Source: an uncultured Alphaproteobacteria bacterium (lineage in GTDB: Bacteria; Pseudomonadota; Alphaproteobacteria; Bin95). From it: a DNA stretch of 54,077 nt. Below the pieces are notes generated by a model. The model saw only the letters and a list, made by a program, of their open reading frames with translations. It ran no database searches and was not told the DNA's origin. Position numbers and translations under genes: made by a program. Positions 1 to 54,077 of this stretch are shown here, one piece after another. The DNA is taken from contig CALLKY010000004.1 of the NCBI GenBank assembly GCA_938083135.1, positions 1 to 54,077 of the forward strand. The letters are read 5' to 3'. Every line of letters begins with the position of its first letter. Within the stretch, counting starts at the first letter, position 1.

Positions 1-203
1 CTTCGCCCACATCACCATTCTCGTCAGTCTCGCGCTCAGCCCCACAGCTGCGCGAATGATCATCAACCATTCAACCTGGCTCCGCCTTTTAGCGATCGTG
101 CTTTCAGATAAACATTTGTTAACCACCGCGCGATATCAGTAATTCAAGCATAGCGCAGCGCTATCTTACTTGCTTTAGAAGGCCACTTACAACGGGACTA
201 TCC
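1..203. other. left-edge stretch without a confident gene
   Basis: A reading frame on the plus strand is open from the window edge to a TAA at 140-142. It would encode a somewhat hydrophobic C-terminus of about 46 residues that I do not recognise. It could be the tail of a gene cut by the window or chance. The rest up to the ATG at 204 is AT-richer and probably holds the promoter of the small gene that follows, but I see no convincing -35/-10 pair. Confidence 0.25.
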
Positions 204-482
204 ATGTATCGCGTCTCAGAAGACATGTTCGCAGAAATTGCTGAAATGAACCAAACCGCTCAGCAGAACTTCATCAAGAGCCAATCAGAGCCCTATGGCC
301 CAGGTGAGATGGGTAGTCTTCTCAGGATTAGCGAAGAAATAAAAAGGGTCGCCAGGTTGAACCGCAGCGTCGCAGTGGTGATGCGCCTTCAATCCCAAGC
401 ACTGATCAATAAGCAAAAAAAAATGCGAGAGCAAGCGCGTCAGTCGTCTGCATCCAATTCAGACGGCTCGAACACCGTTTGA
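204..482 (+). CDS. small hypothetical protein (92 aa)
   Basis: A short plus-strand reading frame of 92 residues that I do not recognise. It is predicted largely helical and charged, with many Gln, Lys, Arg and Glu, and a Ser/Asn-rich tail; there is no signal peptide or membrane segment. It starts with ATG after an AT-richer non-coding stretch, which is where a real gene would start, but the ribosome binding site is weak (CGGGAC). Its last 43 bases overlap the 3' end of the convergent flavoprotein gene. The N-terminal two thirds lie outside any other gene, which supports it being real. It may be a small structural or regulatory protein; no function is proposed. Confidence 0.45.
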   Translation: MYRVSEDMFAEIAEMNQTAQQNFIKSQSEPYGPGEMGSLLRISEEIKRVARLNRSVAVVMRLQSQALINKQKKMREQARQSSASNSDGSNTV

Positions 483-1864
483 TCAAACGCCAGCAGCGTC
501 TCCCAATGGCGCGCCGCATCCTCCTGGAACAATGCCCGCGTGATGCCGGCAGCCAGCCGTGGGGTTGCAATCTTCATTGCATTGATTGAACACCCTGATG
601 CACCAAAGCTCATGGTCGCTGCAAACGTGTAATCGTAGATATGCCGAAGATACGGCGCGGTACCCGGATTGAGTTCCTGGTAGGCCCCGTTGCCGTCCAA
701 ATACGGATACCGCCCAAGCCGCTCATTCTGCTCATCGATAGGCGGTGTATAAGCATCCCGCCAGGTTTTGATGTGTGGTGCGAATGGTTTCAGCTCCAGG
801 CGTGCCGCGAAATCAACATCCATCCCAATGCATGAAATCAGATAATCGGCCTCAAAGACCCCTGCGTCGGTTTCTAGCTCCACGCGGCCATCACGGTCTT
901 CCGCCGCATTCCATCCGCCACCTTTGACGATTTCAAAATTTGGGAATGTGCGCACGCGGTCATATGTGTGCTGCGGGATACTTTCTCTAAGCCCCAGAAC
1001 ATAGCTCATAAACCGCCAGCGCCATGCGTCATCCAGGTCGCAATAATGGCGGAGGAACCCAGCGAATGTCAGCCACCTATATGGCTGGACGCGTTGCAAA
1101 CGTTCACGGCGAACAAACATGCGGACAGTGCGCGCGCCTGCTTCCAGTGCCGTCGCCGCGTTATCCGCCGCAGATGCCCCGGCCCCCAATACAGCGACAT
1201 CTTTGCCCTCGAGTGCTGCAAAATCTATCGGGTCTGCCGTCGTCGCCCAAAATTGGCGCGGCAAATGTTCAATACACGGCGGGGCAAGCCACTTGCCGGC
1301 CCCGTCCTGCCCGGTCGCTAGCACAAGCTTCCGTGCATAAACCTGCTCTTCGCCAGTTGCGGTTTCCAGCGTGACCTTAAGCAGATCGTTTGTTGCAGGG
1401 GCAATACCGGTTAACGCGACTTCATTGCGAACTGGAACCTCGGCAACTGCCCGGATCCATAGAAGGTAATCTGACCAATGGCCCGCTGGAATGAACTCAA
1501 GCGCCTCCCAGTCAGCGATGCCATACTTAGCTTCATGCCATGCCTGGTAGGTTAGTGATGCAAGGCCGAGATCGGGGCCAGTGTAGTCCTTGGGTGACCG
1601 CAAAGTGGGCATGCGGGCATAGGTGGTCCACACGCCTTCTTGGCCAAATTTTGCTTTATCGAACAGCAGAATATTGCGCACGCGGTCACGCTTGAGATGG
1701 TGCGCGAGAATCAAGCCGCCTTGGCCAGCACCAGCGATCACGACGTCATAAACATGCGCGCCATCTGGGCCGCTGGTATTCGGCATCCAGTCCAAAGTCG
1801 GATGTGCAGTTAGTTCTAGCTCACGCCGAACTTGGGCTTCGAGCTCAGCTAGATTGCCGCTCAT
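440..1864 (-). CDS. FAD/NAD(P)-binding oxidoreductase (flavin monooxygenase-like)
   Basis: A 474-residue soluble flavoprotein with two Rossmann dinucleotide folds. GAGQGG at about 45-50 is the FAD site, and GAGASA at about 227-232 is the NAD(P)H site. An LATGQDG motif near 182-188 is typical of flavin-containing and Baeyer-Villiger-type monooxygenases. The canonical FxGxxxHxxxW/Y fingerprint of FMOs is not clearly present, so substrate and reaction are open; N-hydroxylation or Baeyer-Villiger oxidation are both possible. Its ATG overlaps the rpiA stop (ATGA), so the two are co-transcribed and probably translationally coupled, although no metabolic link is obvious. Its 3' end overlaps a small convergent gene by 43 bases. 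Confidence 0.8.
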   Translation of the reverse strand: MSGNLAELEAQVRRELELTAHPTLDWMPNTSGPDGAHVYDVVIAGAGQGGLILAHHLKRDRVRNILLFDKAKFGQEGVWTTYARMPTLRSPKDYTGPDLGLASLTYQAWHEAKYGIADWEALEFIPAGHWSDYLLWIRAVAEVPVRNEVALTGIAPATNDLLKVTLETATGEEQVYARKLVLATGQDGAGKWLAPPCIEHLPRQFWATTADPIDFAALEGKDVAVLGAGASAADNAATALEAGARTVRMFVRRERLQRVQPYRWLTFAGFLRHYCDLDDAWRWRFMSYVLGLRESIPQHTYDRVRTFPNFEIVKGGGWNAAEDRDGRVELETDAGVFEADYLISCIGMDVDFAARLELKPFAPHIKTWRDAYTPPIDEQNERLGRYPYLDGNGAYQELNPGTAPYLRHIYDYTFAATMSFGASGCSINAMKIATPRLAAGITRALFQEDAARHWETLLAFDQTVFEPSELDADD

Positions 1865-2535
1865 CGGTTGGGTGGGGTCAACTCTTCGATACGACCGCCG
1901 CGCGCGATTAACATGCGGTCAATCATTTCAATGAACAGACCATGGCAAACGACGCCGGGAGTCATGTTCAGAAAGATATCCATCTCGTCAGGATCTGGAA
2001 TTTCGCCAAACCCAGCATCCAGGATCCAATGCCCTTCGTCGGAAACGAAAGGCTTGCCGTTCGCCATACGCAGGGTTGTTTTGGCACCAAATGCTTCCAG
2101 GTCCCGCTTGATCGCGGGCATGGCGAAAGCAGAAACTTCAACAGGCAGCGGAAATTTACCCAGCACATCAACGAGCTTCGAGCTATCCCCGATATAGACG
2201 ACCTGCTTGGACAGGCTAGCCACGATCTTCTCGCGCATAAGCGCCCCACCACCGCCTTTGACGGCCTGCAGGCCCTTATCCACTTCATCAACGCCATCAA
2301 CCGTTAGGTCAATTTCCGCGACCGCGTCCAGCCCGACGACATTAAGGCCCAGGCGCTTGGCCATCGCAGCCGTCGCCTCTGATGTCGCAACACAGCGGAC
2401 ATCAAGCTTACGCTTGGCGACAGCTTCAATGAATGCGCCGGCGGTCGAGCCGGTGCCGAGGCCCAGCGTCATGCCGGCCTCGGCTAGCTCCGCAGCCGCG
2501 AGGCCGACTTTGAGCTTCTCTTCAGCTTGTGTCAT
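1861..2535 (-). CDS. rpiA: ribose-5-phosphate isomerase A
   Basis: Interconverts ribose 5-phosphate and ribulose 5-phosphate in the non-oxidative pentose phosphate pathway. At 224 residues it is the usual family length. The phosphate-binding GLGTGSTA lies near 25-32. The catalytic set is visible: D80 and D83 in TVDGVDEVD, K93 in VKGGGGAL and E102 in MREKIV, matching the arrangement in the E. coli enzyme. It lies 12 bases after the dehydrogenase stop and overlaps the following flavoprotein gene by four bases, so all three form a minus-strand transcription unit. The start is an ATG with only a weak ribosome binding site. Confidence 0.95.
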   Translation of the reverse strand: MTQAEEKLKVGLAAAELAEAGMTLGLGTGSTAGAFIEAVAKRKLDVRCVATSEATAAMAKRLGLNVVGLDAVAEIDLTVDGVDEVDKGLQAVKGGGGALMREKIVASLSKQVVYIGDSSKLVDVLGKFPLPVEVSAFAMPAIKRDLEAFGAKTTLRMANGKPFVSDEGHWILDAGFGEIPDPDEMDIFLNMTPGVVCHGLFIEMIDRMLIARGGRIEELTPPNR

Positions 2536-2547
2536 TGGCAGAATCGA

Positions 2548-4005
2548 TTAACCGTCAATACCGCCCATGCACACATATTTGGTCTCAACATAATCCTCGA
2601 TGCCATACTTAGACCCTTCACGGCCACTGCCGGATTCTTTGACGCCGCCAAATGGTGCGACAGCAGTTGAGATCAAGCCGGTGTTGAGGCCGACAATGCC
2701 GTATTCTAGCCCTTCAGAAACGCGCCATGCACGGCCCAGGTCCCGGGTGTAGAAGTAGCTGGCGAGGCCGAATTCCGTATCGTTCGCCATAAAGATTGCT
2801 TCTTCTTCAGTCTCAAACTTAAAGACCGGCGCCAATGGACCAAAGGTCTCATCCTTCGCCACCAACGCTGATTTAGGCACATCGGCCAAAATTGTCGGCT
2901 GGAAGAAACTATGGCCAAGGTCGTGACGCGTTCCACCAAGCACAACACGTGCGCCTTTCGACGTCGCGTCCTGAATGTGCTCTTCCATCTTCGCGACGGC
3001 ATCCATGTTAATCAGCGGGCCAATATCCATCCCGCCAGACATGCCGTCGCCAATTTTGAATGCGCCAACTGCCACGCGCAGCTTTTCAACGAATTCATCG
3101 TATACGCCGCTTTGGACAAGCAAGCGGTTGGCGCAAACGCAGGTCTGACCAGCATTGCGATACTTAGAGAGCAGTGCGCCTTCAACAGCAGCATCAAGAT
3201 CGGCATCGTTGAAGACGATGAACGGCGCATTGCCGCCAAGTTCCATAGATGTTTTCTTGACCGTACCAGCGCACTGTTCCATCAGCACTTTGCCGATTTC
3301 AGTAGACCCCGTGAACGTCAACTTCTTGACGATGGGGTTGCCGGTCATTTCACCACCAATAGCCCGGGCAGCACCGGTAACGACGCTGAAAACACCCTTT
3401 GGAACGCCCGCCTGCTCAGCCAGTTCTGCCAAAGCCAAAGCCGAAAGTGGCGTTTCGCTGGCGGGCTTGCAGACCATTGTGCAACCGGCAGCCAGCGCCG
3501 GTGCCGCTTTACGGGTGATCATTGCATTTGGGAAGTTCCACGGCGTTACAGCTGCAACGACGCCAACAGGCTCTTTCAGGACAACGATACGTTTGTCTGA
3601 TTGATGGGGTGGAATAATGTCGCCATAAATCCGGCGCGCTTCCTCAGAAAACCACTCGACATAGGATGCGCCGTAAACGATCTCGCCACGGGCCTCTTCA
3701 AATGGCTTGCCCTGCTCCAGGGTCATGATCTGTGCTAGATCATCCTGGTGCTCCATCATAAGCTCAAACCAACGGCGGAGAATGTCAGACCGCTCTTTCG
3801 CGGTCTTCGCGCGCCATGCTGGGAAAGCAGCCTCAGCGGCTTCAATCGCGCGGCGGGTTTCATCCGCACCCATGCGGGGCACAGTGCCTACAGCCTCACC
3901 ATTCGCTGGATTAGATACAGTGATTGTCTCACCTGAATCGGCATCAGCCCAGACACCGTCAATGTAGCATTGCTGACGGAACAGCGCCTTATTTGTAAGC
4001 TGCAT
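2548..4005 (-). CDS. gabD: NAD(P)-dependent succinate-semialdehyde dehydrogenase
   Basis: An aldehyde dehydrogenase superfamily enzyme of 485 residues. The nucleotide-binding FTGSTEIG lies at about 231-238, the general base E255 in MELGG and the catalytic nucleophile C289 in GQTC. Overall sequence and length agree best with the GabD type, which oxidises succinate semialdehyde to succinate (GABA shunt), but related semialdehyde dehydrogenases cannot be excluded by eye. The ATG follows a strong G-run (GGGGGG about 8 bases upstream). The 137-base gap between it and recJ contains repeated GTCATG and CATGAC elements that could be an operator. Confidence 0.88.
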   Translation of the reverse strand: MQLTNKALFRQQCYIDGVWADADSGETITVSNPANGEAVGTVPRMGADETRRAIEAAEAAFPAWRAKTAKERSDILRRWFELMMEHQDDLAQIMTLEQGKPFEEARGEIVYGASYVEWFSEEARRIYGDIIPPHQSDKRIVVLKEPVGVVAAVTPWNFPNAMITRKAAPALAAGCTMVCKPASETPLSALALAELAEQAGVPKGVFSVVTGAARAIGGEMTGNPIVKKLTFTGSTEIGKVLMEQCAGTVKKTSMELGGNAPFIVFNDADLDAAVEGALLSKYRNAGQTCVCANRLLVQSGVYDEFVEKLRVAVGAFKIGDGMSGGMDIGPLINMDAVAKMEEHIQDATSKGARVVLGGTRHDLGHSFFQPTILADVPKSALVAKDETFGPLAPVFKFETEEEAIFMANDTEFGLASYFYTRDLGRAWRVSEGLEYGIVGLNTGLISTAVAPFGGVKESGSGREGSKYGIEDYVETKYVCMGGIDG

Positions 4006-4028
4006 GATAAATTCCCCCCGAGATTAAT

Positions 4029-4058
4029 GTCATGTCATGAAACGGCATGTTCCATGAC
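4029..4058. promoter_or_regulatory. dyad upstream of gabD (possible operator)
   Basis: Two head-to-tail GTCATG copies (4029-4034, 4034-4039) face CATGAC (4053-4058), giving an imperfect inverted repeat just upstream of the gabD ribosome binding site. The position suits a regulator of gabD, but six-base arms with a 13-base spacer could occur by chance. Confidence 0.25.
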
Positions 4059-4142
4059 GCGTATAGGCCAGCACCGCGCCCAACGTCTAACCCGCTGGAC
4101 CTAACTATATCCCGATTATGCTCAAACCGGAACATCGAACTC

Positions 4143-5900
4143 TCAGTTCGCAGAAGCGGCGTCCTCAACGATCATGCGGGCTTCGCGCCCACCACGCCAT
4201 GTGTCTATCTCAACCCGTCCTGCCAAATGAATAACGGCACCTTTGGACGCCTCTAAAAAATCCCCCAACGGACGACCCGCAGCTCGGAAAGCCATAGCCT
4301 GCATCGCCGTACCATCAGCACCTGTGAAGCGCAGACGATAGTGCGCGTCTTTAATTAAAGCCGCATGCTCCAACCGCACACCAGCCAGCACAAATCGCGG
4401 CTCCGGATTGCCTGCACCGAATGGTTGCAGGCGCTCCAGTGATTCCGCCACTTCCAGCGCTGCGGCCGGTCCCACAACGCCATCGAGCGAGTATCCACGC
4501 TTCGTCCGCGCCGCAGCGACATCATCCGCCAATGCTTCAGCCAAAGCAGTGGTGAACGCTTCAAACCCGTCAGCCGAACATCGAAACCCAGCCGCCATAG
4601 CGTGGCCGCCACCAGATGTCAGCAGGCCGGCTTCCCGCATGCGGATGATGGCTGGCCCCAGATCAACACCACTGACTGAGCGGCCTGAACCTACTGCGAT
4701 GCCGTTTTCTATCGCCGCAACTAATGCCGGTCGCTCAAACCGCTCTGCCATCCGGCTCGCAACAATGCCGACAACACCTTGACGCCAACCTTCGCCAGAA
4801 ACCGCAATGATCGGCACACCTTCAGCCGCTTGCGCTTCCGCCAGCGGTATCGCTTCATCAATCACACGCGCTTCAATTTCCTGGCGCTCGCGATTCAAGC
4901 CGTCCAGCGTCTGGGCAAGAGCTTCCGCCGCGCCGAAGTCATCCGTGGAAAGCAGCTCGAGCCCTGCCCGGCTATCCCCTATCCGCCCACCGGCATTGAT
5001 GCGTGGACCAAGCATAAAGCCCAAGTGATAAGGACGAAGCGCATCCGTCACACTGGCGACATTCAATAGCGCATCAATGCCTGGGTTACGGCGTGCGGAC
5101 ATAACCTTCAGACCCTGGGCCACAAGTGCACGGTTAACGCCCGTGAGCGATGCCACGTCTGCCACAGTGCCAAGCGCCACCAGATCAAGCAGCCCCATAA
5201 GATCGATTTCAGTCTGCCCAGCCGCTCGCAAATGTCGGTTCAGGCCGATCGCGAATAGAAAGCACACGCCAACCGCGGCTAATTGCTGATGCGGCGAGGT
5301 CTCATCTGCCCGGTTTGGGTTGACGACCGCGAGCGCATTTGGCGCTTCATCCGCACCAACGTGATGGTCCAAAATAATAACTTCGAGCCCCAGCGCATTG
5401 GCAGCGTCTATCGCCTCAAAAGCCGTGGCACCGCAATCGACCGTGATAACCAAGCTGGCACCCTGGTCTTTAAGCGACTGCATGGCACCGGGGTTCGGGC
5501 CATAGCCTTCACGCTCCCGGTCCGGCACGTAGATAAGCGGTTCAGCACCCAGCCCCCGAAAGATGCGCCGAAGCAAGGCACCGGATGTGGCACCGTCAAC
5601 GTCATAATCAGCCAGGATGGCAATTTGCTCGCCAGCATCCAAAGCCGCCGCGACCCGGGCGATGGCTTTGTCCATGTCCAGAAGGTGCGATGGGTCTGGC
5701 AGCGCATCGCGGAGGCGCGGGCTGAGATACAGCTCCGCTTCCTCTAGCGACTTCACTCTGGCTGCTAGAACGCCTGCGACCACGCCCGGCAATTCAAGCT
5801 GGCGCTCAATCTCGCGGGCAAGGTCAGGGTCGCCAGCACGCAAGCGCCAGCGCCGACCGGTCGCTGAACTTGTTACGCCCAGGACGGGCGCGTCAGTCAT
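4143..5900 (-). CDS. recJ: single-stranded-DNA-specific exonuclease RecJ
   Basis: A 5'-3' single-strand exonuclease acting in RecF-pathway recombination and mismatch repair. It has 585 residues, the usual RecJ length. DHH-family metal motifs are visible: LADYDVDG at about 96-103, TVDCG near 152-156 and LDHH at about 176-179. The DHHA1 domain carries SGGGHAMAAG at about 428-437, followed by an OB-like C-terminal domain. It lies 8 bases downstream of glpX, and the order hom-glpX-recJ is conserved in alphaproteobacteria. The ATG start has only a weak Shine-Dalgarno, consistent with coupling to glpX translation. Confidence 0.96.
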   Translation of the reverse strand: MTDAPVLGVTSSATGRRWRLRAGDPDLAREIERQLELPGVVAGVLAARVKSLEEAELYLSPRLRDALPDPSHLLDMDKAIARVAAALDAGEQIAILADYDVDGATSGALLRRIFRGLGAEPLIYVPDREREGYGPNPGAMQSLKDQGASLVITVDCGATAFEAIDAANALGLEVIILDHHVGADEAPNALAVVNPNRADETSPHQQLAAVGVCFLFAIGLNRHLRAAGQTEIDLMGLLDLVALGTVADVASLTGVNRALVAQGLKVMSARRNPGIDALLNVASVTDALRPYHLGFMLGPRINAGGRIGDSRAGLELLSTDDFGAAEALAQTLDGLNRERQEIEARVIDEAIPLAEAQAAEGVPIIAVSGEGWRQGVVGIVASRMAERFERPALVAAIENGIAVGSGRSVSGVDLGPAIIRMREAGLLTSGGGHAMAAGFRCSADGFEAFTTALAEALADDVAAARTKRGYSLDGVVGPAAALEVAESLERLQPFGAGNPEPRFVLAGVRLEHAALIKDAHYRLRFTGADGTAMQAMAFRAAGRPLGDFLEASKGAVIHLAGRVEIDTWRGGREARMIVEDAASAN

Positions 5901-5908
5901 ACCGCCGC

Positions 5909-6886
5909 TCAGTCGTCGAACATCGGCTTCCGGTCGAAGTTATGGAAGGTATCCAGCTTGCGAACTGTGCCAGTTTTGGAGCGCATGACCAGCGATTCTG
6001 TCCGCACACCAAGGCCTTCACGGCGCACACCAGCCAGCATTGTGCCGCTGGTGACGCCCGTTGCAGCAAACATAACGTCGCCGCTGGCGAGTTCGAGCAA
6101 GCTGTATTTCCGGTCAAAATCTTTGATGCCGATCCGGTCTGCCCGGCCACGCTCATCATCATTGCGGAAGATCAGCCGGCCCTGAAATTGACCACCGATG
6201 CAACGGAGCGCCGCCGCGGCCAGAACGCCTTCAGGCGCACCGCCAGAGCCCATATAAATGTCCACGCCGCTTTCGGCTTTGGTTGTTGCGATCACGCCAG
6301 ATACGTCGCCATCTGAAATCAGCATGATCCGGGCACCTGCATCGCGGACCCGGCCAATCATTTCCTGGTGACGCGGACGATCCAGAATACAAACGACGAG
6401 ATCCTCGACCTTGACGCCCTTAGCTTTGGACAGCGCTGCCAGGTTTTGTTCCGGCGTATTGTCTAAGTCGACCACGCCTTCCGGCAGGTCCGGGCCGACA
6501 CCGAGCTTGTCCATGTATACATCCGGCGCGTGCAAGAAGCCGCCAGCATCTGCCATAGCCATGACGGCAAGCGCGTTCGAGCCGCCCTTTGCTGTGATCG
6601 TCGTGCCTTCAAGCGGATCGAGCGCAATATCGATCTTCGGGCCGTTACCTGTGCCAACTTTTTCACCGATATACAGCATGGGCGCTTCGTCGCGCTCGCC
6701 TTCGCCGATAACGACTTTGCCATCAATGTCTAGGGAATTCAGCGCACGACGCATTGCATCCACCGCCGCCTGATCGGCAGCCTTTTCGTCACCGCGCCCC
6801 ATAAGACGGGAAGCGGCAAGTGCGGCGAATTCGGTGACACGCACGGCTTCGAGCGCCAGGTTGCGGTCCATGGTCAAGTCAGCCAC
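5909..6886 (-). CDS. glpX: class II fructose-1,6-bisphosphatase
   Basis: Hydrolyses fructose 1,6-bisphosphate to fructose 6-phosphate in gluconeogenesis. At 325 residues it is a typical GlpX length. Metal and substrate motifs are GEGERDEAP at about 61-69 and DPLEGTT at about 90-96. The start is GTG, supported by a perfect AGGAGG eight bases upstream (plus-strand CCTCCT at 6895-6900). It sits between hom (45 bases upstream) and recJ (8 bases downstream) in a conserved alphaproteobacterial operon. Confidence 0.96.
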   Translation of the reverse strand: MADLTMDRNLALEAVRVTEFAALAASRLMGRGDEKAADQAAVDAMRRALNSLDIDGKVVIGEGERDEAPMLYIGEKVGTGNGPKIDIALDPLEGTTITAKGGSNALAVMAMADAGGFLHAPDVYMDKLGVGPDLPEGVVDLDNTPEQNLAALSKAKGVKVEDLVVCILDRPRHQEMIGRVRDAGARIMLISDGDVSGVIATTKAESGVDIYMGSGGAPEGVLAAAALRCIGGQFQGRLIFRNDDERGRADRIGIKDFDRKYSLLELASGDVMFAATGVTSGTMLAGVRREGLGVRTESLVMRSKTGTVRKLDTFHNFDRKPMFDD

Positions 6887-6894
6887 AGGGGCGT

Positions 6895-6900
6895 CCTCCT
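6895..6900 (-). promoter_or_regulatory. strong Shine-Dalgarno that fixes the glpX GTG start
   Basis: Perfect AGGAGG on the minus strand, eight bases before the GTG at 6886. It is among the best ribosome binding sites in the window and decides in favour of the GTG start. Confidence 0.85.
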
Positions 6901-6930
6901 AATTGGTATGTTTTTGGATCGTCGAGCCGC

Positions 6931-8217
6931 TTAGAAAGATTCGATTTTCATCAGAATAGGGGGTTCGACAGCTGCTTCCAACGCGCTTAATGCATTTGCG
7001 ACGTCTCTAATGACCGCTTCTGTCGTTTCATGGGTCGTCATGACCACAGGAACAGCCTCGTTCGGGTCCCGCCCATGCTGCAATACGGATTTAATCGACA
7101 CGCCATGTTGCCCAAGGACGCCAGCAACATCAGCGATAACGCCCGGCTGGTCGATCACGTTGAGGCGGATGTAATAAGCGCCTGCCCGGTCCGCGATCGG
7201 CGTTGCCGTCAATGCGCCCAGGCTGGCGGCCTCCTGCCCAAAAGCATAGGCCCGACGCCCAGCCGCGATATCAATGATGTCGGCCAGAACTGAGGAAGCG
7301 GTGGCCCCCCCACCTGCGCCGGGACCAACCAACAAGGCCTGACCGACAGGCTCAGCATCAACCATTACAGCGTTGGTGACACCATCAATGCGGGCCAAGT
7401 CTGCCGTTTCTGGCACCAAACATGCGGAAACCCGTTGCTCAACACCTGTTGGGGATTTGGCCGCAACACCCAAAAGCCGGATGCGGTAGCCAAGCTCCTT
7501 AGCAAACATGATATCGAGCGCAGATACGTCCCGGATGCCAGAGGCCTCGACAGCGTCAATGTCTGGCGCAGCGCCAAATGCGATGCCGGACAGGATCGCC
7601 AGCTTCTGCGCCGCGTCCACGCCGTCAATATCAAAACCCGGGTCAGCTTCGGCATAGCCAAGGTCCTGGGCTTCTTTCAAAACGTCATCGAATGCGCGGC
7701 CCGTGCTCAACATCTCTGTCAGAATGAAATTGCAAGTGCCGTTCAGGATGCCGTGGACACGCTCAACATCATTCCCGGCGAGGCCTTCTTTGAGGGCCTT
7801 GAGAATGGGAATGCCGCCAGCAACAGCCGCTTCAAACGCCAGTTGCGCGCCATTCGCTTCAGCCAGCGCTGCAAGCCGTGCACCGTGACGGGCGATCATT
7901 GCCTTATTCGCCGTGACCACATGTTTGCCCGCTGCGAGTGCGGCTTCAACAGCGGCCAGTGCAGGGCCGTCCTCGCCGCCAACCAGTTCAACGACGATAT
8001 CCACATTGTCACTCACGGCGAGCTGGGATGGATCATCCCGCCACGTCATGCCTGAAATATCGATACCGCGATCCTTGGACCGGCTGCGGGCGGAGACTTC
8101 TGTCACCACCACGGGAGCACCTGCCCGCGCCGTGATCATCTCAGCGTGCGCCGCTAACGTGCGCGCGGCTTCTGCGCCTACAGTGCCTAATCCGATTAGT
8201 CCGACACGTACGGTCAT
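6931..8217 (-). CDS. hom: homoserine dehydrogenase
   Basis: Reduces aspartate semialdehyde to homoserine, the branch point to threonine and methionine. It has 428 residues. The N-terminal Rossmann motif GLGTVG is near 9-14, the family signature GILNGTCNFIL is near 155-165, and a C-terminal ACT domain spans roughly 345-428, as expected for the monofunctional, threonine-regulated form. It is not fused to aspartokinase. Its ATG overlaps the stop of the upstream aminotransferase (ATGA), so the two are translationally coupled. Confidence 0.96.
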   Translation of the reverse strand: MTVRVGLIGLGTVGAEAARTLAAHAEMITARAGAPVVVTEVSARSRSKDRGIDISGMTWRDDPSQLAVSDNVDIVVELVGGEDGPALAAVEAALAAGKHVVTANKAMIARHGARLAALAEANGAQLAFEAAVAGGIPILKALKEGLAGNDVERVHGILNGTCNFILTEMLSTGRAFDDVLKEAQDLGYAEADPGFDIDGVDAAQKLAILSGIAFGAAPDIDAVEASGIRDVSALDIMFAKELGYRIRLLGVAAKSPTGVEQRVSACLVPETADLARIDGVTNAVMVDAEPVGQALLVGPGAGGGATASSVLADIIDIAAGRRAYAFGQEAASLGALTATPIADRAGAYYIRLNVIDQPGVIADVAGVLGQHGVSIKSVLQHGRDPNEAVPVVMTTHETTEAVIRDVANALSALEAAVEPPILMKIESF

Positions 8218-9458
8218 TCTGCCGCCTCCGCTTGCTTTGCATTTTGGGCCGCAGCCATATCCGCTGCATCTTTGCTATCACGCACTTTGGCCAGGAACTG
8301 TTTAACGCCGCGTGCAGCCTGCCGGATACGCTGCCGATTCTCTACAAGCGCCAGCCGGACGAAGCCTTCACCGTTCTCGCCGAACCCAACGCCCGGCGAT
8401 ACCGCGACATCAGCCTCATCCAATAGCAGCTTGGCGAATCCTAGGGAGCCCAATTCCTCGAACGCCGGTGGGACAGGTGCCCAAGCGAACATCGTCGCAG
8501 GCGGCGGCGGCACATCCCATCCGGCTTGGCTGAATGATGATGTCAGCACGTCGCGGCGCTGTTGATAGAGCGCACGCACTTCGTCCACACAATCCTGCGG
8601 GCCATTCAAAGCCGCCGTGGCGGCCACTTGGATCGGCGTGAAGGCACCGTAATCGAGATAAGATTTTACCCGCGTGAGCGCGCCGATCAGATCCTTATTG
8701 CCAACGCCATACCCAACGCGCCAACCAGGCATTGAATAGGTCTTGGAAAGAGAGCCGAACTCCACCGCAATGTCACGCGCGCCTGGCGTTTCCAGGATCG
8801 ATGGCGGTGGTTGATCATCGAAATAAATTTCGGAATACGCCAAGTCTGAAACAATGAAGATGTTATGGCGCTTACAGAACGCGACGACATCCTTATAAAA
8901 ATCCCGTGTCGCCATCATCGCCGTCGGGTTTGATGGATAGCTGAGCAATAAAGCAGTAGGTGGCGGCACCGCGTGACGAACGGCGCGTTCCAATTCCGCA
9001 AAAAATCCTGCGTCTGGGGTCACCGAAATATTCCAAAGCGAGGCACCCGCAATCACAAAGCCAAATGCGTGGATTGGATAGCTGGGGTTTGGAGCCAGGA
9101 CGATATCACCTGGCGAGGTGATGGCCTGCGCCAAGTTCGCCAAACCTTCTTTGGAGCCAAGCGTGACAACGACTTCGCTATCAGCGTTTAGTTGCACATC
9201 AAAGCGACGGTCATAATACCCGGCAATAGCGCGACGCAGGCCTGGAATGCCTTTGGACGTTGAATAGCGATGCGTGCGCGGGTCTGCGACGGCTTCAGTC
9301 AGCTTATCGACGATGTGTTTTGGCGTTGCTGAATCCGGATTGCCCATCCCGAAATCAATAATATCCCGGCCCTCGGCCCGGGCGGCGGCTTTCATAGCGT
9401 TCACTTCCGCGAAAAGATACGGTGGCAGTCGGCGGATTTTGTGAAACTGAAAGCTCAT
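8214..9458 (-). CDS. class I/II aminotransferase (AlaC / DapL-like)
   Basis: A PLP-dependent fold-type I aminotransferase of 414 residues. The Schiff-base lysine is K239 in SLSKTYSMPGW. The NPSYP motif is near 124-128, SYPSNPTA near 173-180 and SDLAYSE near 204-210. In alphaproteobacteria this gene next to hom is often labelled LL-diaminopimelate aminotransferase, but the sequence class also covers the AlaC glutamate-pyruvate aminotransferases, and I cannot separate them by eye. The ATG is preceded by GGAG at a 10-base spacing. It is coupled to hom downstream, suggesting a role in amino-acid biosynthesis. Confidence 0.88.
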   Translation of the reverse strand: MSFQFHKIRRLPPYLFAEVNAMKAAARAEGRDIIDFGMGNPDSATPKHIVDKLTEAVADPRTHRYSTSKGIPGLRRAIAGYYDRRFDVQLNADSEVVVTLGSKEGLANLAQAITSPGDIVLAPNPSYPIHAFGFVIAGASLWNISVTPDAGFFAELERAVRHAVPPPTALLLSYPSNPTAMMATRDFYKDVVAFCKRHNIFIVSDLAYSEIYFDDQPPPSILETPGARDIAVEFGSLSKTYSMPGWRVGYGVGNKDLIGALTRVKSYLDYGAFTPIQVAATAALNGPQDCVDEVRALYQQRRDVLTSSFSQAGWDVPPPPATMFAWAPVPPAFEELGSLGFAKLLLDEADVAVSPGVGFGENGEGFVRLALVENRQRIRQAARGVKQFLAKVRDSKDAADMAAAQNAKQAEAAE

Positions 9459-9515
9459 CGCTTGAGCGCTCCAAAGTATGGGGAAATAAGGAAAGCGGCG
9501 GGAGACATACCGCCT

Positions 9516-9989
9516 TCAGGCGCCCAGGTATAGATCAACCCGGCTTGGCGCGTGCGCTTCATCCGCTGAGACTTCCTGATGGACACGGACACCGCGCGCT
9601 TCCAACGCTGAAGTCAGGGCGGATACGGCCCCCTCAGTCCCAGCCCCAACGCCGACGATCACAAGGCTACGACGACTTGCCTGCGCGGACTCTATCGCCC
9701 GGCCAATCACACCTTCTGGCATGGTTTCAGCATAGGCGAGCGGCAGTGCGGCCAGTAACTTCCTTGGCACACCTGATGATGTGGCAACAGTTTCTTGCTC
9801 GGCTTCAGCGCGGGCGGCCATCATATCGGCATGCTCATGCTGCAAGTGCGAAGAAGCATTTGGCGCTGTAGCTTTAGCATCGGACAGCACGACAGGTGCG
9901 GCTTCCGGGCCTCCGCTCAGGTTGGGAAAACCCGTGCGACAGCCAACGAGCGCGAGTGCGACCATAAGAACCATTGTGCAGCGCAGCAT
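9516..9989 (-). CDS. putative outer-membrane or periplasmic lipoprotein
   Basis: About 157 residues that I do not recognise. The N-terminus is a lipoprotein signal peptide: a short positive n-region, a hydrophobic stretch and the lipobox ALVGC about 17 residues in. A low-complexity Ala/Glu-rich linker follows, then a C-terminal domain with alternating strands (RRSLVIVGVGAG) that resembles OmpA/SurA-adjacent or small periplasmic domains only vaguely. I chose the ATG at 9989, with GTGGAA upstream; an ATG at 10001 would add four residues. A much longer in-frame extension back to 10415 lies antisense inside phaC and is rejected. It is divergent from phaC and sits 57 bases upstream of the aminotransferase gene. 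Confidence 0.7.
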   Translation of the reverse strand: MLRCTMVLMVALALVGCRTGFPNLSGGPEAAPVVLSDAKATAPNASSHLQHEHADMMAARAEAEQETVATSSGVPRKLLAALPLAYAETMPEGVIGRAIESAQASRRSLVIVGVGAGTEGAVSALTSALEARGVRVHQEVSADEAHAPSRVDLYLGA

Positions 9990-10004
9990 GACATTCCACA
10001 TGTG

Positions 10005-10013
10005 TGCTATAAT
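10005..10013 (+). promoter_or_regulatory. extended -10 promoter element for phaC
   Basis: TGCTATAAT is a perfect extended -10 (TGnTATAAT). Its last base lies 31 bases before the phaC ATG at 10045. No good -35 is seen at 16-18 bases, which an extended -10 can tolerate. It lies in the short intergenic region shared with the divergent lipoprotein gene. Confidence 0.5.
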
Positions 10014-10044
10014 TAATGAGCAAGCAATATAGGGGGCTTTGTCT

Positions 10045-11853
10045 ATGAACAAGACCGTTGAACCGCCGTCAACCGAGGATGTCGAGCGCCTCGCCGCTGA
10101 AATCACGGATATCGCCGAGCGCAGCCAGCGCCTTGTGACAGAGTTTGTAGAAAAAACGACAGACCCATCTGCCGCTCCAGAAGATGCCCAAGGTGCGATG
10201 CAGGACGCCTTTGCCATTGGGCAGACGTTCATGGAATTCGCCGGCCAGATGGCCGCGAATCCGCAGCGGTTCATGGAAGCGCAAACAACGCTCTGGACCC
10301 AGTATGCCAACCTTTGGCAGTCAACGATGTCTCGGATGGCCGGGCAAGAGGCTGAGCCTGTTGCAGCACCGGAGCCAGGCGATCGGCGCTTCAAAGACCA
10401 GGAATGGTCTGACAATGTTGTGTTCGACTATATCAAGCAATCTTATCTGCTGACATCTGGATGGCTGAAAGACCAAGCCCAGGACGCCGAAGGTTTAGAC
10501 GACCACACAGCCCACCGCATCGACTTTTACACGCGGCAGTTTGTGGATGCGATGTCGCCAACGAATTTCGTTGCAACCAACCCCCAAGTCCTGCGCGAGA
10601 CGATTGAAAGCAAGGGCGAGAACCTGCTGCACGGCCTCAGCAATATGCTGAATGACCTGGAGAAAGGGCACGGCAGCCTGCGCATCAGCCAGACGGACCT
10701 GGATGCATTCGAAGTCGGTGGCAATATCGCGGTGACGGAAGGCAAGGTCGTTTACCAGAATGACCTGATGCAGCTTCTCCACTATGCGCCACTGACAGAG
10801 ACGCAGTTCGACAAGCCACTGCTAATCGTGCCGCCTTGGATCAACAAATTTTACATCCTGGACCTGAAGCCAGAGAATTCGTTCATCCGCTGGGCGACCG
10901 AACAAGGCCATAGCGTTTACGTGATTTCGTGGGTGAACCCGACGGGTGATCTGCGCGACAAAGACTTCTCCAGCTATATGCTGGAAGGCCCATTGGCTGC
11001 CGTTGAAGCGATCAAGCAGGATGTCGGCGCGGAGAAAGTAAACGCCATTGGCTATTGCCTCGGCGGCACCCTTCTCGCCTCAACTTTGGCCTATGCGTCG
11101 GAACACAAGATCGACAATTTCGCCAGCGCCACATTCTTCACGACTTTGGTGGACTTCGAACGCGGCGGCGAGCTGACGGTGTTTGTTGATGAGGAACAGA
11201 TCCAAGGCATCGAACGGAAGATGGCCAAGGACGGCTTCATGGATGGCGCCGATATGGCGATGACGTTCAACAGCCTGCGCTCTAATGACCTGATCTGGTC
11301 CTTCGTCGTTAGCAATTATCTGCTGGGCAAGGACCCGTTCCCGTTCGACCTTCTGTACTGGAATTCAGATTCGACCCGCCTGCCAGAAGCCATGCACAGC
11401 TTCTACCTGCGCAGCATGTACCAGCAAAACAAGCTGAAAGAGCCGGGCGGTGTAGAGATGAACGGCACGCCGATTGATCTGCGCAACATCAAGACGCCAT
11501 CCTATTTCGTCGCTGCCAAGGAAGATCACATCGCCCCTGCTGATGCAGTCTATCAGGGCACGAAACTGTTTGGCGGGCCTGTGAAATATGTGCTCGCTGC
11601 GTCCGGTCACATTGCTGGCGTCGTTAATCCACCGCCGCCAAATAAGTACGGCTACTGGACGAACACCAAGTCCCCTGAGACCCTGGAAGATTGGTTCGAG
11701 ACATCTAAGGAAAGCAAAGGGTCCTGGTGGCCAGACTGGCAGAAGTGGATCGCGCGCAAGGCCGGCAAGAAAGTGCCAGCACGCGTTCCCGGCGAAAATG
11801 GCCTGAAAGCCATTGAAGCGGCCCCTGGCAGCTATGTTCAGGTGCGGTCCTAG
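10045..11853 (+). CDS. phaC: class I polyhydroxyalkanoate synthase
   Basis: Polymerises (R)-3-hydroxyacyl-CoA into polyhydroxyalkanoate granules. About 602 residues, the length of class I synthases. The lipase-like box GYCLGG holds the catalytic cysteine (about C338). The expected Asp (AAKEDHI, about D494) and His (SGHIAG, about H522) complete the triad. An N-terminal helical domain precedes the alpha/beta-hydrolase core. The ATG at 10045 has AGGGGG eight bases upstream; a TTG six bases earlier would crowd that site. No phaA, phaB or phasin gene is adjacent. The stop overlaps the following GNAT gene (TAGTG). Confidence 0.96.
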   Translation: MNKTVEPPSTEDVERLAAEITDIAERSQRLVTEFVEKTTDPSAAPEDAQGAMQDAFAIGQTFMEFAGQMAANPQRFMEAQTTLWTQYANLWQSTMSRMAGQEAEPVAAPEPGDRRFKDQEWSDNVVFDYIKQSYLLTSGWLKDQAQDAEGLDDHTAHRIDFYTRQFVDAMSPTNFVATNPQVLRETIESKGENLLHGLSNMLNDLEKGHGSLRISQTDLDAFEVGGNIAVTEGKVVYQNDLMQLLHYAPLTETQFDKPLLIVPPWINKFYILDLKPENSFIRWATEQGHSVYVISWVNPTGDLRDKDFSSYMLEGPLAAVEAIKQDVGAEKVNAIGYCLGGTLLASTLAYASEHKIDNFASATFFTTLVDFERGGELTVFVDEEQIQGIERKMAKDGFMDGADMAMTFNSLRSNDLIWSFVVSNYLLGKDPFPFDLLYWNSDSTRLPEAMHSFYLRSMYQQNKLKEPGGVEMNGTPIDLRNIKTPSYFVAAKEDHIAPADAVYQGTKLFGGPVKYVLAASGHIAGVVNPPPPNKYGYWTNTKSPETLEDWFETSKESKGSWWPDWQKWIARKAGKKVPARVPGENGLKAIEAAPGSYVQVRS

Positions 11854-12353
11854 TGCAGGTGGAGCTGGCCGAGGCAGCTGATGCCGCTGCCATCGCCGAA
11901 CTGCATGTTGATGTATGGCGCGCGACCTATGCTGATCTAGCGCCACCGGAAGCGCTCGAAAGCCTGGGCGTCGCCGTCCGCCTGCGGCAATGGCAGGCGG
12001 CGCTGGCTGACTCTGCAAGCGCGGCTGGGATTTTCGTTATCCGGTCTGAGGGTGTGATTGTCGGATTCGCCAAAGCGCAACGCGACCCTGACGGCCCGAT
12101 GAACGGACGTGGTGAGATCAAGCACCTCTATGTGTCGCATTCAGAGCAATCTCGCGGGCTTGGCCGACTGCTGTTCAATGCTTCTGCGAGCTATCTACAA
12201 TCAATCAAAGCCCCCGGCATCGCCCTTGGCGTCGTCGATGGAAATGACCGGGCTATTGCCTTCTATGAACGGCTCGGCGGCAAGCATATCGGTGAATATG
12301 TGGACCCCGGCCCCCTATGGCGCTCCCGAAACCTGATCTATGCCTGGGACTAG
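11853..12353 (+). CDS. GNAT-family N-acetyltransferase
   Basis: A 166-residue protein with the GCN5-related acetyltransferase fold. The acetyl-CoA pyrophosphate loop is visible as SRGLGRLL near 106-113, preceded by a strand (IKHLYVS) and followed by the later strand and helix (AIAFYERLGG) typical of the family. Substrate unknown. It starts with GTG overlapping the phaC stop codon by one base, so it is expressed from the phaC transcript by termination-reinitiation; that does not prove a role in PHA metabolism. It is followed by a 79-base gap before pyrB with a short GC hairpin (about 12402-12415). Confidence 0.85.
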   Translation: MQVELAEAADAAAIAELHVDVWRATYADLAPPEALESLGVAVRLRQWQAALADSASAAGIFVIRSEGVIVGFAKAQRDPDGPMNGRGEIKHLYVSHSEQSRGLGRLLFNASASYLQSIKAPGIALGVVDGNDRAIAFYERLGGKHIGEYVDPGPLWRSRNLIYAWD

Positions 12354-12432
12354 GCATTTTTCCGAAGCGATCCACAGGCAAGGTATGTGGAAGCGATAGC
12401 GGCAAGCCGCTGGGCATTTTATATATGTCCCT

Positions 12433-13398
12433 ATGACATTCCTTGAAGCCTCCTCCCTCGCCTCTCCCCATCTCTTGGGGATTGAGAATCTGACGCCGTC
12501 GGAAATCAATCTGCTGCTCGATCTTTCTGAGCATTATGTGGATATGAACCGAAGCGGGTCCAAGAAAACGGATCTGTTGCGCGGGCGCACGATCATCAAC
12601 GTGTTCTTCGAATCCTCTACCCGAACGCGCACTTCCTTTGAGCTGGCAGGCAAGCGGCTTGGCGCTGATGTGATCAACATCTCGCCGGAAGTCAGCGCCG
12701 TTCGCAAAGGTGAAACACTGCTAGATACGGCGCTGACGCTAAATGCCATGCATGCCGATCTGCTGGTGGTGCGGCATCCGGAATCTGGTGCCGTTCAATT
12801 GATTGCGGAAAAAGTCAGCTGTTCTGTCGTGAACGGCGGCGATGGTGCCCATGAGCATCCGACACAGGCGCTATTGGATGCACTTGCCATCCGCCGCCGT
12901 GTTGGCCGGTTGCATGGCCTGGTCGTTGCGATCTCTGGCGACATTGCCCACAGCCGCGTCGCCCGCTCCAACATGCTGCTGCTGAAGACCATGGGCGCCG
13001 ATGTCCGTGTTATCGCGCCGCCCACATTGATCCCTGCAGATATCGACCGGTATGGCGTCGAAGTCTTCCACGATTTGGCGGAAGGTGTGAGGGATGCAGA
13101 TATCGTCATGATGTTGCGCCTGCAGCAGGAACGCATGCGCGGCAGCTTCATCCCGTCCACGTCTGAATATTTCCACTTCTTCGGCCTGGACCGCGCCAAG
13201 CTCGCCAATGCCAAGCCAGATGCATTGATCATGCATCCGGGCCCGATGAATCGGGGTGTAGAGATTGATTCCGATGTGGCGGACGACATCAACCGCTCCC
13301 TCATTCAGGAACAGGTCGAAATGGGTGTCGCCGTGCGCATGGCCTGCTTGGACCTGCTTACCCGTAATCTCTCCAACAATTCGGGAGATGAGGCATGA
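12433..13398 (+). CDS. pyrB: aspartate carbamoyltransferase catalytic subunit
   Basis: Joins carbamoyl phosphate and aspartate, the committed step of pyrimidine synthesis. It has 321 residues. The carbamoyl-phosphate loop [12 protein letters not shown] lies near 57-68, [15 protein letters not shown] near 135-149 is the HPTQ motif, and HPGPMNRG near 273-280 is also diagnostic. No pyrI regulatory subunit is present. It overlaps the next gene by ATGA. That neighbour is a dihydroorotase homologue with lost metal ligands, which suggests a PyrB-PyrC' type complex as in Pseudomonas. Confidence 0.97.
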
Positions 13399-14684
13399 GC
13401 GAGCGCACATTCTTTGCCAACGCCCGGCTGCTCGACCCTGCATCCGGCCTGGATGAAACTGGTGGGCTTCTGGTCGAGGGCCGCATGATCGCGGATTTCG
13501 GCGCGCACCTGGATACGGCACCGGAAGACGCGGAGGTCATTGATTGCGACGGCTTCTGCCTTTCCCCAGGCTTGATCGACATGCGCGTGCATTTGGGGGA
13601 ACCCGGTGCTGAGCATAAGGAAACGCTGACGACGCTGAGCCAAGCTGCCGCTAAGGGCGGTGTCACGGCTGTTGTCGGCTTACCGAACACAGACCCGCCG
13701 ATTGATGACGCCGCTGTTGTTGAGTTTCTGGCGCGGCGCGGACGTGAGGTACACGGCGTTAAAGTCTTTGCCTATGGTGCTGCAACAAAGGCCATGGAAG
13801 GCAAACGGCTGACTGAGGTTGGCCTGCTGAAGCAAGCGGGTGCAGTTGGCTTCACAGATGGACTACATGCCGTCAGCGATGCCATCATGATGCGCCGCGT
13901 CCTAGCCTATGCCAGCGGCTTCGATGCACTGGTATTGCAGCATGTGGAGGAGCCCGCTCTGACGCAGGGAGCCGTCGCCACCGAAGGCGAGATTGCGACA
14001 CGGCTGGGCCTCCCTGCTGGCCCCGCTATTGCTGAAGCCATGATGCTGGAGCGCGATCTAAGATTGGTCGAACTGACCGGGGCCCGCTATCACGCCACGC
14101 AGATATCAACCGGTGCCGCCGTATCAGAATTAGCCGGTGCCAAGCGGCGGGGGCTTGATGTCAGCGCTGACACGGCACCAGCCTATTTCGCCCTTAACGA
14201 AACATCGCTGATGGATTACCGCACGTTCGCCCGCCTCTCACCGCCGCTGCGCTCAGAGCAAGATCGGCGCGAGGTCGTGCAGGGCCTTATCAGCGGCGCA
14301 ATTGATGTGATCGCGAGTGACCACTGGGGCCAGGACCAGGAAACCAAACGCCTGCCGTTCGCACAGGCAGAGCCCGGTGCCGTCGGCACAGAAACCATGC
14401 TGCAATTGGCGCTTGAGCTGTATCACCGGGGCGAAATTCCCTTACTGGACCTGCTCGCCAAGATGACGATTAACCCTGCCAATCTGCTTGGGCTGGAGCT
14501 TGGTGCGCTGGTGCTAGGCCGCCCGGCTGATCTGGCGCTCTTTGATCTCGACCGCCCATGCCGCATAGATGCTGACAATCTGGCATCGAAGTCTAAGAAT
14601 ACGCCGTTTGACGGGCGGCCTGTACAGGGCATGGTCATGGCGACCATGGTTGATGGCCGTATGATTTATGATGGGCGGGATTAG
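13395..14684 (+). CDS. pyrC: dihydroorotase homologue, probably non-catalytic
   Basis: A type I dihydroorotase-family protein of 429 residues, in the pyrB-pyrC-plsY order common in alphaproteobacteria. The fold-defining landmarks are present: PGLIDMRVH near 57-65, the NTDPP segment, FTDG, LQHVEEP and SDHWG. Several active-site residues are changed. The usual DxHxHxR reads D-M-R-V-H-L-G, so the first metal-binding His is Arg and the following Arg is Gly. The HxxHxS motif reads H-A-T-Q-I-S. TDHAPH reads S-D-H-W-G-Q. By family knowledge such proteins (PyrC'/PyrX) are usually inactive partners of aspartate carbamoyltransferase, with a catalytic dihydroorotase encoded elsewhere. It overlaps pyrB by four bases. 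Confidence 0.88.
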
Positions 14685-14687
14685 GGA

Positions 14688-15305
14688 ATGATTGAACCGC
14701 TGGGAGGGTGGGTGAATGCATGGCCGCTGGCGGTTGGGTTTCTTATTGCCTATCTGATCGGCGCAATACCGTTTGGCCTGATCCTGACGCGCATGTCCGG
14801 TGCCGGTGATATCCGCAAAATCGGCTCCGGTAATATCGGGGCGACAAATGTTCTGCGCACCGGTCGTAAGGCTGTCGCCGCAGCAACTTTACTACTGGAC
14901 ATAGGCAAGGGCTTTCTCGCCGTGTGGCTCGGCTGGCGGTATGGCGGGCCGGATATGGCAGTGCTGGCGGCCTATGGCGCACTGCTTGGGCACTGCTTTC
15001 CAATCTGGCTCAAATTCAAGGGTGGCAAAGGTGTAGCGACATTCCTTGGTGCCGTAACAGGGCTCGCATGGATGTTCGGATTGGTTGGCGCAATCGCATG
15101 GATCGCGAGTGCCGCAATATTCAGAATTTCATCCGTCGCTGGATTGCTTCTGACAGCTGCGGCACCAATCACAGCATTTGTCTTAGACGATCAACAGCTA
15201 CTTGAAGCAACACTCGTCATGGCTGCATTGGTCTGGATGCGTCATTGGTCAAATATTCTGCGCCTCCTCAAAGGTGAAGAACCTAAAATCGGCAAAGGGG
15301 CCTGA
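14688..15305 (+). CDS. plsY: acyl-phosphate:glycerol-3-phosphate acyltransferase
   Basis: Integral inner-membrane enzyme making lysophosphatidic acid from acyl-phosphate and glycerol 3-phosphate. It has 205 residues with about five hydrophobic segments. The signature loops are GSGNIGATN near 46-54, HCFPIWLKFKGGKGVAT near 103-119, and a late LEATLV helix followed by MRHWSNI. The ATG lies three bases after the pyrC stop. It is the last gene before a short gap containing a TTGACG element ahead of dprA. Confidence 0.96.
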   Translation: MIEPLGGWVNAWPLAVGFLIAYLIGAIPFGLILTRMSGAGDIRKIGSGNIGATNVLRTGRKAVAAATLLLDIGKGFLAVWLGWRYGGPDMAVLAAYGALLGHCFPIWLKFKGGKGVATFLGAVTGLAWMFGLVGAIAWIASAAIFRISSVAGLLLTAAAPITAFVLDDQQLLEATLVMAALVWMRHWSNILRLLKGEEPKIGKGA

Positions 15306-15407
15306 TTGCTTGACGATTGGCGATAAACACGCCATTTTATCAGCGTCATGAAAAATACAATTAATAATTGTTAAAAATGGAACTCTCAACGCCTCGCGAC
15401 CTTCCGC

Positions 15408-16487
15408 TTGGCGCTGAGTAGCGGCATCGGTCCGTGTCGATATGCTCAACTGCTAGACCAATTTGGTGAGCCGATCGCTGCGCTGGCTGGTCTCGCAGAT
15501 ATGCGCCGGAAAGACGTGCGGATTGCATCGCTCAAGGATGCTGAAGCTGCTATCGCAAAAGCAGCGACAGCTGGCGCAGATATCCTTCTGCGCGGCGATG
15601 ACGCCTACCCCTTTCGGCTGGCAGAGACAGCCCGGCCACCGCTCGCGCTCTATACTATGGGCAACCAGGCGCTGTTGAACCGACAGATGGTCGGCATCGT
15701 CGGTGCACGAAACGCCTCTGCAGCCGCCAAGAGATTCATTGAGGAATTGGCACAAGACCTCAGTAAGGCGGGCATCGCTGTCGTCTCCGGCCTGGCCCGC
15801 GGAATTGATGCTGCCGCCCACCGCGGATCGCTTGATGGAACGCCAGTCGGCATCGTCGCAGGCGGCATAGATATTGTCTATCCGCCAGAAAACGCGGACC
15901 TGCAGGCGTCGATAGCGGCAAATGGCATCCTGGTGGCGGAATCGCCCATCGGCGCAAAACCAACGGACAGGCACTTCCCCCGCCGAAACCGGATTGTTGC
16001 GGGCCTTGCTTCCGGCGTCGTCGTGATTGAGGCTGCGGAACGATCCGGCAGCTTGATCACGGCCCGGTTCGCGCTGGAAGAAAACCGCGAAGTCATGGCC
16101 GTGCCAGGTTTTCCTGGTGACCCACGCTCTCGCGGTGCTAATCGGCTCATCCAGGAAGGTGCCACAATGGTGCAATCTGCCGATGACGTCCTGAAAGTCC
16201 TGCATACACCGCAGCCGGAACCCAAGGTCCGCCCGGTCAAAGCGAAGCCTCCCGCGACCAAAGCTCTAACCTCAGAACAACCTGTGACCTCGACTGCAGA
16301 GGCAGAGGCTGCCGTTTCCGATCCGAAGGATCGATTGCTCTCAGCGCTCGGTACGGCACCGGTAACTGTTGACGAACTGGCGCGCGAGTGCCAATTGGAG
16401 GCGTCAGTCGCTGCCGCCATCCTGCTAGATTTGGAATTGGACGGTGCGGTTGAACGTTTGCCTGGCCAACGGGTAATGCTGCGTTAG
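15408..16487 (+). CDS. dprA: DNA-processing protein DprA
   Basis: Loads RecA onto incoming single-stranded DNA during transformation. The Rossmann core is clear: VGIVGARNASA near 98-108, SGLARGIDAAAHRGSL near 128-143, AGGIDIVYPPEN near 151-162 and FPRRNRIVAGLA near 188-199. A C-terminal winged-helix domain follows (about 310-359). The start is uncertain. The only in-frame candidate is a TTG without a ribosome binding site, but coding-like sequence (RLATFR) continues upstream in frame without a start codon. An ATG at 15377 is one base out of frame and would give MELS- joined to that sequence if one base were skipped. This suggests a one-base insertion, a sequencing error, or a non-canonical start. 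C-terminal coordinates are secure. Confidence 0.9.
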   Translation: MALSSGIGPCRYAQLLDQFGEPIAALAGLADMRRKDVRIASLKDAEAAIAKAATAGADILLRGDDAYPFRLAETARPPLALYTMGNQALLNRQMVGIVGARNASAAAKRFIEELAQDLSKAGIAVVSGLARGIDAAAHRGSLDGTPVGIVAGGIDIVYPPENADLQASIAANGILVAESPIGAKPTDRHFPRRNRIVAGLASGVVVIEAAERSGSLITARFALEENREVMAVPGFPGDPRSRGANRLIQEGATMVQSADDVLKVLHTPQPEPKVRPVKAKPPATKALTSEQPVTSTAEAEAAVSDPKDRLLSALGTAPVTVDELARECQLEASVAAAILLDLELDGAVERLPGQRVMLR

Positions 16488-16546
16488 CTTCTTACTAACC
16501 ACGATTCATCAAGCTGCTAACGTCAGTATCCGAGAACCGTGAACTT

Positions 16547-19258
16547 GTGAGACCGCCTTTGAAACTCGTCGTCGTCGAATCGCCCGCCAAGGCGAAGACC
16601 ATCAATAAGTATCTGGGCTCGGGCTATGAAGTCCTGGCGAGCTACGGGCATGTCCGTGACCTGCCGCCGAAGGATGGCTCCGTCCGTCCCGAGGAAGATT
16701 TCGCCATGTCTTGGGCAGTCGACGAGCGGTCCACAAAACGGGTCAACGATATCGCCAAGGCGGTAAAGAAGGCGGATTCCATCCTGCTCGCAACCGATCC
16801 GGATCGCGAAGGTGAAGCAATTTCCTGGCATATCCAGGAACTGCTCAAAGAAAAGAAGGCGCTGGACGGCAAGGAAATCAGCCGCGTCGTATTCCATGAA
16901 ATCACACGTAACGCCGTTGAAGAAGCCGTCGCCAATCCGCGTGAGATCAATCAGGAATTGGTGGAGGCCTATCTCGCCCGCCGCGCCTTGGACTATCTGG
17001 TTGGGTTCAATCTTTCACCAGTGCTTTGGCGGAAGCTGCCGGGCTCCCGCTCTGCCGGGCGTGTGCAGTCCGTAGCGCTCCGCCTAATTTGTCAGCGTGA
17101 ATCTGAAATTGAAGCCTTTAATCCCCGTGAATACTGGACGATTGACGGCGTTTTCCAAACAGCAGATGGCCGCAAGGCCAAAGCCAAGCTGACGCATCTA
17201 GATGGCAAGAAGCTCGACCAGTTTGATCTGAATGATGAAGCGAAAGCCAAAGCCGCCGTGGCAAAAGCGGTCGCTGGCGATTACAGCGTCGCCGCCATTG
17301 AAAAGCGGCAGACAACGCGCAATCCGGCACCACCATTCACAACTTCGACCCTCCAACAGGAGGCGTCTCGCAAACTTCGCCTTGGTGCTAGCCAAACCAT
17401 GCGCGCCGCCCAAAAGCTTTATGAAGGCGTTGAAATTGGCGGCGAAACCGTTGGTGTCATCAGCTATATGCGAACGGACAGCGTGAACCTGTCCAATGAG
17501 GCGATCGAAGGCGCTCGCTCCCTGATCGGCAAAGATTATGGTGCCGGCTATCTGCCAAAAGAGCCGCGCATTTATCGCAGCAAAGCCAAGAACGCCCAGG
17601 AAGCGCACGAAGCGATCCGCCCAACAGACATGAACCGCACCCCAGATGTCATGTCAGCCTATTTGAGCGATGCGGACCTGGCGCTCTACAGGTTGATCTG
17701 GCGCCGGACTGTCGCGTCACAGATGGCGTCCGCCAAGCTGGACCAAACCGCAATTGTATTTGCTGACACAAAGGGTGCAGCCAGCTTCCGCGCCACCGGA
17801 TCTGTCATTGTGTTTGACGGCTTCCTGAAGCTCTACCAAGAGGGTCAGGATGAGAAGTCAGAGGATGACGGCCAGCAGGCGATCCTCCCGGCGTTTAATG
17901 AAAAAGAAGGCGTCAACGCGTCTGATATCCTGCCGGAACAGCACTTCACCCAACCGCCGCCGCGCTTCACAGAAGCCAGCCTGGTCAAAAATATGGAAGA
18001 GCTGGGCATTGGTCGGCCATCCACCTATGCCTCCATCATTCAAGTTCTGCAGGACAGGAATTATGTCCGTCTAGAAAGCCGCCGCTTCATGCCGGAAGAT
18101 CGGGGTCGGTTGGTCACGTCATTCCTGGAAAGCTATTTCCCACGCTATGTGGAATATGACTTCACGGCAGAGCTTGAGAATAAGCTGGATGATGTCTCCA
18201 ACGGCGATCTTGCCTGGCGCTCCTTGCTGCAGGAGTTCTGGAGCGGCTTCAATAACCGCATCGGTGAGACCAAAGACCTGACGATCACGGAAGTGATCGA
18301 TAAACTGGACGCACAGCTTGGCGACCATTTCTTCCCGAAGCCCGAAGGCGATGGCGACGCCCGCCTTTGCCCGGCCTGCAGCGAGGGCCGGTTGGGGCTG
18401 CGCCTCGGCAAGCATGGCGCTTTCATCGGCTGTTCCAGATACCCGGAATGCAAGCACACCCGCCCACTAGCGGCACCTGAAGGCGGCGAATTAGACGCGC
18501 TCGATGGGCCTAAGGAATTGGGCCTGGACCCGGATACAGAACAGATGGTCACGCTGCGGCGCGGCCCATACGGTCTTTATGTACAGCTTGGCGAGCCATC
18601 CGAGGAGAAAGGTGCCAAGAAACCGAAACGCGCCTCCATCCCCAAGGGCCAGGACCCGATGGATGTCGATCTGGCGAAAGCGCTAGCGCTTTTATCGCTA
18701 CCGCGCGAAGTTGGCCTGCATCCTGAAACGAAGAAAGTCATCAAAGCTGGCCTTGGCCGGTTTGGCCCTTACCTGCATCACGATGCTGGCTATACGTCCC
18801 TGCCAAAGGATGATGATGTCCTGGTCGTTGGCCTCAATCGCGCCGTGACCATTCTAGCCGAAGCCAAAACCCGTGGTCGGGGCGGCGCATCCGTTCTGCG
18901 CACGCTGGGCAAGCACCCTGACAATGACGCTGACATCACTGTCAACAAGGGCCGGTTCGGGCCTTATGTGAAGCACGGCAAGATCATGGCTTCACTGCCA
19001 AAAGACAAAGAGGTCGAGGACATCACGCTGGAAGAAGCGCTTGTGCTGATTGCAGCGAAAGCGGCCAAATCCGGCAAGGCACCAGCCAAAAAGAAGGCTC
19101 CAGCGAAGAAGAAAGCCGCGCCAAAGAAAAAGCCCGCTGCGAAGAAAACAGCAGCCAAAAAGCCAGCTGCTAAAAAACCAGCCGCTAAGAAGAAAGCCGC
19201 GCCGAAAAAGACGCCAGCGGCGAAGGCGGCGACAAAGACTGCGGCCGACGACGCGTGA
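16547..19258 (+). CDS. topA: DNA topoisomerase I
   Basis: Type IA topoisomerase that relaxes negative supercoils. It has 903 residues. The N-terminal Toprim domain opens with VVVESPAKAKTINKYLG and has DPDREGE near 84-90. The active-site tyrosine is about Y307 in SYMRTDSVN. One four-cysteine zinc ribbon (CPAC ... GCSRYPEC) lies near 606-630. The last 65 or so residues are a Lys/Ala/Pro repeat tail typical of alphaproteobacterial TopA and probably bind DNA. The start is GTG at 16547, or a TTG at 16559 that better matches the usual N-terminus. The stop overlaps the rnr GTG start (GTGA). Confidence 0.97.
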   Translation: MRPPLKLVVVESPAKAKTINKYLGSGYEVLASYGHVRDLPPKDGSVRPEEDFAMSWAVDERSTKRVNDIAKAVKKADSILLATDPDREGEAISWHIQELLKEKKALDGKEISRVVFHEITRNAVEEAVANPREINQELVEAYLARRALDYLVGFNLSPVLWRKLPGSRSAGRVQSVALRLICQRESEIEAFNPREYWTIDGVFQTADGRKAKAKLTHLDGKKLDQFDLNDEAKAKAAVAKAVAGDYSVAAIEKRQTTRNPAPPFTTSTLQQEASRKLRLGASQTMRAAQKLYEGVEIGGETVGVISYMRTDSVNLSNEAIEGARSLIGKDYGAGYLPKEPRIYRSKAKNAQEAHEAIRPTDMNRTPDVMSAYLSDADLALYRLIWRRTVASQMASAKLDQTAIVFADTKGAASFRATGSVIVFDGFLKLYQEGQDEKSEDDGQQAILPAFNEKEGVNASDILPEQHFTQPPPRFTEASLVKNMEELGIGRPSTYASIIQVLQDRNYVRLESRRFMPEDRGRLVTSFLESYFPRYVEYDFTAELENKLDDVSNGDLAWRSLLQEFWSGFNNRIGETKDLTITEVIDKLDAQLGDHFFPKPEGDGDARLCPACSEGRLGLRLGKHGAFIGCSRYPECKHTRPLAAPEGGELDALDGPKELGLDPDTEQMVTLRRGPYGLYVQLGEPSEEKGAKKPKRASIPKGQDPMDVDLAKALALLSLPREVGLHPETKKVIKAGLGRFGPYLHHDAGYTSLPKDDDVLVVGLNRAVTILAEAKTRGRGGASVLRTLGKHPDNDADITVNKGRFGPYVKHGKIMASLPKDKEVEDITLEEALVLIAAKAAKSGKAPAKKKAPAKKKAAPKKKPAAKKTAAKKPAAKKPAAKKKAAPKKTPAAKAATKTAADDA

Positions 19259-21432
19259 CGCGAAAGCAGGCCGGCGCCCTCCCCACTGTCCAGGAGATCG
19301 CCGCCTGGCTCGCTGATCAAGACGGCGCTCCGCGTACGACAGAGGCGACACAAGCCTTCGGCATCCGCGGTATGGAAAACCGCCGCGCGTTCAAAGCTCT
19401 ATACAAAGACGCCCGCAAACTTGGCCGGGACGGCGCAAACACCATCGGTGGCCTGCCGCCGGTAACGATGCTTGTCATTCAGCGCATCAGCAATGACGGT
19501 GATCTGATCGCGGTCCCTGAGAAGTGGGACAAGCCGCCTGCCCCCGCCGTGATTGTTAATCCTGGCCGCCAAGGCGGCGCGCTTGCGGTCGGTACCCGAA
19601 TTCTGGCGCGGATCGAAAAAGAGAGTGGCGAGATCGTCGCCCACCCCATCAAGATATTCACCGGCCCGCCACCGCGCCCAGATGCGGTGCTGGCCATTGT
19701 TGAAGAAGGCCATCGCGGCAGCCTGGAACTCCGCGAAGCCCAGCCCGGTCGTCCACGCCGCTGGAAGCTGGATGGCAAGCGCCCGCAAGGCCTTGAGGTC
19801 GGGCAATTGGTTTTGGCAAAGCCAGAGCCGCGCCGTCCTGGCCGCGCGTCCCGGGATTTCCGGGCCAGCATCATCTCCGTCCACGGCGACGCGGAGAACC
19901 CCGCCATGTTTGGCCTGGCGATGATGGAACAACTTGGCGCACCGATAGACTTCCCCGCAAATGTCCTTGCTGAAGCCGAAGCCGCCAAGCCGCCGGAACT
20001 GGGCGGACGCGAGGACCTGCGCACACTGCCATTGCTCACCATTGACGGCGCGGACGCCCGCGATTTCGATGATGCCGTGTTCGCAGAACCGTTTGGACGC
20101 AAAGGCTGGCGAATCATCGTCGCCATCGCAGATGTATCGAGCTATGTGCCACCAGGCTCTGCGCTAGATGTTTCCGCCAGGGCGCGGGGTAATTCAACAT
20201 ATCTGCCGGATCGGGCAATCCCGATGCTGCCGGAAGCGCTGTCCAACGGCCTATGCTCCCTGAAACCGGGAGAAGACCGAGCCTGCCTGTTCGTAGAAAT
20301 GAAGTTCAGTGCGGAAGGCAAGCGCACGGCGCACCGGGTCGGGCGTGGTCTCATGCAGTCCCACTGGCGGCTGACTTATGAGGATGCGCAGGCAATCGCT
20401 GATGGCGCGCTCCCTGATCACCCGGCACAGGGTGCAACGCAGAACCTCTACGCAGCCTTCGACTGCCTGCTAAAGGGCCGTGAAAAGCGGGCACCGCTGG
20501 AGCTTGATCTGCCAGAACGCGTTGTTGTGTTCGATGATAAAGGCGTTGCTGTGGACATCGCCAAGCGCCGCGGGTTGGCCAGCCATAAGCTCATCGAAGA
20601 AATGATGGTGCAGGCCAATGCATCAGCCGCAGAATCCGTCCTGGAAGCCCGCGCCGAGGCGTTGTACCGCGTGCATGAAAAGCCAGACGCCGAACGGATT
20701 GGCCTGCTGGCGGAACAAGCGGCGCGCATGGGCCTAATGCATCCCGGTGCGCGCCTGGATCACCCTCGCCTCATCAACGATGTGCTTGGGAAAGCGGATG
20801 ACCCTGCAGTGCGCACCGTCCTCAGTGAATTGATTCTGCGCGCCCAGGCCCAAGCGCGTTATAATCCCGAATGCGCGCCGCATTTCGGGCTGTCGCTTGA
20901 GGCTTATCTCCACTTCACATCCCCAATCCGTCGCTATGCGGACTTGGTGGCGCATCGCTCGCTGATCCAGGCGCTAGGGCTTGGCACGGGCGGCGAGGCA
21001 CCAGACCGGGCTGAACTAGACGTGATCGCAGGCGAAATCAATAAAACCGAACGGCGTTCCATCTCCGTTGAGCGCGCGGTTGTTGATCGTTATGTGGCCC
21101 TGCTTGGCAAAGCCTTTGAAGGCAAAGAACTTGAAGGCCGTATTGCCGGTGCCAACCGTGTCGGCCTATTCGTTCGCTTCGAAGAGCCTTATCTGGACGG
21201 CTTCGCGCCTGCAGCCCTGCTGCCGCAAGACTACTGGCGCCTGTCCCGCGACGGCATGAGCATGGACGGCCGCAGCAGCGGCATGAGCTACCGAATTGGC
21301 GACAGCGTGACCGCCCGGATACGGGAAGTCGAAGTGGCGACAGGGTCCGTCACATTGGAATTATCCCCGCCGGAAGGTGGATTACGCCGGAAGCGTGGTG
21401 GTAAACGCTTGATTAAAAAGCGCCGGAGGTGA
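19255..21432 (+). CDS. rnr: ribonuclease R (RNB-family 3'-5' exoribonuclease)
   Basis: Processive 3'-5' exoribonuclease degrading structured RNA. It has 725 residues. An N-terminal helix-turn-helix-like region and cold-shock-type domains precede the RNB domain. The catalytic acidic cluster DARDFDDAVF is near 264-273 and RGNSTYLPDRAIPMLPE near 313-329. The signature HFTSPIRRYADL is near 550-561. An S1 domain (about 620-700) and a basic Arg/Lys tail finish the protein. It is coupled to topA by a GTGA overlap, an arrangement common in alphaproteobacteria. Confidence 0.96.
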   Translation: MTRKQAGALPTVQEIAAWLADQDGAPRTTEATQAFGIRGMENRRAFKALYKDARKLGRDGANTIGGLPPVTMLVIQRISNDGDLIAVPEKWDKPPAPAVIVNPGRQGGALAVGTRILARIEKESGEIVAHPIKIFTGPPPRPDAVLAIVEEGHRGSLELREAQPGRPRRWKLDGKRPQGLEVGQLVLAKPEPRRPGRASRDFRASIISVHGDAENPAMFGLAMMEQLGAPIDFPANVLAEAEAAKPPELGGREDLRTLPLLTIDGADARDFDDAVFAEPFGRKGWRIIVAIADVSSYVPPGSALDVSARARGNSTYLPDRAIPMLPEALSNGLCSLKPGEDRACLFVEMKFSAEGKRTAHRVGRGLMQSHWRLTYEDAQAIADGALPDHPAQGATQNLYAAFDCLLKGREKRAPLELDLPERVVVFDDKGVAVDIAKRRGLASHKLIEEMMVQANASAAESVLEARAEALYRVHEKPDAERIGLLAEQAARMGLMHPGARLDHPRLINDVLGKADDPAVRTVLSELILRAQAQARYNPECAPHFGLSLEAYLHFTSPIRRYADLVAHRSLIQALGLGTGGEAPDRAELDVIAGEINKTERRSISVERAVVDRYVALLGKAFEGKELEGRIAGANRVGLFVRFEEPYLDGFAPAALLPQDYWRLSRDGMSMDGRSSGMSYRIGDSVTARIREVEVATGSVTLELSPPEGGLRRKRGGKRLIKKRRR

Positions 21433-23019
21433 ATGATCTGGCGCATGCTGTTCCGCCGCACATTCAGCCTCCGCTCGGCAACCTTCGCGCTCACGCTGGC
21501 GCTTGTCGCCGCTTGCGCCACCAAACCGGCGTTCAAGCAGGAATCATTTGACACAGAGTCAGCCTCTGCTCTTTTTAGCGACGCTTTTGGCCACCTTACA
21601 GATACTTACATCGAAAAAGTGAACCTGCAACGCATGTCTGTGGCTGGATTGAATGGCTTGACGGACATCGATCCTGCGATCAAAGCGACTGCGCTCGCAG
21701 ACGGCGGACTGTCCATTTCTGCGGGCGGCGCCGAAATTGCGCTAAAGCCGCCTCTGGACCGGGATGCCGCTGGATGGGGTGATGTGCTGGCCCGTGGGTT
21801 GACGAAAGCCCGCATGCATTCGGCCAGCCTTACGAGCGCTGAACCGGATGTGCTCTACACCGCCATCATGGATGGCGTCACCGAAACGCTTGATGGCTAT
21901 TCCCGCTACGAGCCGCCAAAACGCGCCGTTGAAAGCCGCGCTCGCCGTGAAGGTTATGCCGGCATCGGCGTGACCATCCGCAATGAAGAAACTGCGACGA
22001 TCATCCAGGATGTCATTCCGAATGCGCCAGCCGCCAATGCTGGCCTGCAGAAGGATGACGCGATCACCCATTTGGAAGGCGTACCGCTGGCGTCGATACC
22101 GCGCGAGGACCGGGCTGAGCGGTTGCGCGGGCCTGTCGGCACCATCGTGACGCTTGGTATCTCCCGCAAGGATACGGCACCCTTCTCCGTACAGATCAAA
22201 CGAGCTGAGGTTATTCCCGCAACCGTTTATTTTGAAACGGATAAGGGCCTGCCACGCTTCCGTGTCACTGGCTTTAATCGCACCACCGCTGATGATCTGG
22301 CAAGAGCCATTGCCAAGGCTGAAAAACGCCCTGGTGGCCTACCTGGTATCGTGCTTGACCTCCGCTCCAACCCCGGTGGGTATCTGACCCAAGCGGTTGA
22401 GATTGCGGACCTGTTCTTGAACGACGGCGTTGTCGTATCAACCCGCGGACGGCATCCATCGTCCTCTACCAGCTATGACGCCCGTGGCGGTAGATTGGCC
22501 GAAGGTAAGCCAATGGTTCTGCTGCTAAACGGTCGCTCGGCTTCAGCATCAGAACTTCTGGCGGCGGCATTGATCGACGCCGGGCGCGCCGCAGCCGTCG
22601 GCACCGTGACCTATGGCAAGGGCTCAATCCAGAACCTTGAGAATATAGTGAATGGCGGTGAGTTAATCGTCACTTGGTCCAGGATGCATGCGCCGTCAGG
22701 GTATCTGCTGGATGGTCTAGGCGTTCGTCCGACCATCTGCACGGCCAATGCTGCAACCAACGCCAAGCCCGAGGCCGTGTTGCGGAAAGCCGCCCGCCCC
22801 GGGATCGCTGCGGATTGGCGCGCTTACAGAGCCCCCGACAAGACAATGGCAGAGAGCCTGCGCACCTCCTGCCCTAAGTCAGACGAAAGCCCAGATCTTG
22901 ATATCCAGATCGCCCGCACGCTCATCTATAACCGCCGGGCCTATCAAACAGCGCTGTCGCCAGCCTCTCCGGCGCGGCATAGCGCGCAATCCCCCTTTCA
23001 GTGGCGACGCGCCGGTTGA
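21433..23019 (+). CDS. S41-family carboxyl-terminal processing peptidase, predicted lipoprotein
   Basis: A CtpA/Prc-type serine protease of 528 residues, exported: basic residues, a hydrophobic stretch and a lipobox LVAAC near 25-29 suggest lipid anchoring. A PDZ domain lies at about 175-250 (YAGIGVTI ... GLQKDDAITHLEG). The S41 core has LRSNPGGYLTQAVEIADLFL near 312-331, the catalytic Ser in SASASELLAAAL near 370-381 and the Lys in VTYGKGSIQN near 391-400. The ATG follows the rnr stop immediately, with GGAGG only three bases before it; a second ATG 12 bases on is possible. Unlike classic Ctp proteins it has a long N-terminal region before the PDZ. Confidence 0.88.
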   Translation: MIWRMLFRRTFSLRSATFALTLALVAACATKPAFKQESFDTESASALFSDAFGHLTDTYIEKVNLQRMSVAGLNGLTDIDPAIKATALADGGLSISAGGAEIALKPPLDRDAAGWGDVLARGLTKARMHSASLTSAEPDVLYTAIMDGVTETLDGYSRYEPPKRAVESRARREGYAGIGVTIRNEETATIIQDVIPNAPAANAGLQKDDAITHLEGVPLASIPREDRAERLRGPVGTIVTLGISRKDTAPFSVQIKRAEVIPATVYFETDKGLPRFRVTGFNRTTADDLARAIAKAEKRPGGLPGIVLDLRSNPGGYLTQAVEIADLFLNDGVVVSTRGRHPSSSTSYDARGGRLAEGKPMVLLLNGRSASASELLAAALIDAGRAAAVGTVTYGKGSIQNLENIVNGGELIVTWSRMHAPSGYLLDGLGVRPTICTANAATNAKPEAVLRKAARPGIAADWRAYRAPDKTMAESLRTSCPKSDESPDLDIQIARTLIYNRRAYQTALSPASPARHSAQSPFQWRRAG

Positions 23020-23072
23020 CGAACGGCGACTTCACCGTCATATAGACAGCCGAATTTCAGGAGTATGATTCC

Positions 23073-23240
23073 ATGGCTAAATCACCGACCCTGCAGGTCA
23101 AAATGGTCAGCACCGCTGAGACCGGCTACTTCTACACCGCCAAGAAGAACCCGCGGACACACCCGGAAAAGCTTGAGCTGAAGAAGTACGACCCCAAAGC
23201 CCGCAAGCACGTGCTGTTCCGCGAGCAAAAAATGAAATGA
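23073..23240 (+). CDS. rpmG: 50S ribosomal protein L33
   Basis: A 55-residue basic protein of the large ribosomal subunit. The diagnostic core is visible: [17 protein letters not shown] followed by [17 protein letters not shown] and a basic C-terminus. It has none of the CxxC zinc ribbons found in other L33 types, as in E. coli and most alphaproteobacteria. The ATG at 23073 has GGAG nine bases upstream. It lies 53 bases after the S41 protease gene and is followed by a strong hairpin terminator, so it closes the pyrB-to-rpmG plus-strand run. Confidence 0.95.
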
Positions 23241-23284
23241 TCCGGCTCGCTTCTGTCCCAGGATAGAAGCGCGACGCTAGAATT

Positions 23285-23317
23285 CGGCGCCGCTGACATA
23301 GTCAGTCGGCGCCGTTT
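23285..23317 (+). terminator. hairpin terminator after rpmG
   Basis: CGGCGCCGCTGAC (23285-23297) pairs with GTCAGTCGGCGCCG (23301-23314), a 13-bp stem with one bulged base and a three-base loop, followed by TTTGCGTTT. It lies 44 bases after the rpmG stop and just before the convergent NTF2-like gene ends, so it may serve both strands. Confidence 0.7.
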
Positions 23318-23328
23318 GCGTTTGTACG

Positions 23329-23715
23329 CTATGCCGCGAAGCTAGACCTGAGTTTCGCGGCCCACCGCCCGTCCTCACGGGTAATAACCCAGAGCGAGCG
23401 GAAATGGCCCATGGCCGCGCCCTCCCCGTCAAAGCGGGTGAAGCGCACATCCAGGTGAACTTTGTCTGCCGCTGCCGCCATTACGTCCAGGCTATCCCAT
23501 TGCGATCGGCTCCAGCCGTCACCAGCGCGGGCGTAGAAATCATCCAGATAGCTTTCCTTCGTTTCCCAAACCTGCATCCGGCCTGAAGCCAAGCGGTAAT
23601 GCGGGAAATGCAGGCTATCGGCGATGGCGTCATTATCCCGCGCATTAAGGCCCGCGATATGTGCGGCCATTACCGCCATGGCGGCATCGATCGCAGCTTG
23701 GTTAGCGTCTGTCAT
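23329..23715 (-). CDS. NTF2-like / SnoaL-like protein
   Basis: About 128 residues with the nuclear-transport-factor-2 cone fold: an N-terminal helix pair (IDAAMAVMAAH), LNARDNDAIADSLHFPH where the His/Asp pocket sits, then strands ending in HFRSLWVITREDGRWAAKLRSS. Such domains act as isomerases, hydrolases or dehydrating cyclases, or as non-catalytic binding modules. It is coupled to the flavin monooxygenase upstream: the monooxygenase stop overlaps a TTG three codons before my chosen ATG at 23715, which has GGATTG upstream. The pairing suggests it processes the hydroxylated product or supports the monooxygenase. Substrate unknown. Confidence 0.75.
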   Translation of the reverse strand: MTDANQAAIDAAMAVMAAHIAGLNARDNDAIADSLHFPHYRLASGRMQVWETKESYLDDFYARAGDGWSRSQWDSLDVMAAAADKVHLDVRFTRFDGEGAAMGHFRSLWVITREDGRWAAKLRSSFAA

Positions 23716-23720
23716 CGCAA

Positions 23721-24914
23721 TCAATCCGCAAGCGCATCATTGACGGGGTCATAACCGAACAGCCGTGATTGTTCTGGCAAGACGGCCTGGGGGTTTGTGT
23801 CCACATCCTTTTGAACGCGCTCGTTGCGCTCTGCGACCTCTTTGGGGTCCGCCATGTGGAATAAGCGCTCGTTCTTGCGGCTGCCCGCCTGCACCCATGC
23901 TGTGCGCTCCAGCCTATTGCGCTCATAGCGGCTTAGAGCGGCCTCAGCGTCATCGCTCTCTGTCAAGCAACGCATAAGCACGTACCCGTCCTCAATGCTC
24001 TGCGCCGCTCCCTGGGCCATGAACGGTACCATTGGATGCGCAGCATCTCCCAAAAGCGTCACACGACCTCTAGACCAGAACGGCAGTGGGTCTCTGTCAT
24101 GCAACGCCCATTTCATCGCGCGCGGTGTTTCAGCGATGATGTCAGTGACCTGCTGGTTCCATCCGGCGTAGTCATGCAGTGCGTCGGCGATTTCACCGGC
24201 GGCACTCCAGCTTTCGATAGCGCTGCCGTCATGGGGTGTGACACCGACCCAGTTTAAGTACCATCCGCCAGCGACATAATAGTGGACGAAGTGCCGGTGT
24301 GGCCCCCACCAATTGGCAGACACCACTGGCACGCCGATCTTCCGCGCCGCATCACCCGGACAAAGCCCGCGCCAAGCCATGTTGCCGGAGAAGTTTGCCG
24401 GCGTATCCCCGTGCAAATGCTTGCGCACGGCCGAATGAATGCCGTCACATCCAACCAGCACGTCGCCCCAAACGGTTTCACCGTTCTCCAGCCTGGCACC
24501 GACGCGACCGGGCTCCTCAACAATACCGATCGTCTTAGCGCCCAGATGCAGATCGCCTTCATAACCATGGGCCAGGCCATCCAGAAGGTCTGGGCGGTAC
24601 ATGTGCAGGTATGGGAAGCCGAAGGTTGATTTCAGCGCATCGGCAAACGCGACTTTGCGCAGCGCCTCGCCAGATTTGTAGGAAAAGATCATCGCGGCTT
24701 CAGGCGTAACCGCTCGTGTCATCAATGGCTCTAGCAAGTCCATTGCCTGCAAAACCCGCGTTGCGTTTGGCCCAAGCTGCACGCCAGCGCCGACCTCGCC
24801 AAGGGCCGTCGCTTGCTCCAGGACAATAGGCGTATGGCCTCCCCGCAAAAGCGCATTTGCAGCGGCCAATCCGCCGATGCCAGCACCAACGAGTATGACT
24901 TTCAATCCGGACAT
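23721..24914 (-). CDS. FAD-dependent aromatic monooxygenase (salicylate / 3-hydroxybenzoate hydroxylase type)
   Basis: A class A flavoprotein monooxygenase of 397 residues. Three fingerprints are present: GAGIGGLAAA near 11-20 (FAD ADP-binding), the DG motif LVGCDGIHSAVRK near 152-164, and the GD motif VTLLGDAAHPMVPFMAQGA near 285-303. The closest families are salicylate 1-hydroxylase and 3-hydroxybenzoate 6-hydroxylase, using NAD(P)H and O2 on a phenolic acid; the exact substrate cannot be read from sequence. The ATG has GGGGG about nine bases upstream, and a small perfect hairpin (24927-24941) lies just before that ribosome binding site. It forms an operon with the NTF2-like gene. Confidence 0.88.
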   Translation of the reverse strand: MSGLKVILVGAGIGGLAAANALLRGGHTPIVLEQATALGEVGAGVQLGPNATRVLQAMDLLEPLMTRAVTPEAAMIFSYKSGEALRKVAFADALKSTFGFPYLHMYRPDLLDGLAHGYEGDLHLGAKTIGIVEEPGRVGARLENGETVWGDVLVGCDGIHSAVRKHLHGDTPANFSGNMAWRGLCPGDAARKIGVPVVSANWWGPHRHFVHYYVAGGWYLNWVGVTPHDGSAIESWSAAGEIADALHDYAGWNQQVTDIIAETPRAMKWALHDRDPLPFWSRGRVTLLGDAAHPMVPFMAQGAAQSIEDGYVLMRCLTESDDAEAALSRYERNRLERTAWVQAGSRKNERLFHMADPKEVAERNERVQKDVDTNPQAVLPEQSRLFGYDPVNDALAD

Positions 24915-24926
24915 AAGATCTGCCCC

Positions 24927-24941
24927 CAGGGATGCTCCCTG
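24927..24941 (-). promoter_or_regulatory. small hairpin upstream of the flavin monooxygenase start
   Basis: CAGGGA and TCCCTG (24927-24932, 24936-24941) form a perfect six-base stem with a three-base loop, just upstream of the ribosome binding site. It may be the end of the yacG transcript or a translational control element; there is no T-tract. Confidence 0.3.
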
Positions 24942-25016
24942 CGCCAGAAACGCTAGGAGTCTGTGTTATGAAGCCGGAAGCATACTCTATTTAGCGCCGA
25001 AGCTGCCAAATCATCC

Positions 25017-25262
25017 TCAGGGGTCGTTGCGCCTGGGTGAGGTATCTGCGGACCAGGTCTCTGCGTCACTTACCTCTTCGTCAGGCGCTGGCACGCGATA
25101 AACCTCACTCAGCCAGCGGCCAAGGTCGATCTGGGAACAGCGCTTTGAGCAGAAAGGCCGGTGCTCTACCACCGCAGGCGTTTTGCAGATTGGGCATTTC
25201 CCAACCTTCCCGCGGAATTGCTTCACCTCACCAGCGTTATCTTTTTTCTTCGGGTCCGTCAT
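25017..25262 (-). CDS. yacG: DNA gyrase inhibitor / zinc-binding protein YacG
   Basis: A small zinc protein of 81 residues that binds and inhibits GyrB in E. coli. The four-cysteine site is complete: CPIC near 18-21 and CSKRC near 34-38, followed by the family signature IDLGRWLSEVYRVP. The tail is acidic. Its ATG overlaps the RNase G-like stop by one base, closing the conserved run hisD-UPF0262-phosphatase-maf-RNase G-yacG. Confidence 0.93.
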   Translation of the reverse strand: MTDPKKKDNAGEVKQFRGKVGKCPICKTPAVVEHRPFCSKRCSQIDLGRWLSEVYRVPAPDEEVSDAETWSADTSPRRNDP

Positions 25263-26596
25263 TAGAGTTCCAGCCGCTTGCCTGCCCCGTCCAATATCTG
25301 GACAGAGCGTAACCCCTGGTCCCGTTTCAAGGCGATAGCCTGCCCCACCCGGCTCACTGTATCAGCCAGTGCATCTGACAGCGGGCCTTGCAACAGGCCA
25401 ATGATTGCAGGTGGTGCAGCGATGGCCGCAGGCAAGGCACCGTTCTTCGCCAGACGGCAGGCTTGGCGCAACGCAGCAAGCGCCATGGCAGTCTCGCCAG
25501 TTGTCAGTTCCGCCACACTGGGGCCCATACGCGGACGGGCAAAGGATGTTAGGCCCAAGGCGTCAGGTTTGTCAGGCGGCACCCAAGGCCACGGATCGAC
25601 CTCCCCGAGCTCAGCCATTTGCCGCAGGCTTTCCCGGACGGGTGCACGACGCAGGAAATCGACAACAACCAAGCCGCCATGCCGTCCAAGGCGGAGCTGA
25701 CGCGCGATCTCATGGGCAGCGGCATCATTGATCGCGCCAGCGTCAGCAATGGATTGCGCAACATCAATGTCCACGGCGATCAAAGCATGGGTTGGCTCAA
25801 CCCATATGCGCGCGCCATCCAATATCTCGGCTTCAGGCGATAGCGCCTCATCCAATGCCTCGTCAATTGCTGTCGCCACGGCGGCATCGGGCGCGTCGAG
25901 CCTCGATTTATACTCTAACGCCGACGCGGCCCATGCAGCGCTCGCAGGATCTGCCGGGGCAATCTTTGCCACCTTCGCCCGAGTAATGAGCTGTGTGACG
26001 TCCCCAGCCGCTCTAGCGAGCCGCTTTGGCCGGTGTTCACTGGCCGTGAGCGCGGACAAGGCCGCAATCAACCGATCCCGCTCATCAAGTAGCGTGCGCG
26101 CCGCTTCTATACCTTGGCCTGGGTCCGCATGGAGGCGGATTGCTATACCTCGTGGCAGATCGCGCGCCAGCTGTCTCCGCAATGCAGCGCGCCGCAGTTT
26201 GGGAAAGCTGCGTGGTGCTTCAATGCGGTCCTCGGCTGGGCCGGACGCACCCTGCCCGAGCGAGAGCCAAACGCCATCGAGCCATACGCGGTCCGTAATG
26301 CGCGGGCCTTTGTCTCCGGCCTCCCCGCGCAGCACTTGAATCAGGCCATAGGCGCCATTGGTCCATTCGTTGCGCGGCTTGCGGAGGAGTGCCTGTTCGG
26401 CCTCCCCGATATCGAAGAAGCGACTGCCGTTCGGGCCTTCAGCGCCGGCGCGCCCCATGTAGATATCGCCAGCGCCCGCAGCGGCAGTTACGCGCTCAAT
26501 GGCGATATCCCAGGGCACGCCATCTGCCAACGCCACTGCCCGAATTTCGCCAGGACTGGCTTCAAGTAGGATACGATCTAGATGCGGTACACTCAT
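25262..26596 (-). CDS. ribonuclease E/G family protein
   Basis: About 444 residues. The RNase E/G catalytic signature is recognisable: a metal-binding VDIDVA near 305-310 (VDVN in E. coli), then AAHEIARQLRLGRHGGLVVVDFL, where the second catalytic Asp lies. A degenerate S1 region is at the N-terminus (RAVALADG ... GRAGAEGPNGSRFFDIGE). It lacks the Zn-link cysteines and the long scaffold of RNase E, so it is the short alphaproteobacterial RNase G-like form. I chose the ATG at 26596, which overlaps the maf stop (ATGA); a 49-residue upstream extension lies inside maf and is rejected. The gene is AT the 3' side coupled to yacG. Confidence 0.85.
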   Translation of the reverse strand: MSVPHLDRILLEASPGEIRAVALADGVPWDIAIERVTAAAGAGDIYMGRAGAEGPNGSRFFDIGEAEQALLRKPRNEWTNGAYGLIQVLRGEAGDKGPRITDRVWLDGVWLSLGQGASGPAEDRIEAPRSFPKLRRAALRRQLARDLPRGIAIRLHADPGQGIEAARTLLDERDRLIAALSALTASEHRPKRLARAAGDVTQLITRAKVAKIAPADPASAAWAASALEYKSRLDAPDAAVATAIDEALDEALSPEAEILDGARIWVEPTHALIAVDIDVAQSIADAGAINDAAAHEIARQLRLGRHGGLVVVDFLRRAPVRESLRQMAELGEVDPWPWVPPDKPDALGLTSFARPRMGPSVAELTTGETAMALAALRQACRLAKNGALPAAIAAPPAIIGLLQGPLSDALADTVSRVGQAIALKRDQGLRSVQILDGAGKRLEL

Positions 26597-27192
26597 TGAA
26601 ATACCCGGTACCCGGCCCCCTGCAGCAATGCTGTTGTTTCGAATAATGGCAGCCCAACAACGTTGCTGTAGGAGCCATTGATACGCCGCACGAAGGCCGC
26701 CGCCTGCCCCTGGATCGCATACCCACCAGCCTTGCCGCGCCATTCTTCGCCAGCCAGATAAGCTTCGCGCTCACGGCTATCCAGGCGTTTGAAGGTGACC
26801 GCAGTCATCACAACCCTGTGCAAGACGCGACCATCCGGCAATGTCAGTGCTACAGCGCTAAAAACACGGTGGCTCCGGCCTGATAGCAGATCAATGCATA
26901 ATGCCGCTTGGTCCACATCTTCGGCCTTTGGCAGTGCGCGGCGACCACAGGCGACCACCGTGTCTGCCGATAGTACCATCGCGTCCGTTGTCGCTGCCGC
27001 TGCTTTGGCACCTTTAGCCAGTGCCAAGCGCTTAGCCAAGTCGCGCGGCAGTTCCTGCTTCAGCGGTGTTTCATCGATATCTGTCGGATGGATCGCATCT
27101 GCAATCACACCAATTTGCGCCAGCAGGTCCACCCGGCGCGGTGAGGCTGAGGCCAGGATGAGTTTTGGGTTATCCACCATAACCCCGCTCAT
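26593..27192 (-). CDS. maf: Maf-family nucleoside triphosphate pyrophosphatase
   Basis: Hydrolyses non-canonical or methylated nucleotides (dTTP/UTP or m7GTP type). It has 199 residues. The signature LILASASPRRVDLL is near 11-24. Further conserved stretches are DIDETPL near 38-44, VLSADTVV near 72-79 with the conserved Asp, and GEEWRGKAGGYAIQGQAA near 147-164. Which substrate class applies is not clear by eye. It overlaps its neighbours on both sides by four bases. In many alphaproteobacteria infA lies immediately upstream; here the phosphatase gene abuts instead. Confidence 0.94.
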   Translation of the reverse strand: MSGVMVDNPKLILASASPRRVDLLAQIGVIADAIHPTDIDETPLKQELPRDLAKRLALAKGAKAAAATTDAMVLSADTVVACGRRALPKAEDVDQAALCIDLLSGRSHRVFSAVALTLPDGRVLHRVVMTAVTFKRLDSREREAYLAGEEWRGKAGGYAIQGQAAAFVRRINGSYSNVVGLPLFETTALLQGAGYRVFQ

Positions 27193-27635
27193 ACCACCGG
27201 TGCCGATGGGCCAGAGAGCCGCGCCGAAATTCGCTGTAGAATTTCATCGCGTGTACGCCGATACGCTTCAAGCCGTTGCTCCCGGCTGCCTTCAACGAGT
27301 GAGGGATCAACGGTTGGCCAATATTCGACCTCTGCGGCCAGGTGTTCTGAGAATTTCAATGCTGCCTCATGGGCTTCTGGGGATAATGTGATGATTAAGT
27401 CGAAGTCGCTATCTTCTAGGTCACGAAAGCTTTTAGGCTCTTCCTCTGGCCCATCAAGGCCGATCTCATCCAGGACAGCGATGACGAAGCCATCGGCCTC
27501 CCCCGGGCGGGCACCACAGCTATCAATGTGCACCCGGCCCCGCGTTCGCCACCTGGCCAGTTCCGCTGCAATAGGCGAACGAATGGCGTTGGATGTGCAA
27601 CAGAACAGGACGCTGGCGATTGGGCGGATCGTCAT
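27189..27635 (-). CDS. low-molecular-weight protein-tyrosine-phosphatase-like protein
   Basis: A 148-residue LMW-PTP/arsenate-reductase fold protein. The active loop is CTSNAIRSP near 13-21, a CX5R motif with C13 and R19; the usual CxGNxCR second cysteine is replaced. The late acidic region (DLEDSDFDLIITLS) corresponds to the general-acid part, although the classic DPY is not obvious. It may dephosphorylate tyrosine or a small molecule. It sits in the conserved position between UPF0262 and maf and overlaps maf by four bases. Confidence 0.82.
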   Translation of the reverse strand: MTIRPIASVLFCCTSNAIRSPIAAELARWRTRGRVHIDSCGARPGEADGFVIAVLDEIGLDGPEEEPKSFRDLEDSDFDLIITLSPEAHEAALKFSEHLAAEVEYWPTVDPSLVEGSREQRLEAYRRTRDEILQRISARLSGPSAPVV

Positions 27636-27650
27636 AATTCAGGGAGTATA

Positions 27651-28124
27651 TCACCGCCGCGCATGCAAGACGCATAGCAACGTAAAGAGCCGCCGGGCCG
27701 TCAGCATGTCAATCTCAGCTTTGGACTGCAGCCGCTCAACCATCTTCTCCGCACCATCATTGTGTACGCCGCGCCGGGCCATATCGATGGTTTCGATCTG
27801 CGATGGCGTCATGTCACGGATTGCATCGAAATAGCTGTCACAAATGGCGAAATAGTCTTTGATGATGCGCCGAAAAGGCCCGAGTGCCAGACCAAAGATT
27901 ACGGGGTCACCGCCGCTGACCGGCATCACATGAATCAACAAGCGCCCCTGATCGACGCCAAGCTTCACGGAATACGGCCCGCCTGCCCCATTGACGAGGC
28001 GAAAGGTGTTTTCGTCAATCAGATCCTGAATGGCGATGGCGCGATCATGCTCCAGCTCAGGCCGCAACCTGCCGCCGAGCGCCTGATCCAACGTAATCTC
28101 CTGAATGCGGTCAGGTGCCGTCAT
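27651..28124 (-). CDS. UPF0262 family protein
   Basis: A 157-residue protein of an uncharacterised alphaproteobacterial family, recognised from IQEITLDQA, HDRAIAIQDLIDEN and the C-terminal IDMARRGVHNDGAE ... DMLTARRLFTLLCVLH. No catalytic residues can be assigned. It is encoded between hisD (ATGA overlap) and the phosphatase, its usual place. Function unknown. Confidence 0.88.
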   Translation of the reverse strand: MTAPDRIQEITLDQALGGRLRPELEHDRAIAIQDLIDENTFRLVNGAGGPYSVKLGVDQGRLLIHVMPVSGGDPVIFGLALGPFRRIIKDYFAICDSYFDAIRDMTPSQIETIDMARRGVHNDGAEKMVERLQSKAEIDMLTARRLFTLLCVLHARR

Positions 28125-29425
28125 TTCTGGCTGAAGCGGGCTGTCACGGATAAGCCGTGGGCGTCCAGGCCTTCAGATTCTGCCAGAACGGCCGCATGGG
28201 GGCCAATTTCCGCCAGGGACTTCGCATCACAGCCGAGCAGCGTCGTGCGCTTCATAAAATCAAGCACGCCAAGGCCAGATGAGAACCGCGCGGCACCTGA
28301 AGTCGGCAACACATGGTTTGGGCCGCCCACATAATCACCAACCGCTTCCGGTGTATGCGCGCCCAGGAAAATTGCGCCAGCGTGACGGACTTTAGCGGCG
28401 AGCAGATCAGGATTTGCGACGGCGAGTTCCAGATGCTCCGGCGCAATCCGGTCCACAATGCTGGGTGCTTCTGCCATCAAATCATCAACGAGGATCAGGC
28501 CGCCATGGTCCCGCCAGGACGCGCCAGCGGTTTCCCCGCGCGGCAGAGTGGCCAACTCGGCATCAACGGCAGTGGCGACTTGGTCAAGCAGCCGAGCGCT
28601 ATCGGAAATAAGGATGCTCTGCGCATCAGCGTCGTGTTCCGCTTGGGCCAACAGATCAAGCGCCAGCCAGCGCGGGTCAGCGGTTTCATCTGCAACGATG
28701 AGAACTTCGGAAGGGCCAGCAATCATATCAATGCCAACCTGGCCGAAGACCTGCCGCTTAGCCTCCGCCACATAGGCGTTACCGGGGCCAACGATCTTAT
28801 CAACCGGTTGGATTGGGTCTGCCCCATAGGCCAGTGCTGCAACAGCTTGCGCCCCGCCGATACGCCAAACTTCATCGGCACCAGCAAGCGCCGCCGCCGC
28901 CAGCACCATGGCATTGTCCTTCCCATCAGGCGTCGGCGCGACCATCGCAAGCCGTTGGACGCCAGCGACTTTGGCCGGGATAGCGTTCATCAGGACCGAG
29001 CTTGGGTAAGCGGCAGCACCACCTGGAACATAGAGGCCGACAGCATCAATTGCAGACCAGCGCATGCCGAGGCGCACGCCAATATCATCCGTACAATCAA
29101 AGCCTTCCGGCAATTGCTTCTCATGGAAGGCGCGAATACGGGCGGCTGCGGTTTCAAGCGCTGTCCGTAGTGGGTTGGTCAACCCAGTAAGGGCGGCTTG
29201 CATGAGGCTGGGATCAACACGAAGCGCATCGGCGTCCGCCGCCGTGAAGCGGTCGAACTTTGCTGTTGCATCCAGAACAGCGGCAACACCGCGTGTTTGG
29301 ACGTCCTGAATGATCTCGCGCACCGGGCCATCAACCCGCGCGGTGACGCCTGTCCGGCGGCTTGCCAGGAATGCGGCCAGTGCCGTGTCGAAATCCGGCT
29401 GGCTTGAGCTAAGCCGCGCGGTCAT
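28121..29425 (-). CDS. hisD: histidinol dehydrogenase
   Basis: Catalyses the last two steps of histidine synthesis, oxidising L-histidinol to histidine with NAD and Zn. About 434 residues. Signatures are [24 protein letters not shown] near 120-143, [19 protein letters not shown], the Gln/His zinc ligand region QAEHDADAQ, and [10 protein letters not shown] plus [22 protein letters not shown] chose the ATG at 29425, which overlaps the end of hisG by 17 bases; a longer start would extend further into hisG. Coupled to UPF0262 downstream. Confidence 0.96.
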
Positions 29426-30092
29426 CGAGCGCTCGCTGAAACCGGTCAATCCAGGCGCGGACCACATCTGGACGGGTTTTCATCTGGGTACGATTCACGA
29501 TCAATAATGACGACACATCTGCGATATGCTCAATCTCGACGAGACCGTTTGCTTTAAGCGTGGAGCCCGTTGAGACAAGATCAACGATGCGCTGGCAAAG
29601 GCCCAGGACGGGTGCCAATTCCATGGCCCCGGAAAGCTTGATGCATTCCGCCTGTACGCCACGGGCTGCGAAGTGACGGCGGGTGATGTTCGGGTATTTG
29701 GTGGCAATGCGAACATGGCTCCAACGGCTCGGATCATCCTCTGGTGCCAGTTCTTTTGGCTCCGCGACCGCCAAGCGGCACTTGCCAATGCCAAGGTCCA
29801 GGGGCGCATAAACCTCCGGGTAATCGAATTCCATCACGACATCGCGCCCGGCAACGCCAATATCTGCACCGCCAAAGGCCACAAAGCTGGCGACATCGAA
29901 GCTGCGGACCCGGACAATTTCCAGCCCCGGTACATTGGCTTTGAAGCGCAATTGGCGGGCGTCACTATCATCGAATGCGGCTTCTGGGTGGATACCGGCA
30001 GCGTCCAGAATAGGCCGCAGATCCTTGAGGATCCGCCCTTTGGGCAAGGCGAGCCGAATTGGCTCCGCTGCAGTGAACGGCACGACTGACAT
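29409..30092 (-). CDS. hisG: ATP phosphoribosyltransferase, short form
   Basis: First enzyme of histidine synthesis, joining ATP and PRPP. About 227 residues from the ATG at 30092 (GGGAAAG upstream); 22 further upstream codons are possible but lack family similarity. [10 protein letters not shown] near 14-23, the PRPP-loop region [27 protein letters not shown] near 155-181 and LIVNRTQM are diagnostic. It lacks the C-terminal regulatory ACT-like domain of long HisG, so it needs the HisZ subunit, which is not in this window. Confidence 0.95.
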
Positions 30093-30203
30093 TGGGTCTT
30101 TCCCAGTTCCCTTGAAACTATGCGCCGCGTTGTACGCCTGCACCCGCCCTACGTCCACCCAGCGCAGGCGAGGGCGTACATATGGCGCACCGCCAGAAAC
30201 GCT

Positions 30204-31196
30204 TTAGGTCAGCACGACTTTGCCAATGGCCTCGCGGTCAATCAGCATCTGCAGCGCTTTTGCAGCATCTGCAAGGGGCAGGACAGTGGAGACCATGGGG
30301 TTCAGCTTCCCAGCGCTCGCCATATTGCAGAGGGCGGTCATGTTGGCGGCAGCAATCTCCGGCTGGAAATCCGTCAGGCCGCCAAGACGGACACCGACGG
30401 CGCTGGCACCCTTAATCAGCAGATGGTTGGTTTTCGCCAAGGCTGGCGCGCCGGCCAGGAAGCCCAGGATGAGGATACGCGCGCCCCAGTTCAGGCAACG
30501 GGTCGCCTCATCGAAGGCCCAGCCGCCAAGCGGATCCCAGATGACGTCTGCGCCTTTGCCGCCAGTGCGTTCCTTGACCATCTCCCGGAACCGGCCCGGA
30601 TTGCCATCTGTTGGTGGGCCATAGTCGATGGCGTCATCCGCGCCAGCTTCAATGCAGGCTTTACGCTTCACTTCTGAAGACGCAACGGCGATTACGTTTG
30701 CGCCGAGCGCCTTACCAACCTGGATTGCCGCAAGGCCAATACCGCCTGCAGCGCCCAGGACCACCAAAGTCTCGCCAGATTGGATATTCGCCCGCTGCAC
30801 CAGTGCGTGATAGGCGGTGGCATAGGCTGAGCGGAAACAAGCCGCCTGCTCCATGGAAAGACCATCGGGCACCAATACCGTCTCAGCCGCTGGCGAAACG
30901 CCGAATTCTGCGAACGCACCTGGGGTGTGGCGGCTCATCACCTGATCGCCAATTTTGAAGCCTGTGACACCTTCCCCAAGCGCAATGATCTCACCGGCAG
31001 CTTCACCGCCGGGCACGAATTCGGGCTCTGGCCGGAACTGATATTTGCCGGCAACCATCAGCACATCAACATATTGAACAGCGCGCGCTGCAATCTTCAC
31101 TTTGACCTCGCCCGGCCCTGCTTCAGGTTCCGGCCAGTTTTCACGAAGGGCGACGGCTTCCGGGCCGCCAAATCGCTCACAGACGATTGCGCGCAT
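30204..31196 (-). CDS. zinc-less MDR-family NAD(P)H:quinone oxidoreductase
   Basis: A medium-chain reductase of about 330 residues of the QOR/crotonase-reductase type. The substrate domain has GPGEVKVKI and a GEAAGEI segment, and the nucleotide fold shows VLGAAGGIGLAAIQVGKALGA near 140-160, the AAxGGxG NADPH motif. It lacks the structural zinc cysteines. It may reduce a quinone or an enone. I chose the ATG at 31196 with AAGGA eight bases upstream rather than a TTG overlapping the Rieske stop. It is the last gene of the catabolic operon with the amidohydrolases. Confidence 0.85.
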   Translation of the reverse strand: MRAIVCERFGGPEAVALRENWPEPEAGPGEVKVKIAARAVQYVDVLMVAGKYQFRPEPEFVPGGEAAGEIIALGEGVTGFKIGDQVMSRHTPGAFAEFGVSPAAETVLVPDGLSMEQAACFRSAYATAYHALVQRANIQSGETLVVLGAAGGIGLAAIQVGKALGANVIAVASSEVKRKACIEAGADDAIDYGPPTDGNPGRFREMVKERTGGKGADVIWDPLGGWAFDEATRCLNWGARILILGFLAGAPALAKTNHLLIKGASAVGVRLGGLTDFQPEIAAANMTALCNMASAGKLNPMVSTVLPLADAAKALQMLIDREAIGKVVLT

Positions 31197-31213
31197 AACT
31201 TTATCCTTAAATA

Positions 31214-31627
31214 TCAAATATCAACGATGATATATTCATCTTCGACCGTAACATCTACGGTCTCCGCCTCATAGGCTTGTTCAACCACTTCCTCACCTTT
31301 TGCCACATCGAATGCATAGGCGCGGGTCTTCCAGCGTTGCGGATCGAACCGAGATTTTCCGGTGCGGATATCGAATTCCCAGCCATGCCACGGGCAGCGG
31401 ACAATCTCACCGCCACGGGAATATTTGTATCGGCCTGGACCTTCAGACTCGACCAGCCCAATCAACCGCCCTTCACACAGGCTACCGCCCATATGTGGGC
31501 AGCGGTCCATCAGGCCGAAATATTCGCCGTTCAGATTGAAAATGGCAACGGGCGTGCCCGCAACATCGACCCTGAGGCGCTCGCCCGGCGGCACGTCCGC
31601 AGCGGCGGCAACAACATGTTTCGTCAT
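31214..31627 (-). CDS. Rieske [2Fe-2S] protein
   Basis: A 137-residue Rieske ferredoxin-like electron carrier. Both cluster-binding loops are complete: CPHMGG near 43-48 and CPWHGWEFD near 77-85. A 26-residue insertion separates them. No oxygenase catalytic domain is present, so it needs a partner: either an oxygenase elsewhere or one of the co-encoded enzymes. The ATG overlaps the stop of the upstream amidohydrolase by one base, which ties it to that operon. Confidence 0.92.
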   Translation of the reverse strand: MTKHVVAAAADVPPGERLRVDVAGTPVAIFNLNGEYFGLMDRCPHMGGSLCEGRLIGLVESEGPGRYKYSRGGEIVRCPWHGWEFDIRTGKSRFDPQRWKTRAYAFDVAKGEEVVEQAYEAETVDVTVEDEYIIVDI

Positions 31628-32742
31628 TAGCGGAGCCCGTATAAATCCAACGCATTGCCCAGGAAGAAGTTCTCCCGCGTCGCGTCGTCCACCTTTGGCA
31701 AGGGCAGACGCGCCGGATCGTCAAAGTCCCAATGGGGGTAATCGGTCGCGAACAGCAGCTTGTCCCAACCAATCCATTCCATGGTGTCTTTAAGGTGGCT
31801 GCGCCGGTCGGGTTCCTCGAAAGGCTGCGTGGTCAGCCAGATATGATCGCGGATGTATTCGGACGGCGGGCGCTTCACATGGGGAAGCTCATCCCGGTTC
31901 TTTTCCCAAATACGATCCAGGCGCCATGCGAGCGGCGGCAGCCAAGCAAATCCAGCTTCGACGACGACGATCTTCAGGCCAGGTGTGCGTTCAAACACGC
32001 CTTCCATCACCAAGCTCATCACCATCGCCTGCGCCGATTGGGCATGGCCGACCATGTCTTCGATATAATAGCTGGGCCACCCAGACGACGTACTGGGCGA
32101 GCCACCAAAGCCGAATGCGTGAACGGCAAGTGGAAGGTTAGCGGCAGCACAGGCATCATAAATCGGCCAATAGCGGCGCTGGCCCATGGGCTCTGACGTG
32201 CGGATCAGCATGAAGGCCTGAACGTAGTTCGGGTCACCCGCGCGTCGCTCAATCTCTGCGACGGAAAGGGCTGCATCCTCATACGGCAAGCAGACGGAGC
32301 CTTTGAGGCGGGCGTCTTGGCTGGTCCAGTGCGAAATCTGCCAGTCATTGACAGCACGGCAATATGCGGCGGCGAAATCTACGTTCTGCAGCCCCTGCCC
32401 TGATTTCAGCGGGTTCAGCACGCCAAGCTGGACGTTGTGTACATCCAAGTGATGCTCGCCCATGAATTTCACATCGGACCCGGGACGCCCGCCTTCTGGC
32501 GGGTACGCGTCACGCCGGGATGCGTCAGGCTGGCCTTTTGGATAGGCCGGGCCGTTTTGATAAGGCTGGCGCAGGAGTAGGCCATAGGTTTCGTTGTGCT
32601 TCTGCCAACGCTTCTCGAGATAGGGATAAATCTCTTTCTCGACGGATTTTGGGCTCGGATGGATATCGCAATCGGCAATGGCCAGCTTTGCAGATTGGTT
32701 CACATCTGCGGACGTACGCGTTTCCGTTTTTACGTTCATCAC
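31627..32742 (-). CDS. amidohydrolase-superfamily protein (Amidohydro_2 type), copy 1
   Basis: A 371-residue TIM-barrel metal-dependent hydrolase or decarboxylase of the ACMSD-like branch. An N-terminal DCDIHP near 24-29 supplies metal ligands, HAFGFGG lies on a mid-barrel strand, and a late ATDYPHWD near 333-340 supplies the conserved Asp/His pair. Related enzymes include hydroxybenzoate decarboxylases and 2-amino-3-carboxymuconate-semialdehyde decarboxylase, so C-C bond cleavage is as likely as hydrolysis. It is a paralogue of the next gene and overlaps it by four bases. Substrate unknown. Confidence 0.85.
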   Translation of the reverse strand: MMNVKTETRTSADVNQSAKLAIADCDIHPSPKSVEKEIYPYLEKRWQKHNETYGLLLRQPYQNGPAYPKGQPDASRRDAYPPEGGRPGSDVKFMGEHHLDVHNVQLGVLNPLKSGQGLQNVDFAAAYCRAVNDWQISHWTSQDARLKGSVCLPYEDAALSVAEIERRAGDPNYVQAFMLIRTSEPMGQRRYWPIYDACAAANLPLAVHAFGFGGSPSTSSGWPSYYIEDMVGHAQSAQAMVMSLVMEGVFERTPGLKIVVVEAGFAWLPPLAWRLDRIWEKNRDELPHVKRPPSEYIRDHIWLTTQPFEEPDRRSHLKDTMEWIGWDKLLFATDYPHWDFDDPARLPLPKVDDATRENFFLGNALDLYGLR

Positions 32743-33806
32743 ACGGTCTCCTTCAGCCTTGGATACGTGGCGAGGGGGTTATCTTGGCATATTTTCTGCG
32801 CGAGCGCAGGGGAGAGGCCTTCTGGCAATGCATCGTCGCCATCGAATTGCCAATGGGGATAGTCCGTCGAGAATAAGAGCATCTCGTCACTTTCGAAATG
32901 GTTCATCAACCGCTCGACCGCGTCAGCGCTTGGCGGCACATCGCGAGGATTGATGGTGAGACGCACGTGATCTTTGGCTATTTCCATCGGGTGCCGGTCG
33001 ACCCAGGGGATCTCCATGCGCAGGCCACGCCAGAACTTTCCAAGCCGCCACATATGGGAGGGCAGCCACGCGAAGCCGGATTCCAGCAGAACGACTTTAA
33101 GCTCTGGGAATTCCGCAAACACGCCTTCCGTCATCAGGCTGGAAAGCGTTGTCTGGAAGGCCTGGGCCTGGGCTGCAGAATCTTCTGCATGATATGAGGG
33201 CCAGCCTACGGGCGTCACTGGGTGTCGGTATGCACTCCCAGCATGAATGCCGATTGGCAGGCCATGGCGCTCTGCGGCTTTATAAATTGGCCAATAGCGA
33301 CGACGGCCCAACGGCATTTCATCCATCACCAACATCAGCACTTGAACAAAGCGCCTATCGCCAGCGAGACGGTCAATTTCAGCCGCCGCGTATACCGGGT
33401 TTTGGGGCGGAATTACGATGGAAGCGCGAAGGCGCGGCTCCTTATCCAGCCATTCCGCCGCCATCCAGTCATTGACAGCGCGGGCATAGGCGTAGGCCAT
33501 ATCTTCTGTGTAGAGCAGCTGCACGCCATAGAGGCAGTTACAGATCGCCAGGCTGGTCTGGAACCCGTCCAGCGCTTCCACGCGAAGCCTATCTAGGTCC
33601 ACGCCTGCCTTGCCAGTTTCCGGCTTCCAGTCAGGACGGGCTGTCATGGGCGCATTGTTTGGATAGCTAATCGAATCCAGTTCATGCACACCACGCTGCA
33701 CGATCATGTCGCGCCAATGGTCGTCAAAATACGGCAGCAGTGCTTTCACATTTGGCACGGCTGGATGCAGATCGCAGTCAATCGCACCTGGAGCGACGGC
33801 GGGCAT
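32739..33806 (-). CDS. amidohydrolase-superfamily protein (Amidohydro_2 type), copy 2
   Basis: A 355-residue paralogue of the downstream amidohydrolase. The same landmarks appear in the same order: IDCDLHP near 8-14, LPIGIHAGS on a mid-barrel strand, GFAWLPSHMWRL, and STDYPHWQFDG near 314-324. The pair may form a heteromer or act on successive intermediates. It follows the metallo-beta-lactamase-fold gene by 20 bases and overlaps copy 1 by four bases. The start is an ATG with a GGAGATAT-like ribosome binding site. Confidence 0.85.
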   Translation of the reverse strand: MPAVAPGAIDCDLHPAVPNVKALLPYFDDHWRDMIVQRGVHELDSISYPNNAPMTARPDWKPETGKAGVDLDRLRVEALDGFQTSLAICNCLYGVQLLYTEDMAYAYARAVNDWMAAEWLDKEPRLRASIVIPPQNPVYAAAEIDRLAGDRRFVQVLMLVMDEMPLGRRRYWPIYKAAERHGLPIGIHAGSAYRHPVTPVGWPSYHAEDSAAQAQAFQTTLSSLMTEGVFAEFPELKVVLLESGFAWLPSHMWRLGKFWRGLRMEIPWVDRHPMEIAKDHVRLTINPRDVPPSADAVERLMNHFESDEMLLFSTDYPHWQFDGDDALPEGLSPALAQKICQDNPLATYPRLKETV

Positions 33807-33826
33807 GGGGTGATATCTCCTAAAAC

Positions 33827-34714
33827 TTAATCAGACGCAGCGATGCGCCAAGCTTCCGCATCGAACGCGACGTGCTCACCGAAGCAATGCACTTCGGTGC
33901 TCGAAGGCAGCGCTTCTTTTGTATAGGCGACTTCAGGCGCCGCCAACCGGCGTACAACTGGCTGCGTCGCGAGCCACTGGTCCGGCGGCAGCAGCGTGCT
34001 TTGGCGCTGTGTCACATCAACTATGAAATAGTGGTGGGGAATAACGATTTTGGGCTGAATCCGGGCGATGATCTCGTCCACCATGGTGTAGCCCATAACA
34101 TGCTGAGAATCGTCCGCAGGCAAGAACACAATGTCCACATCGCCGATCATATCCCACACGGCTTCTGGCGGATTATGCCGATTATCACCCCAATGCAGGA
34201 TGCGCATGCCCCCCGTTTCAACCGTAACCAGCACATTATCCCAAGAGCGCGGGTTATCTGGCGGGGAGATATCCACGCCCGTGAAACGGTAGTGAATCGC
34301 CTTGAAGTCATATGTGGCAGCGCTCGAATCGGTCGCATGCTTGTCCGCGATACCACTGATCGCGACATCGCCGAAGCCGAACCGGCCAATCGGGCGATCT
34401 AGCAAAACGTGTGCATCAAGCCGTTCCAAAGCGTCATGGTCAAAATGGGCGTGGGTGGATACACCGATATCAACCGCCGTCTCCGGCATGTCAGCAAAAT
34501 ACCAATCCCACTTGCCGCTTGGGTGATTGCGCCAGGGATCAACCATCACCGAAATGCCTTCGGGCGACGTGATCCTGAAGGCCGACGAGCCAAAATAGGC
34601 GATCTGTACCGAACCCGGTGCGGCCGGGTCCATCGCCTTGCCCTGAAGCTCAATCATGCGGTTATGGTTGGTGTCGCGCCTCCATGTCTGCTGGCCAGCG
34701 TCTAAATTCGGCAT
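33827..34714 (-). CDS. metallo-beta-lactamase fold hydrolase (UlaG-like)
   Basis: About 295 residues. The MBL zinc motif HAHFDHDAL lies near 90-98, with a later HWGDNRHN and PHHYF that may supply further ligands. The sequence resembles UlaG-type lactonases and related non-lactamase MBL hydrolases rather than antibiotic-hydrolysing enzymes. The ATG at 34714 has GAGGA nine bases upstream; a TTG three codons earlier would lie almost on that site. It lies five bases after the cyclase stop, in the same operon. A lactone or ester substrate is an inference only. Confidence 0.82.
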   Translation of the reverse strand: MPNLDAGQQTWRRDTNHNRMIELQGKAMDPAAPGSVQIAYFGSSAFRITSPEGISVMVDPWRNHPSGKWDWYFADMPETAVDIGVSTHAHFDHDALERLDAHVLLDRPIGRFGFGDVAISGIADKHATDSSAATYDFKAIHYRFTGVDISPPDNPRSWDNVLVTVETGGMRILHWGDNRHNPPEAVWDMIGDVDIVFLPADDSQHVMGYTMVDEIIARIQPKIVIPHHYFIVDVTQRQSTLLPPDQWLATQPVVRRLAAPEVAYTKEALPSSTEVHCFGEHVAFDAEAWRIAASD

Positions 34715-34719
34715 AGAAA

Positions 34720-35412
34720 TCAATCCTCAAAAATCGCGACGGCACGGATGGGACTGGCAGTGCCACCGCGGATTTTCAGTGGGAACCCAGCAAATGTGAA
34801 CCGCCCCTGCCCGATTAGCGCTTCCAGATTCCACAAGCATTCAATGTGCGTGATATTCCGCTCACCGCAAGCCAGATGTGCCTTGAAGTTCGGCCCACCT
34901 TCCGGTGCCGGGCTAATCGCCTCCACACCGAATTGCAGGATGCCTTTGTCAGCGAGCCAGTGCACGGAATCGACATGCAGACCCGGAAAATCATGCTGGT
35001 AGGCAGGCGATCCCCAAAGCCGCGCATTAACGCCCATATGCAGCAACACGGTATCGCGCGGTTTGATCTCCTCACCGGTTGCCGCCAATGCCGCTTCCAT
35101 CTCATCCACCGTGATTTCATGGCGGAGCGGCGCGTCGGAGAGGTCTAAGCAAAGGCCGCCGGTGTAGAAATTCTCAAGCGGGATTTCGTCGATAGAAGCA
35201 GCGTCCGGCGCGTCATTAAAATGGCAGGGCGCATCAATATGCGTTCCTGCATGATCGGACATCGCGAGCGACATGGCCTTGGAGGAGAACTGCACCCCAT
35301 CGGCTTCCTTCTTCTCATCATGATCATTCCAGACAGTGATCACGACCGGCGGATGGCTCGGATGTGCAGGCGTGCGGTGGTATAGTTCGCGGGACAGATC
35401 GACGATGCGCAT
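34720..35412 (-). CDS. cyclase-family metal-dependent hydrolase (KynB-like)
   Basis: About 230 residues of the cyclase/kynurenine formamidase superfamily. The signature HAGTHIDAPCHF lies near 57-68, a HxGTHxDxPxH metal site. RDTVLLHMG and GVEAISP are further family strands. Members hydrolyse formamides, isatin or similar amide bonds. I chose the ATG at 35412 with GGAG upstream; earlier start codons extend toward the divergent phnN region without family similarity. First gene of the six-gene catabolic operon. Confidence 0.85.
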   Translation of the reverse strand: MRIVDLSRELYHRTPAHPSHPPVVITVWNDHDEKKEADGVQFSSKAMSLAMSDHAGTHIDAPCHFNDAPDAASIDEIPLENFYTGGLCLDLSDAPLRHEITVDEMEAALAATGEEIKPRDTVLLHMGVNARLWGSPAYQHDFPGLHVDSVHWLADKGILQFGVEAISPAPEGGPNFKAHLACGERNITHIECLWNLEALIGQGRFTFAGFPLKIRGGTASPIRAVAIFED

Positions 35413-35527
35413 TGGCTGCGTCTCCGGATAAGGGATACAGGGTTTCGTTTGCATTATGGCGCAGGCAGGGCGCTGTAACAAAACCGTTGCAAAAACGTCA
35501 TATATCAGCCGCGAACAGGGCCTAGCT

Positions 35528-36148
35528 ATGTCTGATGAAAAACATCAAAAGAGGCACAAAAACAGCATGTCAGGATTAGGGGCTTTGATCTTAGTGGTCG
35601 GGCCAAGCGGCGTTGGCAAAGATACCCTGGTGGACGGCGCAAAAGCGATCGTAGCGCCATCACAGCGCTTCTTCTTTCCAGCCCGAACAATAACGCGCCC
35701 ATCAGATGCGGGCGGCGAAGATCACATCGCGACTACGAAAGCTGAATTTCAGGCACGGGAGAGCAGCGGCGATTTCCTCCTTTCCTGGCGCGCCCACGGG
35801 CTTTGCTACGGCATTAACGCGGACACAACCGACGCTGCCAGACGCCATGGGCAGGCGGTTGTCGCAAATGTCTCACGGGGCGTTCTAGACTGCGCGAGGA
35901 ACCGCCTGCAGCCAGTGCGTATCATTTCTGTGACTGCCAGCGCAGACGCAATCCGCACCCGGCTACAAGCCCGTGGACGGGAAGATGCGGCTGACATTGA
36001 AGCCCGGATCGCGCGTGCTACGGCCTATGACGTCTCAGGGGGCGATGTTATTCCGGTTCTGAATGACGGATCGCCAGAAGATGGGATCGCCCGCATGGTA
36101 GAAGCGCTCGAGACTGCCTCAAGCGTGGAATGGAATCCGGCGGAGTAG
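35528..36148 (+). CDS. phnN: ribose 1,5-bisphosphate phosphokinase
   Basis: Makes PRPP from ribose 1,5-bisphosphate, the salvage end of the C-P lyase pathway. About 206 residues with a guanylate-kinase-like P-loop, VVGPSGVGKDTL, and the following PARTITRP and HIATTKAEF segments. The ATG at 35528 has AGGG seven bases upstream; an ATG at 35567, nearer the P-loop, is also plausible. Unlike the rest of the phn genes it is on the plus strand, and its 3' end overlaps the convergent DUF1045 gene by 30 bases. Confidence 0.9.
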   Translation: MSDEKHQKRHKNSMSGLGALILVVGPSGVGKDTLVDGAKAIVAPSQRFFFPARTITRPSDAGGEDHIATTKAEFQARESSGDFLLSWRAHGLCYGINADTTDAARRHGQAVVANVSRGVLDCARNRLQPVRIISVTASADAIRTRLQARGREDAADIEARIARATAYDVSGGDVIPVLNDGSPEDGIARMVEALETASSVEWNPAE

Positions 36149-36832
36149 TCGGAACGGTGCGCCTGATGCTGGTTGCTCATAGACAGCGATTGCATCTGCC
36201 CGCATCACACCGGACGCGCCTTCAGCTTCCGCCATCGCTCTCAGCGATGCTGCTAACCGTTCCCGAACCGCATCGTCAGTGATCGCGCCAGTCAACGTCA
36301 TGTGGAAGCGAAACTCTTCGAACACATAAGGGTAGCCCCATTCTGCGGTCAGCGCGGTTTGGCGCGGCGTTAGCCCAGCCGCATGACGCCGCGCCAGTTC
36401 AGCTGCATTCAGCGGCGCGCGGAAGGGCTCAAAAGCTCTGACGCAGGCTGCCGCTAAATCCGTCATCGCCTGGCATGGCTCCAGCATCCGAAAGGCGATG
36501 AAACGCCCAAGCGCTGCAGCATTGACGGAGGGGCAGCCGAAGGGTTTTTGAGCGCGCGCAAAGCTTTCAGCCGCTTGGATCAGGCCCTCGACGGCCTGAC
36601 CTTCCGACAGCCTGAAAGGCGGTTTCAGGGTCGCGTGAAATCCGTAATTTCGGGGTGATGCAGTCAGCGCTTCAAGTGCAACATCATCCCAATCCGCCGA
36701 GGCGTCACCTTCAAGCTTCGGGCGCGGAAGCGGGGTATCCAGCGCAGCGTCCCGGCCAAGCCAGGCAGAGCCAAATCGCCAGAATGGGCTATCTGGCGCT
36801 GGCGCAAAGTAGATGGCGTATCGTGCAGCCAT
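36119..36832 (-). CDS. DUF1045 protein (2H phosphoesterase-like), phosphonate locus
   Basis: About 237 residues. Two HxT motifs, FHATLKPP near 73-80 and FHMTLTG near 179-185, match the 2H phosphoesterase superfamily. The family (DUF1045) is often encoded in alphaproteobacterial C-P lyase operons and may take the place of PhnP-type cyclic phosphodiesterases, opening the cyclic ribose phosphate left by PhnJ; that role is an inference. No phnP is seen here. The ATG at 36832 overlaps the phnM stop by one base. Its 3' end overlaps phnN, convergent, by 30 bases. Confidence 0.85.
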   Translation of the reverse strand: MAARYAIYFAPAPDSPFWRFGSAWLGRDAALDTPLPRPKLEGDASADWDDVALEALTASPRNYGFHATLKPPFRLSEGQAVEGLIQAAESFARAQKPFGCPSVNAAALGRFIAFRMLEPCQAMTDLAAACVRAFEPFRAPLNAAELARRHAAGLTPRQTALTAEWGYPYVFEEFRFHMTLTGAITDDAVRERLAASLRAMAEAEGASGVMRADAIAVYEQPASGAPFRLLRRIPFHA

Positions 36833-37965
36833 CAGGCGACCCGTTCGCCAAGCGCCCACGTACCCCGCACGATGGCTGCATCGCCAATACGGGCCACCCG
36901 GACCAGATCACCACGCAGACCCGGCGCAATACTTCCGCGGTCGTTCAAGCCCAGCATATCTGCAGGGTTGGCGGAAATGGTTCCAATGGCATCCGGCAGC
37001 GAAAGGCCAACACGTTCATGCAAAGCGAAGGCGGCATGGACAAGGCTGATCGGCGCGTAATCGGACGATAACGCATCCAGCAATCCGGCCTCGGCCAGAT
37101 CAATCGCAGAGACATTGCCGGAATGAGATCCGCCGCGCACGACGTTTGGCGCGCCCATGACCGTGCGCATGCCTGCAGCCCGCGCCGCTTCCGCCGCGAC
37201 CAGGGTGGTGGGAAATTCGGAAATCATGATGTTGTCGGCGACAGCCTCATCCACATGCTCCGGCGTTGTATCATCATGGCTGGCAGCAGGACCGCGCCTA
37301 CCCCAGCGATCAAGGATAGCGCGCCGGTTCTTCTCTTTCTGATCGCTGGAATTCGCGATGCGCTGGTCGATATAGGCTTGAAATTCATCATCGCTCATAT
37401 TCGCGTTTTTGAATGTCTTGAAGGATTTAAGGTCCCGCCATTGGCGTTGACCGGGGGTGTGATCCATAACGGAAATGAGGCCAACCAGCGGGTCGTCCGC
37501 ATAGGGCTCAAACAGTTCCGCCACAATATCATCTGCGATTTCACACCGCAGATGCACCCGGTGATCAACCTTGAACAAGCCACCTGCGGCAGCATCTTTG
37601 ATCGCACCCATTACCGTTGCCAGCAGCGCCCGGCGATAGCTCCGGTCCATATATTCGCCGACGGCAATGGCGTCATAGACGGTCGTCACGCCAGCGGCAG
37701 CCATCTGTGCATCATGCCCAAGGATGGCCGCAACCGGTGCGGGCCACACCACGCCCGGCCTTGGCACCATATGTTTTTCTACATTGTCCGTATGCAGTTC
37801 GACGAGGCCAGGAATGAGCGTATCCCCCGCAAAATCCACAGCCCCTAAAGGTACAGCGTCCCCTTCCTCAATACTGGCGATCTTGCCATTTAGAACGGTA
37901 ACGGCACCGTGCAGAACGCCATCTGGCAGCACAATATTGGCGTTAGCGAGCATTGTTTCAGGCAT
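36832..37965 (-). CDS. phnM: alpha-D-ribose 1-methylphosphonate 5-triphosphate diphosphatase
   Basis: Removes pyrophosphate from the triphosphate intermediate of the C-P lyase pathway. An amidohydrolase-fold enzyme of 377 residues. The family marker LVELHTDNVEKH is near 54-65, MDHTPGQRQ near 167-175 and SDYAPISL near 298-305. Eleven bases separate it from phnL upstream. It continues into the DUF1045 gene with a one-base overlap. Confidence 0.96.
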   Translation of the reverse strand: MPETMLANANIVLPDGVLHGAVTVLNGKIASIEEGDAVPLGAVDFAGDTLIPGLVELHTDNVEKHMVPRPGVVWPAPVAAILGHDAQMAAAGVTTVYDAIAVGEYMDRSYRRALLATVMGAIKDAAAGGLFKVDHRVHLRCEIADDIVAELFEPYADDPLVGLISVMDHTPGQRQWRDLKSFKTFKNANMSDDEFQAYIDQRIANSSDQKEKNRRAILDRWGRRGPAASHDDTTPEHVDEAVADNIMISEFPTTLVAAEAARAAGMRTVMGAPNVVRGGSHSGNVSAIDLAEAGLLDALSSDYAPISLVHAAFALHERVGLSLPDAIGTISANPADMLGLNDRGSIAPGLRGDLVRVARIGDAAIVRGTWALGERVA

Positions 37966-37976
37966 GGATTGGGACC

Positions 37977-38681
37977 TCAGGCGGCGACTTGGAATGCGGA
38001 TACATCGAATACGGCGTCAGCAATTTCGGCGCGCACCGTTTCATCATGGCAAATGGCAACAATAGCTGCCCCTTTGGCTTTCGCCTCCATAATGAGCGCT
38101 ACAGCAACATTGCGGTTTTCGGCATCCAGGGACGCCGTCGGCTCATCAAGCAACAGAACAGGAAATGAGCGGATGAGGCCCCGTGCAATGTTCACACGTT
38201 GCTGTTCACCGCCGGAGAATGTGGCGGGCGGGACGGACCAAAGCCGCTCTGGTAGATTGAGCCGCCGTAAAAGCGCCCGCGCAGCATCCAGCGCTTGGGC
38301 AGCATCCATGCCGCCGGCGACTGCAGCCTCCGCCACGATCCCCTCAGCCGGAATACGTGGAATAACGCGGAGGAACTGGCTGACATAACCGATCGTCTCC
38401 CGCCTGATCTCCAACTGAAGCCGGGGCTCAGCACCCGTCAGATCAACCATCGCTTCCCGGTGCCGCACAAGAACCTGGCCGCTAGATGGCCGGTAATTGG
38501 CATAGAGACTGCGGAGCAGGGTCGATTTGCCTGCGCCCGATGCACCGGTGAGCGCAATACACTGCCCGGCCCCAACGGCAAGGTTTACCCCGTCAAATAC
38601 CGGCAATGTGGCACCACCTTGGGTGTGCAGGGTGAAGGTCTTCGACAGGTCTTGAACCTGCAACATCATGTGTTGGGTCAT
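37977..38681 (-). CDS. phnL: C-P lyase ABC-type ATP-binding protein PhnL
   Basis: An ABC ATPase of 234 residues that binds the C-P lyase core with PhnK rather than a membrane transporter. Walker A is GASGAGKST near 42-50, the signature is FSGGEQQRVNIARGL near 153-167 and Walker B is VLLLDEPTASLD near 174-185. It overlaps phnK by ATGA and is followed by phnM. Confidence 0.95.
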   Translation of the reverse strand: MTQHMMLQVQDLSKTFTLHTQGGATLPVFDGVNLAVGAGQCIALTGASGAGKSTLLRSLYANYRPSSGQVLVRHREAMVDLTGAEPRLQLEIRRETIGYVSQFLRVIPRIPAEGIVAEAAVAGGMDAAQALDAARALLRRLNLPERLWSVPPATFSGGEQQRVNIARGLIRSFPVLLLDEPTASLDAENRNVAVALIMEAKAKGAAIVAICHDETVRAEIADAVFDVSAFQVAA

Positions 38682-39457
38682 GCTTGCAGCACCGATGAGA
38701 CGAGAAGCTGGGAATAGGGATGCTGAGGATCATCCAGCACTTGGTCCGTCAGGCCAGATTCAACGACGCGCCCTTGCCGCATGACCATCAACCGGTCCGA
38801 CAATAGCCGGACGACAGCAAGATCATGGGTGACGACAACGGCTGCTACGCCGAGGTCCCGAACCAGCCCGCGCAGCAGATCAAGCAATCGCGCCTGTACG
38901 GATACATCCAGCCCACCCGTCGGCTCATCCATGAAAACAAGGCGCGGCTGCGAAACCAATATTCGCGCAATCTGGGTCCGTTGCTGCATACCACCAGAAA
39001 ATGTGCGCGGCAGGTGATCGACGCGCTCTGCATCAATCTCCACCCGGCCCAGCCAATCCAAAGCTTCGCTGCGGATATCGCCGTAATGGCGGGCACCAAC
39101 GGCCATCAGCCGCTCCCCGACATTACCGCCAGCACTGACAGACATACGCAAGCCATCGCGCGGATTTTGGTGGACGATGCCCCAATCGGTGCGCATCAAC
39201 AGCCGTCGTTCCGGTTCTGAAAGCTTGAATACGTCCTGCATCCCCTGCCCGCGCACAGCGAAGCGCACACGCCCCCGGCTTGGCGGCAGCGCGCCCGACA
39301 GGCAGGAGAGTAACGTGGATTTACCCGACCCAGACTCCCCCACAATGCCAAGCACTTCGCCTGGATAGAGCGTAAAGCCAACATCCGCGCAACCAACCTG
39401 CCCACCGGCATAGGTGTGGCTAACGCCTTCGGCCTCTAATAATGGCGCATCGCTCAT
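38678..39457 (-). CDS. phnK: C-P lyase ABC-type ATP-binding protein PhnK
   Basis: About 259 residues. Walker A is GESGSGKST near 41-49, the signature FSGGMQQRTQIARIL near 159-173, Walker B LVFMDEPTGGLD near 178-189 and the switch His in VTHDLAV. PhnK docks on PhnJ in the E. coli core complex. I chose the ATG at 39457, which overlaps the phnJ stop (ATGA); a 26-residue extension into phnJ is rejected. Confidence 0.96.
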   Translation of the reverse strand: MSDAPLLEAEGVSHTYAGGQVGCADVGFTLYPGEVLGIVGESGSGKSTLLSCLSGALPPSRGRVRFAVRGQGMQDVFKLSEPERRLLMRTDWGIVHQNPRDGLRMSVSAGGNVGERLMAVGARHYGDIRSEALDWLGRVEIDAERVDHLPRTFSGGMQQRTQIARILVSQPRLVFMDEPTGGLDVSVQARLLDLLRGLVRDLGVAAVVVTHDLAVVRLLSDRLMVMRQGRVVESGLTDQVLDDPQHPYSQLLVSSVLQA

Positions 39458-40386
39458 TCGTCCGCTCCATAGCCTTTTTCGGCAGCTTCTCTGGCGCGTG
39501 GCCCCATATGCCCTTCGGCCCGCCGATCCCGGCAATGATCTGAGTCTGAGCAGACGAACATGTGGTCGCCTTTGTCATCCAAAATCACTTCGTCCAAAAA
39601 CACACCCTTGGCATCACAGAGCGCACAAGGATCTTCGAACTGTTGCGGCTCAAACGGATAATCGTTGAAATCCAGGCTGCGGACTTTGGTATAGGGCGGG
39701 ATCGCGTAAATGCGTTTTTCCCGCCCGGCGCCAAACAATTGCAACGCTGGCATCGCATGCATTTTGGGATTGTCGAACTTTGGAATCGGTGATGGTGCCA
39801 TCATGTAGCGGGCGTTCACCTCAACCGGGTAATCGTAGGTCGTGGTGATTTCACCATGCCGAGAAATATCCTCATACAGCTTGACCTGCATCAGGCCGTA
39901 CTCTGCAAACGCGTGCATTTTCCTGGTTTCAGTTTCGCGCGGCTCCAGCTTGCGCAAGGGCTCTGGCATCGGCACCTGATAGACAATGACTTGATCTTCC
40001 CGGAGCGTCTTTTCAGGGATGCGATGGCGGGTCTGGATGACTGTCGCTTCCGTCGTCGCCTCCGTCACCGGAACGCCAGCCGTGCGATTGAAAAAGCGGC
40101 GGATCGAGACTGCGTTCGTCGTATCGTCCGCACCCTGGTCAATCACCTTCAGCACATCATCGACGCCAAGGATTGAGGCCGTCACCTGCATGCCGCCCGT
40201 GCCCCAACCATAAGCCACCGGCATCTCCCGGCCACCGAACGGCACTTGATATCCGGGTATGGCAACGGCTTTCAGTAAGGCGCGGCGGATCATCCGCTTA
40301 GTCTGCTCGTCCAGGTAGGCGAAATTGTAGACACCATCGATGGAATGGAACTGCGCACCGGAACCGGCTGGCTGAAGGGTGCTCAT
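39454..40386 (-). CDS. phnJ: alpha-D-ribose 1-methylphosphonate 5-phosphate C-P lyase
   Basis: The radical-SAM subunit that breaks the carbon-phosphorus bond. It has 310 residues. Four cysteines, C254, C257, C279 and C285, have exactly the spacing (3, 22, 6) of the E. coli enzyme's C241, C244, C266 and C272, so the 4Fe-4S site and the catalytic cysteine are intact. The N-terminal glycine-rich stretch (GYQVPFGGREMPV near 45-57) carries the radical site region. Coupled to phnI and phnK by ATGA overlaps. Confidence 0.97.
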   Translation of the reverse strand: MSTLQPAGSGAQFHSIDGVYNFAYLDEQTKRMIRRALLKAVAIPGYQVPFGGREMPVAYGWGTGGMQVTASILGVDDVLKVIDQGADDTTNAVSIRRFFNRTAGVPVTEATTEATVIQTRHRIPEKTLREDQVIVYQVPMPEPLRKLEPRETETRKMHAFAEYGLMQVKLYEDISRHGEITTTYDYPVEVNARYMMAPSPIPKFDNPKMHAMPALQLFGAGREKRIYAIPPYTKVRSLDFNDYPFEPQQFEDPCALCDAKGVFLDEVILDDKGDHMFVCSDSDHCRDRRAEGHMGPRAREAAEKGYGADE

Positions 40387-41474
40387 TCTGCTGCCTCCTT
40401 CTGCATGGCTTCCGCCGACGCGCGCATGCCGCGCAGCATCACAAGCTCGGACTGGAAATCGACGTAGTGCGGTAATTTCAAGTGCGAAACGAAGCCGGAT
40501 GCCTCAACGTTATCGCTGTGGGAGAGGACAAATTCCTCATCCTGCGGTGGATGCAGCCTGTCCTCCGCCAATTCATCCGCGCGCAAGGCCCGGTCAACCA
40601 GCGCCATGCCCATGGTTTTCCGCTCAGCCTGCCCGAAGGCCAGGCCATATCCGCGTGTAAACTGGGGCGCGATGCCTTTGGCACCCTTGAATTGGTTGAC
40701 CATCTGACATTCCGTCACCTCAATCTCGCCAAGCGCTATTGGGAAACCGAGTTCTTCCGGCGTGAATTCCACCTGCACCGTTCCCATGCGGATTTCGCCA
40801 GCAAAGGGATGGTTCCGCCCGTAGCCACGCTGGGTCGAATATCCAAGCGCCAGCAGAAAGCCCTCATCACCCCGGAATAGGTTCTGCAGACGTTGGTCGC
40901 GGCCTGCTGGAAATTGCATGGGCTCCCGCGTCAGGTCGTAGGGCTGCTCAGGACCGGGCGGCGGCGTCTCTGGCTCGATCAATCCTTCGTGGCCAAGAAT
41001 ATCGGCGACGCGCGGCATGGCGGCGTCTGTCGCATCTTCCTCCGGTGCAACTGGCGGCGTCTCGCCCCTTGCCGCAAGTGTGAAATCGAGCAAGCGGTGG
41101 GTGTAGTCGTAGGTCGGCCCCAGCACTTGCCCGCCGGGCAGGTCCTTGAACGCGGCAGAGATACGGCGACGAATGGTCATGGCGCCTGTGTCTATGGGCG
41201 CGCTGGCACCAAACCGCGGCAAGGTCGTGCGGAAAGCCCGCAGCAGAAATATTGCTTCAACCAAGTCACCCTGCGCTTGCTTAATCGCAAGTGCGGCTAG
41301 GTCTGGGTCATAGAGCGAGCCTTCGGTCATGACCCGATCAACGGCACCACCAAGCTGCTCCCGGATTTGCGCTGCTTCAAGCTCTGGCACAGCCGGATCG
41401 CCCCGGCGTTCTTCGGCGATCAGCGCGTGACTGTTCTCAATCGCTGCCTCGCCGCCTTTGGTCGCAACATACAT
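40383..41474 (-). CDS. phnI: C-P lyase core subunit PhnI
   Basis: Forms the nucleosidase part of the C-P lyase core that, with PhnG, H and L, attaches phosphonate to ribose from ATP. It has 363 residues. The opening MYVATKGGEAAIENSH and the later TPPPGPEQPYDLTREP and GYSTQRGYGRNHPF segments are typical. Six bases after phnH and four-base overlap with phnJ. Confidence 0.96.
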   Translation of the reverse strand: MYVATKGGEAAIENSHALIAEERRGDPAVPELEAAQIREQLGGAVDRVMTEGSLYDPDLAALAIKQAQGDLVEAIFLLRAFRTTLPRFGASAPIDTGAMTIRRRISAAFKDLPGGQVLGPTYDYTHRLLDFTLAARGETPPVAPEEDATDAAMPRVADILGHEGLIEPETPPPGPEQPYDLTREPMQFPAGRDQRLQNLFRGDEGFLLALGYSTQRGYGRNHPFAGEIRMGTVQVEFTPEELGFPIALGEIEVTECQMVNQFKGAKGIAPQFTRGYGLAFGQAERKTMGMALVDRALRADELAEDRLHPPQDEEFVLSHSDNVEASGFVSHLKLPHYVDFQSELVMLRGMRASAEAMQKEAAE

Positions 41475-41480
41475 GGGCGC

Positions 41481-42101
41481 TTACTCCTTCACAGGGTCTG
41501 CAGCGACAGTGCGCGGCAGGCCAACAACTGCGGAACCAGCTGCGAAAACAACGTCATACCCAAGCGGGTAAAGCGCCTGATTACGCGCCCATGCCATCCA
41601 GAACGCAGCACCGACGCCGGCGGGAGCAATATCTTGCACCGTTTTGATGCCCGGCCCGGTGAGGCGCATTGGCGTGCCGCTGGTAAAATCCGCCATCGCA
41701 CAGAGCAAAGTGGCAGACCGATCTGGATACTGGTCCTCACCAATCCGAAAGGTGTCAAAATCAGCATTTTCCGGGTTGAGCAGGATCGCAAAATGGGCAT
41801 CGCCTGACGCATCCACAATCGGCGCGCCAGCGTGGAAGCGAATGAAGGCTTCGGCAGAAGGGCTCCGGGCCGAGGCATCCAAATAGACCGTCGTGTCAGC
41901 ATCCAATAATGTAAGCGCAGCTGCAGCCAGCGCTGGGGGCCACCCTTCCGGCGCTTCGGGTGGGGCGGGAATATCAAACACGCGCCCCGGGAAGGACAGC
42001 GCGTTCAGAATGGCACGAAAGCTGGATTGCGCATCAAGCACAGGAGCTTGAAACCCAGCTTTTAGGTGCGTCATGTCAATTGCGGCTGGCTGCATGGGCA
42101 T
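41481..42101 (-). CDS. phnH: C-P lyase core subunit PhnH
   Basis: A 206-residue subunit of the C-P lyase core. The N-terminal GFQAPVLDAQSSFRAILNALS followed by FPGRV is the family marker, and the C-terminal half (GTPMRLTGPGIK ... FWMAWARNQALYPLGYDVVF) matches well. The start overlaps the phnG stop by one base; an ATG nine codons in is less likely. Confidence 0.95.
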   Translation of the reverse strand: MPMQPAAIDMTHLKAGFQAPVLDAQSSFRAILNALSFPGRVFDIPAPPEAPEGWPPALAAAALTLLDADTTVYLDASARSPSAEAFIRFHAGAPIVDASGDAHFAILLNPENADFDTFRIGEDQYPDRSATLLCAMADFTSGTPMRLTGPGIKTVQDIAPAGVGAAFWMAWARNQALYPLGYDVVFAAGSAVVGLPRTVAADPVKE

Positions 42102-42592
42102 TATCCTTCCGCCCGAACCATGGTGAAGAAATCAACCTTGGTGGCCCCAGCTTTCCGGCGGGCTGCGAGCCGTCTGGCCGCCTCCTCCGCCTTCAGCGGC
42201 TGGATTACAGCATCCATGACTTCCGCCTGCCGATCGGTTTGGAGCAGGGCGTCTACGAGCGCGGCCAGTTCTGCGTGCCGTGCATCACGGCCTTGCACAT
42301 AGCCATGCCCAACCGAGGCCGTCTCTCCTGTAAGCCGCAACGCGCATCGAGTGACCGTCATTTCACCCATATTGAAGGCAGCGCCCGTGCCGCCGGCCCG
42401 GCCTTGCACCATGATCGCGCCAATTTCGGGCTGACGTAGCCAATCGAATGCTATGGGCCCGCCAAGCGCCTCCATCTTGGCTGCCAACGACTTCGCTGGC
42501 GCGCGGCCAAGCACACCCATCCAATCGGACCTTTGTTTTTCACGGCCTTGGCTGGGGTCTGGAGTTTGGTCGGTTGGGTTTTGGTCTAACAT
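42101..42592 (-). CDS. phnG: C-P lyase core subunit PhnG
   Basis: About 163 residues, first gene of the C-P lyase operon. Recognised by RSDWMGVLGRAPAKSLAAKM and the later RAGGTGAAFNMGEMTVTRCALR with GHGYVQGRD. I chose the ATG at 42592; a reading frame extending to 42913 runs antisense through phnF and is rejected. The ribosome binding site is weak. It is divergent from phnF, with operator and promoter elements in the 90-base gap. Confidence 0.95.
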   Translation of the reverse strand: MLDQNPTDQTPDPSQGREKQRSDWMGVLGRAPAKSLAAKMEALGGPIAFDWLRQPEIGAIMVQGRAGGTGAAFNMGEMTVTRCALRLTGETASVGHGYVQGRDARHAELAALVDALLQTDRQAEVMDAVIQPLKAEEAARRLAARRKAGATKVDFFTMVRAEG

Positions 42593-42609
42593 CAGACAGC
42601 TTTCATATT

Positions 42610-42619
42610 TGTCTAGACA
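42610..42619. promoter_or_regulatory. HutC/PhnF-type operator between phnG and phnF
   Basis: TGTCTAGACA is a perfect ten-base palindrome containing GTCTAGAC, an exact fit to the GTnTAnAC core bound by HutC-subfamily GntR repressors. It lies 17 bases upstream of the phnG start, just downstream of minus-strand -10-like hexamers (GATATA or TATACA, with TTGCAG as a possible -35), where bound PhnF would block phnGHIJKLM. A degenerate second site, GTATATCT, lies next to it. PhnF probably also represses itself. Confidence 0.7.
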
Positions 42620-42682
42620 TCTGTATATCTGCACATTATCGTCAGGCTGCAATGATGTAAAGCTGGATATGATGAAGCTTTC

Positions 42683-43426
42683 ATGACGGAAAATTTTGTT
42701 GAAGAACCACCCCTGCTCAGGGGCTCTGGCGCAACGCTCTGGCGACAGATCGCATCCGCGCTTGAGGATGATATAAAAGCGGACAAATTTGCCGCCATGG
42801 ATGGTCGCCTGCCAACCGAGCGGGAACTGACTGAACGCTTCAACGTCAATCGCCATACTGTCCGCCGGGCATTGGCGACGCTGGCGGAAAGCGGGCTGGT
42901 GCGCACGGAACAAGGCCGGGGCGTTTTCGTGAACCGGGAGGTTGTTGACTACCCGCTGGGTAAGCGTGTCCGCTTCAGCGCCAATCTTTCAGCCCAGCAG
43001 CGCATACCCGCAGGGCGCATTCTTGCCTGCGTGAAGGAGCCGGTGGAGCGGGATGCGCGCACCGCCCTCGCCCTGAGAAAGAACGCCCAGATTTGGCGGG
43101 TCGAACGATTGGGCTTGGTTGACGGAGAACCATTCTCCCTTGCCTCCCACTATTTCAGCGCTGCACGGTTTCCAAAGCTGGGCCAAGCGTTTGAGACGAC
43201 GGATTCCATCACTGAAGCCCTTAAATCCTGCGGTCTTGCGGACTATGAACGTCAGGAAACGCGGATTTATGCACGCCCGCCCACAGCAGATGAAATCCGG
43301 CGTTTGGCTCTGCCCCGTGGCCGTCCCGTCCTAGTGACAGAGAGCATTAATGTGGACAACAACGGCCAGCCGACGGAGTTCGGCATTGCGCGATTTGCAG
43401 CAGACCGGATGCAAATAGTCGTCTGA
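42683..43426 (+). CDS. phnF: GntR-family (HutC subfamily) phosphonate regulator
   Basis: A 247-residue repressor. The N-terminal winged helix-turn-helix has LPTERELTERFNVNRHTVRRALATLAESGLV near 37-67, and a C-terminal UTRA ligand-binding domain spans about 95-245. The divergent position next to phnG and the matching operator support a PhnF role in controlling C-P lyase expression by a phosphonate or pathway metabolite. The ATG has a weak GAAG ribosome binding site. A hairpin follows directly after its stop codon. Confidence 0.92.
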   Translation: MTENFVEEPPLLRGSGATLWRQIASALEDDIKADKFAAMDGRLPTERELTERFNVNRHTVRRALATLAESGLVRTEQGRGVFVNREVVDYPLGKRVRFSANLSAQQRIPAGRILACVKEPVERDARTALALRKNAQIWRVERLGLVDGEPFSLASHYFSAARFPKLGQAFETTDSITEALKSCGLADYERQETRIYARPPTADEIRRLALPRGRPVLVTESINVDNNGQPTEFGIARFAADRMQIVV

Positions 43427-43462
43427 CCTTTGCAAGAACCGCAAAGGTATCGGCGATTTTTC
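43426..43462 (+). terminator. hairpin after phnF
   Basis: ACCTTTGC (43426-43433) and GCAAAGGT (43441-43448) form a perfect eight-base stem with a seven-base loop starting at the phnF stop codon. A T-run (TTTTTT, from about 43457) follows only after eight bases, so termination may be partial. Confidence 0.5.
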
Positions 43463-43488
43463 TCACAGAGATATGACTTGTGTAAAAT
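43460..43488 (+). promoter_or_regulatory. candidate promoter for the selenoprotein gene
   Basis: TTCTCA (43460-43465) and TAAAAT (43483-43488) are separated by 17 bases, giving a moderate sigma-70-like promoter 75 bases upstream of the ATG at 43563. It overlaps the T-run of the phnF hairpin. Confidence 0.35.
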
Positions 43489-43562
43489 GGGCGCGCGGGC
43501 GATGTGTGCTTATGCAGGCGCTGCAACGACGCGGACGCTTGCCTTAACCCATGGGAGCAACC

Positions 43563-44210
43563 ATGACACTTGAAGCCCAATTGGCGGGCATGCGAGAGGC
43601 TTCGGCCAAACGTATCCCCCCTGAAAAACGCGCAATTATGAAGCAGGCGACTGTGGATCAACGGGAGTCCGGCATTCTTGATCACACGATCAAGGTTGGC
43701 GACTCGCTACCAGATTTCAGCCTCAGTAACGCGAACGGCGTTGAGGTGCATTCTGGCGATCTGCTAAGCCAAGGCCCGATTGTCCTATCCGTATTCCGCG
43801 GCGTTTGGTGACCCTACTGCAACGCAGAGCTGTATGCTTTGCAAGCAGTGGCAGATGACCTCGCCCAATATGGTGCCACCATCGTAGCGCTCACGCCCCA
43901 GTTGCCTGAGCACAACGCTGAAATGGCGGTCAAGAATACTTTAAACTTCCACCTTCTAAGCGACCCCGGCAACGCCTATGCGGCAGAGCTTGGTTTGCGC
44001 TTTGAGGTGCCTAGTCAGATCAAGGAAATCTACGATGGGTTTGGGCTGAACTTGCCGAAATTCAACGGCGATAACAGCTGGACCTTGCCGATTCCGGCAC
44101 GAATCGTAGTTGATACATCTGGCATCGTAAGGATGGCGGATATCGACGCTGACTACACGAGCCGCCCGGAACCGTCCAAGACGGTCGCGGACGTAGCCTC
44201 ACTGGCCTAA
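43563..44210 (+). CDS. peroxiredoxin-like selenoprotein with in-frame UGA (Sec83)
   Basis: Read through the TGA at 43809-43811 this is a 215-residue AhpC/TSA-type thioredoxin-fold protein. The two halves are in one frame and match the peroxiredoxin-like family continuously: GDSLPDFSL near 45-53, then FRGVW-UGA-PYCNAEL, where relatives have W-C-P-Y-C-N, and later LSDPGNAYAAELGLRF and FNGDNSWTLPIPAR. The UGA replaces the peroxidatic cysteine, giving a U83-x-x-C86 redox pair. A SECIS-like hairpin follows directly. Predicted role: thiol- or glutathione-dependent reduction of peroxides or similar redox work in the cytoplasm. I chose the ATG at 43563 (GGAG five bases upstream) over 43551. It has its own promoter and a strong terminator. 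A nonsense mutation or sequencing error is the alternative, which the hairpin and two further cases nearby argue against. Confidence 0.88.
43809..43849 (+). promoter_or_regulatory. UGA codon and candidate bacterial SECIS element, peroxiredoxin-like gene
   Basis: After the UGA (43809-43811), GCAGAGC (43824-43830) pairs with GCTTTGC (43836-43842), a seven-base stem with loop TGTAT. Outer arms ACTGC (43816-43820) and GCAGT (43845-43849) add five pairs across a small internal loop. The loop starts 20 nt after the UGA and has G as its second base, which fits the published bacterial SECIS consensus (loop 16-37 nt from UGA, G among the first two loop bases). Confidence 0.75.
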
Positions 44211-44233
44211 CCGCCATCTGGCTGAAGACAGAG

Positions 44234-44267
44234 AACCGGCTGGGCGCGCACCGCCCAGCCGGTTTTT
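44234..44267 (+). terminator. strong intrinsic terminator after the selenoprotein gene
   Basis: AACCGGCTGGGCG (44234-44246) and CGCCCAGCCGGTT (44252-44264) form a perfect 13-base stem with a five-base loop, running into TTTTT and C. It lies 23 bases after the stop codon and 11 bases before the end of the convergent beta-propeller gene. Confidence 0.9.
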
Positions 44268-44278
44268 CTATGGTGCCA

Positions 44279-45601
44279 TTAGCCCCACTGCACCCGGGCT
44301 ACGGCGTAGGTCGAGCAATAGTAAATGTCCCGATCACCGCCCGGCGTGAGGAACATACCGTTCGCGATATGTGATCCGGTGCTGACACGGTCAATCACCT
44401 CACCCGTCGGTATATCAACGACAATCAGTTGATCATCGCCCGGCTTGAAATCATTGATCACAAGTTCGCCCGTTTTGGGGAATACCACCGGCTGCATAGA
44501 TGGCCGCGCATCGACAGTCCAACGGACTTTGAGATCGCCATCAGCATCCGAAATACCGGCCAGGCCGCCATTTACACTGTCCCAGGCGATACACATCTTG
44601 TGTTCAGGAACATAAACCGGCGGGGCTATGATGCCGCCGCCCGGCGTTCCAAACGGCGCAACCGATTGAATATCGCCGCTATTCAGCGAGACTTTCAGCA
44701 AACGCTGCGGGCCATCCCATGGTGCGGGACGCCGCCAGCTTAAGCGATGCTCTGGACCATCAAACCGACCATTCGGATGGACACCATAAATCGCCCGCAG
44801 ACTATCAATATCGCCATTATCCATGAGCCAAAGCGCATCGGATGAAACGCAGCCATCCCATGACAGGCCTTGCTGACCGGGTTCGTCACGATACTGCGGC
44901 CGCCAACTGTCATCCACCGTCATGCGGTCGCCATCAATATGGATGCGCCAAATATGTTCAATGCCGGGAATGTAGATGAACTCACCATCAGCGGTCAGGT
45001 CGCTGGCGATCCGCCCCATGGAGCCCTCAGGCAAGCGCAGTGGCTCACCGATTACTTCAAGCCCATCGGCAGCAAGACGCGTGATGGTGGATGGCCCCTG
45101 CCCTGCAAGCCGCAGGTCTTTGGTGACAATGCTGCCATCGCTCAAGATCAGCATTCCGTTATGGGCTTGATCGACAGGCAAGCGCCGTTCCGTGACCACT
45201 TGGCAATCAGGATCAAGGCGGTGCATATAGCAACCGTTGACCTCATAGATATCGCCATTCGCATGGGCCGCAATCGCGCCGCACCACACATGGCCGCCCG
45301 CTGGCAGTTTTGGCGATTCTGCAACGGGCGCCATGGTTTCCGGGTCTAGCTTTTGCAGCCAACCGTATGGCTCTGGTCCGTGCCAAGCAGGCATTGTGCC
45401 GCCGACATAGATCTCGCCCGGCCCCCGGCGGATCGCCATCACATGCCAGCGGTCATCATTCCGGCATATAACGCGGGCATCACTGCCGCGCGCATTCAAG
45501 CCACCTGTAGCTGCTTTCTGGCGCCTGTTACCGCCACACTCAACAGGCCAGGGCGATGGGTAATATCCGGGCAGTGGCCCAGCACGATCCTGATCCGTCA
45601 C
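44279..45601 (-). CDS. beta-propeller protein of unknown function
   Basis: A 440-residue protein with repeated strand-rich blades such as GEIYVGGTMP, NGDIYEVNGCYMHRL, GSIVTKDLRL, GEFIYIPGIEHIWRIHIDGD and TGELVINDFKPGDDQLIVVDIPTGEVIDRV. The pattern matches SMP-30/gluconolactonase or PQQ-like propellers, but I see no clear catalytic set and cannot name the family. No signal peptide is visible, so it is probably cytoplasmic. It starts with GTG overlapping the acyl-CoA ligase stop (TAGTG). As last gene of the selenoprotein-linked operon it may be a lactonase or a binding protein for the operon's substrate. Confidence 0.75.
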   Translation of the reverse strand: MTDQDRAGPLPGYYPSPWPVECGGNRRQKAATGGLNARGSDARVICRNDDRWHVMAIRRGPGEIYVGGTMPAWHGPEPYGWLQKLDPETMAPVAESPKLPAGGHVWCGAIAAHANGDIYEVNGCYMHRLDPDCQVVTERRLPVDQAHNGMLILSDGSIVTKDLRLAGQGPSTITRLAADGLEVIGEPLRLPEGSMGRIASDLTADGEFIYIPGIEHIWRIHIDGDRMTVDDSWRPQYRDEPGQQGLSWDGCVSSDALWLMDNGDIDSLRAIYGVHPNGRFDGPEHRLSWRRPAPWDGPQRLLKVSLNSGDIQSVAPFGTPGGGIIAPPVYVPEHKMCIAWDSVNGGLAGISDADGDLKVRWTVDARPSMQPVVFPKTGELVINDFKPGDDQLIVVDIPTGEVIDRVSTGSHIANGMFLTPGGDRDIYYCSTYAVARVQWG

Positions 45602-47160
45602 TACCCGACATTCCGGTCCCGGCCTTCCCAGAAGGGTGCGCGGAGTTCAAATTTTTGGATTTTGCCTGCACCGGACTTGGGCAAAGCCTCTTCCCGCACC
45701 TCAACAGTGCGTGGGCATTTATAGGGGGCGATCAAGTCCCGGCAGTGCGCAACGATGGCTGCTGGATCAGGTGTTTGGCCAGCGCGCGGGACCACAATTG
45801 CGTGGACAGCTTCACCCCATCGGTCGTCCGGAATGCCGATCACGGCGCATTCTGAAAGGCCAGGGAACTGCATGATGGCGTTTTCGACCTCGGCGGAGAA
45901 CACATTCTCACCGCCGGTGATGATCATGTCCTTCACCCGGTCAACGATATAGAGGAACCCTTCCTCATCCATAACGCCGCCGTCACCGGTATAGACCCAG
46001 CCGTCTTTCAGTGTTTCTGCAGTCTGCTCCGGCTTGTTCCAATAGCCCAGCATCGCGTTGGCACCACGCACCCGAACTTCGCCCGACTGGCCGCGCGGGG
46101 CTTCCGCACCTGTCTCATCCACGACCTCGATCTCGACCGCTGGAACCGCTTGACCAACAGACCGAATTTTCGCCGCCTTCGGGCCATCCAGAACGTGATA
46201 GTCGGAGCCCAGAAGGGTCGCGAGCGGCGCAAGTTCGGTTTGGCCATAGGCATGGATAAAGCGCGTTTCCGGCATCTTCTCCATGGCCTCTTTCAGGACC
46301 GACAGCGTCATTGGCGAGGCACCATAGATCAGCCGCGTCAGGCGGCTTGTATCTGCATCTTCTAGTTCCGACGCTTGTAGCAGCATGCCAATCATCGTGG
46401 GCACGAGCAGAGAAATCGTGCCGTCGAATTCCGTCACGGCGTTCAGGAAGGCTTTTGGCTCAAACCCTGGAATAAATGCGTGGCTGCCGCCGAAAATCGT
46501 CAGCGAGAACAGCATAGCGCTACCGGCGATATGGAAAAGCGGCGGGGCGTGAATGTTGCGGTCATCCGCTGTCACATTGGCACCAGCACCAAAGCACATG
46601 GAACTGGCCCACAGCGCACGATGCGGCAGCATCACGCCCTTCGGAAATCCGGTGGTGCCGCCAGTGTAGAATATACCTGCTAAGTCTTCGCCAGTACGGA
46701 ATGCATCATCGGCTGGGCATGCTTCAGCCACCAAGCCTTCATAAGACAGCATGCCAGCGGGGCAATCACCGTCGCCCGCAAAAATCACATGCTCTACGGT
46801 CGGGCATTCTTTCGCAATGGCTGCACCCATTTCAGCGAAAGCGTCATCGACCACCAAATACCTGGCACCGGAATCCTTGATTGAATAGACGTGCTCAGCC
46901 AGGGACCAGCGGATATTCATCGGCACGACGTTCGCACCGGCCCAGAAGACGCCGTAATAATATTCGGCATACCGGTCCTGATTGAACGAGAGCATCGCCA
47001 CGCGATCCTCGCCTTTCATCCCAAGCCCATGCAGCGCACCCGCAAGCCGTGCAACCCGGTCCTGGAACTCAGCCCAAGTGAAGGTCCGCTTTTCAGATAT
47101 CAGCGCAATCTTGCCAGGATTAAGCTTCGTAGCCCGGCGCAGGCCCTGGGTCATATACAT
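45601..47160 (-). CDS. AMP-forming acyl-CoA synthetase
   Basis: An ANL-superfamily ligase of 519 residues activating a carboxylic acid with ATP and CoA. The P-loop motif YTGGTTGFPKGV lies near 171-182, HAYGQTEL near 289-296, the hinge region YTGDGGVMDEEGFLYIVDRVKDMIITGGENVFS near 391-423 and the C-terminal catalytic lysine in PKSGAGKIQKFEL. Length fits medium or long-chain fatty acid or aryl acid ligases; substrate unknown. The ATG has GGAGG about 11 bases upstream. Downstream of the TauD-type dioxygenase in the same strand run, consistent with a catabolic pathway for a carboxylic acid. Confidence 0.92.
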   Translation of the reverse strand: MYMTQGLRRATKLNPGKIALISEKRTFTWAEFQDRVARLAGALHGLGMKGEDRVAMLSFNQDRYAEYYYGVFWAGANVVPMNIRWSLAEHVYSIKDSGARYLVVDDAFAEMGAAIAKECPTVEHVIFAGDGDCPAGMLSYEGLVAEACPADDAFRTGEDLAGIFYTGGTTGFPKGVMLPHRALWASSMCFGAGANVTADDRNIHAPPLFHIAGSAMLFSLTIFGGSHAFIPGFEPKAFLNAVTEFDGTISLLVPTMIGMLLQASELEDADTSRLTRLIYGASPMTLSVLKEAMEKMPETRFIHAYGQTELAPLATLLGSDYHVLDGPKAAKIRSVGQAVPAVEIEVVDETGAEAPRGQSGEVRVRGANAMLGYWNKPEQTAETLKDGWVYTGDGGVMDEEGFLYIVDRVKDMIITGGENVFSAEVENAIMQFPGLSECAVIGIPDDRWGEAVHAIVVPRAGQTPDPAAIVAHCRDLIAPYKCPRTVEVREEALPKSGAGKIQKFELRAPFWEGRDRNVG

Positions 47161-47246
47161 CGTGCGTCATCCTCCCGTCGCCCATTGTTTGGACGTTCGG
47201 CTGAATCGCTATCATTCAGAAGCTGGTAACGGCAATACCGAAAGTA

Positions 47247-48206
47247 TCACGCAGCAGGAACAACGCCTTCACCTTTGGTTTGTGTCCGCCACATGAAGCG
47301 CGCCTGGGATGTATCAACGGGGCTGCGCATATGCAGCATCATCCGGTTATCCCAAGCAACCACCTGCCCGACGCTCCATTTGTGGTGATATTGGAACTCC
47401 GGTTTGGTCGCATGTGCCCAAAGCTCATCCAGCAGCGCTTCGCTTTCATCAAGCGGCAAGCCTTCAACATAGGCATTGGTGCGGCGGCCAAGATAGAGCG
47501 CTTCATCGCCAGTGGATGGCACCGTGCGGATGATTGGATGCGCATGCCCGATAGCATCAATCGGGGAGGCTGGCACTTCCATGCCCGGGCGAATGATGCC
47601 GTTACTGGCATATGTGGAATCATGCTTGATTTTCAGCGGCAGCACTTTGCGCCGAAGCTCTTCCGGGAGCCCCTTGGCAGCCATAACCTGGCTGCAGAAA
47701 CCGGTATCGCCACCATCATCCGGAATGATCCGGGCATGCAGCAGGCTAAAGGTCGGCGGGGTCGGGATATAAGACATATCCGTATGCCACTCCCACTCGC
47801 CAAAGAACTTATCGGGCGTTTTCTCAACCTGCAGCGTCGTTGGCTCAACATTGCCGATATACGCCAAATATGGATCACGGCCTTTTGCTCTATGGGCAGC
47901 GACCTGTTCTTCAACGGTGAGATGTTCCTCACCCGGCAAGGCTTTCTTGCCAATGCCATTGATGAGCCCCGGCGCAAACTCATTCTCGCCGAACACTGCC
48001 GTCATAGCGTGGAGTTCTTCGACATCCAGCATGTGATTGAACTGGAAGCACAGTAGGCCGTGCCCATCCTTATAGGCGTCAAGGATCCCGGTCCGCTGCG
48101 CGTCAGTCATCTCGCTGGGCTTCAGGCCGGAAATTTCCGCGCCAAAGCGTGCGCCGCCCAAAGGCGAAACTAACATGTCACCATATTTTTTGATTGGCTG
48201 ATCCAT
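47247..48206 (-). CDS. TauD/TfdA-family Fe(II)/2-oxoglutarate dioxygenase
   Basis: About 319 residues. The 2-His-1-carboxylate iron site is visible: HTD in EWHTDMSYIP near 135-144 and the distal His in MMLHMRSP near 287-294, with the 2-oxoglutarate-binding Arg following in ARFMWRTQ. The family hydroxylates taurine, aryloxyacetates, sulfate esters or similar substrates, releasing sulfite, phenol or aldehyde; the substrate here is not known. The ATG at 48206 has AGGAG eight bases upstream; a TTG at 48224 is less likely. It follows the enolase-superfamily gene by 82 bases. Confidence 0.9.
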   Translation of the reverse strand: MDQPIKKYGDMLVSPLGGARFGAEISGLKPSEMTDAQRTGILDAYKDGHGLLCFQFNHMLDVEELHAMTAVFGENEFAPGLINGIGKKALPGEEHLTVEEQVAAHRAKGRDPYLAYIGNVEPTTLQVEKTPDKFFGEWEWHTDMSYIPTPPTFSLLHARIIPDDGGDTGFCSQVMAAKGLPEELRRKVLPLKIKHDSTYASNGIIRPGMEVPASPIDAIGHAHPIIRTVPSTGDEALYLGRRTNAYVEGLPLDESEALLDELWAHATKPEFQYHHKWSVGQVVAWDNRMMLHMRSPVDTSQARFMWRTQTKGEGVVPAA

Positions 48207-48272
48207 ACCGAAGCTCCTGTCCAAATCTATTTCAACGTAATCCTACAGTGGCCCAACGTCTTTGCAATCGGG

Positions 48273-48294
48273 AACTAGGGTAAGGACCCTAGTT
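48273..48294 (-). other. perfect hairpin overlapping the enolase-superfamily stop codon
   Basis: AACTAGGGT (48273-48281) and ACCCTAGTT (48286-48294) form a perfect nine-base stem with a four-base loop. The minus-strand stop codon TAG at 48291-48289 lies inside the stem. No T-tract follows. It could stabilise the upstream mRNA, reduce read-through into the dioxygenase gene or be a weak terminator. Confidence 0.5.
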
Positions 48295-49425
48295 GGCCTG
48301 CCAAGCCGCAGCAGACTCCATGCCATCAATCAACGCGGCGCTAAGGTTCACGCCGATACCCGGCCCATTAGGCAGTGGCGCAATGCCGCCTGTCACAAGG
48401 GGAAGAGCGGGTTCAACCAAGGTTTTGAACACAGGCGTTTCATCAAACTGAACTTCCAGCAGGTCCGCGTTTTCAACAGCCGCACATATCTGCATAGACG
48501 CAGCATGGCAGATGGGACCACTTGGATTGTGCGGGGAAAACGTAACGTCGTGGGCGGCGAACGCCTCTGCGATCCGCATCATTTCAGCGGGACCGCCCGC
48601 ATATTTCACATCCGGCATCATGACGTCATAGGCCCCGGCATTCAGCATCGGTTCAAACCCAGCCAGTTTGATCCCAGTTTCCGCCCCCGCGAGCCGAATG
48701 CCGAGCGCATTGGCTTGCGCCCGCAATCGCATCAACGCACCGAGCGCAATGGATTCTCTGGGGATCGGGCATTCGAACCAGTACAGGTCAAACGGTTCTA
48801 CGGCATCGAGCACCCATGATGCGGTCGATTCAGAAAAGCGCCAATGGCAATCGACCATGAGACGTGCGTCTGGGCCGATAGCGCTGCGCACCGCATCGAT
48901 CCTCGCCAATCCGGCCTCAACAAGTGGGCGCCATTGTCCTGGTGCCATATCGGGCGCTGCGCCATCAAACGGCGCAATCTTGAATGCTGAATATCCTGCT
49001 GCGACGGCCATGACTGCGTTCGCGGCGAACCCAGCCGGTGAGCGGTCTTCGGTGCGCCGATTGATGTTGGCATAAAGACCAATTGCGTCACGGCGCGCGC
49101 CGCCAAGTGCATCCGCCAAGCGACGGTCGGTTGATCGTGCATCCAAATCAGATGCCGCTTGCATAACGGCGGAGCTAAATGCGGCCTCATGCAAATTGCC
49201 GAACGGGAGGCTAGCAAACAGGCCCAATGTATCCCCGGCATCACGGCCCAACACTTGCCGACCATGCCCGTCAGCGACTTTGGCGACCGCTTCTTCTTTG
49301 CCGTTCAGCGTGCCTTCACCCAACCCTTTCAGCCTGCTTTCGCCTGTGAGTTCAACGAATAGCCATGCGGTTTTCGGGGAAATTCGAACGCCGATAAGCC
49401 TGATATCAGTAATTATTTCGCCCAC
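48289..49425 (-). CDS. mandelate racemase / muconate lactonizing enzyme family protein
   Basis: An enolase-superfamily enzyme of 378 residues that abstracts a proton alpha to a carboxylate. Metal ligands are visible as D in LMVDCHWRF near 200-208, E in WFECPIP near 226-232 and E in AGAETGIKL near 258-266. The KxK acid/base motif reads FKIAPFDG near 152-159, with only one lysine. A late SPHNPSGP holds the His typical of sugar-acid dehydratases. Likely a dehydratase or epimerase of a hydroxy-acid; substrate unknown. It starts with GTG eight bases after the first UGSC gene stop, so the two are co-transcribed. Confidence 0.88.
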   Translation of the reverse strand: MGEIITDIRLIGVRISPKTAWLFVELTGESRLKGLGEGTLNGKEEAVAKVADGHGRQVLGRDAGDTLGLFASLPFGNLHEAAFSSAVMQAASDLDARSTDRRLADALGGARRDAIGLYANINRRTEDRSPAGFAANAVMAVAAGYSAFKIAPFDGAAPDMAPGQWRPLVEAGLARIDAVRSAIGPDARLMVDCHWRFSESTASWVLDAVEPFDLYWFECPIPRESIALGALMRLRAQANALGIRLAGAETGIKLAGFEPMLNAGAYDVMMPDVKYAGGPAEMMRIAEAFAAHDVTFSPHNPSGPICHAASMQICAAVENADLLEVQFDETPVFKTLVEPALPLVTGGIAPLPNGPGIGVNLSAALIDGMESAAAWQAN

Positions 49426-49433
49426 AGCGCCGT

Positions 49434-49955
49434 CTAAGCCTCCATCAGAATTGGTAGGGATTGTTGATATGCGATTTCTGCCAATAATTTGACTTCATCT
49501 AAAGTACGGCTGCCGATTGGGTGCTCAACCATCACAAACGGATAATCTGGCAGGCCTAGCATGCGGGCAATGTTCTTTGCCGTTACCTCAAAAGGTTCCG
49601 TGCAGACAACAATCGCCCGTTTGCCTAATTGTTCGAAGCTGACGCCATCATGCAAACTGCACGTTGAGCAACTGCCTCAATCACCAAGCCCGGTTATGAG
49701 AAAATCGACCTCATCAGCTGCCTGCTGTAGCGTTTCGGTCGGTGCCGGCGCGCTGGCGTTGAACTTTGAATAAACCGGCGCAATCTGGCAGCCATGGCGG
49801 GCCGCGAACAAGTCCGCTGTTTCCCGCAGCATGTTGATCGCGTTCAGCTTGCCGTTATGCAAATAGCCAACGGTCTTGCCCTCCAAACTGATTAATGGCG
49901 GTGCCCGGCTGCTATTACGCTCCGGCCCCGCTACTGTTGGATCGTAGAGTTCCAT
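49434..49955 (-). CDS. UGSC-type selenoprotein 1 with in-frame UGA (Sec93)
   Basis: Read through the TGA at 49679-49677 this is one 173-residue protein. The N-terminal half has SLEGKTVGYLHNGK near 24-37 and a helix-rich middle; the Sec region reads ITGLGD-Sec-GSC-STC-SLHDGV, and the C-terminal half has CTEPFE and YPFVMVEHPIG. This is the UGSC motif of a family known by name but, to my knowledge, not by function. Both halves are in one frame, the paralogue at 52019-52540 has the same UGA, and a SECIS-like hairpin follows. Two more cysteines (GSC, STC) could form a selenylsulfide with Sec. The ATG is preceded by a very strong GAGGAGG. It lies 12 bases after the large partner gene and 8 bases before the enolase-superfamily gene, so it is expressed in one operon. 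Confidence 0.88.
49649..49679 (-). promoter_or_regulatory. UGA codon and candidate SECIS element, UGSC gene 1
   Basis: On the minus strand, after the UGA (49679-49677), CGUGCA (49663-49658) pairs with UGCAUG (49654-49649) around loop GUU, with further pairs possible outside an A/A mismatch. The loop starts 20 nt after the UGA with G first, matching the bacterial SECIS pattern and the position in the other two genes. Confidence 0.65.
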
Positions 49956-49967
49956 TCAATCCTCCTC

Positions 49968-51047
49968 TTAATCGCAATCAATGCAGACGCCAATCGGCTT
50001 TGACTGCATCAAAGAACTGCGCGCCCGGCTCCAGGATGGGATGAAGCAGGAATGCCCACCTGCATCGCCGCCGCCCATGATGATAAGAATATCGGCAGGG
50101 CCGATACCGCGATGCATATAATCGTCATGCAGTAATGGGCTGGCATGCGCTGGATCGCGCTGCCGGTCAAAATCCTGCTGGCGGAACTTACCGACAGCTT
50201 CCAACTCTGGCCTGCTCCGGCGTGCGTTCTCGAACAAGTAGTCTTGCGCCCGCTCCCGCGTCCACCCGGCATTGCCCATGATCCGCATATGCTCTGGTGC
50301 GAGCACGACGACCGATTGGCCAAGGGTTAGAACGCCCAGGCCCGCCATCGTATGCGCAATAGACCCCAGCACTTGTTCCGGCGTGCCACCGCCATGGTTC
50401 TCAATATTAAAGAACCCGCCGCCCGCGAAGGCCGTTACACTGCTAACACCTTCTGGATAGTCCAACGTCTCCACCAGCAACGGCCATGGGTTATCCCGGG
50501 CACGTTCAGCAATGCAGAAGCTGAACTTATTTGGGTTCCCCTGGGTCGACTTGTCGGAAATGCCAGGAATCATCTGGAATACATTCCGGAGAATCAGTCT
50601 GGTCGCGCGCCCAATTGTTCCGTTGGCGCGGTTGCCAGGGCCGAAAAGGTTCACATCCGCATTCATGCCAATTTCGTCACCAACGCCGCCACTTACGATC
50701 AATAAGGGCGCTGATCCGCCCGTGCTTGCGGTGGAGCCATGGAAATTGAAGTCCGGCTCATTCATGGCTTCAAATGCAGCCACGATCACCGGGAAATACT
50801 CTGGCAGACACCCCGCCATGACCGCGTTCACAGCGGCGGCGTGAATGGTGCACCCCAGGCCAGTCGCTGGGTGGGTTGCGATGACGGTTTCGGGCGGTCG
50901 CCCCTCATACATCATCATCGCATCGACACGCTCAACGACAGGCGGCACGACGGGCAAGCCATCGGTCCAGCCTTGCTCGTAGCAATAATCCATCGCTGCA
51001 AGCAGGTCGTCAGGCACATCATGGATACGGGCCGAATCACGTGGCAT
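49968..51047 (-). CDS. unknown protein, large partner of UGSC gene 1
   Basis: About 359 residues, not recognised by function. Shared landmarks with the second copy (52575-53621) are GWTDGLPVVPP near 26-36, AVNAVMAGCLPEYFPVIVAAF near 74-94, HGSTASTGGSAPLLIV, a GRATRLILRN segment, GNPNKFSFCIAE and the C-terminal PIGVCIDCD, a CxxC-type tail. Conserved cysteines in MAGC, FCIAE and the tail suggest a redox or metal role. No signal peptide or membrane segment. The ATG at 51047 has AAGGA eight bases upstream; a TTG at 51062 sits on that site. It precedes UGSC gene 1 by 12 bases and is divergent from the dioxygenase-like gene. It may be the enzyme that the selenoprotein serves. Confidence 0.8.
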   Translation of the reverse strand: MPRDSARIHDVPDDLLAAMDYCYEQGWTDGLPVVPPVVERVDAMMMYEGRPPETVIATHPATGLGCTIHAAAVNAVMAGCLPEYFPVIVAAFEAMNEPDFNFHGSTASTGGSAPLLIVSGGVGDEIGMNADVNLFGPGNRANGTIGRATRLILRNVFQMIPGISDKSTQGNPNKFSFCIAERARDNPWPLLVETLDYPEGVSSVTAFAGGGFFNIENHGGGTPEQVLGSIAHTMAGLGVLTLGQSVVVLAPEHMRIMGNAGWTRERAQDYLFENARRSRPELEAVGKFRQQDFDRQRDPAHASPLLHDDYMHRGIGPADILIIMGGGDAGGHSCFIPSWSRARSSLMQSKPIGVCIDCD

Positions 51048-51163
51048 TGCTCTATCCTTCAATCATTGCGCGGCGATAGTAACGCGCTACGGCGCAAACG
51101 TTGAATAAATTTGATAATGCAGGCCATCTTCCACAATTCCCGCGCCGGGGATAAACTTTACAC

Positions 51164-52006
51164 ATGAACAATATCTCCTCCCAGATCGCGGCAGATTACG
51201 CGCGCGACGGCTTTGTCTTTCCGCTGGACATTCTGTCGGCGGATGAAGCCCTGACCCTTCGTACTGACCTTGAAGAGGCAGAGGCGCTTTATGCTGATGA
51301 CCCCAAGAAGCGCGCCATGGTGCGTGGGTATCCAGCGCGCCTGCTGCCCTCATATGACGCGCTGATCCGCCACCCAAAAATGATTGCGGCAGCCAGCGCC
51401 GTGCTGGGGCCGGATCTGCTTGTATGGGGGTCTGGGCATTTCATCAAAGAAGCCAATACCACCAGTTATGTAAGCTGGCATCAGGACCTGACATATTGGG
51501 GTCTGGATGAGCCGGATGAAGCGACGCTTTGGGTTGCCCTATCGCCCGCCAGCGTGGAAGCCGGATGCATGCGCTTCATCCCCGGCAGTCATCGCGAGCG
51601 GATCATGCCCCATGCAGATAGCTTTGCGGATGAGAACTTGCTGACGCGCGGCCAGGAACTTCAGGTAGAGGTTAACGAAGCTGATGCTGTGGACGCAGCC
51701 CTCAAAACCGGCCAGGCATCCTTGCATCATGGCCATCTGTTCCATGCGTCCGGCCCAAACACCACGAATGATCGCCGGATCGGCGCGGCCATCCGCTATA
51801 TCAAGCCAAGCCTGAAAGCTGAAGCCGGGCCGGAAACAGAGGTGTCCCTTGTCGCCGGTGAAGACCGGTACGGCCATTTCAAGCTGATCGATCCGCCGAA
51901 GGAGAAACTGCTGCAGTCGGATCTTGACGCTATTGCTGCTGATATCGCCCGGCGCGAGGCGGTGCTGTTCGCCGGTGCCCAAGATATAGGGCACCGGCGC
52001 AGCTAA
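51164..52006 (+). CDS. phytanoyl-CoA dioxygenase (PhyH) family protein
   Basis: A 280-residue Fe(II)/2-oxoglutarate oxygenase. The HxD iron ligands lie in SWHQDLTYWG near 103-112, WVALSPASVEAGCMRFIPGSH near 124-144 is the family strand pair, and the distal His is in HGHLFHASGPN near 189-199, followed by a conserved Arg (NDRRIGAAI). Bacterial members hydroxylate diverse small molecules. It is on the plus strand between two minus-strand selenoprotein modules. Its 116-base upstream region is shared with the large partner gene 1, so the two may be co-regulated. The ATG has GGGGA about 11 bases upstream. Confidence 0.88.
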   Translation: MNNISSQIAADYARDGFVFPLDILSADEALTLRTDLEEAEALYADDPKKRAMVRGYPARLLPSYDALIRHPKMIAAASAVLGPDLLVWGSGHFIKEANTTSYVSWHQDLTYWGLDEPDEATLWVALSPASVEAGCMRFIPGSHRERIMPHADSFADENLLTRGQELQVEVNEADAVDAALKTGQASLHHGHLFHASGPNTTNDRRIGAAIRYIKPSLKAEAGPETEVSLVAGEDRYGHFKLIDPPKEKLLQSDLDAIAADIARREAVLFAGAQDIGHRRS

Positions 52007-52018
52007 GCGAACGCTGTA

Positions 52019-52540
52019 TCAGCCAGCGCCTGTCAGGATTTTAACGCTCTGGGCGACAGCAGTCTTCGCGCGGTCTCTGAGCGCTTCGTCGGACGCGCTG
52101 CTGATCGGATGATCGATCACGACAAACGGGAAGTCTTCCGCGCCCAAAACGCGCGCCATTAGGTCCGCCGCGTCAGAGAACGGCTCTGTCATTACACCTG
52201 CAGATGGGACACCCATCCGTTCGCCAGCCACTGCATCATGCAAACTGCACGACGAGCAACTGCCTCAATCGCCAACGCCGGATATAAGGGCGTCCCATTG
52301 CTGCGCTTCCGCCATAATGGCTTCAGGTGCAGGGGCGGAGTAATTGCCCTTGGTGCGCCAAATCACATCGGCGACGCCATGGGTTTCCCGCAATTCGGCT
52401 TCAATGGCCGCGAAGAAGCGCTTCGTGCCTTGCTTACCGTTAGAGATCACGCCAACGGTTTTGCCCGCCAGCGTGTCCAGCCGTGGCGGCGGCACGAGCC
52501 CCGCCACATCGGCTTCATGGGTTGGATCAAGAACTTGCAA
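52019..52540 (-). CDS. UGSC-type selenoprotein 2 with in-frame UGA (Sec92)
   Basis: A 173-residue paralogue of UGSC protein 1, read through the TGA at 52267-52265. The Sec region is ISGVGD-Sec-GSC-SSC-SLHDAV. Flanking conserved stretches are LAGKTVGVISNGK near 24-36 and, after Sec, MTEPFSD and FPFVVIDHPIS. The start is TTG; the alignment of DPT near residues 5-7 with paralogue 1 supports it, and GGGAG lies about 10 bases upstream. It follows its own large partner gene by 34 bases. It converges on the PhyH-type gene, 12 bases from its stop. The clear protein divergence from copy 1, with conservation of the UGA, argues against chance nonsense mutation. Confidence 0.88.
52234..52267 (-). promoter_or_regulatory. 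UGA codon and candidate SECIS element, UGSC gene 2
   Basis: After the UGA (52267-52265), CGUCGUGCA (52254-52246) pairs with UGCAUGAUG (52242-52234), a nine-base stem including two G-U pairs, around loop GUU. The loop starts 20 nt after the UGA and begins with G. Compared with gene 1, two base changes in the 5' arm turn an A/A mismatch into U-A and A-U into G-U, so the stem is kept and extended. Confidence 0.7.
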
Positions 52541-52574
52541 GTCTTACGGTCTCCCAGTTCAAATTTCAGACTGT

Positions 52575-53621
52575 TCAGATTTCACAATCGACGCAAACGC
52601 CGATGGGGATAGTTACGGCGCGGCTTTTGTGGCCAAGCCAAGGTGCAATAACGGCTCCGAAACCGCCAGCCGGTCCGCCAGCTGCAATCACCAACAGGTG
52701 ATCTTCATCGGGCAGTGCCGCATATTCCTGCTCGCCCCGCTGCTTGACGACAGAGCCCTTGCCAACGTCCGCCCATTCTTTGCGCAGAATTCGCGCCTTC
52801 TCGAACACATAGCGCCGCACATCAGCCTTCGACCATCCGGCCTTCTCAAAATGCGTGCGGAGCTGGGGGGCGATGACGATGGCGTAGTTGCCGGGCCAGA
52901 TCGAATAATGCCGCATATTCGCTTTGATTTCAGCAGCGAAGGTATCCAGGATTTCCTCAGGCTTTGTCGTCCACTCATTCATAAGCTGACGCGGTGCCAT
53001 CGCGGCCATAACCGTGACAGAGGACGCGCCGGGCGGGCAGTCACGCTCTTCCGCCAGTGGCACCCAGGTCGTGTTTTCCTCGTCCTCCGCGATACAATAG
53101 CTGAACTTTCCGGGGTGGCCCAATGTCGAGCGGTCGATATGGCCGGGGCGCACGTCCATCAAGTTAATCATCGTCAGCCGGATCGCCCGGCCGATGACCG
53201 ATGTCGCCCGGTCGCTCGAGCCGATGGCGTTAAACGCCCCGCTCATACCTAGCTCTTTGCGAACCGGCCCGTTGATGACGATAAGCACCGCACACCCACC
53301 GGTGCTGGCCGTAGCGCCATGCATCAAAAACGGCTCCTGCAGCATCGCTGTAAAGGCCGCGACGACCACAGGGAAATGCATCGGCAGGCAACCCGCCATA
53401 ACGGCATTGATCGCCAGCTTCTCCGCCGTGATCACCCGCTCGCGCACGGGCTCAATGCCGACAAGTTGGTCCGGCGTCATCAGCGCCCAATCGAGGCAAG
53501 CCTGAACGACTTCCTCCGTTGGCGGCACAATCGGCAACCCATCCGTCCACCCCCGCGAATGATAATATTCCTGCGCCGCCGCCATATCAGCAACGTCGTG
53601 GGTGCGAGAGGCAAAGGTCAT
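52575..53621 (-). CDS. unknown protein, large partner of UGSC gene 2
   Basis: A 348-residue paralogue of the protein at 49968-51047. Shared motifs are GWTDGLPIVPPTEE near 24-37, LAINAVMAGCLPMHFPVVVAAF near 70-91, HGATASTGGCAVLIVI, GRAIRLTMIN, GHPGKFSYCIAE and the C-terminal PIGVCVDCEI. The GGGDAGG stretch of copy 1 appears as AGGPAGG. Function unknown; conserved cysteines include the tail pair. The ATG is preceded by GGAG at about 10 bases, and a good -10 (TATACT) lies 30 bases upstream. It forms a two-gene unit with UGSC gene 2. Confidence 0.8.
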   Translation of the reverse strand: MTFASRTHDVADMAAAQEYYHSRGWTDGLPIVPPTEEVVQACLDWALMTPDQLVGIEPVRERVITAEKLAINAVMAGCLPMHFPVVVAAFTAMLQEPFLMHGATASTGGCAVLIVINGPVRKELGMSGAFNAIGSSDRATSVIGRAIRLTMINLMDVRPGHIDRSTLGHPGKFSYCIAEDEENTTWVPLAEERDCPPGASSVTVMAAMAPRQLMNEWTTKPEEILDTFAAEIKANMRHYSIWPGNYAIVIAPQLRTHFEKAGWSKADVRRYVFEKARILRKEWADVGKGSVVKQRGEQEYAALPDEDHLLVIAAGGPAGGFGAVIAPWLGHKSRAVTIPIGVCVDCEI

Positions 53622-53650
53622 AGGGTACAGGCTCCAATTCGGGAGCGCGC

Positions 53651-53656
53651 AGTATA
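53651..53656 (-). promoter_or_regulatory. -10-like element for the second UGSC module
   Basis: TATACT on the minus strand, 30 bases upstream of the ATG at 53621. No good -35 at 16-18 bases; TTGCCC is too close. Weak evidence by itself. Confidence 0.3.
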
Positions 53657-53766
53657 GTGGCTACGCAGTGGGCAAGACCAGTGAGCGATCACACGCTTCA
53701 TGATAAATTTGAAACTCGCGTATCATAGGCTAACGGCTTTCAGCATCTTAGCGCCAAAGGGTTTGC

Positions 53767-53907
53767 TCAGGGCGTCCAGTGACGGTATTGCTCAACATCC
53801 AAAATCTCATCTGCTGGGGCAATGATCAACCCGAACGGTGCCGTGTTGTTGATCGCACCTCCCAAAGCAGCTCGGAGACTGAAGGATCGACAATGTATTA
53901 CATTGAA
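53767..53907 (-). pseudogene. remnant of a coding sequence next to the insertion sequence
   Basis: The frame is open from a TAA at 53910-53908 to a TGA at 53769-53767 and encodes a coding-like stretch (GGAINNTAPFGLIIAP, then DEILDVEQYRHWTP) with no start codon before its middle. It reads like the C-terminus of a lost gene whose upstream part was removed near the insertion sequence. I do not recognise the family. It could also be chance. The surrounding sequence (53657-53766, 53908-53941) shows nothing else convincing. Confidence 0.3.
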
Positions 53908-53941
53908 TTACTGCGTGCGATTGGATTTACATTATTATTAA

Positions 53942-54077
53942 GGGGCTGGCCTAGATAGCTGAGAAAGGCTATGCAGGTCATATGGTTAGCATGCGTCGGC
54001 GGAGTAGGCTTCCGCGAAGTATTCAGATTGAGCTGATCAAGTATTTCGTTGCAGGTTCGACGGCGCGCTCAGCCGCC
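53942..54077 (+). mobile_element. left end of an IS1595-family insertion sequence (cut by window)
   Basis: GGGGCTGGCCTAGATAG at 53942-53958 looks like a terminal inverted repeat of the IS1595/ISPna2 group, and a transposase start follows at 53982. The bases just outside (ATTATTAA) could be one copy of the 8-base target duplication. The right end lies outside the window, so the element cannot be confirmed as complete. Confidence 0.65.
53982..54077 (+). CDS. IS1595-family transposase, N-terminal fragment
   Basis: Only the first 32 residues are in the window. They have RRRSRL near 5-10 and LIKYFVAGSTARSAA near 18-32, matching the N-terminal helix-turn-helix of ISPna2-like transposases, which begin RKSRLS and continue with LIxxFVAGxTARxAA. 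The start may be ATG at 53982 or 53991. It lies 24 bases inside the candidate inverted repeat. Confidence 0.65.
   Translation, partial: MVSMRRRSRLPRSIQIELIKYFVAGSTARSAA

Follow-up and report, generated by a model that had tools for sequence, protein, structure and literature searches.

A UGSC-family selenoprotein and its large companion protein as a putative two-component reductase with remote kinship to PrdB and GrdB

The UGSC locus

The window, i.e. the whole stretch of 54,077 nucleotides of alphaproteobacterial DNA analyzed here, contains two selenoprotein genes of the UGSC family. UGSC1 lies on the reverse strand at 49434..49955 and encodes 173 amino acids from an ATG start. When TGA was translated as U, the frame showed one internal TGA, giving the segment GLGD-U-GSC-STC-SLHD, and continued to a stop codon. 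The in-frame UGA (49677..49679, reverse strand) specifies Sec93, and across 77 non-identical UGSC sequences this position of the motif is UGA in 66. The Pfam profile of the UGSC family (PF24696, cut-off 25 bits) matched residues 3–170 with 153.7 bits, and this match spans both sides of the UGA. The UGSC-family membership that the initial annotation had claimed for this gene is thus borne out by Pfam, whereas the NCBIfam equivalog NF041046 gave 117.6 bits, below its cut-off of 125 bits. The assignment of UGSC1 to the family therefore rests on PF24696. UGSC1 had no match among phage records.

UGSC1 is preceded by a gene for a large protein, here called partner A (49968..51062, reverse strand), which is 364 amino acids long when read from a TTG start; an ATG at 51047 fits its relatives better. 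Downstream on the same strand lie genes for an enolase-superfamily enzyme (48289..49425), a TauD/TfdA-type dioxygenase (47247..48224), an AMP-binding acyl-CoA ligase (45601..47160), and a protein without a family match above cut-off (44279..45601), which overlaps the end of the ligase gene by 1 nt. The gaps of 12 and 8 bases that had been given for the two sides of UGSC1 are right, as the large protein ends at 49968 and the enolase-superfamily gene starts at 49425. Counted from the listed ORF starts, the gaps in the series partner A/UGSC1/enolase/TauD/ligase are 12, 8, 64, and 86 nt, followed by the 1-nt overlap, and the genes from the enolase to the unassigned protein may share a common transcript with UGSC1.

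The second selenoprotein gene, UGSC2 (52018..52540, reverse strand), begins with TTG and was matched by PF24696 with 172.5 bits and by NF041046 with 131.1 bits, i.e. above the cut-off of 125. Its Sec UGA lies at 52265-52267 (reverse strand). A second UGA 82 codons later (52018-52020) seems to be the stop codon, so that UGA would serve as both Sec and stop in one gene. UGSC2 follows partner B (52575..53621, reverse strand), a relative of partner A, and each UGSC gene of the window is thus preceded by a related large gene. Between the two pairs, a PhyH-type dioxygenase gene (51164..52006, forward strand) is divergent from partner A. Judged from the translations, the region at about 36000-43400 resembles what we take to be a carbon-phosphorus lyase (phn) cluster.

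The genome holds six UGSC genes on five contigs, each with exactly one in-frame TGA, and partners stand beside five of the six. The order at one of these loci (C3, L052) is UGSC, partner, partner, and a thioredoxin-reductase-like ORF, where the last two ORFs overlap by 4 nt.

The UGSC family was described in a 2008 marine survey (PMC2398784), the available text of which gives no function and calls a thioredoxin-like fold likely. That text counts 255 Sec and 21 Cys forms and describes UGSC as most frequently used in non-marine samples. According to the accessible parts of other papers, UGSC made up 8.2% of selenoprotein genes (PMC9402790) and is rarely distributed in algae (PMC7539508). In these and related sources, as far as their available text goes, the family is mostly named as abundant and without a function (PMC2398784, PMC9312934, PMC5029168, PMC9402790, PMC13188914), which agrees with the earlier statement that UGSC has no assigned function.

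Selenocysteine decoding

The homology noted earlier on both sides of the TGA was confirmed by the span of the PF24696 match and by codon-position counts. We compared UGSC1 with 28 distinct orthologues that have a single TGA and considered at most 69 codons beyond the UGA. The differences at codon positions 1/2/3 numbered 611/408/1088 upstream and 435/210/1020 downstream of the UGA, and this pattern indicates that the frame is translated and under purifying selection on both sides. Of 62 UGSC matches in the 14 genomes of the order, 61 contained a single in-frame TGA; the exception is a fragment of 46 positions close to the start of a contig. No homologue among those examined had a reading frame that ended at the UGA. 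The Sec machinery is present in the same genome, where the gene for SelA (531.9 bits) immediately precedes that for SelB (451.4 bits), together with SelD (289.4 bits) and tRNA-Sec (67 bits).

The SECIS-type element of UGSC1 extends from the UGA to +47 (49632..49679, reverse strand), with an apical stem from +16 to +30 (49663-49649). The 48 nt from the UGA onwards were more stable in Sec genes than synonymous-codon shuffles (mean z -1.97, 81% below -1, n=53 distinct sequences), whereas Cys genes showed no extra stability in the same test (mean z 0.01, n=9). The value of UGSC1 (-1.14) was weaker than that of UGSC2 (-2.22). A hairpin in the piece from +14 to +32 was obtained for 53 of 53 Sec sequences, each folded alone. 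RNAalifold found almost no consensus in all 46 distinct 48-mers (-0.6 kcal, 3 pairs) and a common 6-pair stem in 12 diverse 48-mers (-6.5 kcal). No Rfam SECIS family matched at E<=1 within 44000-54077. The SECIS-like hairpin proposed after the UGA is nevertheless supported by the difference in z between Sec and Cys genes and by the stem of the 12 diverse 48-mers. We conclude that UGSC1 is a real selenoprotein, which confirms the earlier observation.

The count of Sec versus Cys forms, which the initial annotation had suggested as a check, gave 66 Sec, 9 Cys, and 2 sequences with neither among the 77 non-identical UGSC sequences. One of the nine Cys forms (L057) is broken, with its halves in two frames and a TGA elsewhere. 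The third position of U-x-x-C-x-x-C was occupied by Cys in 52 of the Sec forms, by Ala in 8, and by Trp in 6. The cluster Sec-x-x-Cys-x-x-Cys had been called unusual; as a fixed and unusual motif it was not supported, since the third Cys is absent in 14 of 66 Sec forms and UxxCxxC is also reported for GrdB in the available text of PMC13188914.

The stem pair +20/+26 was C-G in eight and G-C in four of the 12 diverse 48-mers, i.e. a compensatory change. The swap converts Cys (TGC) to Trp (TGG), and on the opposite side Leu (TTG/CTG) to Phe (TTC), Val (GTC), or Ile (ATC). For the lineages concerned, it thus appears to be the RNA stem and not chemistry that sets the third residue of UxxCxxC, the RNA element steering residues of the protein. 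The Cys-to-Trp change with the stem pair intact is seen, for example, in L052, L055, L115, and L082 when compared with the window.

Two UGSC-partner fusions carry Met in the place of Sec or Cys (DMGTS). They were found in Vibrio europaeus (L113, 6368-8053) and Sporomusa termitida (L114, 6329-8053), near aconitase X and DUF126 genes.

The large partner protein

For 71 of the 77 non-identical UGSC genes, a same-strand partner gene was located at most 400 nt away, and for four (L063, L064, L067, and L068) it was 520-893 nt away. For the remaining two (L050 and L073), which have the motif form UGSCTTC in common, no partner was found in the stretch examined, which for L050 comprised only 1184 nt before the gene. 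The loci included 32 that had been found via the partner itself, namely 22 on genome contigs and 10 on plasmids (10 of 24 matching plasmid records were taken). With these left out, the corresponding numbers were 39 (<=400 nt), 4 (520-893 nt), and 2 (none) of 45. Conversely, partner A detected 23 genome-contig loci; a Sec UGSC gene lay just downstream in 22, and the other (L047) ends before reaching it. A relative of the present genome with such a locus is Reyranella massiliensis (L049).

When the UGSC and partner profiles were searched over the same 398 genomes, they identified the identical five genomes, including the present one. In L053 and L127-L134, which represent nine of the order's 14 genomes, Sec UGSC and partner are fused into one frame of 574-578 amino acids, 473 of which lie from the UGA onwards. 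The orthologues of UGSC1 (64-79% identity) keep the partner alone as a neighbour. The constant companion of UGSC is thus the large upstream partner and not the enolase, which is a new finding. The available text of the 2008 marine survey reports a UGSC/Unknown_1 fusion, and Unknown_1 may be the same protein as our partner (PMC2398784).

One UGSC gene stands apart in its surroundings: the partnerless Sec form of L050 (425-1691) follows a gene for a response-regulator receiver domain.

Cys81 and Cys179 (partner A numbering) are nearly invariant in the partner. A C-terminal CxxC tail was considered as a redox relay and rejected, as the tail occurs in 26 of 89 distinct matches alone. A search of 42 partner members against Pfam returned two chance-level families and no relation. 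FtsB, found among PDB sequences with E 0.018, was taken as a chance match. Comparison with GrdB showed no relation, and the profiles of PrdA and PrdD/PrdE, built from few sequences (3 and 4, respectively), gave E 0.29-0.4, the value for PrdA alone being 0.29 with just three sequences in the profile; in this weak test, no pyruvoyl subunit was recognised. The model of a 575-residue UGSC-partner fusion reached pLDDT 82.1 and pTM 0.84. An FtsZ fold suggested for the partner by Foldseek with this model (E 9e-4) was not credited because the TM was 0.19, and the VIA structure matches of the fusion model were not used for the partner fold, as they mostly cover the UGSC half.

Genes next to the UGSC-partner pair

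We examined whether the catabolic genes downstream of UGSC1 recur at other loci. No TauD of at least 30% identity was found in the examined flanks of UGSC1-type genes elsewhere. At the same threshold, L036 (34%) was the only locus with a ligase, and L135 the only one with an enolase-superfamily match (30.5%). More distant ligase-like ORFs (27-35%) were present in seven of 23 contig loci, six of them, besides L036, at 27-28%, and enolase-like ORFs (27-30%) in three of 23. In L135-L139, UGSC1-type genes have enolase-superfamily ORFs nearby, with 28-31% identity to that of the window. A TauD with 38% identity over 164 residues was located in L147, where it is separated by about 8 kb from a UGSC2-type gene. 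Conservation beside UGSC was thus not seen for the enolase, TauD, or ligase genes, and a loose functional theme with ligase-like and enolase-like genes is possible. The earlier view that a single specific pathway links UGSC1 and the enolase was not supported, since the orthologues keep the partner alone and the three enzymes rarely reach 30% identity in the flanks.

A gene annotated as phosphosulfolactate synthase lies near the pair in Arthrobacter (L108, 4713-5501) and Natrinema (L109, 3889-4356), which is a possible hint at the substrate. The pair of L109, from the haloarchaeon Natrinema zhouii, is a Cys form.

Links to the thioredoxin system

The flanking ORFs of 56 loci were surveyed; the window was taken from 40000 on, and 23 of the loci form one orthologue group. 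A thioredoxin-reductase-like ORF was found in nine loci, in each case with CxxC. No such ORF was present in the window between 40000 and 54077, nor in 47 of the 56 loci. The distance to the UGSC/partner match was 13 nt in L055, 15 nt in L052, 155 nt in Roseovarius, and 332 nt in Arthrobacter; the other five ORFs were 1.0-5.3 kb away, two of them (L058 and L117) on the opposite strand. Four of six tested reductase ORFs exceeded the cut-off of TIGR01292, with L052 and L116 below it. In Arthrobacter, trxB and trxA stand directly before the partner and UGSC, with a 4-nt overlap between the thioredoxin and partner genes.

An N-terminal extension with a CxxC motif (CPTC, CHTC, or CETC) precedes the partner in L051, L056, and L058. 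The extension of L058 matched PF00085 with 21.1 bits (E 3e-4), below the cut-off of 23.5, and that of L056 matched YkuV with E 2.7e-4, whereas for L051 nothing better than E 0.14 was obtained. Judged by these matches, the three extensions may be thioredoxin-like. The two UGSC copies of the window carry no fused domain of this kind. Taken from gene context and motifs, the thioredoxin system is a likely electron donor of the UGSC/partner pair.

Predicted fold of UGSC1

The AlphaFold2 model of UGSC1 (pLDDT 90.5, pTM 0.86, from 39 sequences) shows alternating strands and helices and places Sec93 between a strand (85-91) and a helix (94-108). Its structural matches, with Z of about 8-10, were Rossmann, flavodoxin-type, and receiver-like proteins, and at this level they may reflect a common arrangement only. 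The UGSC fold is thus predicted to be a Rossmann/flavodoxin-type sandwich and not the thioredoxin-like fold proposed in 2008. A thioredoxin fold is not supported by the model, which alternates beta and alpha elements through the domain, and no thioredoxin was among the structural matches listed, an absence that is not proof. The top structural match, chain H of 8s7v (Z 10.4, 131 residues, rmsd 3.1), tied with a designed protein and was not accepted as kin. A search by sequence for solved relatives of UGSC or GrdB-like proteins gave none that was convincing.

Kinship with PrdB and GrdB

We aligned the UGSC profile with a profile of 53 GrdB/PrdB sequences, including annotated PrdB of Terrisporobacter, Peptoclostridium, Ligilactobacillus, and Enterococcus plasmids. 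With hhalign, the match reached 91.6% with a score of 47.6 and an E-value, valid for one single comparison, of 8e-7, and Sec was aligned with Sec. When the four motif columns were masked on both sides, the values were 92.3% and 48.7, and the register at the motif shifted by one. As the score stays high, the match is not due to the motif. Disjoint subsets behaved alike, with 41.3 for the four annotated PrdB and 41.9 for 48 other sequences, and a profile of five UGSC-type ORFs from other loci scored 36.7 (60%). The controls gave 11.6 (reversed profile), 31.35 (best of 60 block-permuted profiles), and 23.4 (best of 21 other ORF clusters); the 21 clusters include at least two antisense shadow frames and the partner, and two further clusters containing UGSC were left out. 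An earlier, shallow comparison with 11 GrdB-like selenoproteins had given 23-27%, and 7% with both motifs masked.

None of 41 UGSC proteins matched PF07355 directly at E<=0.1. The homology rests accordingly on the profile-profile comparison, and membership in PF07355 is not claimed. By this comparison, UGSC appears to be remotely related to PrdB/GrdB, the Sec subunit of the clostridial D-proline and glycine reductases. In the available text of the papers searched, a set outside which preprints and most subscription papers lie, we found no link of UGSC to GrdB/PrdB, and none to a partner beyond the UGSC/Unknown_1 fusion.

The same genome also contains five GrdB/PrdB-like genes with one in-frame TGA each (L118-L122, on contigs 69, 106, 33, 99, and 97). 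They were matched by TIGR01918, all below its cut-off; across the class, this profile matched in 49 of 385 genomes and in none above the cut-off. The partner search gave no match on the contigs of these five genes. In Roseomonas haemaphysalidis (L195, 2890-5275), a Cys-form GrdB-like gene adjoins a gene annotated as protein adenylyltransferase SelO.

Proposed function and alternatives

The kinship of UGSC with PrdB/GrdB, together with the constant partner, suggests a thioredoxin-driven reductase. We consider it fairly probable that UGSC1 is the Sec subunit and partner A a nearly obligate component of a putative two-component reductase, of which UGSC2 and partner B would be a second copy. The computed basis of this reading is the Sec coding with the SECIS-type element, the pairing (adjacency, co-occurrence, and fusion), the profile homology, and the thioredoxin or thioredoxin reductase links of some copies.

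For catalysis, the order of steps, and the binding of substrate by the partner, we infer a scheme that follows the logic of PrdB/GrdB and employs another large subunit. From its place at the beginning of a helix, the Sec selenolate would attack a substrate that is bound by the partner or together with it, with reductive cleavage of a carbon-heteroatom (or similar) bond. Cys96 of the UxxC motif would resolve the product, leaving a Se-S bond, which thioredoxin, recharged by thioredoxin reductase and NADPH, could then reduce. For D-proline reductase, the available text of PMC3091704 proposes that proline is bound by the PrdA pyruvoyl group and that the PrdB Sec attacks its alpha carbon; a Cys then resolves the selenoether, and PrdC reduces the Se-S bond. 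The same text gives the electron path of glycine reductase as NADPH, thioredoxin reductase, thioredoxin, GrdA, and GrdB.

The possibility exists that UGSC is instead a general thiol/selenol oxidoreductase, i.e. a disulfide reductase or peroxidase that has a thioredoxin-like fold, protects neighbouring enzymes, and has no substrates other than peroxides or disulfides. The UxxC motif and the links to thioredoxin and its reductase would fit this, but beta and alpha elements alternate in the sandwich of the model, no thioredoxin was among the structural matches listed, and the near-obligate partner of 350 residues would be left unexplained, so that we regard this explanation as rather unlikely. 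It is also unlikely, in our estimate, that UGSC1 performs a specific step in one catabolic pathway for a single organic acid, made up of UGSC1, the enolase-superfamily enzyme, TauD, the acyl-CoA ligase, and PhyH. Such a pathway is suggested by the short same-strand gaps (12, 8, 64, and 86 nt and the 1-nt overlap), by the enolase-superfamily ORFs close to UGSC1-type genes in L135-L139, and by the ligase-like and enolase-like ORFs in 7 and 3 of 23 loci. However, those enolases are only 27-31% identical to that of the window, UGSC1-type genes elsewhere have no TauD and a single ligase (L036) of at least 30% identity beside them, and the six UGSC genes of one genome are spread over five contigs.

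A third explanation denies the pair an enzymatic role and takes it for a module for redox sensing or cofactor handling which tunes adjacent enzymes or regulators. The differing neighbours between loci, the partnerless UGSC gene (L050) behind a response-regulator-domain gene, and the Met in the place of the nucleophile in two fusions agree with such a role. Against it stand the PrdB/GrdB kinship and the retention of the nucleophile, with Sec or Cys in 75 of 77 sequences and Sec in 66 of 77, which points to chemistry. A sensing role is in our estimate very improbable.

Returning to the two-component reductase, a wider proposal can be put forward tentatively, and we would give it somewhat less than even chances. 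UGSC and its partner might form an unrecognised class of thioredoxin-fed selenoreductases, in which a Sec subunit of the PrdB/GrdB type works with a new large subunit that replaces the pyruvoyl enzyme. Having multiplied into paralogues, of which this genome has six, the class would act on small organic compounds, with a different one reduced by each copy. If so, Stickland-type selenium chemistry would have been carried into Alphaproteobacteria and, with Cys, into haloarchaea, and a selenium chemistry best known from amino-acid-fermenting anaerobes would also be used by other bacteria. UGSC is one of the abundant selenoprotein families in marine and other waters, and the partner, the kinship, and the likely electron donor turn it into a testable enzyme.

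Comparison with known systems

UGSC1 has in common with the published UGSC family the family profile, the Sec-G-S-C motif, and the preponderance of Sec forms. The distant PrdB/GrdB kinship, the near-obligate partner, and the Rossmann/flavodoxin-type model go beyond the published description, and UGSC1 scores below the NF041046 cut-off. The GrdB/PrdB-like selenoproteins of the genome occur in the same organism and have a Sec of the GrdB/PrdB kind, but they form a separate branch, and the partner search gave no match on their contigs.

Unlike PrdB/GrdB, UGSC is without a direct family match, and its partner showed no likeness to PrdA or PrdD/PrdE in the comparison with 3 and 4 sequences. UGSC was met in Alphaproteobacteria, the group that the searches covered most, as well as in haloarchaea, Arthrobacter, Variovorax, and others, where it is carried on plasmids. 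The likeness to PrdB/GrdB (PF07355, TIGR01918) lies in the Sec-x-x-Cys at the same profile position, in the similar segment around it, and in the arrangement of a small Sec subunit encoded beside a larger one. Some copies, moreover, resemble glycine reductase in their association with the thioredoxin system.
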